Positions 1 through 64,000 of a DNA stretch of 64,000 nucleotides are shown in pieces. The position numbers and the translations under genes are program-made. The notes under the pieces are model-generated. The model did not search any database and was not told the DNA's origin. It saw only the letters and a list, made by a program, of their open reading frames with translations. The stretch lies in contig JAYKAV010002464.1 of the NCBI GenBank assembly GCA_035582835.1, positions 124,001 to 188,000 on the forward strand. Reading direction: 5' to 3'. The DNA is from Phoebastria nigripes (Eukaryota > Chordata > Aves > Procellariiformes > Diomedeidae). Within the stretch, counting starts at the first letter, position 1, and every line of letters begins with the position of its first letter.

Positions 1-600
1 AACACCAGACAAGAAATACCCTTCCTCAGTACAGTCTAACTGAGACATAAAGCCAGAACAGCAGAATTAGGCTTTGAAATTTGCCTGTTTTTCATCTAAT
101 AAATGATATTTACTATACCAATGAATCCGAAACAGAACACCACATACTTTACTTAATAATAAATAACAGTACCTAAACCTCATACCAGCTGCTTTTTGCT
201 TTGTGTAGATTATGGCAGAGGTACTCCTCAGTCTATATGATAGAAGTAAAGTATTTTATTGTTCCTGGAAAACTGTTTAGATTTTTTTTTGCCTGAACTG
301 TTCTCCTTTCCCTTTCCAAAGCCCTTGCTACCCCCCAGGTGCAAACTTCCTCTGCTTTGAAACTTTCCCCCTGCGGACTGGACTAGATGCAATTATTTCC
401 TGAAATATTTAATCTGGCAGTGTTAACTTTGGCCAGTCGAAGTAAATATAAGTGAGTGAAGACGAAATAGTGAAAATTTAACTCTCGTCTCTGAAGCCAA
501 ATGCCCACTGCCATACCAGCAGGCAGGAGACAGAGACACAGAAGCCTGTGATGACAAAGACAGACACATCACACGCTGGACAACCAGCCCCTAGCCAGAG
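1..600. other. Upstream flank of first transporter gene
   Basis: No coding exon is visible. The stretch is AT-rich without a CpG island, ends at the ATG at 601, and contains the upstream block at 380-419 that resembles the second transporter gene. The preceding gene is outside the window. Confidence 0.6.
380..419 (+). promoter_or_regulatory. Upstream block shared with the second SLC2A11 gene
   Basis: Aligned without gaps to 16713-16752, about 30 of 40 positions match and most differences are transitions. The core TGAAATATTTAATC is identical in both. The block starts 221 bp before this gene's ATG and 218 bp before the other's. The two genes have no CpG island, so this is the best candidate for a shared ancestral promoter or enhancer element. 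The TATTTAA inside it could act as a TATA-like site. Function is inferred from paralogue similarity only. Confidence 0.5.
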
Positions 601-3600
601 ATGACCGGCTTCCTATCAGACCTGGTAAGTACTTGGTGGGGTATTTACATCTGTGACATTTTGGTATGCTACTAGTGTTTCAAAGAAAACAAAATCAATA
701 CCTCGGTAAAAACAAGGCTCCTATTCACTAAAAGCATCTTGGAAGTGGTTCTGCCCACCATTTTGAGGTATTACAGATGTTTGCACTTCATATCCCCTGC
801 CATCCATCTTTGTCTTATTTTTACCAATACATTAACGTTGCTTAAATGTTTTCATTTACTGGAAAATATTTGCTTACCTTCAAACATAATTTGCTTTGCT
901 TACCTGCTGAAAAAAGAGTTTTGTTAAATATATCACTAATTATTTAGTGCAAGAGATGGCAGGCAGAGGTTTTGAAAAGCAGGGAACAGGACTAGATGTT
1001 GGCAGCTGTGGCATCTTGACAGGGATGTTTTGTGGGAGCCTGCAGCATTTATATCTGTCATGGTTTAACCCCAGTCGGCAACTAAGCACCACACAGCCGC
1101 TCGCTCACCCTCCCCCCCTGGTGGGATGCGGGAGAGAATCGGAAGGGCTGAAGTAAGAAAACTCATGGGTTGAGATAAGAACAGTTTAATACTTGAAATA
1201 TTAAAATAATAATAATAATAACAACAACAACAACAATAGCAACAACAATAATAATAAATTGTAATGAAGAGGAAAACAAGGAGAGAGAGAGAGAGAGGAA
1301 CAAAACCCGGGAAAAACAAGTGATGCAACTGCTCACCACCTGCTGACCAATGCCCAGCCAGTCCCCGAGCAGCGATCGCTGCGTCCCGGACAACTCCCCC
1401 CAGTTTATATACTGAGCAACAACTAAAATATAGTGTGTTATCAACATTATTCTCATATTAAAACCAAAACACAGCACTATACCAGCTACCAGGAAGAAAA
1501 TTAACTCTATACCAACTGAAACCAGGACAATATCCTGGCTATAGCTGAGTCTTGAACCCAGAGTTGCTGCCTCACACATCAGTGAGACACCTCCAATTAG
1601 GACAAAGCCTCTTTGAGAAAGAGCTCTCAGCTCCTGCTGGGCACGCTTAACCTCTCATCCAGGAAAGAGGAATATGGCAGGGCACCTCTGAAAAGCTGTA
1701 GATTTTTCATTCATTCACGGCATATTTACTATGTCCTTCTGCAAAGGCTGCTGTAGAGTAAACCTAAGTGCAGTGCTGGTTGTGTATTTTCAGATCTGTA
1801 ATCAACCAGAAAAAAAATCAGAAAAAATATCAACGTGGGAAGCCTGTTCTCAAAGCTCCCAAGAGATTAAGATGACCATGCTGCTTGAGACAGGCAGGTG
1901 GGGCAAGAATTCAGAACTGATGATGGTAATAAGAGCTAGAAATGACACTTTCCTCTTACAGCACATCTTGAACAGAACCATTGCAAAAGGGAACTTCTGT
2001 CCCAAAACCTTTCCTTGCTGTTCCCTCCTCTCCATCTAGGTAAAAAACCATGGATTTCCAAGGGCTGCCACACTGACAGGAATTTGAGTGGAAGAACATG
2101 CTACAAGCAACACCAGTCTGGTTTTTTTTCCCCATTTCAGACTTCTTTTTTAAATTTTTAGCCGCTGTGTGTGATTTCAAGAGGCTTTGCCACAAAACTT
2201 GAGTTGAGGGATCACTGCCCACTGTTCAAGGGCCTGAAGGGTAGCTAGCACAGCAGCNGGTAAGATAGGAAAGGTCTGGGTGCTGAGGGCCTGGTCGCTA
2301 CTGTGGGCACAGGTCTGAGCTGCAGGTAGCCTGGCCACTGTCCAGATAGCAGAGGAAAGCAAGACCTCCCTCCCCAAAACCACTCTCACATGTTTTAGCC
2401 CTGGAATGTGGAATGACCTTCAGCTTGCTACTCTGTTGACTAATTATTGAGAAGTGGAGGGAAATGTAATGGTTTCCATAGCTAAAGGCTGCATTTCCTT
2501 GAGTTGGATGTAGGGAAATCACAGGAGGATGTACACTTCACACCAGGGCAAGCAGAGGCAATATGCCTATCTGCAAATCCCTTGAACAAATGAGACATTT
2601 CTGGAGAATGAAAAACACATTCCAAGAACAGCCTTATGTGGCTACAAGCTTAAGAAGATTTTGTTCTACCTCTGCAGGTGCAGTACCAGGGGCTCTTTCA
2701 AATGATCACTGTCCTGGGGATCGGTGGAACATTCCAAATTGGCTTTCAAATTTCTACAATCACCTACATGTCTCAGGTAGGCAGAGACGCACATGGCACA
2801 CTGGTTAACGGTGCCACTGAGTCTACATTCCTGCTTGAGGATGCTCCTCTCTGGCAGTCAGCAAGGGTTTAATCACAGTATTCTCCTCTCACAATTCTTT
2901 CCCATTACTATGCTATCATGTAAAGCAGAACATGTCAAAGTGTTGAAAATAGAAGAAAAGAGAGATACCTGCAAGTTGTTGTTTATAGAACTGTTCCTCA
3001 GAAGATGCACACTGACTGGGGTGGCATCTGTCTCCACTCTAAACCTACAGCACGTGTGCCTACTTCAGTGGTCTCACTTGACACTATTCTTCATTACAAG
3101 TCCATGCCTCAGTTCCTCAGATTTCAAGGACAAAAAAAACAAAAAATGAACTCCTTTTAATGGCAAAATGAACACACCATACTCTATTACACTATGTCTA
3201 TTAGCTAATGCACACTTTTAGAGTCTTTATGAAATAGTGACTTTAGCTGAAGCAACAAAATTATGTTCTAGATATAATAAAATACATGCACTGGAGTCAC
3301 AGTTATTGTTAATGAAAATTCTTTTTTCTGTCTCAGCATGTTAAGAGTTTCATTAATGAAACTTGGCTGGAGCGATATGGCTACCCCATCCATCAAGATA
3401 ACCTCTTGTTCCTATGGTCTATCACTGTGTCCATCTTTGGTATAGGAGGTCTCTTGGGTTCTTCAGGAAGTAGATACCTGACTGTCAAGTATGGCAAGTA
3501 TGTATGTTTAAAGACAATTTGTCAACTGAATCTTAGCTTAAGGAAATGACAGTTGAGGTTTTGGATGTGAGACAGACTTTTAGGCTTAGTAATGGCTGTG

Positions 3601-6600
3601 ATACAGCCAGCTTAGCAGTGGTGTCAACAGATTTTGCTGCTTCTTCCCCTCGTCCTGTGTCACAGGCTAATCAACTGTGCTGCCAGCCTGTTACGCAGAT
3701 GCAGTTACTCAGATTGGGTTAGTCTCGGCAAGGAGGAAAGGCAGCCCCCCAGCTGAAGACAGAATGGGTTTCTTGGAGGTGCTACTCAAAATATAGCAGC
3801 ATTTTATAGTAGCAAGTGCTACATCAGTGTGTTTCATGATGGATTTTCAAGCGCAGAAAAGCTTTAAGACTTTTCTCTGCTACAAAACCCAGAAGTGTTC
3901 CCAAACTCCCAGGTCTAGCCACGTGCCAAGGCACACTGTGAGTCCAGAGTATCCAGTGCCAACGGTGCGGAAGGGCTTATTTTGTCTCCTGGACCACATA
4001 TGTATAATTTCACNAAACTAGCAAGACAATTTCGCCCAAGACATCCTACATGCCAGGAGCTTAAGTGCCATTTCTCTTCTGATCTACAAAAATTCTTTTT
4101 ACTTTCTTGCACTTACAGAAAGAAATGTCTCCTGTGCAACAATCTGCTCATGATAGTGGCAGCATCCATCATGGGCTGCAGTAAAATAGCCCAGTCCTTT
4201 GAGATGATTCTAATTGGACGCTTCATATGTGGAATAAGTGCAGGTAAGTGATTTCTCCCACAGGTCAGCAGGCTCTCCCGAAATTTTACATCTTCATTCA
4301 AAGTAAATAATAACCCTCCACTAAGAAAATAAAATATTAAAGTCAGTGATCCCTTGCCAGAAGATCTTCTATAACATCCAGCAATAAAGAGCATAATTAC
4401 TACTAATTTTGCTGATACCAAATGAAATTCAGCTTTGCCAAGTGCATAAATATTCAGAGCTGTCAGGAATGTTTTGATACAATATGAAACAAGGGTTTTT
4501 TCTGATGGAAAAATATGTGTAATATTATGTTAATTTTGGTTAACAGTACTGGAAATTATATGGTATATGGTTTAAAGCTAATGTTCTCATAAGGCTCCAG
4601 AGAACCAGGCTGTTCAAAGACATGGCCATTTAATTTTGACTCTGAACATATTTCAGGAATGTTCTACAAGGGTTTTCAACCTGCTTCAAAGCAGTAAGTC
4701 CTTGGGGTTAGTACAAAGAGCTGGGCATAATCAAGCAAAATCACTCCTGGCAGGTAGACCACATGCAGCAAAAACATCCTGTGCTGGTATCGGTATGCCT
4801 TGTATTTGTCTCCTACACAAAAAGTTGCTTTTCCATTCAGTTTAGATATTAACAGGGATGCCTATTTTAACTTATTTCATTAGAAATTAATGTCTATTTT
4901 TCACATAACCAGATTTTGTACATTGCTTCTCTAACATACAGTTGTATTGAAGAACTACAGTTGTATTTTGAGAACTACTCACCCACAGGGGCCCTGCTAT
5001 GGTCTAGAAGTTGTATCATGCCTCATGCAAAGACCCAATTTTTGTTAAAGAGATTGCATATGTGCATTGCTTTGCCATCACATAAAGCCAGGAGAAGAAC
5101 ATGTTGCTTTCAAAATAGATAAAAGGGGCTGTGACCACCATATCAGGAAAAAGCTCTTGTTCCCAGACTAGTTTTCAGCATGTCTGAGTTATTAAGTACT
5201 TCCATATAGCTGGAAACACCAACTCTGCCTGAAATCATCAAAATTATTGCTGGACAGTGGAAAAGAAATACTTGTGTCTCCCCCTAAATCATGTACAAAT
5301 CAACATTGAATATAGCACTGTATATTTTAATCTGCTATGGATCTACCATACAGCTCTTCTATAGCATTATGTCAGAAAAGGTTGAGATTATGTGGGTTAA
5401 CTACAAGCATATTAAATATTACTACAGGGTGTTTAGTTATTCAGCACTTGCATATTCTGTGTCCTTTAAAATATGCTAAGGCTCACAAGAGATACTATGA
5501 TGAGGCTATGCCTACACCCCAAAGGGAAAACTGTACATTTCTTAAGATCGGGAAACTGCACTATGAAAAGAGGACCAAACACTTTTGTAGAAAGGGCTAG
5601 AAAATCTAGTACTGAAAAATCTCATGCATGGGTTGAAGTATGAGAAACAATTCGGTGCATGAGGCAGCTATATTCTGTAATGCTTAATTATTTACATGCA
5701 ATTTTATTTCCAATGGTTATGAATGTCTTCTTTCTTCTCTCTCATAATTCTCTCCTCACCTCAAGGTCTTTGTGCTCCTCTACATCATCAATACCTTGGA
5801 GAAATTTCCCCTAGAAAGCTACGTGGATTTGCAAACTCTACTTCCTCTTTCTTTTGGTCACTTGGAAAAGCCGTAGGGCAAATTTCAGGACAAAGGTATA
5901 ATACGATTGATTTCCCACCCAATCAGTTTCTGGATCCCCTCTGCATTTTGCTTCTTCCTCTGCTTTTCCATCCATTCCTTTCTCTCCTCAAAACCAATGC
6001 AATGAACTTTTATTCTACACACACGTTTTATCCCTGCCAGGGAGCTGCTGGGCAGCCAGTCCCTGTGGCCCATGCTGATGGCCTCCTGTGGACTTCCAGC
6101 ACTGGTCCAGCTGGTGTCTCTGCCCTTCTTCCCTGAGTCCCCACCATATCTCCTTATGCGTAAAGGAGACCAGGAAGGCTGCAGAAAAGGTAACTGAGGG
6201 CTCCAGGTTCCTGTTCCTCACTTGACTTTCAATTGTTTTGTGATGTTTGCTCTCCCCATATAGAAAAAAAATAAACAGGACAAAGTTTCTCCCTGCTCAT
6301 TTCCAAGATGACTCTGTGAATGCCTACTAAGTATATTTTTGTTGTAGTCCCCACATAGAATATGAGATTACTGCTCTCTACAGTTCTGTATTACAAAACC
6401 TTTTGCATTCAGCTGACACCACCTGCGCTGTCAGTCTGATGATAAATGATAAATGATAAATGGCTGTTTGCACTGCAGGGCTCTGCAGGACACCCCTTAG
6501 CTCTCATTGTTGGCTATGTACCCTGCTCATACCCTGAGAGAAGGAGGAAGGGAGAAAAGTAGGACCCATGGGCAGGGGGAGAGTCATTGTGCACCCCACT

Positions 6601-9600
6601 AGGCCCCACTATCAGAACAAGTCCCTCTGTGCAGGAGGGGACCAGGGCTCTGGAACACCCTACAGGACATCTCTGCCTCACACCAGAGCCACAGCCCATG
6701 CATGCTGTGCTGCCAGACATGTGCATCACCTACTCAACAAACTCCGTAGGCAACAAACAATAGAGACAAATTAACATGGCAGGTCTCACTCTCCTTCTCC
6801 TCCACAGCCATAAGGCAGCTTTGGGGTGAAGGCCATCACCAAGCAGAGATTGATGACATCATGAAAGAGAAGGCAACAATGAAAAACACCAAGATCTTGA
6901 GTGTCCTGGAGCTAATGAAAGAACAAGCTTTCCGTTGGCAGCTGTACATGATAGTTATTCTGACCGCCACAGTTCAGCTATGTGGCATCAATGCAGTTGA
7001 GTGTATTTCCCCCTTAAAGCCTCAAAACACTTATTGACAACCTTAAAGGAGACATCATGGCTCCCAGGAGTTCTCTCCATTTTTCTCAGGCTTCTCAGGC
7101 CACAACTTGCTGTCTGCCAGCCCTCCTACAGGGCAGCAGCATCAGTCTGCAAAGATTGGCCGGGCTCTTCATGTGACATCCCTTTGCCCAGCTCTTGGTC
7201 CTTGCTGGAGTTGCCTTCCTCGGCAGTTAGGCTTATTTAACAGTCATTTTTGGAAGCTGTTACAAGGCCCCAGAACCCACTCTAACAAATGAGCCCACCC
7301 TATATTGGCAAAATCTGCAGTGTAGTTTTATGTCACTGCTCCCTGCAACTGCTGCTATTTGCCCCCTGGCTCTTATCATCCTAAGATGTCGCGATGGCAG
7401 TATGCTCACTCTGCCTTTAAAGCTAATCAACGAGCATGCTCACTGTTCTGGCAGCTTCCGCAGTTCTCCCCCTCTTCCTCACAGCAGCACTTTTCTGGGA
7501 TTGTTTTGAAGCCACAGCTTTGCAATTGCCTGCATGATTCTTCTACCCGTAACACCACGATGCAGCAACATCTGTAAAGGAAATAAACAGCTGAGTCTAA
7601 CACAGCTTAACCTGGAATCTTTATCATCTCAGCATATCTCCAAACAGTAGCAGAGGTACCTGAAAAGAAAAGATGCTTGTTTCACCCCCTCATGACTCCA
7701 TAACCCATGCTCTTCTTTCTTGAGAATATCCTACAATGATGTTTTTGGATGGGCTCCAGAAGAGACAATATATCTGTCTGTTTCTGAAAGCACCTAAATC
7801 AGGACTCCGCAAACCTAATTACATCGCAGCAGCTGGAGGTCCTTTTATCCCAGCATTTTATCTTTTACCAAATTAATTAATTAATTACATTTTATAATGT
7901 TTTTGTCTGCCAATAAAGTGAATATTACCAAAAAGAGTGCAGAATTCTAACTCACTCCAAAGCTGAGCTGCATGCTCCTTGGTTAGCAGCTCCTATCCAG
8001 GGCAGTGTCACACAGGTAAGGGAAAGAAATAATTTTTTTTTTTTCTCTTACTGTTTTATGGGGTTTTTTCCAGATTTATTTTTATACTTTTGAAGTCCTC
8101 CAGGCAGCTGGCTTTGATGAAAGAATGATCTCCTATATGACCCTCTCTGTTGGACTCTCTGAACTCGTAGCTACTGTAGTCTGTGTAAGTCACACTACTA
8201 CGGGAATGGGTCGCAATTTGCTCTTCTGGCACTGATACCAGTGTGATTTCCGTCCTTCAGAGCTCCATCATTGAGCGACTGGGCAGGAAAGTGCTCCTAA
8301 GAGGAGGCTATTGGATCATGGGTTCACTGCTAGCTGGTATCACCGTGACTCTCTCCCTGCAGGTAAGGAAACTCTTCTCATGGCAGATCTCTTTCCATTA
8401 TCTATTCTATTTCTAACTTCTGCTCACAGGCAGGATCATGCTACTGAGGACAGAAAGTGAGGCTTAGAAGTGCCAAAATAACTTTTGTGTTAACAGCTTA
8501 CCCTCTGGGAGGGGAATATCCTAAAGATTAAACCCTCTCTCAGCAAGTACTCTCTTGTACTCCTGCCTTCCTTTCAACATGATCCCATGAGCTCAGCAGG
8601 GAGCACATAAAACACTGGGAGACTAGCACTGATTCCTGATTTCATCAGACTGCAAGGACCAAACACTGGCCAGTGTAGATCAAAAGACGGTCCTAGGAAA
8701 ATAGCCCTTTCTATTAATGCAGTTTTTAACAAGTAACAATAAAAAACCAGACTCTTTGCATCAGTTAATTTGAAATTTAACTTTGCTGCAGAAGATACTG
8801 GGAATGCACATACCTGTTCACAGACTGGAGACCAGTTCACCTCTATAACACTGTGTCATTGCTGTAGCTTCTTCAGAAGTCAGTCTCCTGGGTTACCAGT
8901 ATTCATCCAAGAGCTACTCCATAGATACTACTGTAAAATTAGCCTTGAAGCAAGGTGGCAGCAGACTTCCAGTTTTTCTTCATTCATGAAGGATCTCAAA
9001 CATAGGAGAGAGAAATCTTTTCTCCTGAAGCATCGAGTCTCATATCTTCTTGACTAAGATCTAGGAAAGTTCCTTTTCAGTACCACTTATTGAACCTATC
9101 ACTTAACAAAAGTGAAGGAAGATATGATTTGGCCTTCCCATATCTCTAAGGCTTGGGGGAAGCACCATGGGATCAAGAAGAAAGGCTGGAAAAGTACTAT
9201 TCAGACTTCCTTTAATTGAAGGCTTCCAAGCTTGACAGCTGCTAGCAAACCTGCTTCTCTGCTCACCTAACAAAAATCTCACTGCCCCATCCACAGGAAA
9301 AAGCACATGCATTTCTCTGCCAGTTCCCCCATACTGTATATTTTTTCTTGAGGTGACAGTGTTAGAAAGCAAGCAGCATTTCTCACCTATGGTTATCAAC
9401 AGATTTCACCCAGAAGTTTGTTATGGTTTTTTTTTTCCCAGGACTGGTATTTCTGGATGCCATACTGCAGCCTTTGTCTGATTATCTTATTTGCAGTTGT
9501 CTTTGGAGTCGGGCCAGGTGAGTACTTCATTCAAAAGAAATAAAGGAATCNAGTCGTGAGCTTATTAATATGGCTAGGAAAATACTGTGTAATATTGCAT

Positions 9601-11646
9601 AACATTTAGCATAAGTAAATTCATTTAACCTAATCTTGTAGTCATTTAAACATTATGGGTCCAATCATTGGCCAGAAACTTCAATGCCATCAGGTTTGGG
9701 TTTTGCTAATGAGAGGAAAGGAAGATAGCAAAAAGTACTCACTGGAAAAATACAGCAAAAATAGAGCAAAAGCAGATGGGTAAAAGATTTTTTCAAAATA
9801 CCAAGAAAAAAGAAAGAAAAAGAAAAGCAAGAGTTCTTTTAAATACAGTGTTGTATAATGTTACATCTTATCCCACATAGGCAGCAGTGCAGAAGACCAA
9901 CTTCGGAGTAATTCTTTTCCTAGCATATACTACCTGCTCCTTTTAAATTTTTTTTTTTTAAAGCTTATTCATTTTTAAAATATTTGCCTACTGCCCTGGT
10001 TTCAGCTGGGATAGAGTTAATTTTCTTACTAGTAGCTGGTATAGTGCTGTGTTTTGGATTTAGTATGAGAATAATGTTGATAACAAACTGATGTTTTAGT
10101 TGTTGCTAAGTAGTGCTTACACTAATCAAGGACTTTTCAGTTTCTCATGCTCTACCAACTGAGAAGGCTGGGGATNCACAAGAAGCAGGGAGGGGGCACA
10201 GCCAGGACAGCTGAGCCAAACTGGCCAAAGGGATATTCCATACCATATGACGTCATGCTCAGTATATAAACTAGAGGAAAGCTGGCCGGGGGGGCNGCTG
10301 CTCAGGGACTGGCTGGGCATCGGTTGGCAGGGGGTGAGCAATTGCATTGTGCATCACTTACTTTGTATATTATTTATTTATTTATTTATTTATTTTTATT
10401 ATTATATTTCAATTATTAAACTGTTCCTATCTCAACCCACGAGTTTTTTCACTTTTACTCTTCCAATTCTCTCCCCCATCCCACCGGGGCGGGGGAGTGA
10501 GCGAGCGGCTGTGTGGTGCTCAGTTGCCAGCTGGGGTTAAACCATGACACCTTCCCATATGGCAGGGCTGAATTATTTTCCTAACTCAAAGCTGTCAAAG
10601 CCCTGTGACTTCAAAACATAACTGAAATGCCCAGGAAGCAATCTGGGAAGATCACTCATTGGTGATCTAGCAGTATCATGTTGGGAATTCTTGTTAGTAA
10701 TAATAATTGTTATTCCATGCTTACACAGCTTCTTTCATGAGATGTCAGACTTCCTCAAGTGTTAACTACTTAATTCTTGAATCTCCCCAATAAATGTATT
10801 TGAATAATTTACCATTTTAATAAGCTGATGTCTAGCAATTTATAAAATGCCACAAACATTTTCTTTTCTAAAAAACAGCAACATACTCAAGTTTTTTGAA
10901 TGCCAGTCTTTTGAATGCTCAATCCAAATGTTCAAATCAAACACATCAACAAGTAACAATTCTTATTCTTCTTTCCTTTCAGCTGGTGCCACAGTTTCCA
11001 TTAGAGTTGAAATTTTCAAGCTGTCATGCAGACCACCTGCCTTTGCGATCAGTGCAGTTCTCAACTGGCTGGGTGTCTTTGTGATCGGAACAACCTTTCC
11101 GTTCATTGTGGTGAGTGACTTTCCCTGGGACACTCCCCAGGGGCACTAAGCTTGAGTCAGCCATGGGAGCAGGAAGAAGAGCAGCAGGAGATGACAACGC
11201 CATGTCAGTCTAGAGTGGCCTTGGCACCTGCTCTCCCAAGTCCACTTTTGCAGNTGAAGGGCCCTGATTTGCCCAAGATACTTATTCAGACTGAAATATT
11301 TGTCAAAGGTCAAAATGCAAAGAACTCCTTATCAAATTCAAAGTACTTTGGGACCCAAATACAAAAACTGTGCCAAGAAAGTGACAAAAGAAAAGATATG
11401 CTCATCTTGCTCTCTTTCTCACTTTGCTCTTCCCTGCAGGAAAGACTCAAGCACTTCTGCTTCCTCATCTTTATGGGGGTACTTTTCACTTCAGGGATAA
11501 TTATCCACCTGTTCCTTCCAGAAACAAAAGGGAAATCAATCGTGGAAATCACAGAAGAATTCAATAAGCTAAACTTTAAAAAGAACCATGTTCCAGCAAC
11601 TCCAAATCATGTCACAGAGGATTACACCTTCTGCACCAGGCTTTGA
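601..11646 (+). CDS. SLC2A11: SLC2A11-class (GLUT11-type) facilitative sugar transporter, copy 1
   Basis: Twelve coding exons join into 499 codons: 601-624, 2678-2776, 3337-3497, 4119-4243, 5766-5895, 6041-6189, 6808-6995, 8074-8184, 8261-8362, 9442-9517, 10983-11110, 11440-11646. All have GT donors and AG acceptors and phases agree. The product is a 12-helix major-facilitator membrane transporter of the SLC2 class II group. Visible family marks are an exofacial INETW glycosylation sequon (residues 47-51), GRFICGISAG after helix 4, QYLGEISPRKLRG, QLCGINA in helix 7, ERLGRKVLL, GVGPAGAT in helix 10 (no Trp, as in human GLUT11) and PETKGKS near the C-terminus. The intracellular PESPR motif reads PESPP. 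The first exon encodes only eight residues, like the paralogue. Substrate is not deducible; fish and pigeon SLC2A11B act in pigment cells. Whether this or the next copy is the SLC2A11B orthologue is unresolved. Confidence 0.93.
1056..1529 (-). mobile_element. Solo LTR of an avian endogenous retroviral family (copy 1)
   Basis: The 474-bp element starts TGTCATGG and ends CCAGGACA on the + strand, with an exact 5-bp target-site duplication ATATC at 1051-1055 and 1530-1534. Read on the minus strand it has a TATATAA box (complement of 1405-1411). It is antisense in intron 1 of the first transporter gene. No internal retroviral sequence adjoins it, so it is a solo LTR. An internal AAT/AAC-rich microsatellite (about 1206-1258) and a GA run (about 1278-1298) interrupt it. 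I assign the family by its recurring avian LTR sequence, from memory. Confidence 0.85.
1206..1258. repeat. AAT/AAC microsatellite inside LTR copy 1
   Basis: Successive AAT and AAC triplets with few interruptions. The run lies within the intron 1 LTR, near the minus-strand polyadenylation region. It is simple sequence likely to vary in length. Confidence 0.8.
6440..6463. repeat. Short 7-bp tandem repeat
   Basis: Three head-to-tail copies of a GATAAAT unit in intron 6 of the first transporter gene. Probably simple-sequence expansion with no assigned role. Confidence 0.7.
9992..10549 (+). mobile_element. Solo LTR, sense orientation, in intron 10 (copy 2)
   Basis: The 558-bp element starts TGCCCTGGTTTCAGC and ends AACCATGACA. 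The flanking 5-mers CCTAC (9987-9991) and CCTTC (10550-10554) are a one-mismatch target duplication. The U3 carries a palindromic CRE, TGACGTCA (10248-10255), eight bases before TATATAA (10263-10269), and an ATTAAA follows an ATTT-rich run near 10370-10420. It lies in the sense direction in intron 10 of the first transporter gene, so its promoter or poly(A) site could affect transcripts of that gene. No internal retroviral genes adjoin it. Confidence 0.85.
10248..10269 (+). promoter_or_regulatory. LTR U3 promoter motifs: CRE plus TATA box
   Basis: TGACGTCA, a full CREB/ATF site, is followed by TATATAA. The arrangement is recognisable in inverse orientation in LTR copy 3, which supports it as the family's promoter core. 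Activity is inferred from motif spacing only. Confidence 0.55.
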
Positions 11647-13028
11647 CCTGCCGTTAGGGGGAGTCAGGCTTTCTTGAAGGAAAAAAAGACATTTGTCTTT
11701 TTCTGACTAGCAAGTCCGTCCAAATGGACTGTCAGCTTTCATATCTGTCACTTACAAGGTTCCCATTCTGCCAAGCCAGGACTTTCTCAAGCACTCCACT
11801 CTGGGCAGCTTAGAAAAGGGATGATGGCTGATATTAACAGGATAGACTCGGGTGAATCATGAGCATTTTGGCTTACCTTGCTGATGTGTAAATCTCTTCT
11901 ATAACAGAGCAACTAATACACAGCAAAACTACATGTAGAATTTATAAACACAATGCTGACCACAGAGAAAGGGAAGACCTGTGATCCCCTCTCTCTCTAT
12001 GATTTCTGAGTGTATTTTTACAACTCTGAAATAGGAATAGTGAAGTTCTTGGCTTGCTCTCTCTGGCTAGGGCTCAATCCATAACAGACTAAAGAAAAAA
12101 TTTAGTGGAATAGGAGAGAAATTCTTTGTTTCTCTAGACTCAACTGAATAATCAAACCTTGCCAGGTTCCCATGCATAACGCCATGTTGTCCTTCTGTTG
12201 TATCTAATTTGACAGTCTTCAACCCCTTTGGATTGAAGTTTTCCATGTCAGCAGCCCTCCTTGGTTTGACTTAAATTTAATTTTTTGCTAAAAAATTCAG
12301 CCATTTGATTCTAAGCTCAGACTTCTTCATGATAAAGTATGGGGAAAAAGTTCGTATACAACTATTCTCAAGGAATGGTGCCTTTCAGTGGCAATACAGC
12401 TAAAGGACTCATGGGTGGAATCCAGTCACCATAAAACACAAGCACCTAGAGTCATTTTAGATACTTTGTGCTATCCTGCCCATCACCGTCATCATCTCGA
12501 GTCTGTAGCACCTCTTCCAGGATCAGAGTTCCCTCAGATATCTCATGGGCTATGAATCCCATAGCAATTTAGCTGCTACTTTCCTCTGTGTGACTTTTGG
12601 CTACCTGGACCCAGTTTACCCCAGAAGAACCACCCCAGACTGGAACTCCTGGCTGTAACAGAATACCTGTTGCTTTACAGTTTCTCCTAAAAACATTTGT
12701 ACAGTACCTTGCTNTATGTGCAGCACACTGTCAGCAAAAGCTCAGTCATGTCCTCCAGCTCTTGGATACATGCAGGGCTCCTGCCTAGGGTGTATTTCTC
12801 TATCATGACTAAGAAGTGATCACATATCCTCATATTTCAGGGATATGCAATCAGTACAGACTCTTCAGTTATTATTCACTGCAAGTGTAGATCTGATTGA
12901 CAGCTATAGAGATGACTGTAAACGTTTTATGCCTTGAATATTTTGTCAGACTCCTTTACAGTAAAAGTGGGAAATGTAATTCTGACATAAGGAACTTCTA
13001 AGGTGTTCTTTTAAGCATTTCCAACAAT

Positions 13029-13051
13029 AATTTATAGTTTAATTTACAGTC
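13029..13051 (+). repeat. Left copy of 23-bp direct repeat flanking LTR copy 3
   Basis: This 23-mer matches 13574-13596 at 21 of 23 positions, including 15 identical bases at its right end. It abuts the LTR's terminal GTCGTGG, with which its last three bases overlap. Confidence 0.8.
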
Positions 13052-13573
13052 GTGGTTTAACCCCAGCCGGCAACTAAGCACCACACAGCTGCTCGCTCAC
13101 TTGCTCACTGGGATGGGGGAGAGAATCAGAAAAGTAAAAGTGAGAAAACTTGTGGGTCAAGATAAAGACAGTTTAATAGGTAAAGCAAAAGCCACGCACA
13201 CAAGCAAAGCAAAACAAGGAATTCATTCACTCCTTCCCATTGGCAGGCAGGTGTTCAGCCATCCCCAGGAAAGCAGGGCTCCATCACACGTAACGGTTAC
13301 TTGGGAAGACAAACACCATCACTCCGAATGTCCCCCCCTTCCTTCTTCTTCCTTCAGCTTTATATGCTGAGCATGACGTCACATGGTGTGGAATATCCCT
13401 TTGGTCAGTTGGGGTCAGCTGTCCCAGCCGTCTCCCCTCCCAACTTCTTGTGCACCCCCAGCCTACTCGCTGGTGGGGTGGTGGTATGAGAAGCAGAAAA
13501 GGCCTTGACTCTGTGTGAGCACTGCTCAGCAGTAATGAAAACATCCCTGTATTATCAACACTGTTTCCAGCAC
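13049..13573 (-). mobile_element. End-truncated LTR (copy 3) in the intergenic gap
   Basis: It has the same family as the two intronic LTRs, antisense to the genes: the + strand begins GTCGTGGTTTAACCCC and carries the inverted TATA/CRE region around 13358-13382, with TGACGTCA at 13374-13381. The sequence stops after CAGCACAA, so the roughly 70-80 terminal bases present in the other copies (the start of U3) are missing. Instead of a 5-bp duplication it is bracketed by a 23-bp imperfect direct repeat. Confidence 0.8.
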
Positions 13574-13596
13574 AATTTAGGGTTTAATTTACAGTC
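13574..13596 (+). repeat. Right copy of 23-bp direct repeat flanking LTR copy 3
   Basis: Matches 13029-13051 with two adjacent mismatches. It begins directly where recognisable LTR sequence stops. Confidence 0.8.
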
Positions 13597-16500
13597 CCTC
13601 ATAGGAGTTTTGCCAATTTTTACAAGCATGTAGTGTGCATAAAGATAAGGAAACGAAGTGAGAGAATATGTTAAAACATATCATATGCAAGTTTTCTAAC
13701 TTCCAGATTTAGTGTGATATACCATTCCCAATGATCTCTGTTGTAGGAATGGGTGCAATATAATTTTGTACACTGATCTATAATCAACATCTGTGCTTGA
13801 GTTCACATACTGCAGGCTTCCAAACTGTGAATGATCTTCAAGGCAGTCTGATACTGAGTTCCTAATTCTTCTTCCTGCTATACATAGTTAAAGGTAAAAA
13901 GAGTTTGTGAGCCTTATAGGATAGAGTGATCTTGTAAAGTACCACAGGGATTAATTTCACCAGAAAATTTTTTTGAAATATGCAAATTTATGGGACTTTT
14001 CTTTTCTTTAGAAAGTGTCTAATTTTCTCCACGTTTTCCTCTATTAATGAGAGGCTCACACAGTCCTAGTAGCAAATACTATAAAATACTATTAGCAAGA
14101 ACATGAAAAAAGCTAAGGCTTACAGTGGAGCACACTATACAAATTAAAATCTGAACTCCAGACTTGCATAGTAAAATAAGTGTTTTTATCTCTGATACTG
14201 CTTTGACTGGCATATTTACTTCAACTCAAATAAGGCTATTCAAAATATGAATTCAATTGTTCACTTTAACTGCTGCTTATTTTTATTTGGAAATGTGAAA
14301 CATAATAAAAGTGGCAGATTGCCTTGTAATAAAACTTCTGGCCTCCACAAATGTTTCTTTCCCAACATAAGGATCTCCCTTAGGAACAGCTGACTAGAAA
14401 AAAAGTTATTGGTGCGCATACCCTTCCATGGCTGGGGTTTTTCATTATTCCTATCTTTAGTATTGAGGGACACTTAAGACTTCACACTGAAAGATAATCT
14501 ATGAAATGTGTCCTTAAATTCAGAAAAGTTCAATAATTTTGTAGTGTTCCATATATACATAACAGTGTGATTTAAAACTACCAGTGATTTGGAGACAACT
14601 ACCAATATAGAAAGGAAATCTCAACTTTTTGCAAAACAGAATTCTCTTTTCCTAACCAGTCATTCTGAAAACATCCTTCATTCCATTACAACAATACCTG
14701 AAGTCTTTGGAAACGTAAGCAGAGTGGCATCGTGTAGCATTGCTGGAGTGACTCTCTAGTGAGCCACTTCTCTGATCTCAGTTATTCATTAGATGTTATT
14801 AGGAAAGCCTTCCCCATAAGATCCTCAGCAGGAAGCGAGCGGATGCCCTATGGAACATTAATGTAACAACGAAGCGGAACAGCTATTTGGAGCACAGGTC
14901 AACCTTCATCTGTGCTCAGTGGAGCAAGAGCTGTGTTCTGGTAACAGTCTGGTCAAGGGATGAAACAGCAAAAAGGTATGGTTCAAATATACATGGGAGG
15001 TGGCAGACACAAAGTGGACAGTCGTTCAGAAGTTTCAGGAACACTACATGTACATTTTCTTCCAGAGACATCAGCTGTTAGATAAGATATGTCTCAAATA
15101 CTGACTCCAACTGAGGCAGATATAAACACTTAAAAACTGGATCAGTGAACTGCTGTCAGCTAGACACAAAAAACANATCTGGTCTAGCTGGCCTGTATTA
15201 AGGAAGGCTTAGCACAGCTTGGCGTATGTGTGTCACGCATGACTGTAAAATTGCAAGATAAATGACTAAATGACCTGATGTTGTGAGATTTACTGTCCTG
15301 ATCACAGTTATGAATAAAGGATGTCTGTAAGATATCTGCTAACTAGTTGTTAGCACTAATTATGGAACTGCACATCTAATAAAGGGGGCCTCAGCACAGT
15401 GTAACTAATAAGAGCACAGAAGCACTACAGTAACTAATCAACATAAATGCATTACAGGGCATTATGTTAGGAAGACAACCTACCAAAAGTAGGAATCCTA
15501 AATTAAAGTACAAGAGCAAGGAGTAAAAGTTACAATATGTATAAAGTATTCTAAGTAGAAGTGGGTGAAGCAGAACATAAGAAAACATGTGCAACAGGCT
15601 GCATTTGAGAAGGAATGCCCCACGCTGGTAGCTACATATTATTGCCTGCTTGTGTCTTCCCCCAATATCATCTAAGCAAGGCAGATACTAGCAGCTAACA
15701 TGGCATTTCTTTCCTTTGTCAGATGCACATTATGTTGTTTCAACTTTGTATGACTTTACAGAAAAGGAAATTAATTCTTAGCATCACGGGGACAGTATCA
15801 CTTGTGCTCTAACAACAACTTATCTGCTGGAGAGCCTAGTCTGGAAAAAACCCCATCATGAACTCTCAGCACACATCAACAACAAAGTACACTTCACGAC
15901 GAGGACCACATAAGGACGGGAGAAACGGCCGGGTGGTGCTACATGGTACATTTCAGACTTTAGCTAGAGATTCTGTGAATATTCTTTGCATGTGATGTAT
16001 TTTCCAGTAAATATGACTACTTGCATCCAATAAGCCCGTTATGATTTCTTCATCCTCACCTTCTTTAACTGAGGTGTAAATGGCAAATGATATTTAAGCT
16101 ATTTACCAACTTAGTACATACAAAACCCTCTCAACTATGAAATAAATGAAGTTAAAGCCTGAGAATTTTCTGTCTGAAGGAAGAGACAGCACTCCAGCTA
16201 TGGAGGTTACAGAACAGTTTCAAAGCAATCTTTTTTTCTCACAGACACAAAAATAAATATACTGACTAATGGCAAACACCAGACAAAACTGTGCATGACG
16301 TTGAATCTTCCTCTCCCAGCAAAGGGAAATCAGCTACTATTAAACATTTAGCTGGTCAAACCTGGTGTGCCACTGCAGAATAGTTAAGTTTATACCCCAT
16401 TCCAAAATGATGGAGCATTTCAATTCCTTTAAGTAATGATTAAGTTACGACGTGCTCCAGTTGCCGTGAAGAGAGAATAGCTCTTTCCTATTATATGTCA

Positions 16501-16712
16501 AAGTCCTATAGTTCACTGTCCAAGCCCCATCTAAGATTCCCAACAGATAACCTTGTCTTTATGTTTCTCAGCTTATACTGAAAACTAAGTGAGTGAGTTA
16601 TGATTATTGGAATAATGTTTAAAATTGATGTCTCAGTTCCCTATCCTCCTAGCACAAGACAGAGTTCATGAAGTATCCAGGTTCCCCACAAGGGAGACCA
16701 TCTTGTTTACTT

Positions 16713-16752
16713 GGGCTAGATACAACCATTGGTTGAAATATTTAATCCAACA
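16713..16752 (+). promoter_or_regulatory. Upstream block shared with the first SLC2A11 gene
   Basis: Counterpart of 380-419, starting 218 bp before the ATG at 16931. Identity is weaker but still detectable further towards the ATG; for example, both have a similar AAAATTTAACT stretch downstream. Possible core promoter or pigment-cell element; function is inferred. Confidence 0.5.
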
Positions 16753-16930
16753 ATTCTAAACTTTGTACAACAGCTGAAATATGTGTAATTAACTCAAAAA
16801 CCTTTGAAGTAAAATTTAACTTCAATAACATGGGACTAGTTCACTGACACTGCTATTGCATAATGCGAGCATTTGGTTCTTTTGGCGGCTACTAGCCAGT
16901 AAGCAACAGGAATCAGCTCTTTGATAGGAG

Positions 16931-19900
16931 ATGGCTACCTTCTTCTCTGACCTGGTAAGTATCTGGTCACTTTTTCTCAGGACTCTGACTTACAAATGAC
17001 AAAGCTAACATAATACTAAAGATCCAGATTCCTTAAAGATTGTAAGCTCTTTTGGGACAGAGACCATCTTTCTCTTCTGCATTTAAACATCACCAAGAAC
17101 AATGGGGCTTGGGGCCATGAAAATCATGTTGTATGGTCTTTTCCATTCAACAAAATAAAATAAAATAAAATAAAATAAAATAAAATAAAGACAAGATAAA
17201 ATAAAATAAATCTAACAAAACTTCTGGCAGTTCCACAACTGACAATGCTACTATATTTTTGTCTTCTGAATTACTGAAAACAATACTAATTATTAAACAC
17301 TGTAATTACTTCCCAAAGTAATGAATAGATTAACTGTACTGCAAGAGGCTAAGAAATTCATGACGTAAACTTTAAAATAAATTACTTTCCTCATTTCATC
17401 CAAAGATAATTAAAATTATCCATCAAGAGTTTCCATAGTCTTAAACAGGGAAGAATTGGTAAGTATTTCTTGCTCCGTTTCTCAACTGCCAGCAAGAAGC
17501 TATTTTGCATTCCTTTTTAAGTATTAAAATTGTTAATTTGTAAGTCTGTTGCAAAAAAAAAGGAAGAGTGAGAAGGTGAGTTCTTAATTTGTTTGAATGC
17601 TTTTGCCAATTAGCAAATACATTGAATTTGAGATGGGATTTTTAAGGAAATTTAGAGTCTTCTGGTCCATAGCTTCTTGGTTCTTGTCATGTGGTAACTT
17701 GGGAAATCCAGCTGTGGACTAATTAAGTAACAAGCTCTTGAAAGACGGACCTAAGAACCATAAAAGGGAGCGTTCTTCTAAGTATCCCCCAGTCCAGCAT
17801 TATTCACACTTGCATTACTTTGTTCCTGCCTGATTGCATTTTCTACCAGCTTCTCTTCATCCAGGCACTGATCTCCAAAAAGCTGTGAGCTCATGAAGTT
17901 CATATCTGACACGAAAAGAACACAGAGCACAGTGTCCTCTATACAGAGATGGTGTTACTGTCCTGGTTTGTGATGTGCTGAATAAAAAGGGAGAGGCAGT
18001 TAAACCGCAAAGGACCCTGAACAGATCCTGACAGGCCTAAAATCATGATTGTCCAAGGTTTGGTCTGCTAGGTGCAGTCTAAGCTGTTTGAGGATAGCTC
18101 CATCTAGCCTTGCAGCCACTTGGAAACAGGATGGATGACCAGTGGTATCACATACCTCAAAAAGGCCTGAGTAGTTACATGTTCTGATTTTCCTTATTTA
18201 CAGTTAAAATTATTTTATTCATCAAAGCAGCCAGCGTATCTCAGTCCCTAATCCTTGACCAAGGAAATTATAGATGGACAGTATCCCCCTAGCCTGGAAG
18301 ATGCCAAGCCCTTCAATATGCAAGCACATACTTTCATGGTTAAATAAGTAGGAAAAATAAAACATTGAGAAAGGAGAAATGATATCCCAAATCAAAGTCA
18401 GGAAAATTTTTGTTTTAATGAAATTACGGGGCTATTCCAAATTATTATCTTCTTTTTGTAGTCCATGACTTTCTGAAAAAGTTGAATGTTAAAAGGATCT
18501 TTTCTTTATTATCCTTAAAGATACGACACAGACAGAAATGAAAGCAGAGAGTACCATAAAATGTTGTTGATTTTTAATGCTGTACTTTAGTGGCATAACA
18601 TTATGGTTTGATGTACATAGGTTACTGCAGATTGCAGACCAGGAAACTGATTCCCTCTTCCCCGCATCCAGGACTGACACCTTTATCCAGCCAACCTGTC
18701 AGATGTTGCAGGCATACAGTGAGAACTGTACTATCAGGAACATCTTTTAAAACTCCTTCTCCTTCTTGCAGGCAAAGTGGTGGATTATCACTCTTATACT
18801 AGCACTTAGTCTTGCTATGGCACTGTGGCTGATGATTGTACTTTGGCAGTAAGTTAGAGAGATTTTGGAAAAATGTTTAAATCCAAGATGATTTGAAGCG
18901 GACAATGCAGGTTTCCAGAGGGGAAGTACAAGTGTGGCTACAAAGACTCTGGCCCTGCACAAAACTAGATTAATGAGAAGCTGATGGAGCATTTTATTTT
19001 TGCTTTGCAGGTTCAGTTCCGGGGACTATTTCAAATGATCTTAGTGCTGGGAATTGGTGGTAGTTTCCCATATGGATTCCACATTTCTGTCATCAACTAT
19101 CCTTCTGTGGTAAGTAGCCATCCCCCTGAGGTTGAAAACACAAAATGTAGAACCTGAGCTCGCCATTCCCCCATAAATTTCAAATTTACTGAGCATTCAG
19201 CTGATACATCTATGCCTTTTCTTTGGCTAACAGTAACATCAAATGTTTAGAGCACTTTTTCTCCTTTAAAGAAGAGAATGGTACTTTCTGTTTTAAATAA
19301 ATTGTTACCACATAGTATACAAGCCTCCAAAGGAAAGCAGAAAATGTGCTTTTAGCATGCTTCCTCAGGAAGCTTACTGACTGATACAAACGTGAAGATT
19401 TTGCAATGTGATCTCAGCTAACTTTTTTTACTAAGAAAGTTAGTCTCAAAAGAAGTCCAATATTAGAACCACAGGCTAGACCTGAAGTACAACAGCCAAA
19501 TAATACAAAGAGATCTTATACGCATTGTCCAGTCAAATCTCATTTTATTTTTCAGCACATCAGGAAGTTTATTAATGAAACCTGGATAGAGCGACATGGC
19601 TCTCCCCTCCATCCTGAGACAATCATGCTGTTGTGGTCCTTCATTGTGTCTGTTTATGGGATAGGAGGATTCCTGGGGAGCCTCTGCTGTGGCTACCTGA
19701 CTACAAAATACAGGAAGTAGGTGTTTCTTGTAACAGCTGGATAGTCAGAAAGTACAGGGAAATACCAAGGTGAACAGATAAACCTCTTCTTGGTTGAAGA
19801 CTAAACTGATTTGGTTTGCTAGCACATCCACCTCTTTCAAGTAGCAAGCAGTCTTTTATCTTGTTTATCTGCTCTCCCCAGTGAACTGTATTTCTCTAAA

Positions 19901-22900
19901 GGATGCATTCATCATCACATTACCGGATCAGTGCCTCTGGGAGCAGCAGTACCTGCCTCATGTTCTCTTCAAGATCTCCTATGACTCTCATAAAGATCTC
20001 CCAAGCCCTACAAACCCCAAAAAAGGAGCTGTGTATCTTGTGTTGTAACATGTTATATGCAGTTACTCTAACCACCTGGAAACCACTGTGTGGAAGATAT
20101 CCTTAAGTGTCAAAGGAGCCTGACTTCCATTTAAATACACTCATTCTGAGGTGATGGTGTTGTATTAAATATTCAGATCTAATCTAATGAAAATATGAAC
20201 AGAATAGAAAAAAATAAATTGCCTGTAACTACGCTGTAAAGATACAATCAGCACCAAACAAATTATCGAAGAGACATCTCTCTTCTTGGCAATCCATTTT
20301 ACTGAAAGTCAGTTCCAAACTATCTTTCCCATTGGATGGAGTAAGGATTCCTCACCCGTCTGGTCTGTTCTCAGTGCCTTGTGTGTAACACCACTAATTT
20401 CATTTGCAGAGAAATTGGCAAACTTATCTACTTGGTGTGACCCACTTAAAGATCTGCTCCACAACCCACTGATCCAGAGGCCCCTCACATGGGTCTCAAC
20501 AAACCATCTTAGCCTGCCTGCAATTGTGTTCTTTCCTATCAGGTAAGTGCCCCCAAGAAATTTCTTGTGGGACACTGCCTCATCCCACACTCAGAGGGTC
20601 TCTCAAGACTGGAAACAAGATCACACACTTCTCCCATGGGTTATTTAACACATGATAACCTAATTGCTGAATCACAGCCTTCTCAATAGAGGATCTCTGT
20701 GAATCCTTAATGTGCGCAAGAGGACTCTTGTCTAGCAAGCATCACGGCAAAACAACTGAGTGCAAAAGACTTTGATTTGAGCCTGAGACATCAGGGTTGT
20801 CAACATACCAGCCCACGATTCACACGGAGTGTCTTTTGAAATATGCCTCTCAAAACTCTTTCTGCCATCTCAGATCACATCCATTTAGCCAAGAATGTCT
20901 TTAATATGAGCCATTCTAGAGTGGGAGCCATGGAGTCAGATTATTTCTGGGGAACAACCTGACATTTTATGAGGAGTTCTAGCCATTTAAAAATGTTGGT
21001 GACAACGTGGGCCAGTTCTTTGAGCTCTTTCCCCACTTTTACTGTGGAAATGCTGATGAAGTGTTCCAACTGTTTAAATTCTAAGCTAAGAAATATTAAT
21101 GAATTCAAATCTAAAGGATCCTGAAATTTTAAAGAATCATTTTGACTATCCAAAGTCAAAATTATTTCAGCCATTCCTCAAAACAGCAGGAATCACTGTA
21201 CCATGCTTCCTGTCACAGCAAGATTAGTCAAAAGAGTACAAGATGTTCTCATTTCACACTAAATTCTTGTGGGCTTTTTTTTTTCAGAAAAAAGTGCCAA
21301 ATGTGCACCAACCTTATCATGCTGGTAGCTGCACTTTTCATGGCCTTCAGTAAAACAGCCAAATCCTTCGAGATGATTCTGGTCGGACGCTTTCTCTATG
21401 GCATTGGTACAGGTATGTGCTCATGCCACTGTGGAGAGCAAGCATCCTTGCTGTCCCAGGATTGTCTCTACAGGTATTGCCATTCTTGGAGAATGATTTT
21501 TAAAAGCGAATATACTAGACACTTAATAAAAGTGAACGATGTTATCCCTTTTGCAAGAAATTTTAATCCAAATACCAGAGTGAATGGAAACAATATAAGA
21601 GAAACTTAAGCTTTTCTCAGTATTTTAACAGTCATTTATCCTCTTCTATGTTAAAGGTTTTTCTCTCAATATACATCCTCAGTATGTAGGAGAGATTTCA
21701 CCCAAGAAGCTGCGTGGATTTACCAACTCCACAGTTGCTGTTTTTCTGACACTAGGAAAACTCACAGGACAGGTTATTGGACTACGGTAAATACACCAAT
21801 CTTTCTATCAGATTACACTAAAAGTAGTAGAAATCTTTCTATAACCTTACCCTCTCACCTAGTCAGCGACTGAGAAACCCTCTCATCTTCCCCAAAACAG
21901 GCCTTAGCTTATGCCAGAAGAAAAGTTTTGGTCATATTTGAGGCAAACATATAGTTTTAAACATAAGAGAAAGAAAAATTAATTACTCATAATCTGATTT
22001 CTTCTTATTTCCACGCCATTTCTACTAGGCGACTTCCCCTTCAAAATTTACTATGCTTACATGAAAAGTCTTAGCAAAATGTTTTGGTCCTGTGGTCAAA
22101 CAGTGGTCAAATCAGTCTCATCAGCTCTCTAGACATTATATTGGATCCTAACGATATTTAGAGAGTTTTTCAAAATGCCAAATAATTTCTTTAAAATTGT
22201 CAGAAATAAAAATAGCCAAATTTGTGAAATTTGCTGAATTATCAATTCAGGTGTTTGCTCCACTGCACCCTTGAATGGAATTTGAGCAATCCTCATCACT
22301 CAGAAAAACTTTCTGAACATTCATTCCATTATTTCAACATAATTTTGTTTCACATACACTTTCCAGGGAGATTTTAGGAAGCGAAGCTTTGTGGCCGTGG
22401 TTGTTAGCATCTAGTGGACTGTCAGCATTGATTCAACTGGTTACCCTCCCATTTTTCCCTGATTCACCATCCTACCTCCTGATACAGAAGGGTAATGAGG
22501 AAGCCTGCAGGAAAGGTAGAGTGTCTACTTTCCTCACTTCATTTGATATGTTAGAGTGACAGCCTCTGTAGAAGACAAGAAAGCAGGGCAGAGCTGTGCA
22601 GCACAGTGCAGTGCCATGGAGTAACAGCAGAGGCAGTTCTAAATAAAACAGTTGAGGTACCTATGGCAATACATCTGTATTAACCTGGGGCCTCACTCAG
22701 TCTAATTTAATCAGTTAAGACAAGAAAGATAGATATATATTAGCATGTCTAACATTTCCCACTTTGGTGGGAACTACTTTATTTCTTTAAAGGGAACAGT
22801 TCAGGCAGTTCATTTTTTATTAAATAAAATGTACTTAAATGTTTACCTTGTTTACAATTAAGTCAACTCAGCATTAGAAAAACATGCCATGCTGACAACC

Positions 22901-25727
22901 AAAGAAACAAAATTCTTCCGTTTACCTACTGCCCCAGACCCAACCAGATCACAGAAGCAGAGAGCACCAACACCACCACCTATGCCAGTGGACAGGCAGA
23001 CTAAAGGGTTTAACGTAACCACTCGTGATGGAGCTATACTGGTAGAATAATCCACTCCCCTCTTTCTCCCCAACAGCCATCAGGAAGCTCTGGGGGGAAG
23101 GCGACCATCAAGCAGAAATTGATGACATTATGAAGGAGAAGGTTGCAATGACAAGCACGAAAACCTTGCGTGTCCTTGAAGTAATAAAAGAGCGATCTTT
23201 GCGCTGGCAACTTTACATTTTGATAACTGTCATGACCACCTTGCAGCTCTGTGGAATCAATGCAGTTGAGTGCTCTCTTTATCCCCAGAATAAGAGACAA
23301 CTCTAGGCAGCATTACAAACCCCTCTAAGTTACTGGCTGTTACACCAGCTTAGAATTGCATCACAATTGCAACACTTTTTTCACAGGTGCATTTCCTCTC
23401 TGCATTTTTCAGATATACTTCTATTCTTTTGAAGTATTCCACACAGCCAAGTTTGAGGAATACCTTATCCCATACGTCTCCCTGGGAGTTGGGTTGTGTG
23501 AATGCTTATCCTCTATACTGTGTGTAAGTCTTTTCAGACTGGAATTTGAAGGAAAAATTTAATGTGGTCAACAATTGTGCTTTTCCTTACTTATAACTGG
23601 GCTCACGGAAGATTTGCATAACCTAAGACACATCTTCCTGCCTCTGCAAAGCCACAGCAGGATAAAAGGCAGCTCTTTTCCCAAATTATTTGCACAACTG
23701 TATGTCTTTAGACTTATTTTTATTCTGCAAAATAATTTTCTGATGTTCTGGATTAGATGTGTGTATGTATGTGTGCACAATTCGATATACACCAGCACGC
23801 AAGAAAGGGAACTGTCTAACAACAGCGTAGGGTTGACTAATAAATACGGCTTCATTAATAATAAATTAGCTTTGAAGAAGCTAATAAAATTCATTAGGAA
23901 CTAAGAGATTCTCAAATGACGTTGATTTCTGACTATTATTCAGATAAGTCTTCTCAGAAGAACACATGGAGAGGAGAGGAATTATTTCATTTGAGAACTG
24001 GGATTTATGATCCGTGTTTTCTGCTTTTCAGAGCACCCTTATAGACCGATTTGGGAGGAAGGTGCTGCTATGGGGAGGATACACGCTGATGTGTTCTGTG
24101 CTAGCGCTCCTTACCATGACCCTGTCACTGCAGGTAAAGAGGCAGCAGCTAGCTACTTACCCAGCATCAGCCCACCTTTCTGATCTTGCCTCACAGGATA
24201 TGTACAAAAACTTGAGTTGATGGCAGAAAATACAGAGCTCTGCTATTCTGTCATGTCTCTAACGGTTTGATATCACTGGTTTCTCACTTTTAGCATCAGT
24301 TTTTCTGGATGCACTACTTCAGTGTTATCTTGATCTTCCTATTCGTTATCTTCTATGGAATTGGACCATGTGAGTACACCAATGGCAATGCTGGGAGGAA
24401 ATTTTTNATCATATTGGTTCGTGACAGAATTGGCAGAGGAAGAACAGTGTAGTCCCATGGAAAAAAGTTCTGGAAATTAAGGAGAGAAGGGCAGATATGT
24501 ACAAGTGGGAGACAGGAAAAGGATACAGACACCTCAAATTTTATTGCTGATCACAGGATCTAAATAATTTAAAATACAGTATCATCTTCTCCAGAGGGTT
24601 TGAGACAGAAATTTCAGAACAATTTTTAAAATACTCAGCTAAAAACAGGATTCTAGGCATTGCCAGGTACATCATAGTAATCATACCCTTCATTAACTTA
24701 GCAAGTTAAGCTTTATGCCTACCAACATGCTTCAGGTGGCACTGACCACAGGAGCCAAAACGGGAGTTGGTTTTATAAATTGCTGTGCTAATAATGGCTA
24801 CCAGTGCAATATGGCACTGCAGAGATCCACTGGCACCAGAAAAAGGATTCCAGTATGTACGAAAGAAACCTNAATTAACAGCTGAAGTCCTAATTTAACA
24901 GATGTAGTCCCTTTCTGGAATCAAGGTCTTTCACCATAGCAGAGGCCACCTGCCAGCAGGCCACCTATTCTGCCTGTCTGCCATTTTCTACCACTGCCAT
25001 TGTGAAGATCTTCATCAGGAGCAAGGAAACAAGTATACCTGGTTTGTGTTTTGCTTTTCTTTTTCAGCTGGAGCCACTATATCTATCATGGTTGAAATCT
25101 TCAGCCAGTCGTTCAGACCATCAGCCTTTCTGATTGTTGGCTGCATCAACTGGATGGGACTGTTTGTACTCGGGATGATTTTTCCATTGATTGTTGTAAG
25201 TGACTTTAACTGGATCCCTCCCTCCAGGCTAATCCACTTCTGAATGCTGACAGGGAGCAAAATAATAGCAATAAATTGCAATGACATGCAAAACTTAGAG
25301 CTCTGTCCAAACACTGAACCTGCTCCGGAATCCCCTAGGCCTGCCAGAGGAGCAGCAATTGGACTCAGGTCAAACGTGGCCACTGGAAACTCCTGGTTTG
25401 ATACCCGTCCTGGTTTATGTGTTGAAGTTTAATTACTAAGACACAGACTTGCACCCAAGGGCAGGGAAATAGAAATAAGATTCTTATTTTCCTTACAGTG
25501 TCTCCCATTTCTGCTTGCAGGATAACCTTGGACCCTTCTGCTTCCTTATCTTTTTGGGAATCCTTGCTTTATCAGCAATTTTCATCTACCTGTATCTCCC
25601 TGAGACCAAGGGAAAGTCAATCATGGAAATAAAAGCAGANTTCAACAAGCTGAATTTTGGAAAAAAAGAAACCTCAGTCACTGAAAATAACTTTCCTAAG
25701 GAACAGTTGTTCTGCACCAAACTCTGA
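16931..25727 (+). CDS. SLC2A11: SLC2A11-class (GLUT11-type) facilitative sugar transporter, copy 2
   Basis: Twelve coding exons: 16931-16954, 19011-19109, 19556-19716, 21288-21412, 21657-21786, 22367-22515, 23077-23264, 23413-23523, 24032-24133, 24294-24369, 25068-25195, 25521-25727. They total 1500 nt, giving 499 residues, each exon equal in length to its partner in the upstream gene. Family marks are INETW at residues 47-51, [53 protein letters not shown] (no helix-10 Trp) and PETKGKS. The usual GRK after helix 2 reads YRKKK and PESPR reads PDSPS, so the intracellular salt-bridge motifs are altered. One ambiguous base (25640) leaves a codon as Glu or Asp. It is a tandem duplicate in the same orientation and probably a 12-helix plasma or organelle membrane transporter of unknown substrate. 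Confidence 0.93.
17152..17209. repeat. AAAAT pentanucleotide microsatellite
   Basis: About ten AAAAT units, with one interruption, in intron 1 of the second transporter gene. Confidence 0.85.
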
Positions 25728-25799
25728 ATGTTCAGAGGAGAAATTTGCATCTCTTAGAAAAGACAGGAAACAATGTTGCAATAGAACCAAACAGGAAAC

Positions 25800-25868
25800 A
25801 TTAAAAACAGACTGCAAGCTCTTCTGTGTCTTATTCCTTTTTTCTTTTTTTTAAATATAGATATTAAA
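25800..25868 (+). terminator. Candidate polyadenylation signals of transporter copy 2
   Basis: Two ATTAAA variants, 73 and 136 bases after the stop codon. No canonical AATAAA is closer. A T-rich stretch lies between them. Confidence 0.35.
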
Positions 25869-27091
25869 TTCATTATGCTAGAGTTTTATTTCTTGCTGTT
25901 ACCTAAATATTTTCACAGGAAATTTCATCACTCAGTTTTAAGATCTACTGGATATAATGAGATTTTTTCTAAAAAAAAAAACCCTTTTATGCTAGTCTAC
26001 CCTAAGAAGTTTTAAAACATTTTGTAACAGTCCATAGAGCCCAAATTCTGCTACAAGAACATACATACAGGCTCTGCTCACAGCCTTGGTCCCACAACCC
26101 TGGGCCTCAGTTGGTATCTCTTGTTCCCAGGAGTCCTGTCCAATGCCACAGATACCTGAACAGTTTGTTATTGAGCTTTCCTAAACAAGACCTCACTAGC
26201 TCTAAGCACCTCAGAATCAGGAAACTGCTGACAAATAGTTCAGAGAAGAGTATCAGAAATATGAAGGAACAAGTGAAATAATTTAAGAAGACAAACCAAG
26301 GGAAGGAAGGATTAAGAACGCTAAATGATCATCAGTCATGAGGCTGGGGAAACACAGAAGTCTAAAATATTTGCCTAGCAGGCTGATAAAGGAAAAGCTA
26401 GATATGTGGTTTAGGGTGACCCAAGCAGATATGGGTTCAAAACTTAGCACAGTAAATCAGGAAAAAAGGTTCCAGCTATGGTAACAGGAAAAAAATATTG
26501 AAAGTGAAATAGTACTGTGCAACAATCCTTCTGGAGATGTAATGGAAATCTCAGTGGAGAACATCCCAGTAACTCTAGGCAGGGAGAAGGACCTGCCAAA
26601 CAGAGTTATTGTACGCAAAAGAAGTAAAATGGCTCCTATAAAATAAAGCACACTCCCAAGAGCATCTGTGGTGTCTAGGGATCTGATTTCCAACGTGGTA
26701 CATAAGCTTCTGGGAATTACATCAGATGTTTTCAGAGAAGAAAGAGTTTGTTTTGGAAATGTTTTTCTTGTTATGTAAGCAAGCTGCGAATAACTAATGA
26801 TTATTGTACCCAGCAGAAAAAATAGGTTGTGAAGTTCACTGGAAATACAGTCTAAGTTTTTCCAAGTGACCACTAACAACTATAGTTTGATTTGTGACTA
26901 AATGCTTTGGATCATGCCACCTGCTTTCAACTAATCACTGAAGAAAACATTCATCAATATTACAAACAGCAGTTCCTCTTCTTACGGATGGAGCTGTCAC
27001 TTGAGTTTGNTTTTAATGCTTTGACATAGGAAACATGCCCTGAAAATTCTGTTTGTACAAACAGACTTTATTTCTGGATTTTTTTTTTCAG

Positions 27092-27243
27092 GATTTTCAT
27101 TATTTTCAGAATGCTTTGGATACAGGAGACGCAATCCACCAACATGGGCTGTAGATGAATACTGGCACATAGTAATTCATCTCCTGACTTTTTATTTGCT
27201 GGCTTTTTACAGCAAGGGTGCTACAAGGAAGGAACTGACTTAA
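27092..27243 (+). other. Unassigned exon-like open frame with a strong acceptor
   Basis: A long pyrimidine tract and CAG (ending at 27091) precede an open frame that ends in TAA at 27241-27243 and encodes about 50 residues. It reads as a charged, aromatic stretch (RRRNPPTWAVDEYW) followed by a hydrophobic helix-like segment (HIVIHLLTFYLLAFY) and a basic tail ending KELT. This composition would suit the last exon of a membrane protein. I do not recognise the family and found no convincing partner exon in the 1.3 kb upstream, so it may be chance. Confidence 0.25.
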
Positions 27244-28211
27244 AATCAACATACATTACACAATCAACTTAAGCATGTTCATATGGAGGTTTTCACCATT
27301 TAAAAGTATTTGTTTAAATTACACCGTTGCAGTACAAGCATTTAGTGCAAGCTATAGAAANCTCTCCCACTTTTCCGCAGGCTGGGGAATGGAGTGAGTA
27401 GAAAAGCCCTTTTAACTCTCAGAAACTACTGGGCATAAAGACACGCATCACCTTTGACATGGGGAGATTAGCAAACCATTTATTTTATCCCCATCAGCAT
27501 TTTCAACCTGCTTTTCCCACACACATCTCGCTGTGCACACCCCCTACCAAATGCCATATGACCCCTCTAAATCACTTCTCTCATGTAAGACTCTACAAGG
27601 TAGCATAGACAATTGATCCCAGCTCTGCCACATACTCCACTCTGGATAAAACCCGCTCATTTTAGAAAGCCTGTGGATTTCCTATCTGTCAGGAGATCCT
27701 GTTGACTGTGATGGGACTACTTGCACAACAAAGGAGCAAGTTGAAAACAAGCACTGTGTGCTCACCACAGTGGAAAATCAAGACCCTGATTTTAAAGCAT
27801 CTTTCTCATGACTTAGTCACAGTTCAGGGAAGGTGTCCACAACATGTGCTACTGGGGTTTTTCTGTTATGGTCTATTCCACAGAAAGAGTTCTAGACCTC
27901 ACAAGTGAGGTGTTCATCTAAATTTTTTAAATAATTATGAGACTTGCTTAAAGAGGCACATTATAACTCTCCCACTTTCAAACAGTCCCTGAAAAACTTG
28001 CTTTTTCACTGGTTTTCACGATCAGCCTGTACCCAAATATGAAGTGTCATTTTGGATGCTTTGATTTCCAGAGCGCAAAAAGCCAGCTTTCCCTCCTAGG
28101 AAAGCTGTACATTGACTATCTGCATTAGCAGCCTGCAGATGGCACATGCAGCATCCTCTCTCCCGAGGCCCTCCCACCCCTCCAGGTGCACCGGAGGAAC
28201 GTACCACTGAC

Positions 28212-28219
28212 TATTTAAA
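28212..28219 (+). promoter_or_regulatory. TATA-like element of the MIF-like gene
   Basis: TATTTAAA lies 116 bp before the ATG at 28328. The canonical MIF gene has ATTAAAA at a comparable distance (103 bp). The surrounding DNA is not CpG-rich, unlike the MIF promoter. Confidence 0.45.
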
Positions 28220-28327
28220 GGCTCCTGAGGTGCTTACTAGCACAGTGGGGTAAGCTATCTTGCAGGTGGGTTAGAAACAAAGCTGTGAACAAGGTGAGTG
28301 GAAAGAAAACCCTCTTGCGATCCAAAG

Positions 28328-31300
28328 ATGCCTAAGTTCATTGTTAACACAAATATAAGCAAGGATAAAGTTCCAGACTCGTTCACTGGTGAGCTTACCC
28401 AGCAGTTATCAAAAGCAATGGGCAAACCAGCACAGGTAAGTCCAGATGCTCAAATGTTTTCTTTATTTAGTCAGCTGTGCCTATGTGATGACCTTCTCTG
28501 AGAGAGACTAATATATGTAATATATATATAGACTAATATATCTAATGACTCACCAGTATTTAGTCTTCTCTCTGTACAAATGTCAAATACTTGTTTGCTG
28601 TAACTTAGCTCTGTTGAGGTCTTGAAACACTTGAAGTATTTAAACTAGCTTTGTATATGATGGTATTCCATGTAGGTCTCCATGTAAGTCAAAATACTGG
28701 ATGTGTGTGGGTATGTATATGCAGGTGTCTGTGAATACCTCTCAAGAATCTAGCTGACTGAAAGCAAGCCTCACCCTCTAACTTCCTTGCAGAGTCCTGC
28801 TGAATATGTGTTTGTTATCTGCCACCAAATTGCCTGTAGCCTAGTGGTTACAGCTGAAGAAAAAAATAAGGTATTCAGCTTGCTTGGACATCTAGCAAAA
28901 ATACCCATGTGACATCCTGCTAACTGTAGTCAAAACACCAGAGTAAAATCTGTTGGGTGGTTTCATTATCAAACTGAGGGATTCTTACCTGCCAAAACCC
29001 ATGGCAATATGCTNCTGAGGGGAAGTACTGAAATACTGTCATTAAGGGTCTCATAAGGCTTTTATTTTCTTAACTAATCCTGAAAGGTCACTAGTGACTG
29101 TATCAGTTGTTTACTGAAGACTGTTGATGAATGTGAACAACAAAGTGAAAGCTTCTCTACAGATCTGTAAGCTTTATAACATGAGCTACTCCTCAGTTGC
29201 TGTAGCAGCAGTAACGTAAGTGAATCAGCTATAGATCTTTAGCAGCTTGGTGAAGTACCCTTTCTACATATTCACTAGCAAATAAGTGTTTTCAGAAAAT
29301 GTTTCTTATTTTACTTTGGGAGTGATGTTTGAAACCTAGAAAGAATGAATTTCTGGTGCCTACAGAGAGGATTCTGAGGGCTCCCCAGCAAACCTTTCTC
29401 TGCCCACTGGGACACCTGAAGTTCTTGAGCAGATCTTTGCTCTTCATGGAAATAAAGTGCTCTGAAATGGTAGTCACCCTGGACTACTTAAGATGGCAAC
29501 AGATCTCTGAACCCCTTAGCAATTGTTTGATAACTGCCACAGGTGGAAGTGTCCTGAGAAGGGAAGAAGGGGGGAAAATGACCCAAAATTAAAGACCAAG
29601 TGGGATAACTGAAAATATTAGAACAAACTTTGGAATGTCTTAAAAATGGTAAGAAGAAAACTGAGCAGCTGGCATGGTTTCGTCAAAATCAGGAACATTT
29701 TAAACAGTCCCACAGCAGTATCTTATGCTCAGATCTAGTCAACCCTCCCAGTAATGACTTGGTAGACTGAGATGTGCAGATGACAATGGCTTGTATGCAC
29801 AGGAGACAGTAAGAATTCAAGAAGATAGTAAGAGATATCTTCTGAAGTCAGGAAGCTTTCTTTCAACAGCTGATTAATAAGGCAAACTGCACAAAAGACA
29901 AAGAATAATTCATTAAAGAGGAAAGGATTTGGGGAGCTATTATGGGTTACAACATGAATAAGAGTTAAGACAATGCTTGGGAGCAGGGGAATTTCACTTC
30001 TGTTGTGCACAAGGTAGAAGTAAGCTTCAGCAGGAGTACTCCATCCAGTTTCAGGCCCTTTACTTTGAGAAAGAGGTAGGCAGATCAGAGACGCACCAAA
30101 GGAAAAACGCTGAAGAAATAAAATAATGCAGGGATCAACAGACATTCTGGCTCTTCTAGGAGAGAAGGCTGAAGAGGGAGGCTGTTATGGAAGAGATGAG
30201 AACACTTTTTTTTTTCTTCCTCGGTGGCATAAGGCAGGAAGCTTAACTTGCAGCAAGACTTCAGCTAGTTCTTGGAGGAAAACTTTAAAAGTTTCTGTGA
30301 CTTCCAGCCACATTCTGCACTGGACTTGCACCATAGATCCCACGAGTGGTGGGATGGTTAATAGTACTGGCACTTCTTTGACCAATTAGAAATGCTCAGT
30401 TCAGCACTGATAATTAATTTCTATTTATTGTTGTATGGCTGTAGACTTTAAAAGACAGTTGTATGTGTTTGGATGTTCTCATCAAATTGATTTGATGTCG
30501 AGTTAAAAAGCCAATCGACCTGGTGAAGCCTGGCTCTACTGTGTCTCTTCCAGACAGATTTCTTCCAGACAGATTGTTTGATGTCTCATAAAGGGGACCC
30601 TCTTTCTCTAGGGACAGTAATGGAGCTCTATGCAATCAACCACTCACTAAACATGTAGGAAATCAATCTCTGTTAAATTTGACCAAAGTTAGTTATCTCA
30701 GGGAATAGTCAGAAGCATGTTTTAGGCTTATAAGCCCTGTCTCCACAGAAAGCAGGCTTAACTGTAAATGGGAGTAAGATTATATTTTTTTCCCAATACA
30801 TGCAGTAGTATAATGAAATTCTTATGTAAAACTGATGTGTTCTATCCCTCTTCAAAAAACATTTTTTTTTTATCAGTCTAGCAAACAAATACTTGCTGTG
30901 GGGGGGGTAGGGGTGTCAGCTGGTGGTTCTTGCATAACAGCTTCTGAATATAAAGTTAGAGGCCAGGGCTGGGATGCAGCTGGAACAGGTTTGTGCATCA
31001 GTGTGCAAGGGATATGTGATTGGACTTAGAAATATACAGGGAACAACAAAGAGATTTTTTGAAGAGGACATGCAAGCTCTTCGTGACAAAGGAGGCAATA
31101 GGAAAGGGAGAGTCTCTTAGTTATAACACAGAAANAAGGAAAGGATTAGGGTGGGCTGGAATGCAGAGCTTTCCTCTCGCAGGAAATAGTACCATTTGAA
31201 AAAAATAGTGACTTTTATTTTTAATCAAATAGGGTTTTTTCTACTGAAAAAACTGTTTCAAACATTTTCAAACTGCTCTAAGAAGAAAATAATCCTGATT

Positions 31301-33595
31301 AACACTTCAGCTTGCTTTTTTTTTTTTTTTTAAATAATAATCTGCTTCCAGGGTAGATGTTAAGGCATATATGTACATACATTTGGCATAAAGTTGAGAG
31401 CACGGGGTGTCCAGCCACGGGAGAACAGGGCCAAGCAAGTGCTACCTCAGCAGGATCTCCTTGGCTTATCCTGTGCTGCTGTGGTCTGATGCACCTTGCA
31501 CCTAAACAACCTGTAAATGATGGCCAAGGCTAATTACCCAGACAACTCCTGGTACTCAGGCTAGCTTGTTTTACCAAGAGGGTTAATTGCTGCTGAGTTC
31601 CAATGATGCACTGCTAATAAACGTGGGTAAGAACAGAACAGAAGCCAGATGGATGCCAAAGGAACTGATCCCTGGATTCCCCCATGTGTGGATCTGACAC
31701 TGTGTATTAGCAGCAGGGAAAATGGCAGGCTGGTCATTAATATTAACATAGATACTTTCTTCTATTTTTCCTGCTATCAAGAACAAAAGTAGGATTAGGC
31801 TGTATTTTTTTTTATGAGGGGGATGTTGATTTAGACCTCTGCTGCGTCAGTTCACATTTACCTCAGCAGGGAAGACTGCAGCAGGAGCCAGTGAGGTGCA
31901 AAATCTCTCTGGAACGTAGGGCAGCAGCAATGCAATTGCACACCCCGCACTCGCACCCGGCCTTCCCGCACAGGCAGGGAGAGCCCGGTGGCTCAGAGGA
32001 GGTTCTGGAGGTATTGCAGGTCACTGAGCTCTTGGAGCACCTGAACTTCCTATCCAAAATTCAAAGTCAATAAAGACGATACTGCAGGGTCCTCCTTCCA
32101 ACAGTGTACCTGGGCTGAGCATCCAGAACCCATCTTTCAGTAGGTAATTGGGCACACTGGGGTTGAAGGTTGCAAGACAGCAGGCAGGGAAGGATCTTTG
32201 CCACATGGTAACTTAAGAACAAGAGTGAAACTATTTGCATTTTAGTAAGTGGTGAAAAGCATCTCTGAGTGCCTAGGACTGCTGCTTTTTTTTTTTTACA
32301 TGCTGCTAGTACCTTTATCTAAGAATACAGCCATTCTGCAATAGATGAAAGAATTGTGATGGCAGTGCCTGTTCCCAAATGGTATGTCATGGGAATGTGG
32401 TTCTATTTCATACCATCTCATCTTTGCAGGAAAATACTTAGGAAGCCTGGAAGTGAAATGAAGTACAGGCAGGAGAATTTCAAAAGCATAATTGATAGGC
32501 ATGCACCTATTTTCACTGCAGTTTAGATACACAAATACCTTCCTGGATTTCAAAACTTTTCCTAACATGGCAAAGGAAAATAACATTCCTTTTTTCTTCT
32601 TCCAACAGTATCTAGCAATACAGATCTCTCCTGACCAGCTGATGTCCTTCGGTGGTTCTACAGACCCCTGTGCTATGTGCTTTCTCTACAGCATTGGCAA
32701 GATAGGGGAGCAGGAGAACAAGGTCTACTCCAAATTGCTTTGTGACCTGCTGAACAAACAGTTGAAAATACCATCTGACAGGTGAGCTCACACAGCAACT
32801 TGTCTGACATGACTTTCCACAGACTAAAACTATTAATCCCAGACTTGTCCTTTGCCATTCTTCTGTTAACATTCTGCCTGAAGAGGCTAAATGCCAAGTC
32901 AATAGAGCAACTCTCCAATTAAAAATAGGAAGGGAGCAATTGCATGAGCTGCAATGCCAATACCCAGAAGCTGTAAAATAATCTCTTAGTTAAAATGATG
33001 GAGGCTCAGGCACTGCATGTACCCGCAGATCTCATATGTGCAAAAGCCCAGGTAGAGACACAATAACCTGATGTTATTAAATTGATAACTTGAGTAANGT
33101 AACAACACTTCCCTACTGCCTGTGGGGTACAAGTGGAGGTCTATTACAAAAGCTTGCACTTACATAAAAGCATTTCTAGTCCTTTTCCTGAAGGTACACC
33201 AATCTGCTCCAGAAATGACTGTAAATAAAACACAGCCTCCTGAGATCTCCTTAAAACAAGAAGTAGAAAAACACCAGGAACTCCAGAATGCAAGTAGACA
33301 AGGCATTAAAAGAGGGGAGGGGGGTGTGGAATATGCAACACTTGAACATGCCTGCCAGAACTTGCGAAAGGAAATGTGTAACTTGCTGAGATGCAGTGCA
33401 GGCCTGAGAAGTGTAAAGCCCTGCGGGACAGTCTACAGCATGGCTGTGTATGTCCTGCTGCAGGAACACCCTGGCCAGCCTGCAGCACTCTGCTCTCAGC
33501 AGCTAACGGTGTCTGTCTTCCCTTTCAGAATCTACGTCAGCTTCTTCGAGATCAGTGCTGGCAATGTAGGCTGGAACAACACCACCTTTGCTTGA
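28328..33595 (+). CDS. MIF-family tautomerase/cytokine paralogue (MIF-like)
   Basis: Three exons, 28328-28435, 32609-32781 and 33529-33595 (108, 173 and 67 nt), exactly match MIF exon sizes and phases and encode 115 residues. The family's catalytic N-terminal Pro follows Met1. Numbered from that Pro, Lys32, Ile64 and Tyr95 of the pocket are kept, as is a CXXC motif (CAMC, 57-60) and the NVGWNN tail. Asn97, which lines the tautomerase pocket in MIF, is Ser here; Tyr98 is Phe and position 99 is Phe. There is no signal peptide, as is usual for MIF's non-classical export. The open frame is intact with an AATAAA at 33749-33754, so it looks functional. It is a tandem copy upstream of MIF with a much longer intron 1 (4.2 kb) and no CpG island, suggesting restricted expression. 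It is not DDT; the sequence is clearly MIF-type. Confidence 0.92.
30546..30575. repeat. Perfect tandem duplication of 15 bp
   Basis: Two adjacent identical copies of TCTTCCAGACAGATT in intron 1 of the MIF-like gene. A small, probably recent slippage duplication with no evident role. Confidence 0.8.
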
Positions 33596-36500
33596 GGTGC
33601 CCTCAGGTGGCAACAGCTTATTCCTGAACCCTCACTGTGGCTTTTGAACACTGCAGTTCTAGTCATGTTACCTGTATTTGGCACAAATGTAAAAGTGGTG
33701 CATTAGTTGCTGCTACCCAGTGCCGTTTTAACATCTTGTCTGCTGCTTAATAAAAGTAAAAATCCAGCAGGAGCCTTAATGACAGACTGTCTTGTTATTC
33801 TGGAAAGGCCTGTGGTTGAGATGGAAGGTGCTTTCTCAAAATATTCTTAACAGAAGCTTTTCTTTTTTAAAACAGTTTAGTCCTTTGTGTGAAGATGAAC
33901 ACTCCATTTGGGTATACCTTTGCCCTGTTCATGCTCAACAGCCTGGCCAAATTTATACAGAACTATCTTGACCTGATTTCAAAATACATGTAAGTCAATA
34001 GATGTGGCTGTCAATGTGGTATATGGCCCTCCCTTCAAAAGTAGGAAAGACATGATTGCCTCTTATTTAAAAGGGATGGATTGCAGACCAGGTCCTCCTT
34101 AGATCTTAACACTACATGGACCTCTAGCTGCTTAGTAGAGAAACTTGTGCTGCAAGAGTCTCCCAGGGCTCAGGCTAGGCAGAGGGAGTAAGTGGAAAAA
34201 CCCACTGTTCACTGTTCTGCCCTCCCCTTTTCATCCATTGAACAATTTGCAGTGACAGTGAAGATTAGAGCACAGCTCAAAGTGAGGCAGAGGCACAGTG
34301 AGCCATTCCCAGAGGCCAAAGTAATGAATTAATTACAAAAGGAAGATTTCCATATAAATATTTATTATTCAAGCCCTGGGTCAAATAAGAGCATTTGTTT
34401 CCAAAGTAAAATAGAAAGATTGAGTACAGATCTGTTTCCTGAATCTCTGAAATTAGGTGTATTGTGACTTTTTCTTTCTCGAAGAACAAACCCATCCCAC
34501 CCCTCTTCTGAGCTCTATTGTGAACATCCCATTTTGTCCCTATCACAGCTTTGCTTTGCAGCCACAGTCTTTAAATACAAGCCTGTACCTCAACCTGCAA
34601 AAATGCTTTGTTGAGATAACAAATAAAAGCTGTTTTGGTGAATCAAAGCAGCACAGCCAATGAAGCAACATGCTACTTAGCATCTAAGTACAGTCTATCT
34701 TATTAAATATTTTTCATTCTACTTAATGCCTTGCAGAGCTGCCCAAGGAAGGAAGACATGGCATGAGGTAGGTAGTCTTTTGGCAGAATTGCTTGTGGAG
34801 AATGGCTACGAAGCCCATAAACACAGCAGGACCTTCCATGTGGAGGCAGTTTCCTTCTCCAGAAATCAGTCTGCTGCCTTCATAGAGCCACCTGCTCAAA
34901 GAATGCTGGCTCTGCCTGTTCTTGCAGCCACAGCACCAGCATTCTCTGTTCTCCTGGCTCCTCCTCCCTGGTCCAGTTGCTCTGTGCTCAGGTTTTGACT
35001 GTGATGCAGGTGGGTATGTACAACTGCAACCTGTGAATGCCCCAGCTCTGCTATTTGCAGTCAGCCTCCAGGAAAGGATTCTGCCTGCCCCACATACCTT
35101 CTGAAGCCCTTCTATGCTAGATGCTTTCAGACTTACTCTCAGAGCATCCAAACCCTGAAATTCCTAAGGTACCTCATGGTACGAGTACAATTAAGACCAC
35201 CTCTACTTGCTAACAATCCTTATACTCCCTAACAGGGAATGTAAAAGCTTTCTTTGCCTCTGTCTCTGGCACATCATTAGAATGCTCTTCGGTATATTTC
35301 GGTAAAACATCTTACCGTTCAGTTTTTTGCTCTTAGACACATTGCTTCATTGTTCTTATTTTAATCACAAGCAATTGTGTTTTAAAACAGATGCTGTGCA
35401 TCCGGAAAATGTATTATGAATGCATGAGTGTGGAGCAATCCCATGAGGGAGGGGTGCATACATACACACTGGTACTTGGTTAACTTCTAAAAATGCATAT
35501 TTAGAAGGTATGAAAATGTATGTGCTGTTTCTTCCTTAGTCAAGGGGGCAAAGGAGAATGAAATTGTGGANGTCTTTCCATTGTGTGGCAGCATGACCAG
35601 GGTCTGTCGCTTTGGGCCTGGCAGGCCACAGAGCAAGCACACTGGTAGTGACATTGCTCTCGAGTTTTTTTCCCTGCACTGCCAGAATTCCCACCCTACC
35701 TCCGTGCAACAACTCTGGGAGGCAGGAAGGTGGGAGGAATAAGTGGCACTACGTAATGGCAGGGAGCTGACGATATTAGTTCTTAATAGCACTGTTAATC
35801 ACTAAAAAAAAAAAAGTGCTCCAGTCATGCCAGTTCTCAGTGTTATAGCCTGTGCCACTCCAAAGCGTTCCCATAAAATACCATCCCTTATTCTTTGTTC
35901 AGGGCTGTGTATGTTTACATGTGTAACATGTATGTATGGTCAAGCTTTCTAGTCGCAGCAGCACTGGGACTTTGTTAAAAATTAACACGTGCTCGATTCC
36001 TGTGTGTAAAATGTCTGTGTGAAACAAGCTATGGGCCTGATCCTCTTTAGTCTTCTATGAGTCATTTCAAGCAGCATAGCAGAGAGCTACGCTGCAGCCA
36101 CAGCAGTGTAAGAGGCAGGGTGGGGAGTTGTGCCCTCTGCAGCCTACGTGCATGGCATCACACAGCCCAGCAGAAGGCTCATCTCTCAGGCTGCCTCTCA
36201 CCTCCGAATAGACACGCACCATTTCATTTCTAAGCAAAAAAAGATCACTTCTGCCTTTTTCCAGTAGAAAAATATGATGTGAAAATGAGGATGCTGAGGA
36301 GTAACAGCTCACTTTCAATTTGACTGAAAACCGTTAGAGAATAATTAACATGCCAGCAAGTCAGAGGTTTCTGCTTACATTGTGTTAAAACTATGCACAC
36401 AGTAAAAAAAAAAAAAANACCGTACAAATGTGCCTTTATTTTGCAAAAGAAAAAAATTCCCTTCGGAGACAGGGCAAGTATCCCTTTTTGCAACTTCCAA

Positions 36501-36949
36501 GCTAGGACCTGTAGCCCTTTTTGGCCCCGATCTTGCAAAAGCCAGTGGGAGTGCTACAGCGATAGTACCACATGCGCTGATACCAGGTTATGTGTGAACT
36601 GTCCAGCGCGGCAGGACTCCGTTCCAGGGAGGAGTGTACAACGTACTCTCAAAAAATGCTCAGTAGTAGTAACAAAGCAAACGAATAACGGCGGAAAGGG
36701 GGGAGAGTTCTGGCCGGGACGCTGCCGGGGGAGGGAAGCCGTAAGCCGCAGCGAGGGCAGCAGACTGGGAAGGTAGCCTCCCCCCTCCGCTCCCTCCCCC
36801 GCCCCGCCGGGCGCGGCCCCTTTAAGGCCGGCGCGGCCCCGCGCGCATTAAAAGCGCTGCCGCCGCCGCCGCCCCGCTCCACTGTGTTGCCGCCGCCGGT
36901 CCCACCGCACAGCTCTGCTCCCGCCATCGGCCCCTCCGCCGCCGCCACC
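33596..36949. other. 3' flank of the MIF-like gene and spacer to MIF
   Basis: AATAAA at 33749-33754 ends the MIF-like transcript. The remaining 3 kb show no exon that I recognise; open frames on the minus strand near 34723-35151 have no family features. The last 250 bp pass into the MIF CpG island. Confidence 0.6.
33749..33754 (+). terminator. Polyadenylation signal of the MIF-like gene
   Basis: Canonical AATAAA, 154 bases after the stop codon, giving a short 3' UTR like that of MIF. Confidence 0.75.
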
Positions 36950-37470
36950 ATGCCCATGTTCGCCATCCAGACCAACGTCTGCAAGGACGCCGTGCCCGAC
37001 AGCCTGCTGGGCGACCTCACCCAGCAGCTGGCTAAGGCCACCGGCAAGCCCGCGCAGGTGAGGGCGGGCGGCGGGGCCGGTGCTGCCGGAGGCGGAGGGC
37101 CGCGGCGGGAGCGGGGGCCTCCCCGGGATGGGACCGGCTGGGCTGGGAGCGAGGCGAGCACGTGCGCGGNGCCCGGTGCCGAGGGGAGGCCCCGGCGGGG
37201 CGGCTGCGGGGCTGTGCCCGCTCTCTCGGCCACCCGGGGCGGAGGGGCCGCGGCCGCCGAGGGGAGCGTCTGCGGACACAACTGCGGGCCCCGCTGCTCC
37301 AGGGGAAAGGGCTTGTGCCCATTCACCCCTCCAGCAGCCCTCGGAGGGAGCCGCGGCGCGGCGGCAGGCCTCCCGCTGCCTCCGTCTGCGCTGCAGCCTG
37401 TCCCTAGGCCGCGCGGCTCCCGGAGGCCATCGGCCTGCCCGGCCGGAGCAGTACCTGACCTACAGGAAGC
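36690..37470 (+). promoter_or_regulatory. CpG island promoter of MIF
   Basis: A GC- and CpG-rich stretch spans the 5' flank, exon 1 and the start of intron 1. ATTAAAA at 36847-36853 could be a weak TATA element about 100 bp before the ATG, and GC boxes lie just upstream. This fits a constitutively expressed gene. Confidence 0.7.
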
Positions 37471-39218
37471 TCGGTGCTCGAGTAGCTACAACGCCGGAGA
37501 TTTGTCAACGCTTGTGCCCGGGAGCCGGGATTTCAGCCGCGGAGCTGTGCCAGCGGCATGCTTGGGGGAAGGGGCTGGTATCTGCCAGGCCAGTGAGTCT
37601 CTGGCGAAGCAAAGTAACAGATACTGAGCTGGGCTGCTCTCGGTTATCCCGGGATCGGATATGGCCCCTATTGGGCCAGACCGCTGCAGCCTGAGAAGTC
37701 GAAGCCCGATAGGGCTGAATTGCAGACAGGCTCTTAGACAGGCCTGGTGGCTCAGTCAGTGATTTGAGGGCGTGAATTCTGGCATGCAAATACAGTTTTA
37801 AGGCCTTTATCTCCAGCCGCATGCTCTTTACCCCGTGCAGCGACGGGCAGGAGTACCCATCCCGCCTACGGCTTTGTACGAACACAACCTTCNTTCCTAA
37901 AGCTGAGAGCCAGGCTCGGGGGGATCCCCGCAGCATGCACTGCCATGCCACCCGTGTGGGCTGCAGTGCCTGAGCCTTGGAAGGGTGCAGAGGGCAGCAC
38001 TGGCAAGCTGCCTGGGCTGCAATGCAGCACACAACTGTGCTGTTTAAAGTTGGTACCTAAAGCAAGTTTGTATCGGGAGAGGGAAGGTGAGATATCCTGT
38101 AACTGTTTGTTCTCTTGCGGCAGTACATCGCTGTGCACATCATACCTGATCAGATGATGTCCTTCGGGGGCTCCACTGATCCCTGTGCGCTCTGCAGCCT
38201 GTACAGCATCGGCAAAATAGGAGGGCAGCAGAACAAGACTTACACCAAGCTCCTGTGTGATCTGATCTCTAAGCACTTGCATGTATCTGCAGACAGGTAA
38301 GGCTAGGACATGATGTTATTAACCTTGTTCACCTGGCTCTCTGAAACTGTTTTGAAAAGTTAATTTAAAAAAACAAAAAGCCAGGAATAAGTCCATGTAT
38401 TTGAGAAAATACAAAGTGATCATTTGCAGCATTTTCATGTCCAGTTAAGAGTTTGATGCCTACGTCTTTCCCTTCAGAGTCCTCTGTTAAATGGCTTCCT
38501 GTTCTCAGAGTAGGGAAAAATNCCAGAGGACTGACAAGTTGTACAGTGTGTTTTTTGCCACTGAGGTGTGATGTCCTCTGGTGATGGGAGGCTGAAAGCA
38601 CAAGGGAGGAGCAGTACTTTGCCTGTCAGCTCCAGCCTGTTAAAAACCAGCAGGCTGTGAACAGCTCCCTCGCAGGCTGCAGAGCCTTGGGAGAGTGTCT
38701 GCGTGCAGTGGTGAAGAACGGGAAGAACCTGCTGCCACTGACTGCTGGGGTTGAAAGGGAGAAGCGCAGAACCGGCCCTGAGGGCCTGCTTGGCTTTCAT
38801 AAGGCTGCCTGTCTGACACGTGTGAAGGACTACAGTGCTTGGAAACAAAAGGTTTTGATCTCTGGAAGTTCTTGACAGGCTGCTAACCAAAAGCTGTCTG
38901 GTGTCTGGACAGTCCCTGACTGAAGAAGAGTGTGTATTTTAGAAAAGAAAAAAAGTACAGTTCAAGGGACTCTGAGGAATATTGATTGTTTGGAGGCTCT
39001 ACCAGAGAAGATAGCTAGCTTTCAGTAAAATTGAAGCTTGAAATTTCTTCTGAGGAATGGGAAGCACTGTCCCCTGTCCTGTTGTCCTGTCTCACTCATA
39101 TCAATGAGTTAATAAGGTCATTGTTTGTGTCTTCCTGTGCCTCTTCTGCAGGGTGTACATCAACTACTTTGACATGAATGCTGCCAATGTGGGCTGGAAT
39201 GGCTCCACCTTTGCCTAG
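36950..39218 (+). CDS. MIF: Macrophage migration inhibitory factor
   Basis: Exons 36950-37057, 38124-38296 and 39152-39218 encode 115 residues, the usual MIF length. The start has an ideal context (GCCGCCACCATG). The protein is a homotrimeric cytokine with phenylpyruvate/dopachrome tautomerase activity and acts through CD74. Numbered from the catalytic Pro after Met1, pocket residues Lys32, Ile64, Tyr95 and Asn97 are present, as is the CALC redox motif at 57-60; position 99 is Phe where human has Tyr. No signal peptide is present, consistent with non-classical secretion. The gene lies between its diverged paralogue upstream and DDX51 about 0.8 kb downstream. The product is assigned from near end-to-end similarity to vertebrate MIF. 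Confidence 0.97.
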
Positions 39219-39400
39219 AGCTCTCTTGTCTGTCTGAAGAGGCTGCTCCTGGACCTACCCTCATCCTGCCCCTTAGCAGAGACCACCGCACAAATGGCCC
39301 TGTGTTGCATTTTGTGCACTCTCACAGATTGATGGCTCCCTGCTAGTGTGTTTAAATATTGCTGCTTCAACATTCCTCTGTTTTCTCTGTGTAGAAAGCA

Positions 39401-39406
39401 AATAAA
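39401..39406 (+). terminator. Polyadenylation signal of MIF
   Basis: AATAAA, 183 bases after the MIF stop codon, followed by a GT-rich stretch. Confidence 0.85.
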
Positions 39407-40079
39407 GATTTAGAAGTAAGCTGTCTGGTGTAGCCTTTTGCAGGTTGGGGATGGGGGATGGAGCTGGGCAATCGGCCGCATATGTTTCACTCTGACTGCT
39501 AAAGCAAACAAAAGGAACACTTTGGGTTTGCTGCTATTTCTCAGACATGGTATTTCTCAGTACGGTTAGACTGAGTGGCAGGTGCCTGACAGCACTCCAG
39601 GGTGATTTTTACCTTGCTGGGCTCCAGACACTGTAGGCGCCTTCAGGTCTTCTTGTTGCTCTGAGGTTTTTTTTGTTTGTTTTTTGGCTGTGTCCTCCAN
39701 TGCCACAGTGGAAGCAGTCTTTGGGCCAGCCCTGTGCCTGCTGCTTCAGGGAGGCTTTCCTCTTAACAACATGCCAGCCATGAGGGGCTAAGCAAGCAAG
39801 GAAGGAGTGCTTTTGCTCACTGAGTCGAAATGCTGCTATGCACAATGCTTATGCTGGCTCCCTTCAGGCAGGCAGGGGTTGCCCTCAGTGCTGTGGGAGC
39901 TGTGGTAAGTGTCTGCACTGGCTGCCGGCCTGTCCCCACAGTGATGCTGTGCTCTCCTGGGCCTCAGTGTCTCGGGGCCGGGCTCCCGCCATGCGGGGCT
40001 GTGGGGGCCACGATGAGGTACTTTTCTCCCCTCAGCATTTTCCCACCACCACCTTCCCGGCCTTCCTCCTTCAGCGCTC

Positions 40080-40640
40080 CCCCGTCCCCCTCAGCCGCCT
40101 TCCCNTCAGGGCGCGCGCGGCGCCGCCCCTCCCCTGCCGGCAGGCGGCGCGCGCCCGCCCCCGCGCCTTCTGGAGCCTTCCGCCGCTGCCTCGCGCCACG
40201 CGGGCTCCGCTGACGTCATCTCCGTGCGCCCGGGCAGCGCGGCGCGGCCATGGCGCTCTTCTGCATCAGCAGGTACCCCCTGCCCCGGGCGCTGCCCGGC
40301 CCTCAGCCCCGGCCCGGGCTGGCTGCGGGAGCTGGGTCCCGGCGTCCCCCCCGCGGCAGGGACTCGAGCGGAGGGTGCCTGGCCGGACGGGCCTGGTGGG
40401 GGCGGGCGGCTTGTGCCTGAGGAGGTTTTGTCTGGGCTGTTCCAGGTACGGTGGGGAGGAGGAGCCGGAGGGGGCCGAGGCGGAGGACCGGGCTCGGGTC
40501 CTGCTGGAGCGGCTGCGCCAGCAGGCGAAGGCCCGGCAGCTGAAGAAGCAGCAGGAGGCGCAGCCCGAGGGAGGGGAAGGCGAGCTCTCCGGAGGAGCCG
40601 GGCCAGGGGGCGCGGGGCTGAGTCCCGGGGATGAACCCGG
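40080..40640 (+). promoter_or_regulatory. CpG island promoter of DDX51
   Basis: Dense CpG covers the 5' flank, exon 1 and most of exon 2. No TATA box is seen. The CRE at 40211-40218 sits inside it. Confidence 0.65.
40211..40218 (+). promoter_or_regulatory. CRE palindrome just upstream of DDX51
   Basis: Full TGACGTCA, 32 bp before the start codon and within the CpG island. Sites of this kind bind CREB/ATF factors near transcription starts; binding here is inferred. Confidence 0.5.
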
Positions 40641-43600
40641 GGAACGAGGAAGGAAGAGGAAGAGGGAGAGTGAAGAGCAGTCCTGTGCGCAAGGACAGAA
40701 GAAGCTAACGAAGAAACAACAGCCTCGCAGCTCTTCTGAAGAAAGGGCGGATACTGAGGAGGCAGCAGATGGCAGCACTCCATCGAAGCACAAGAAGAAG
40801 AAAGAAAATAGGAGAAAATCAGAAGTGCCTCAAGAGAGGAATGAAGCAGGTAACGATAAACTGGGGTCATTTTGGTCGACAGTTCTCAACAGAGGAGTAG
40901 ATGCAAGTTGCCCTTTGAGTAACTTGCCGAATTTAACTGATGGTAAATTTTGTTTTCCTCTGCTTAATATTTTCCCAAAGTAATTCTTTTTTTTAGGGGA
41001 AAGCCCCATACTGCAAACTTCGAGGATCAGTTTAGTGTAAGGGAAGGCGGGAAGCGTGTCATCTCAGTCTTCAGTTGCTTTCATACCAATGAAGGAATGT
41101 TTGGCTTTTGCACTTGGATTTAGGAAGAAAGAGGAGCTTGCAAGTTGTTGCTTAAGTCCTACGTTGTAAAATGTTCCCTACATCCCTTTTCTGTAGCACA
41201 TTCTGACCTGTAGCTTTGTATTCCTGTTATCCAAATTCCAGATTCTGAAGAAGACATCAAACAACAGGAAGACAGAAGCAACCTTAAAAATAAGTCTTCT
41301 AAAAGGAAGAAGAGAGATGAGGAAACAGAGGGAGCTGAAACGAGGAAGAAAGAGAATGGTGAAAGAGCTGAAGGAAATCAAAGCACAAAGGAGGACCTGT
41401 CCTTAGTAGCCTCAGAGGAGGAGGCAAATCCTCCACCCTCCAGTTTGGTGGTTCTTGGAGACTACGACAGAAAGCCAGTGCAGAAGGTAACTAGCTTGAC
41501 TGAATTTTGATGATGGTCAGGAAGGAACAGGCATCCTTACCAGCTTATTTTACGTATGGCGTTGCCTGTTTGATGGCAGAAACATTTTGTTATTCTTCTT
41601 TCCTTCACCTCAGGTTCAGCCCTTCTTACCACAGTGGCTTGCTCAACCCAAATTAGTGCAAAAACGTATCAAAGATAACCTAGTTCCAATCAGAGATGTC
41701 CCAGGAATTCATCCCAGGCTGTTGAAAAAGCTGCAAATGAATGGGATAGAGTCGTTTTTTCCAGGTACCTTGATAGTGCTTTTGTGTCTCTCTGAATTGA
41801 CTTACATAGTTCTTGCAGTCTGTTGCTGTATATTTTATGTGGTCAGTGAAGTAAAATATAGTGCAAAAACAAGTTTAATGCATCAAAGTGGTCGTACCAG
41901 TTTTAACCCTTCACTGTCAAACCTTTGTCTAGGCTGAGTAATTGAAATCTGTTATCTAGTCATAAATGCAGCTCCACAAAATATAGTGGCTTGAAGTAAT
42001 AGCTCACAGCTGCCAAAAGAGGGAGGTCTTACTTGTGTCCTCCCACTTTCCCCCCTTATGCCAGGCTTGTGCTTTAGTTCCTTACCTTCCACCATCCCTG
42101 CTTCTAATCAGACCTCTGTGGGAGCCTGTTCAACTCATTAAAGCAGCAGAAAACTGTTCAAGCAAAAAAAGCTGTTAGTTTTCCATTATTTTACTGGTTT
42201 TGCAGACAAGTACAATAAGCGTCGGCTCCTAAATAAGTAGAAAGCACAGCTGGAAGCAGGGATAAGGAGAGGAAGAGAAGGGAAGAAGGTGGGATCTCTG
42301 ACCTTCAGCCAATTACTTGGTCCAGCTGATCCTGGAGGCTTAGACTGTATCAGAGACTCATCAAGGTTACATTAGAAAGCCAGCATGTGTCTTCTCTTTT
42401 TTAAGTATGCTGTTACATAATGTTTTAATGTAAATGTTATTGCTTATTTTGTTCTGGGAGATCTTAACAGGTTGCTGATAGCAACTTCCTGTGTTTTCTC
42501 ATAAATCAAGTCCAGCTTATGGCACTTGGTAGTAGATAAATCAAGCAGTGTCATGCTCTGTCTGGTAGAGATGGTGTCCACTGAAGTCATACATCATATG
42601 CGTAACTGGGTATGGTCTTGTCACAGAGCTAAATCCCCTGGCTGCTAAACCTCGTAGATAAACCGAAGTTGGCCAGTTTGTCAGGGCTTGTCATGGGACA
42701 GGGAAAGGAGAGAGTTCATGCATGACAGCCAAAGCTGTTGTCTGTACAGGACTGTTTGCTTCAGTCCTTGTGTACTCTCCTGCGGTGAACTTGAATGACT
42801 CCAAAGCCTATAGGAGTTGTGTGTTTTGCTCCTTGGCAGATAAGGCTGCGTTGCCATGTTGCGTATTCTGTGTTTATATAAGAGTAGTTTGTACTTCAAA
42901 GAAAGGTTGCTTACAGACAAATACTCCTAGGTTTTAAATCTGCCTGTTGCCATCCTAACATGAGAACAAGAAGACAGATATGAGTTGAAAAACAATATTT
43001 AACACAGTAACATCCTAGCTGAGCACTAGAAATAGCTGAATTCTTGGAGAGGGGAATCTCTGTATTCAGTGCTAAGCTCCCATGAGTGAACAAGAACCAG
43101 GTAAGACCAGATAGCATCTCTATTAACAACTGGTTTTGATTTCTTCCTCTCTTATGTCTGTAGCAACAACAGCACAGATGTGGAAACAGATTCATTGTAT
43201 ATAACTGCTTTTCTGGATACACTGGTTTTAGCCCAGTTAACTCTGTAGTTAATGTTTGTTTCCGGTTTTGTTCAGTTCAGGCAGAGGTGATTCCTGCTAT
43301 TCTACAGAGTGCATCCAATGGGTATTTGATGGGGCAGGGAGGATACCGCCCCAAAGACATCTGCGTCTCGGCACCTACTGGCAGTGGTAAAACCCTGTCT
43401 TTTGTCATACCCATAGTACAGGTGAGTTTACCCCCAGTGAAATATCTGTAGGGAAAATGCTGGGGTTGCTTTTGTTCAAGCGAAACCTGAACTTAGAAGT
43501 AGGTCAAAAAGCTGAGGAATGTGGGGCTGCAAAGCAGCAGATTTTTAGCTCAGAGCTGTCTCAGGGAGCTGTACGAGTCCCCTTCATCTCAGCATCCCGC

Positions 43601-46600
43601 TCCTTTTCTCAAACAGGCACAGCATGAGGAGTTGGGAGGATGGAGGGGAGTAAAATGGAAACAAAACTCATGAAGATATGCCAAGCCCATCTCTTCTCAC
43701 TAGGTTAGATACGAGAGCACCTTTCTCTCCCTACTGCTTTCAGGGACTCATTTGGCCTTTGTTTTGGCAGGTTCTGCTAGATCGAGTAGTTTGCAAAGTA
43801 CGAGCTCTGGTTGTTCTACCCACCAAAGAACTGGCACAACAGGTATGTGGTGCTTCACCTTTTCTCTGAGCAGAACTGGGCCAGGGGAAAAGCTGGTGCA
43901 ANCAGTACTTTGCTTGGCTGTTCTGTGAAGCAGGTTGAAGACCTGTCAGTGGGTTTGATGCTGTTAGCATAATGGAAAGTATTACTTTAAATGATTTCAT
44001 TGTGGCTAACAAAGCCCATCTCTTTGCAGGTGAGTAAAGTGTTCAACATTTACACTGACGGGACAGGTCTGAAAGTTGTTTTGATTACTGGCCAGAAATC
44101 TTTTGCAAAGGAGCAGGAGATGCTTGTCCAGAAAAAGTAGGTTAAAAGGTCTTTTGATAAGGTTTATAGAGATTGTAAACTATTTAATCTCAGTAAGCAG
44201 AGGTCAAAATATAGGCTATTGCATCACACCATCATGCAATAATGATTTTGGATAGTGGGTTTATATGCTAGACGCTGGTTGTTCTGTCTTTGTCAAAGTG
44301 CCTGCTACTACTCCTTTTTTGTGATTGTTATGTTTTACTACATTTTTGGGGTTCTTCACCAGCTGAGTAGAATGCAAACGTTTACCTTATACCCACAGGT
44401 ACAAATGGTTGTTACGGGATTTTGCTGCAACTAAGCTTTTTTTTAAGAGCAATGAAGAATAATGACATTTTTTAAAATGAGGGTATAGTATCCAGCACTG
44501 CCTTTGTGTGCTTTCCAAAGTAAAGTGCATATTTGAACATTATTATTTCTCAGTTAAGTGAATAGTAGGAAAATCTTAAGGTCTGCTGACCAAGGATCTC
44601 TGTTACTTGCTTTATGGTGTAGGGAGAAACTAACTGATGGGCTGCTTGTTCTTTCAGAGTGACAGGCTACTGCAGCCTGGCTGATATTATTGTGGCTACA
44701 CCAGGGCGGCTCACAGATCACATTAGCCAGACCCCAGGGTTCAGCCTGACGCAGCTTCGCTTCCTGGTGAGTCAACTCCACAGGTCTCCCATTTTAGTGC
44801 AAGGTCCATTACAGCTGTAATTCCTGCTTTGTTCTTGCATGGTACATAAATACATATCTGTTGGAACTGTTGTATGGGCCTGGTCTACACTCCAGACTGC
44901 TCAGGCAGCGGTCTTAAGATGAGATGTTTTATTCCAACTCGTGATACCCAAGCATCCACTCACTTCCCCTTCTCTCTTAGCCTCTTGCAAACACAAACTC
45001 AGAGTAAAGCCTTATCGGTCAAGGTCAGGGTAAATTATCAACTGTAGTAGCTTCCATCATATGGGAGTCTGTGCAGAGACATAGTTGCAATCTTATTTAG
45101 GATATGGAGATTTTTATCTCTTATTTGGAGACATGGATTGGATTTATGTGCAGATGAACGTGTGTGTAGTTTGAATGTCAGGCTGGCTACTGAGTCGCTG
45201 AAAAAAAGGCAAAATTCAGTTTTGGGATAGAAACTTCTGCCTTCATTTGATAATGATAATATTACAAAAGGAAAGTAAAAGCTGCCTAATGCTAGACAGT
45301 ATTTAACAAGTAGTGTTTTTCGTCCTTGTGAATTCAGATCGTAGATGAAGCTGACCGTATGATTGATGACATGCACCAGAACTGTCTGAACCAAATTGTC
45401 AAAGCTGCATTCCAAGTAGAAAATGACTCTGGCTCCAACATGCTTTTTCAGAGGACCAAACCAGGACCTGTAACAGCAGCCAGGTAAGGTGCCAAATGCA
45501 TTTCTCTGAACTGGTAGCACAGACACCAGCACCTAGATGCCACTGCCCTGCTTCACAGTACTCCCTCGCAGGCACTCCCAAAGCTTGCTTACTCTGAGAA
45601 ATGTCTGCCAAAGTAAGGCAGCTGCTTTTTCAAATCTTGAAAAAGCAGGCAGTGAACAGCTGATACTAGAGGATGTCTTTTAGACTGAAGCCTAAGTATT
45701 GTATTCTCCAAGCTTTCCTTAACTAGACTAAAGGAGCATCAAAAGAATGCACAGATATTGCAAGTCTGTGATTCGTTTGCACGGTAACTATACTAATGCC
45801 CTCTGGCAAGCTGAGTAATGGATTTGAAGGAAAACCCTTGGAATTATCTATCTGCAGCTGCTGTTTTCATACTGCATGGTAGAGATGTGTCAGAAACTGA
45901 GATCAGCGACCAAGGAAGGAAGGAACTAGCATGAGGACACGGGAAACTAGGATGCAAGGATGTGTGCAGGGGTAACGGATGCGGGTTGTGCAGTTGGTTG
46001 AGAACGCTGATCAGTTCCGTCTGTGAACTCCACCATAAAACAAGGGTGGTAAAGAACCTACAGGAAAGGCCCAGAGCAAGAAAAGAGCACCAAAAAGAGT
46101 TAATTGCTTCCCTCATAACGTCATCTGAAGGCACTTGTGGAGGAGCTCCTTTGCCCCATCCTCAAAGCTCGCTTTCTGTGTGCTATTTATTTCAGCTCCT
46201 GCTATCCTCAGATACCCTTACAGAAACTGCTGTTTTCAGCCACACTGACCCAGGACCCAGAGAAACTGCAGCAGCTGGATTTATTCCAGCCTCGCCTCTT
46301 CACGTCTGTCTATTCTGAGAAAAAAACACTCGGAGATGGAACAGAGACTGAACAAGATACTAATAAGAAATACACACTCCCCGAGGGGCTATCGGTATGA
46401 CATTAATTCTCTTGAATAAATTATACTTGAAGATTTCTTTAACTCTGGAGTATCTAGTTGTGTTTTTACCCTATAAACAAATACGTCTTCCCTATGATTC
46501 TTTGCATTACAGAGGTGCTGGGAGAAAGTGGCTTTGGGAGTATTTATGATCCAGAGCGCTCTACCTTTGCACATTTGTTTTCTCATTACTTAGTGTTCAT

Positions 46601-49600
46601 TTGGTTAAGACTGGATTTTTTTTTTTTTTTTTTTTAATTTCTTGATGCAGAATTAAGTTTACAAGCAATGGGGAGTGGAGATATAAAGTAATAATAATGT
46701 ATTAGCACTTATGTATAACATGCATTTCAAGGCATGTAGATACAGGTCACCCTTGCACAACAAGCAAGTGCATGTTGTTACTTGCCGTCGAGAAGTGAGA
46801 CCATTAGAACAACACAAGTCTCTTGTTTCCACCTTGTGTTGTATCCTCCCAGCCTGTGACTGTGACTTGTTCTAAAGGGAGTAGCATTGTGGGGTCTGGT
46901 TTTGCTGCTAGTAGTCAGTTGCAAAACATCCAAGCCTATGTAGGTCACGGACAGGTAGTGGGTTTCAGAGAAGATAGCCTTGGCAAGAAGTAATTTTTCT
47001 CTCTGAACTTCTTCCTTGTTGACTGCAGCAATGTTACGTGCCATGTGACCTGAATTCCAAGCCTTTGCTCCTCTTGCATTTCATGCTGACAATGAAATTT
47101 ACCCGCGTGTTGTGCTTTACCAACTCCAGGGAAGCTTCTCACAGGTGAATATATTAATGAGAGCGCTATAGTAGGTATCTGTCAATTAATGTTAGAGATA
47201 TGATGAAGTGACTGTTTCTAACCCGTTTACCTACAGATTATTCCTGCTGGTTCAAGCCTTTGGTGGAGTCGCCGTGGCTGAATTTTCTTCACGATTACCT
47301 CCAAATGAGAGACAGAGAACGATGAAGGAATTTGAACAAGGAAAAATACAACTGTGAGCATCTCAAATGAGTTTCCTGCATGTCTTCCAACATAGGCTAT
47401 TTCCAGTGTGAAAAGCTAGGTAGAACCAAGAACACAGTTAAATGGGGTCCTCTGTAAAACAGCGTGCAGGAACCAACTTACAGAATGGGTGCCAGACTTG
47501 GACTTGTGACTTTTGAATTGTTGCTCCTGCATGTAACTTGGCCTGTTCTAATCTAGCTGTAATCTGAATTTCTCTGTGTTATTTTATAACAAGTAGTAAC
47601 TGTAACTGCTTGTTCATATAGTTGCCCAAAACACATACAGTTCTGAAAAATCTTAAGTTCTGTGCTTGGGGTCTGGCACTTTTTGGAAGAAAATGGATGT
47701 TGGTGCTAGAACTATGTATAGTATTAGTGCTTCCTACCAAGGAAACCCCTGATCAGACTGGCATACAGATTTACTTCTAGCCACGTGTTTGATTTTCTTT
47801 GTGATTTCGGTAGCTATGTGGGATTGCATCTGTGGAATGTCTCTGAGAGGAAGGTAAATATTTATTTTCTGGATTTTCTTTTTATCCAAACCCTGTGTTT
47901 AAATTCATCCTTGACTACTGGAATTTTGCACCTCGCTGTCTGCATTCAGTGCCTGTATGGAATGTTCAGATAGCTTGTAGGTTTATAACCTCCAGTGTGG
48001 TGGGAGCCGTCTGGCTTAGTGTTGCATGCTTGGAGAACCTGGAAACACCCAGTAACTTTTCATGCACAACGGTCGGTGACAAGCCTGTAGTGATGCTTGG
48101 AGGTCTGCGGGCAGCTAATAATGTCAGTGACAATAAGGAGTGACTTACAGTGCTGCTGTTATGCTCAGAGGTCAGAGGCTGGCTGCCCACTTTGAACAGA
48201 GATTAGTAAGAGTTGTGCTGCGTTCACTTGTGTTTCACTTGTGTGTGTAGTGCAAGAGATGTTACCTGAAAATGATTATATATACGTTTAAAACCAGGTT
48301 AATCAGCACAGATGCCACTGCACGAGGGATTGACATTAAAGGAGTGAATTACGTAATAAACTATGATGCACCTCAGTTCATCAGGCCATATATTCACCGG
48401 TAAGACAACCAGGAACAAAAGGAAGATGTTTGAGCTTGGTTTACTTTGAAATATTTAGCAAAGGTGANATGCACTTAAAAGGGTTTTTAGCTTCGGGTTT
48501 TAATATGCAAATAGCTTTCTAATCAAAATTAAGCCCATAGCATCACCAGAGTAATGCAGTATTGAAACAGAGAACTAGCACCCTATTATAGAAAATGTGT
48601 TTTGCAGGAGCTAGAAGTACTGTCCTGGACAGCATCGAGTATTGGGTTTCTAGATGTTCAGAAAACTGCAGCAGCTCAGCAGCTGTGAACGAGCCCTGGA
48701 AATGTTCATCCTTTGTAACATATGGCTAGTCCTGCTGTGCTAACCTCAAAAAACTTGGAATCAAACTTTCTTAAATCTGGAGAATTTCAGAATCAGACTC
48801 TTGGAGCTGATAATGGCAATGACTATGTGGCTAAACTGACTTGACGCTACTTTTTCTGTTTTCAGAGTTGGAAGAACGGCTCGTGCAGGAAAAGTGGGTG
48901 TTGCTTTCAGCTTGGTCCTTAGAATTCAGGTATGTCGTTGGTGTGGGATTCATTTGATAAGGATGCATGCAGGGGCATAAGGAAGATAAAGTTCATACTA
49001 CTTCCCACCTTTTCCAGTCAGCTGAGCTTTGTACTTGGAAACTTCAATTATTTCCTGTCTAGACAGCACATTCCAAAATGTGCTCATTTTCTAGCTGATA
49101 GGCAGTGGGGTGTCTTATCTCCTGTGTCTGTTTTTTTATGCAGGAACGTAGGTTTCTGCGGATGTTGAAGGATGCCGGCATCCAAGACATAAAGAAGCAC
49201 CCAGTGAAGGGCAATTCATTAAAGCCGTTGGTGCAGCGATATGAGGAAGCTCTGTGTAAGCTTGAGAAGACAGTCAAGGTAATTGAAACGGGGAAGACAA
49301 CTTAAAAATCAAACTACAACTTGCTCAGTTTATTGCAACTCATGACTAGCACAGGTATTAGTGTCCAGGATCCTTTCCTTTAACTGAGGCATTTCCATTT
49401 CAGTGTGAAGGCAGCATTTGTGCGTGCATCATTATGAAATACTCAGAAAGGGTGGGGAGGGGAGAAAGAGGTTTTCTCTTAAAAGAAAGGTAGGCAGCGT
49501 CCCTGGAGGTATTTAAAAGACATGTAGACATGGCGCTTAGGGACACGGTTTAGTGGTGGACTTGGCAGTGTTAGGTTAACAGTTGGACTTGATGATCTTA

Positions 49601-50190
49601 AGGGTCTTTCCCAACCTAAATGATTCTGGGATTCCATTCTGGGATTCCATGATTTGTGGTGTTTCCTTTTCTATTCTGCCTTTCTCTTTACCTCTGGAGC
49701 TGGGATTTTGGCAGCTACCCAGAGGAAGGCAAACAAAATGCAGACATCAAACCTTTTGTCATTACAGAGTTTTAAGACTGTAATTTACAGCTCTGCTGAC
49801 TAGAAGTTGGGTATTCCAAGCCAGGANAGCATTTTCTGCAGGCCCTCCTTTATACACCAGTGGGAAGGTCCAGAGCCTTCAGACAAAAGCAGGGTAGCAT
49901 TTAACTTAACAGATGGGTAGACTAGGGACCCATAATAGACTTTCTGTGCTGTATGATTTGGGCAAGTGTTCTGCTCTCTAATATGAGGACTCCTGAGAAA
50001 CATCTGTCCTTGAAAAATGATTATTTTGAGTTGTAGACTAGGAATGTTTGAGAACTGGGGCAGAAAGGATTATTAAATTGTCCCATTGCTCTCTGAAGTC
50101 CCCTCTGTGTGACTGTGAGACAGGGGCATCTTCAGTCACCTTCTCAACTTTAATTTTGAACAGAACGAGCGAGCACAGAAACGAGCCTGA
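40250..50190 (+). CDS. DDX51: ATP-dependent RNA helicase DDX51
   Basis: Sixteen coding exons: 40250-40272, 40446-40849, 41242-41486, 41614-41764, 43276-43421, 43771-43842, 44030-44136, 44658-44766, 45338-45483, 46196-46394, 47029-47144, 47237-47353, 48298-48399, 48866-48929, 49144-49278, 50164-50190. They join into 720 residues; human is about 666, and the excess lies in a Lys/Glu-rich, low-complexity N-terminal part (about 10-225). DEAD-box core: APTGSGKT (motif I, about 307-314), [18 protein letters not shown] (about 422-425), SAT (about 481-483), [17 protein letters not shown] (about 615-624) and [10 protein letters not shown] (about 645-654). The family (yeast Dbp6) works in the nucleolus on large-subunit pre-rRNA; DDX51 is linked to U8 snoRNA release and 28S 3' processing. 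The last coding exon is nine codons including the stop (NERAQKRA then TGA), matching the human C-terminal style. Confidence 0.96.
49499..49655 (+). mobile_element. CR1 LINE 3' end
   Basis: The segment has the CR1 3'-terminal pattern, including CCCTGGAGGTATTTAAAAGA, the TTGGACTTGATGATCTTAAG core and CCAACCTAAATGATTCTGGG, then a short repeated ATTCTGGGATTCC tail in place of the usual ATTCTATG units. It lies sense-strand in the last intron of DDX51 and is severely 5'-truncated, as is typical for CR1. Confidence 0.85.
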
Positions 50191-51807
50191 ATGAATGGAA
50201 GCTGAGAAGGTCGTGTTTCATGGCACTGAAGCTGCTGAGCAGGATAGGTCATGGACTACTACCCAGCACGGTAACAATGAGGCATGGTCCCTGAATGGAG
50301 CTGAATGGTTGGCTCCTCGACCTTATCCCATTGCTCCCTGAAGTCAGCTATTAACAGGCCTCATTCCCCTTTCAAGGACACTGCGAACAGAGTTCAGTTA
50401 CTGGTTTAAAAAAATAATGTTGAGATACAGTTGTCTTGAAGAGGACTTTGCATCATATCCTACTGGCATGTGTAAAATTACCACCAGTGAAGAGAAGAGC
50501 CATTACACAGCTCTTGAGCATGGGCCTGGTGGAACGGCTGGTCTCCAAAGGTGAGGGCTGTGCCCTTGCCTCCAACCTGGGACAACTAATGGTTCTGTCT
50601 TACTGCACAAGTGGCTGTATCTGCAAATGCATAAACACCTATACAGTGCCTATAGCAGAAATGTGTTTGAAGAGCTGCCTTAGACTGAAGTGACTGCAAC
50701 TTTTAAATAAAGACTATATATATATTTTTAAAACAGTGTCTAATAAAGATTCCTGGGTACAGGGATGGAGATAGCGTTGAAGGGATTTTTCACTTCTATA
50801 GTCTTGTGTCTTTCTTGTCATTTTCTTGCCTACGTTGTTTCTTTCCAACATTCAGTACCAGTGGTAACAGCAGGTATTAAGTGTTAGGTTGGTGTTAATG
50901 CAGACTAAAATGTCTGATGTCTAATATGAATATACTGGAGTCAGCTAGTATCACTGCAAGCCATAAATCTGTATTTGACACATGCCACTGATATTTTTAG
51001 CTGCCCCTGGCAGAAGGCTTAGAGCTTGCAGCCTGCAACTACCCTCCAAGACCTTCAGCAGGAAATGCCCCAGCTCTGGCTTATTTTGTAAAACAAATGT
51101 ACACCAGTGTTAGCAATACATTATTGGAGCAAAACGAAGGGCTGGGAATCTTGGAGGGATGGGTGTCAGGAAAGGGGGTTGCATGTTGTAAAGTTTGGAG
51201 CAATGTGGGGTGGTTCTGTAGCAGTGAAGTAGCGTGTGTCTTCCTCTGTGTGACTGCTCTCTCTCAAGCAGGTTTTGCATAGCCCGGGTGGCTGGGCTGG
51301 TGTCAGAGTAGCAGGAATGGAAAGTCCTCTTATGCAAGAGCTGTGAGCTCCTGTGAGCAAAGCAAGGATCTACCTCTTGTGCACCTACATCCTATCAGCC
51401 TNGCTTTGGTTTTCCTTATCATTAAGCAATTAAGGGCAGTTATTAAGACAGGCCGGAGTTCAGATATGAGGTGGCAGAGCCTGGCTGGAACTTTGCCCTG
51501 GACAACTGCCATCACCCCTGTCCGTTGAGACTGCCAGGCACAGCCCTGACCGCCCCTTAGCTCCGGAGCCCGAGCAGGCCTGCTCTGAGCGACGGTCCCT
51601 CTCGGCTGAAGACCCGCGCCGGGGCCGAAGCCGGTAACGCGGAGGGCGAGAGCCCCGGGGCCTCCCCGGGCGCGGCGGGGGCTCCGGCGGGGGCTGCTGC
51701 GCTCCGCCCCCGCGGGAGGGCCCAGTGCTGCCCCGCCCCGCCCGGGGAGCGCGGGGCTGGCGGGACGGGACGGGACGGGCAGCAGGAGCGGCAGCGGCAG
51801 CGGCGGG
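50191..51807. other. DDX51 3' UTR and spacer to GSTT1
   Basis: Two poly(A) signals (50706 and 50742) close DDX51. No gene is seen between there and the GSTT1 CpG island, which begins near 51580. Confidence 0.65.
50706..50747 (+). terminator. Polyadenylation signals of DDX51
   Basis: AATAAA occurs at 50706-50711 and again at 50742-50747, 516 and 552 bases after the stop codon. Either could be used. Confidence 0.7.
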
Positions 51808-52150
51808 ATGGGGCTGGAGCTGTACCTGGACCTGCTCTCGCAGCCCTGCCGGGCGCTCTACATCTTCGCCCGGAGCAACAACATCCCCTTCGAGTTCAAG
51901 CAGGTGGAGCTGATGAAGGGTGAGCGGGGCCGGGGCGTAGCAGGGGCCTGTGGCGGCGCTGGGGGGGTCCTCCGCCCCCCGCGGCGGCCCCCAGCCCCTG
52001 GGTCAGCAGGGCGCCCAGCTGCTCCCCCTGCTGCGGCGCGCAGCTGCGCTGGGACCCCGGGGCTCCCCTCGCCGCTCCCGGACGAACTCCTCGTTACCAG
52101 CCCGCGCCCTCGCAGAGCCGCGCCGCGGGTGGGACCGGGTTACTCAATCA
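51580..52150 (+). promoter_or_regulatory. CpG island promoter of GSTT1
   Basis: CpG-dense DNA spans the flank, exon 1 and proximal intron 1. Before the ATG there are GC boxes, repeated GGGAC units and repeated GGCAGC units, and there is no TATA box. Confidence 0.65.
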
Positions 52151-55100
52151 TCCCCACCAGTGCGAGATGCTGCGAGAGGGTGGGGTGGCCCTCCAGCTGC
52201 AGAAGGCTCCTGATGTCAAGACGAAAACAGGACGTAATTTTCTAAAGAAACCCTGATTTTTAAGTAGCNGTCTCGGTGCCTGCGCTCCTCTGCCACAAAT
52301 ACGACTCTGCGAAGGTGTGCGGTATCTTTTATATCGGCCCCACCCCAGCAGAAAATGGGTCTCTGAAAAAAGGAACGCTTTTCTGAGAAGAAGCGCTCAG
52401 GATGTGCTAGGTCTGAGGCTATTCCCCATTTAGATGGGAAACAAAAAGCAACAGAGATGGGAGGTTCACGTATGGGCGAGGACAGCCGAGGTGTGCAGTT
52501 CTTGCTCTCTAATTCAACTTCCTTAGAAAACTTTGTGCTCCAGTAAGCAGCAGTGGTTGCTGCAGAGCAGCTTTTCTCCTCCTCTTAGCAGGGGTTAACA
52601 GCCCCTTGGGAAGGATCCTCATGCACAGAGCTTGCTGATGTCCCCGCATGTGCAGGTAGGGCAGGACAGCCAGCCACCCCTTTGGGGGTTTCATCGGGTC
52701 AGGCTGTTTGTGGTCAAGTTATTTTGAGAGGGTTGAGGACAGGCTTGCAAAGACAGTGAAGGCAGTGGAGCAAGGCAGTGCAGCCGCCAGGTATCTGAAC
52801 GCTGAGAAATGAAGAAGGGAAGGTGGTTTAGTTTGTATTAAAACCAACTGATAATTGGTAGGAGCCTGCCCAAGAGGTATCATGTGTTTTCACCAAAGGA
52901 TGCCCAAAGATCTGTATCTTCTTTCTTTGTAACTGAAGCTGGTAAAAGCTATCCCTCAACCTTTCCAGAGTTCTGCTGGATTTGAAATTAAGATAATGTA
53001 TTGGGCATAAAAATGCCTTGGTAAGTAATGCTTAAGAACAAGGAAAGATGAGAAGGCTCTTGGGGCTGAAATTGATAAAGGAACAAAAGAGGCTCCAGCC
53101 TGTGACTCAAAAAAACCTCAGTCACNTTGTGGTTTAGTCTCTGGGTGTTCCCCTGCACACCTTAGCTGTGCATTGATTGCATCTTACTGCGGCTTTCGTC
53201 TGACCTGTCTCAGTAGGAAGAAATTGTTGCTATGGTTTGTAGCTGGGGGCAGGCCCATCTAGTGTCCTTCCCCTTCTTTCCCAATAAATAAACTGTTGTG
53301 GTGAGACACTGGTGCAAAGGAGAGGAGACTGGCAGGCAAGCACCGAGAGCATCAGGAAGAATAGAACAACCGAAATACAGGTACTGGGGAACTGAGGGGA
53401 AGGAAAGTGAATTAAATTACAGTTTCCCAGTGATCTGTGCCCCATGGCATCAGGGTTTGCTTTTGGTCAGTGGATTTAAGATGGGTGATTTGGCTTACGG
53501 GAATGCTAGAGGTGTGTCCCATTCCTGCAGTGTGTGCACCTCCCACACCGTGGGGAAGCAATCCTGGTACCTGCAGCTGGGTTAGCTCAGGATCCAGCTG
53601 CTCGGCAGACGGGTATGGGCACACCGGCCCCCGAATGAGCGCTCACTCGGGAACATGGTGTGGGTCGCCTCGCTGCACTAGTACCTGTCACTGTACGGTA
53701 TGTAAGGACCAGGTGAGGGAACACATACTCAGTTCTGAGCTGGTGGGTTAAATGTGTCCCCCCAGAAAAGCTCTTGGACCCCCTGTAGCGTAGGTCTCAA
53801 GGAAATGGGTAGAAAGAGTGAGAACGGATAGAAATGACACGACACTCCAGGGACACCTGAGGACCTGGAATCTGCATACCACATGTAGGAAATCCCAGTA
53901 TCTTTTTGAAAGGGGGTGGGGGAGATGGGCTGTGAGCCAAGTGACAGGAGAATAGTCACAGATCAGGTTTGCCAAGTACTGGGAAAACTAAAACCATTTC
54001 CAGAGCATCTTTTCTGGCACAGAGATTCTCAGGTGACTCGCACGGCAGGACATGGCACGGGGTTAGGTGTTAGAGAAGCTTGAATACAGAGGTACACACG
54101 TGTGACTGAAGCCAGGGGCTGGAAAAGGCTGGCACGAATGAGTCACAAAAAACAAGGCTTCGGGGACTGGGTTCAAACATAATGAAACATGCTGAAACCT
54201 CAGATGAACAAAGCACCTTCTCCTGTCAGGTTCACTCTGCCTGCCTTTCGGGGTGGAGGGGGCTAAAAGATAGCTTAAAAGCAAACTCAAATCCCTATTT
54301 GCTCTGATAAGGGATATGCAAAACCCACAGAAAGAGCTGACTGACAGATTTGTAATGAAGTACCCATGGCTTTATATGGGAATCATAGAAATTTATTTTC
54401 ATCTGAGGACTAAAAAGAGAGTTGAATATAAATTACATTATCTTCCAGAAAAAAAAAAAAAAAACAAACACCCTTGCTTTCTCACTGTCCTTGTGGTTCA
54501 TGTTTCTGATACCAAGATCCCTTTCCTCCAGGGCGCTCGGTCTTCNCTCTGGGTTTGTACAGGACAGGTACCTCCAGGCACAAGCTTGGAGCTGATAAAG
54601 AGCCCTGAGTTGACAAGCGCTGTTGGTATGAAAGGACTCTTAACCATTCTGACCTTCGTCGAGAGGTTGTTCTGGTATGCAGGCAATAAGCAAGTAAGCT
54701 GACATCATAGGGCAAACCCTGTATTCACCCTGCGGCACTTTTTGATTGCTTATAAACTTAAACAAGACTGTATTTGTACAATCAAAACTAGGAACTTTCG
54801 GCCAGATGGTCCCCACAGGCTCCTCAGGTGTTTGCAGACAGGTCCTGAGCGTCACTGGCAAGTAAAACTTCTCATTTCCCTCCTCAGGGCAGCACAGGAC
54901 GGAGGAGTTCCGGAAGGTGAACATCCTGATGAAGGTGCCTGCGCTAAGGGATGGTTCTTTCACCTTAGCAGAGAGGTGAGGCTCAAATAAGCTCAAACCC
55001 CTACTGCAGTATTGTTTATCCTAATGCTTGGATTCTGCCAGTGCACTGTTCGGTCTCTACTGGGACTCCAGCCCAGGTAGTTGTTTGCCTCCTTCCTATC

Positions 55101-57336
55101 TGTTCCACTTGTACATAAAATAGACCCATGTTTCAAGAGAAGCTTTCTCATGTAAGCAACTCAAACAGCATTGATCGTGGAAAAATCTATGAGCTGCTAC
55201 GTGGAGCTAGCTTGCAGATAGGCAATGTTTCTAAGCCAAAATACCTGTCCATGTGTCCCGCTGCTCTCTGCCTTCAACTGGAGGCTGTAGGTCACTGCAG
55301 TAAATCTGATGCAAGGCACCCACTGCTGGATGGCCAGGCAATACAAAGCTCTGATTTGGTATAAACTCATTCTGTGGCTCATATTTGCTCAAAAATGTTG
55401 ATGGGGTAACTGTACCAGCAGGCCATGTCTGTCTCGCTGGGCTGATGTATCAGATAATTGCTGTCCACAAGCAGCCAGTCAGGCCAGCACAAACTCTCTC
55501 GTGCTGTGCCTAGCTGGCAATTGTATGTCCCGCACTTCTGCCTGACTCAGATCAGGTTTGTATTGCTGCTGGTCCAGCAGTGCAAAATTTGGGGGAAGAA
55601 GAAAGGATGAGGTGCTTTAATCTCAGATGATTAGCTCACTGGTCTGCCTTGCTCTCTGGGCAGCATTGCAATCCTCCTATACCTGGCCCGGAAATTCAAG
55701 ACTCCTGATCACTGGTANCCATCTGACCTGCAGAAAAGGGCTAGGGTTGATGAGTACCTGTCATGGCAGCACGTCAACATTCGTGGGAAGGGGAGCAAGC
55801 TTTTCTTAACTAAGGTAAGACCACTATACACCAAAAACTAAGTGCTAAGAGCTGTGAGTGCAATGGCCCAGGAACTACGTCCTGTGTGCAGGGCCTTTCT
55901 AAGCAAATGTACAAGCCAGGTGACAGATAGGAACAAAACTAGATCTGGAATTGATTTGGCTGCTCAGCCGAGCCTAACTGAAGTGGCCCAAATACTTCAT
56001 GCTGCAGCCATGCAGCATGCTCAGCTCTGTGCATGCANTGAGATCCAGAGTAAATTCATCCTGGGTGAGCAGCTAACACCAGACACAGCTCACTGCCTTC
56101 TGCCCAGCTTCATGGAAAGAACGAACCTCCTGTTGGAAAACAAAGTGCAGTTGCTTGCANATGATGCAGCCTTCCCTTGAAAGGAGACTCTCGTGACTGA
56201 AATTTCAGACTTTATAGGGAGGAGACAAGGACAGGCAGGAATTAATGACTGACATTAATGTTAATCTGCCAAAGGAGATTAGCAGTACCAGTTGTTCTCG
56301 TGCATGGCTGGTGAGGGATCCTTAGAAGGCAGCAGTGGGAGGGTGTGGACTAAGTTTGGAGGGAAATATGTAAAAAGCAACTTGTTTCTTCTCCCTGCCA
56401 GGTGCTGCTGCCTCTCCTCACAGGCCAGCCACTTCCTCCAGAGAAACTGGAAGGTGTTACTGAAGAGCTGAACGTTGTCCTGAAGCAGTTTGAGGAGAAG
56501 TTCTTGCAGGACAAGCCCTTCATCGCAGGCAGTGAGATCTCCCTGGCAGACCTTGTAGCACTGGTGGAGCTCATGCAGGTGAGCATCAACCCCAATGCTG
56601 TTAGATATGCAAGCTGGGTTGAGGGCAGGCCAGGCCAAGGTGTGGCTGCAGCACCACCACCTCTTTAATGGCAGATCTTTCTCCCTGCAGTTTACTCCTT
56701 AGTGAGGTTAAATCTTGCTCCTTTTTGACTTTAACCATAATTGAGTTTGCTAAGGAACACCTGCTTTGAGACAGTTCTCTCTATAGAAGTATGGACAAAA
56801 TTCCTCAGAAAAAAGATAAATTAAAACTAGGCAGAGAAAGTACAGATATTTGGAAGAGCTGTGTTGGTGTGCATGGACCTCTGTGTTCTGCATTAGACAG
56901 TTCTTGGGGTAGCCATGGCAGTGCTCTTTCGCTGCATGTCCCAGGGGACAGCAGCTGCTGAGGATGACAACACTTGCTTCCTGCTAGCTAAGAACCAGAG
57001 ATGAACTCCACCTAATGTGACAACTGTCTGCTGCCTTGAGCAAAAGCATATCCGTGCTTCATTCTGGTCCCATCCCTGGTAAATGTGTTGTTTGACTCAC
57101 TCCCGGGTTCTCTTGCTCTCTCTCTGCAGCCTGTAGGTGCTGGCTACGACCTCTTTGAGGAGAGGCCGAAGTTAGCAGAGTGGCGCAGGCGGGTGGAAGA
57201 AGCGGTGGGGAAGCAGCTCTTCCAGGAAGCCCATGAAGGGATCTTGAATGCCAAGAATCTGACCGCTGATAAGATTGCACCTGAACTGCTGGAGCATTTC
57301 AAGCACCAGCTCCTAAAGCAGGCCAGCCAGAATTAG
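51808..57336 (+). CDS. GSTT1: Glutathione S-transferase theta 1
   Basis: Five exons, 51808-51919, 54888-54975, 55664-55814, 56402-56578 and 57130-57336, encode 244 residues (human GSTT1 has 240). It is a cytosolic theta-class GST that conjugates glutathione to small electrophiles such as halogenated alkanes. The N-terminal thioredoxin-like domain (about 1-80) has the theta catalytic Ser11 in LDLLSQPC, the cis-Pro in KVPALRDG and the glutathione-binding LAES before IAILLYL. The C-terminal helical domain (about 90-235) contains [24 protein letters not shown] and LFQEAHE. The ambiguous base at 55718 gives codon TAN, where the family has Tyr; A or G there would be a stop, so it is taken as Tyr. 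The C-terminal tail ends KQASQN. It stands at the start of a small GST cluster. Confidence 0.96.
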
Positions 57337-60300
57337 GGGGTTATACGCTAAGTAAAATGGATTATTTTGTGCAGGCTTGTTGTAGTATTTCAGCATTTCT
57401 TCTAAAAATCATACAGAAACACCATTCCACAAAATGCACTTCAATCACAGCCTTTTTGCAACTTAGAAGGGAAGAAAACTACACCTTAAACAGATTGCAG
57501 TGAGCTGCTTTCCCCTCTTGTCCACTATAGGCATGTGAGCTGTAGCCCTATAGGCTTTTCTTTCTTGCTCCAACACCACTGAATCTGCTTGAGGACAGAG
57601 GTGATTCAGTCTGTGTGGGAACTGGGGCCAGTCAGAACTGCCCTTTCCATCCCTGTTTTGAGTTTTCCAGATCACAGCACCATAGAAGGGGCAAAGGTTT
57701 CCTGAGGGCATGGCAGAGCAGATATGTCTGAAACAAGGAAAAATCATTGAAAATGGCTTTCACTTTGTAACACGCTCAGTTGGAAGATTTTTGCTCTTTA
57801 GTAAAGAGACGGGTCAGGACCCAGCCCTTGATGGGGACCCTGCCAGGACTCTTAGAGCACCTGGCCTCTAGAGGCTACGTGTCACCTGTGGGAGCAAAGG
57901 GGCACAGCGCCTAGGAGCAGGGGGGCTGTGCAGGTACCCAAGTGAGGCTTCCAGCTTCTGGGAAGGATGGGGTTAGTCCCGTGAATAACGATCCTCAACC
58001 ATAGACTCATGCCATACTTTACAAAGAACAGCCTGCACAGTTGAGAAAAGCTGCTTTTCTAGGTGAAGCTGCTGCCAACCACACGGTCTCCCTCTGCAAA
58101 CCGTATCAGTGCTCTTGTCCTTTCCCCAGAGCGGCTTTGTCAGCTCAATGGAAGCTATTCAAGCCAGGCTGGGCCAGCATTGGTGGCAGAGGGGGCTGTG
58201 CTGGCCAGCCCCGGGGTGAGTGGAGCGCACAGTGTATGAGCTGAGTAATGCCTCAAATACAGTTAATGTTCCACTACTCTGCTGTCATGTCACATGGCAA
58301 GTTAATGGTTACACTTGCCACATGTTGTAGCTCTGGATTTGTAAACAGGATTTGGAAGGAAGCAGCCACTGATTCATCCTCCGCACCTGTGCAGCGCCCT
58401 TCACAACCTCTCGCCTGTGTCCCTTTGTACCCCTCCTGCCTTCCTGACCTCCTGTCCCTGTGACCTTCCATTTCCAGGTATGAGCCATGAGGAGGGTTCC
58501 AGTTTGCAGAACTTTTTTTCCTCCTTGTTAAGCTCTGGTTGTATCTGGAAGTCTGTTTGTCTCTGCTGGCTGGTTACACATCCACAGAGATGGCTGCATA
58601 GTACGCTGGGTGTGAGATGCCTCAGTCATCTTAATGCAAGTCAAGTTATTACAGTGCTCAGAAAAGGTGAAAGTAGCTGCTCAAACCAGTCTCACACATC
58701 CTTTCAGCTGGACCTACTGGTTTTGGGGAATGAGCCAGCTGCCTCTTCTGTGTTTGTTTCCTGAGTAAACGTGCCCTTTAGTTCAAAAGGGCCCCATGAA
58801 CCACAGCTTGCAATGCACGTCCCTGCAGGCTGAGCTAAAGCAGCCAAGCAGGCTGGTCCCTTTTACTTTCCATTCTTCCAACCTGCAGGAAATCCTAAAT
58901 GTCAGTGGTGAAAAAGCAGATTTGCCCCAAAACTCTTTCAGTTTCAGTGCTGACACAGGCAGAGGATATTTGTCTTCTTACCTGACTTTTTATTGGTAAG
59001 TTTGTTGAGGAGAGCCTATTGTACTCCAGTCAGCAAAGTCNGTGACAGCAGCTTTCTTCTCGCCCTGAGAGTGCTTGCATGGTGGTGCCTGAGCAGCAAC
59101 CCCTGTAGGCACTGCTCTGCTGTAGCAGCTTGCCTGCAGCGCTAAGCTTAACGAAAATGGCCTGTTTACACTGTACCGCCAACCACTTCCTTTCCTCTAT
59201 AACCTGCAGCTTACCACAGCCACCAGCTGGGCTTCTGCGCACCACTGGAATAAAACAGGTCCTTATTTGCTACCTCACCGTAGCCACCCAACCTCGCTGC
59301 ACTCTCTCCTGTTAGCACGTTTTTTAGCGCTTTGCCTAAACCTGACCTCCAACTTCTCCCTTTTTTGTAGAGAGCAAACCTCCTCCTACCAGCACAATAA
59401 ATTCCTCACACAGCTTCTGTTCAAGTAGAAGCAGAGCAGAGAAACAATCAAAACCAAGAGCCTAATCTAGAGAGTGCTAATCTTGACAGACCTCAAACTG
59501 GGCTTGGTAGCAGAGCCCTTCTTGATACACATCTCCCTGCAGAATGTCAAGATAGGGCTGCTGTCCATGCAAAACCATGAGCCAAAGCAAATAAATTGTC
59601 TTTTTTTTTTTTTTCTTATTTGTGATACTTGCAGCACAAGAGCTCCATGTAAGAGAGTCTTGAGCCAATTTTCTGCTTGTTTGAATAAGGCACAAGTTCC
59701 TTAAACGTCACCCATTGTGTGCTTTTGCAAGGATGGCTGCCTTCAAAAACAAGTTGGAACTATGTTCTGAGCTTGTTGTCTGGTGCTTCTCCGCTGCCAG
59801 TGTCACAAAGGATAAACACACAGATCGGCTACTGCCTCGCTCCAGCACGGTTGTGGTGAGGAGATTTTAAATTGTTTTTCCCATAGTCTTCTCTGTCTGC
59901 TCTAAGCCCATCTGAACTGTAGGTTCACTCTCCCAATGAAGCTGTCTGTGCAGTGACCAGTGGCATTTTGGGCCCTTCTATGCACGCAGGACAAAGCACC
60001 TCCCCAGAGTAACTCCTTGGATGGCAATAGAGCTGTACAACAGATAAATCTGCCTTGCTGGTTTTTTCACTCTAAATCGTGGAGATAAGGCATCTCGTCC
60101 TTGTACTTTGCCTTCTGCTGTCCCTCCACCTCCCCCATTTTGTTCATTTGTGTCATTTGATCTTGGCTGGTTCCAGCTCCTAGACTGAGAGCCCCAAGAG
60201 CTGCCTGCCAAAACCCCACAGGTTGTGCAAGAGTTTTGCCTGCCTCAGTGCAAGGTCTGTTCGGTGTCCACTCCCCTTTCACCTGAATACAAAGAGGGGT

Positions 60301-62641
60301 TACACCTCCAGTGACAGTTTAATGTGCTGTTCTGATTCAATTTCCTCAATTCTTGCCAGGGGCTATTTGGAAATAGGTGAGAGCCTGTGATTTCTATAGT
60401 AAAATGAAGCTGGGATACACAAAATGGGGGGAATGTTTAAAAAACAGATACACATCCTGAGACATTTTCTAAACAATTAAGAAATAAACTGCAAAACTTA
60501 CTGCATTTTTTCTGTGTTGTTCCTGTTTCCAGAAAGCTGATAGGCAAAGTACAGGGAAGAAAAACAGCCTCTGAGGTGATGGAGCCAAATGAAAATACAG
60601 TGCTGGAAGCACTAGCCTAGAGCCAGGAATAATGCAATCAAATGACATATAACACAACCAGATAAAAATATCTCCTTGGTTGTGTGGGCTGTGCAGTGCA
60701 GTCAGCAAATTCGACAAAAACTTAAGGAAGGAACATTTCCAGGAGGCACATGAAAAGATCTTTGAAGTCCAGATAGGACTAATGGATCAACTGAACCATA
60801 AATAAAGGAGCAAAGCAAACCCACACTGCTAATCTTGCTACCCACCGCTGAGATCAATGAACTCTTCTCAGTGATCTCTCAGAGTAGGGACATGCAACCA
60901 TTTGGAAGCAGACAGACTTCTCGGACTATTACCTGTGCAGAGCCACATTCACGCTCCTTTTCCCCACTCCTTTAACATTTAAGATTTCTTTGCACCGAAG
61001 GAGTTTGACATGACCTCAAGCACCTGCCACAATACTCTATGAGCCTTCATCTCTGGCGTGTTGGTGCTGCGTGCAGGTGCTCTAGAGGCAAAACTGTACT
61101 GCAGGGGAGCTGAAGCATGTGNGTACACAGCCCCTCTCCCTATTCTGGCCAAGAAACTGAAAAAATCTTACTGTGCAGTTTCTAAATCTGAACAGTGACT
61201 CCGAAAAAAGGTGTGTGGTGCAGCAAACTCAATACTAATGTTGAGATGCGGCTTGTTCACCAGACTCTGGCAGACTGACCAGCCTAACAGTAATCCCCTT
61301 TCCTAAGGAGTTCTCAGAGCAGAAGTCTTGGCGAAGTGGTTTAAAAGGAAGCACCTGAAAGTGTTCCTGTTGGTGACTTATCCAGTCAATGAGCTCCCGG
61401 CTCAGTATCCAAGCCTTTTCACCACCCTCTGTAATGATCCTTTACACAAGTAAAAGAGCAACTGATCCTCCAGTTCCCTCTCCCTGAGGTTCCTGTGGCT
61501 CTTTCCAAGGATTTGTGCGTGACATACAAGCTCTCTGGCACAGCACTGATAAAAAGGTGTCAGCTGAGCGGAGGTGGGTTTGACTGGGGGTGACTTTGCT
61601 CTGAGTGGTTCAGCCGCTCTATCTTCCAGAGTCCCAGAAGTCCCTGTACTCAACCAGCACGTCACCTTCCCCGAATCACACAGCTGTGAAATGCTGCAGG
61701 CTCCGTGCAAGGGCTTGAATTCAGTCAGAACTTCTTTAGTTCTCCTCTGCTTGTGTGGAAATCTGAAATGACAAATACTAGGGAGAGAGAAAAGCCACCT
61801 GACTATGAGTATGCAGAGGTAATGCCCACAGAGGAGTCCTCCACGCTTCACTGCCATTCAGGCGTCACCTCGCAGTGCAGGGCAGAGACTATGTGACCAA
61901 AGAATTATCTTCTGAACTGAAAACCATACTGAGATGTAGGGGTGTGAGATCAACACTGGCTTAGAGATGTCATGCAAGGGCCGCATTTGCAGTGTGACAC
62001 ATCCCCGCAGGACCACATTANGAAAACAAGCATTTACCTTGTGAGAGCCCAGGTGGGATACTGCGGGTGAGAGCGGACTCCCAAGCCCCTGCAGCATCAG
62101 CCAAGGCTGTGGAGGGGAACGACAGCCCCCGCTCCCTCAGTGCTTAGTACCAACCTCTCTTGAGGTAACCATTACTCGCATGTTACCTTCTTTTCCTGAA
62201 GCTGGCCTATAGGGACAGTGCCAGCCCTAGCGTGGCCAGGGCTGCCTAACCTTGTGGGATGGGGAACCCTGTCCCCCGCCCCAGACCCCGGCCGTGCCTC
62301 GCAGCCGCTGCCAAGGAAGGCTCTCCTGGGGTCCTCCGGCATTTTCCCGCCCTCGCCCCGCAGGAGACTTTTGCCCTGAGGCCCCGCCAAGGCGCAGACC
62401 CCGCTACCCCCACGCCCCCCGCCTGCCCCTCGCACCAGGGGAGACCGGAGCCTCGCCCCGCGCAGCCGTCGGCCGCCGCCGCCCGCCGAGGGCGCGTCCC
62501 CCGCCCCGCGCAGCCCGGGGGACGGCACCGCCCGCCCGCGGACGGCTCGGCCCCCGTCTGCCCGCGCGGGGCGGCTCCGGGCGGCCGGCGACAGAGCCGC
62601 GGCAGCCTCCCCGCGGGCCGGGTCAGGCCGGCGGCAGCAGG
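57337..62641. other. Spacer between GSTT1 and the next theta GST
   Basis: It holds the GST relic at 60701-60805 and otherwise no recognisable exon. AATAAA words occur at 59396 and 59590, far from the GSTT1 stop, and a T-tract at about 59601-59614. CpG density rises from about 62270. Confidence 0.6.
60701..60805 (+). pseudogene. Relic of the last exon of a theta-class GST
   Basis: In one frame this encodes AVSK...HFQEAHEKIFEVQ and ends in TAA overlapping an AATAAA (60801-60806). The FQEAHE signature and the nucleotides around TTCCAGGAGGCACATGAA align with GSTT1 exon 5 (about 57220-57260). The usual first half of the exon (the Glu-Arg-Pro-Lys-Leu stretch and the Trp-Arg motif) and a matching acceptor are not visible, and no exons 1-4 are seen nearby. 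It is best read as the decayed 3' end of a further theta GST between the two live copies. It could instead be an alternative terminal exon. Confidence 0.5.
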
Positions 62642-63330
62642 ATGGGGCTGGAGCTGTACCTGGACCTGCTCTCGCAGCCCTGCCGCTCCATCTACATCTT
62701 CGCCCGGAGCAACAACATCCCCTTCGAGTTCAAGCACGTGGAGCTCTTCAAAGGTGGGACGGGCACGGCCGCCCGCCCGCCGCCGCCGCCGAGCTGCCCC
62801 GGAGGCGGTGGCGGGCGGCGGGCGACGGCGCCTGGGCGGGCCGCAGCCCGCCGGGGGCCGCAGGCTCAGCGCCCCTCTCTTGGCTCTTGGCAGACTCGGT
62901 GCTGGGGAAGAAGCCGGCGGCGGGAAGCGGCGCGGAGCAGCCCCGCGCAGGTGAGGGGAGGTGAGGGGAGGGTCCCCCCGCAGCGGGCACCGGCCCCCCC
63001 CGGGCGTCCGTCCTGTCAGGCCGGGCCCGTTCCCGGGCGGCGCTGGGTGCCTGGCGGCGGCCCCGCGGGCAGGGAGGGGACAGGCCGCGCTCCGGGGCGC
63101 TGGCAGCACCCGGCGCTGCAACGCGATCCCCGGGCGGCGGCTGCGGGTGCCGGGGCAGGGCCGAGCGCCGCGCTGGGCCCCGGGCGCGACCTTTGGGCAG
63201 GAGGTCCCATCGCTCCGGTCCCGGATCGCGCAGCCCGCGGCGGGGGTTTGCTCTCGCGGCCCCGGAGGAGCCCCTTCGCCTCTCCGACAGAGGAGCAGGA
63301 GCGCGTCTCTCTGCCCGGCCATCGCCCCTC
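62270..63330 (+). promoter_or_regulatory. CpG island promoter of the second theta GST
   Basis: Very GC- and CpG-rich DNA surrounds exon 1 on both sides for about 1 kb. No TATA box is seen. Long spurious open frames here on both strands follow from the lack of A/T-rich stop codons. Confidence 0.7.
62642..62753 (+). CDS. Theta-class glutathione S-transferase, first exon only (partial)
   Basis: Exon 1 encodes 37 residues with a phase-1 donor, the same length (112 nt) as GSTT1 exon 1. Of 112 bases, 103 match GSTT1. Residue changes are Ala to Ser, Leu to Ile, Gln to His and Met to Phe in the second half; Ser11 in LDLLSQPC is kept. The non-coding flanks are unlike those of GSTT1. Exons 2-5 are not found before the window ends at 64000, so the gene is cut by the edge. 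It belongs with GSTT1 as a tandem cytosolic theta GST; which named paralogue it is cannot be told from exon 1. Confidence 0.88.
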
Positions 63331-64000
63331 CAGCTGGGCGCTCTGAACAGCATCCCACCGCCTCCTTTCACTCTCCTGTCCTGAGCTGCTGCTTCTCTGG
63401 GAATTGAGGAGCTATTGAGCCGGCTTGGACTGTTCCCACAGGGAACAATTCGGTTCGTTCCAGATCGGTGGAGATGTCAGATCAGTGGAGGGTCCCTTCC
63501 TGCTGAGGCAACGTCAGCCCATGTTTGGGGAGGCTCAATCTCAGCCGAAGGAGGAAATGCTTGAACCCTGGAAGCTAGCAAAATGCTGGAGCTAGTGGAA
63601 GCAGGAGATCACCCATTTGTGAGAGGGATGCAGAGCTCAGAGGAGGCTTATCTGTGGTCCCACCCTGGTGTCCTCTCAAGACAGGGTCCCATCCTGCCTG
63701 GGGAGGGTGAAACAGGTCAAGCCTGCCCAGACTTGCACTCCAGAGCTGAATCCGCTCCCAGCCCCTGGAAGCTCTGCTTGCCCATTGGGAGGGAAGGACT
63801 AGCTCCTCGGGTAACCTGAGCGACTTTAAATACTTGCTCTGCCAAGGGCCCTGAATACAATGGTTTGACCATGCAGCTCTTATTCCCAGAGCGGTCTCAT
63901 AGCTGTGCTGCATCTATTTTTGTGGATCCCCAAGGAATGTTCCTCCAGCCATTTCTAGCAAATTAGTCACAGTGACAGCCGAGGAGTGCTCTGGGAATGG
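62754..64000. other. Intron 1 of the partial theta GST
   Basis: The first 600 bp belong to the CpG island and the rest is unremarkable. No sequence resembling GSTT exon 2 ([11 protein letters not shown] type) is visible. Confidence 0.6.

Follow-up and report, generated by a model that had tools for sequence, protein, structure and literature searches.

A MIF-like paralogue with Ser97 adjoins MIF in Phoebastria nigripes and has orthologues in birds, turtles, and crocodilians

Results

Two MIF-type genes and their neighbours

The window, a stretch of 64,000 nucleotides of Phoebastria nigripes DNA, carries a MIF-like gene and, 3354 nt from the stop of the former to the start of the latter, canonical MIF (Table 1). 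An intact three-exon MIF-type gene upstream of MIF, with the exon sizes of MIF and with Pro1, Lys32, Tyr95, and a CXXC motif, had been proposed in the preliminary description, and all of this was confirmed. The MIF-like exons of 108, 173, and 67 nt are matched by those of MIF and join to 348 nt, which gives 115 codons and a stop without any internal stop; the residues and the CXXC were all found in the translation. The introns of 4173 and 747 nt have good splice sites, with the donors CAG/GTAAGT and CAG/GTGAGC and pyrimidine-rich acceptors with CAG at the end.

Table 1 Features of the window and the basis of each assignment
Feature	Position	Strand	Basis
SLC2A11-like gene, first of two in tandem (pieces)	2678..11586	+	tblastn
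SLC2A11-like gene, second of two in tandem (pieces)	19011..25694	+	tblastn
TATA-like element TATTTAA, 116 bases 5' of the MIF-like ATG	28212..28218	+	pattern match; putative function
Strong donor-like AAG/GTGAGT	28290..28298		sequence
MIF-like gene, three exons, reading frame intact, splice sites strong	28328..33595	+	sequence inspection
MIF-like exon 1 (ATG; Pro1; Lys32)	28328..28435	+	joined-exon translation, splice sites
MIF-like exon 2 (CAMC at 56-59, Phe60, Ile64)	32609..32781	+	joined-exon translation, splice sites
MIF-like exon 3 (Tyr95, Ser97, Phe98, Trp108, stop)	33529..33595	+	joined-exon translation, splice sites
AATAAA, polyadenylation signal candidate, 154 bases 3' of the MIF-like stop	33749..33754	+	pattern match; putative function
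Canonical MIF exon 1, G+C-rich CpG-island start	36950..37057	+	sequence
Canonical MIF exon 2	38124..38296	+	sequence
Canonical MIF exon 3 (Asn97, Tyr98)	39152..39218	+	sequence
Open frame of 399 residues	39784..40983		sequence
DDX51-like gene (pieces)	41605..49278	+	tblastn
GSTT1-like gene	51814..57261	+	tblastn
Second GSTT1-like gene, only the first exon before the window end	62642..62755	+	tblastn

The CpG observed/expected ratio was 0.21 around the MIF-like start versus 0.83 around the MIF start. The putative MIF-like promoter is TATA-like and CpG-poor, in contrast to that of MIF. The donor-like sequence is located downstream of the TATA-like element but before the MIF-like ATG, and it might give rise to a transcript without coding exon 1.

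The neighbouring genes were placed by tblastn using human query proteins. Two SLC2A11-like genes precede the MIF-like gene, and DDX51-like and GSTT1-like genes follow MIF; Pfam backed three of the four transporter stretches and one of the three GST stretches submitted. SLC2A11 and GSTT lie near MIF in the human locus as well, in agreement with the order in the window. The open frame of 399 residues, with many Lys, Glu, and Arg residues in its later part, gave no Pfam match above the cut-off and was unmatched by tblastn with the DDX51 query; it precedes the DDX51-like exons, and the first exon of that gene may lie inside it. An Rfam search gave no match at the gathering score. As to the transporters, passages of PMC8432899 describe the SLC2A11-type gene SLC2A11B (the pearl-eye gene) as setting eye colour in the pigeon and report relaxed selection on it in birds.

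The MIF-like protein as a member of the MIF family

The MIF-like protein matched Pfam PF01187 with an E value of 1.8e-44 (residues 2-115, positions 1-114 of the 114 in the profile). Because the match is full-length and close homologues occur in many species, chance as the origin of the similarity is ruled out. Furthermore, the predicted structure, a monomer model, shows the MIF fold. The N-terminus reads MPKF, in which Pro stands right after the start Met at the position of the catalytic base, Pro1. Of the canonical pocket set Pro1, Lys32, Ile64, Tyr95, and Asn97, the first four are kept and Asn97 is replaced by Ser; Cys56 and Cys59 are also kept. The proteins encoded by the two genes are identical at 75/115 residues, and dN between the genes was 0.24-0.25, with a saturated dS of 1.45-2.67. 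Thus the MIF-like gene shares with canonical vertebrate MIF the exon sizes and phases, these residues, and the full PF01187 match, whereas it differs in having Ser or Cys for Asn97 and Phe for Ser60, in Glu/Asp69, Glu71, and Ser102, in its start region, and in forming a separate clade, as described below.

Residue 97 across homologues

We compared 240 rows, namely 238 homologues among the matches listed and the two window proteins. The rows were assigned to classes by four marks in exon 2, residues 60, 69, and 71 being among those used for sorting. Besides residue 97, the MIF-like class is marked by Phe60, Glu/Asp69, Glu71, and Ser102; of these marks, those at 97 and 102 alone do not depend on the sorting. 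The MIF-like class held 96 rows and the canonical class 141, the latter including the hybrid models P0044 and P0053, and three rows belonged to neither (two marsupials and one fish, all with Asn97).

Among the matches listed, residue 97 was Ser in 70/77 letters of the MIF-like class. The exceptions were Cys in two crocodilians, Asn in the hybrid model P0027 and in the fish row P0220, Arg in P0102, and the odd-ended models P0113 and P0118. In the canonical class, Asn was found in 134/140 letters among the matches listed, and among the six others a conger eel and a low-quality whale model have Ser. With two rows of the canonical class, that of the conger eel included, carrying Ser97, the residue does not by itself prove a new role. 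The preliminary description had pointed to changes at both residues 97 and 98, and the window MIF-like protein indeed has Ser97 and Phe98 where the window MIF has Asn97 and Tyr98. The weight given to the second change did not hold: canonical-class residue 98 was Tyr in 74/140 letters and Phe in 65/140 among the matches listed. Tyr98Phe was therefore rejected as a meaningful change, and only Asn97Ser is distinctive.

The place of Asn97 in the substrate pocket, which had been put forward as known, agrees with published work. A kinetic study of MIF N97A was reportedly made by Stamps in 2000. According to passages of PMC10208890, hydroxyphenylpyruvate is contacted by Asn97 of MIF, the place being taken by Arg in MIF-2, and CD74 activation fell by at least half in MIF N97A. 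According to passages of PMC3642319, Toxoplasma MIF has Thr where Asn97 would stand, which prevents hydrogen bonding with the substrate. Its authors predict poor tautomerase activity and insensitivity to ISO-1 to be explained by Thr97 together with a change at 106, and cite a similar suggestion for Ancylostoma MIF. By these passages, the MIFs of Toxoplasma gondii and Ancylostoma ceylanicum resemble the MIF-like protein in having lost Asn97 and kept the catalytic Pro, but they carry Thr97 and further pocket changes and are parasite proteins, not vertebrate paralogues.

Orthologues and age of the duplication

Three homologue searches yielded the best 120 of 130, the best 120 of 205, and the best 120 of 296 matches, the last with a turtle-crocodilian alignment as the query. 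Bird proteins headed the best 120 of 130, under the names "MIF-like", "MIF factor", or "MIF"; turtle and crocodilian orthologues came lower down. Most full-length bird rows in that set were 80-96% identical to the window MIF-like protein, two turtle rows 78-80%, and the gharial 72%. The wood stork, the nearest relative among the matches listed, differed at 2/115 aligned positions and the kittiwake at 5/115, a closeness that makes an origin of the window in a bird near the water birds probable. Among the matches listed, orthologues were present in birds (kiwi, tinamou, and rhea among them), turtles, and crocodilians. Homologues in palaeognaths, turtles, and crocodilians led us to reject a recent duplicate or an assembly artefact.

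The MIF-like class accounted for 95 of the 238 rows among the matches listed, including 10 without a named source and one misassigned fish (P0220); the named rows among the matches listed included no squamate, mammal, or amphibian. P0104 and its like have exon 2 between unrelated flanks, and we take them for genomic frames that were never spliced rather than for cDNA. Bird, turtle, and crocodilian database entries under the names "macrophage migration inhibitory factor-like" or "MIF factor" represent the same gene; the names rest on similarity, and a functional description was not found in the literature searched.

In a tree of 48 rows, the 18 MIF-like rows of birds, turtles, and crocodilians formed one clade (support 100/98), which a midpoint root set apart from the other 30 rows; the canonical copy of the window joined bird MIF. 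When 14 fast, incomplete, or unnamed rows were removed, the 13 MIF-like rows of the resulting 34-row tree again formed one clade (100/99), and rooting on fish placed it inside tetrapods. Joining the clade with bird/turtle MIF was not rejected (p-AU 0.249 for 48 rows and 0.283 for 34 rows), nor was joining it with sauropsid MIF (0.162 and 0.116), with amniote MIF (0.449, 34 rows), or a further alternative in the 34-row test (0.348). These trees indicate that the MIF-like gene is a paralogue and not an orthologue of MIF, and the claim of a diverged paralogue beside MIF is borne out by a clade of its own common to the three groups. One clade across birds, turtles, and crocodilians places the duplication before the turtle-archosaur split, i.e., before turtles separated from birds and crocodilians, or earlier. 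That split dates to about 250 million years ago.

In the literature searched, of which coverage was partial and absence is no proof, no description of a bird or reptile MIF paralogue was found. The cross-kingdom survey PMC6826473 nowhere uses "birds", "avian", "reptil", "turtle", or "chicken" in its main text, and the passage of PMC6779731 that gives CD74 as the receptor of chicken MIF mentions no paralogue.

Constraint and erosion in the MIF-like lineage

Pro1, Lys32, Tyr95, Cys56, and Cys59 were all kept in 37/46 full-length MIF-like rows among the matches listed, and at least one of them was missing in the other 9/46. In these 46 rows, which include the hybrid P0027, Pro1, Cys59, and Phe60 were each present in at least 98% and Ser97 in 44/46, the two others being the gharial (Cys) and the hybrid model. 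Ten functional sites were somewhat more conserved than random sites (0.928 versus 0.874; permutation p 0.034), which lends weak support to constraint as judged from the alignment.

Changes at key residues were scattered over lineages. Three cuckoo rows (P0035, P0039, and P0050) have Ile where the catalytic Lys32 belongs, although the protein is continuous in other respects. Cys95 was found in the zebra finch and an oxpecker, His95 in a dipper, and Phe95 together with Cys108 in the rhea, and two finch rows have Cys56 changed. The sea turtle rows P0047 (Caretta) and P0057 (Dermochelys) show Ile-Pro where other species have Met-Pro, so that these two turtles may have lost the start codon and thereby a free N-terminal Pro. 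Both galliform rows among the matches listed are fragments, which may reflect an annotation gap. Over exons 2-3, the window and turtle sequences were 78-82% identical for the MIF-like gene and 85-86% for MIF; therefore the MIF-like gene changes faster. Disabling changes in close relatives, named in the preliminary description as the mark of a recent pseudogene, were absent from the wood stork, the nearest seen, whereas likely disabling ones occur in distant lineages.

In three gene models, P0027, P0044, and P0053, the first exon or the first two exons of the MIF-like gene are spliced in frame to exons of MIF, and P0027 (Corapipo) bears the RefSeq name "isoform X2". In P0102 (Zonotrichia), the last exon is DDT-like in appearance. 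These four models may represent mis-annotation or read-through; for the three hybrids, the likeliest source is annotation around the poorly assembled, G+C-rich exon 1 of MIF.

Discussion

A second MIF-family gene adjoining MIF calls to mind DDT (MIF-2), which adjoins MIF in mammals, as in the human gene order. That the MIF-like gene is the avian orthologue of DDT is nevertheless hardly credible. Its nearest PDB relatives are MIF chains at about 1e-46, with D-dopachrome decarboxylase (DDT) chains only at about 1e-15, and the identity with the window MIF is 75/115; DDT shares with it the MIF superfamily and the N-terminal Pro at far lower similarity. Moreover, Ser97 stands where MIF-2 has Arg98, according to passages of PMC10208890. 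The earlier assignment as MIF-like rather than DDT-like is upheld by these E values and by residue 97. When the 64-kb window was searched for a DDT gene elsewhere, human DDT as the tblastn query clearly matched only exons of the two MIF genes. The phase-compatible exons and the in-frame hybrids P0027, P0044, and P0053 raise another explanation, in which the gene mainly supplies alternative 5' exons for MIF via read-through transcripts. We regard it as improbable: hybrids are expected wherever assemblies miss the G+C-rich MIF exon 1, and an exon 3, a stop, and a candidate polyadenylation signal belong to the MIF-like gene itself, with Ser97, encoded in exon 3, conserved.

More weight belongs to the explanation that the gene is for the most part redundant, that constraint on it is relaxed, and that it is being lost lineage by lineage, with Ser97 tolerated and no new role, although we consider this unlikely on balance. 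The catalytic-residue changes in 9/46 full-length rows among the matches listed, the missing start Met in two sea turtle rows, the fragmentary galliform rows, and the faster change than in MIF all speak for it. Against it stand the survival of the reading frame from a time before turtles and archosaurs split and the retention of Pro1, Cys59, Phe60, and Ser97, an argument weakened in that gene-prediction sources favour intact copies.

We prefer, at a probability of roughly 0.6, a retained third MIF-family gene of archelosaurs in which the catalytic base is kept, the substrate and CD74 contact at residue 97 is retuned, and expression is restricted. The copy arising from the duplication, before the split of turtles from birds and crocodilians or earlier, would have stayed beside MIF. 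Its Met would be removed before Pro, a MIF-type trimer would form, and Pro1 would still act as the base at the subunit interface. Without the Asn97 side chain, p-hydroxyphenyl substrates and ISO-1 would be bound more weakly and CD74 activation would be altered; expression of the gene would be restricted. Somewhat more speculatively, the product might be a third vertebrate MIF-family ligand, not found in mammals, to which the class-marking Ser/Cys97 would give the role of a separate, ISO-1-insensitive CD74 ligand or of a heterotrimer partner of MIF, a possibility we advance tentatively. In a heterotrimer, the shared active sites would be retuned, with Pro1 from one subunit and residue 97 from the next.

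Taken together, the earlier interpretation is partly supported. The MIF-like gene is real and old, and databases already annotate it by similarity; the clade, the residue-97 signature, and the uneven fate of the gene are new here. The vertebrate MIF family is usually viewed as having two members, MIF and DDT, and an old third member would alter the reading of antibody, knock-down, and inhibitor studies of avian MIF. How enzyme activity relates to cytokine activity is a long-standing question for MIF, and the natural variants at residue 97 (Asn, Ser, and Cys), together with the natural cases in which the Met-Pro start or Lys32 has been lost, may serve to separate the two.
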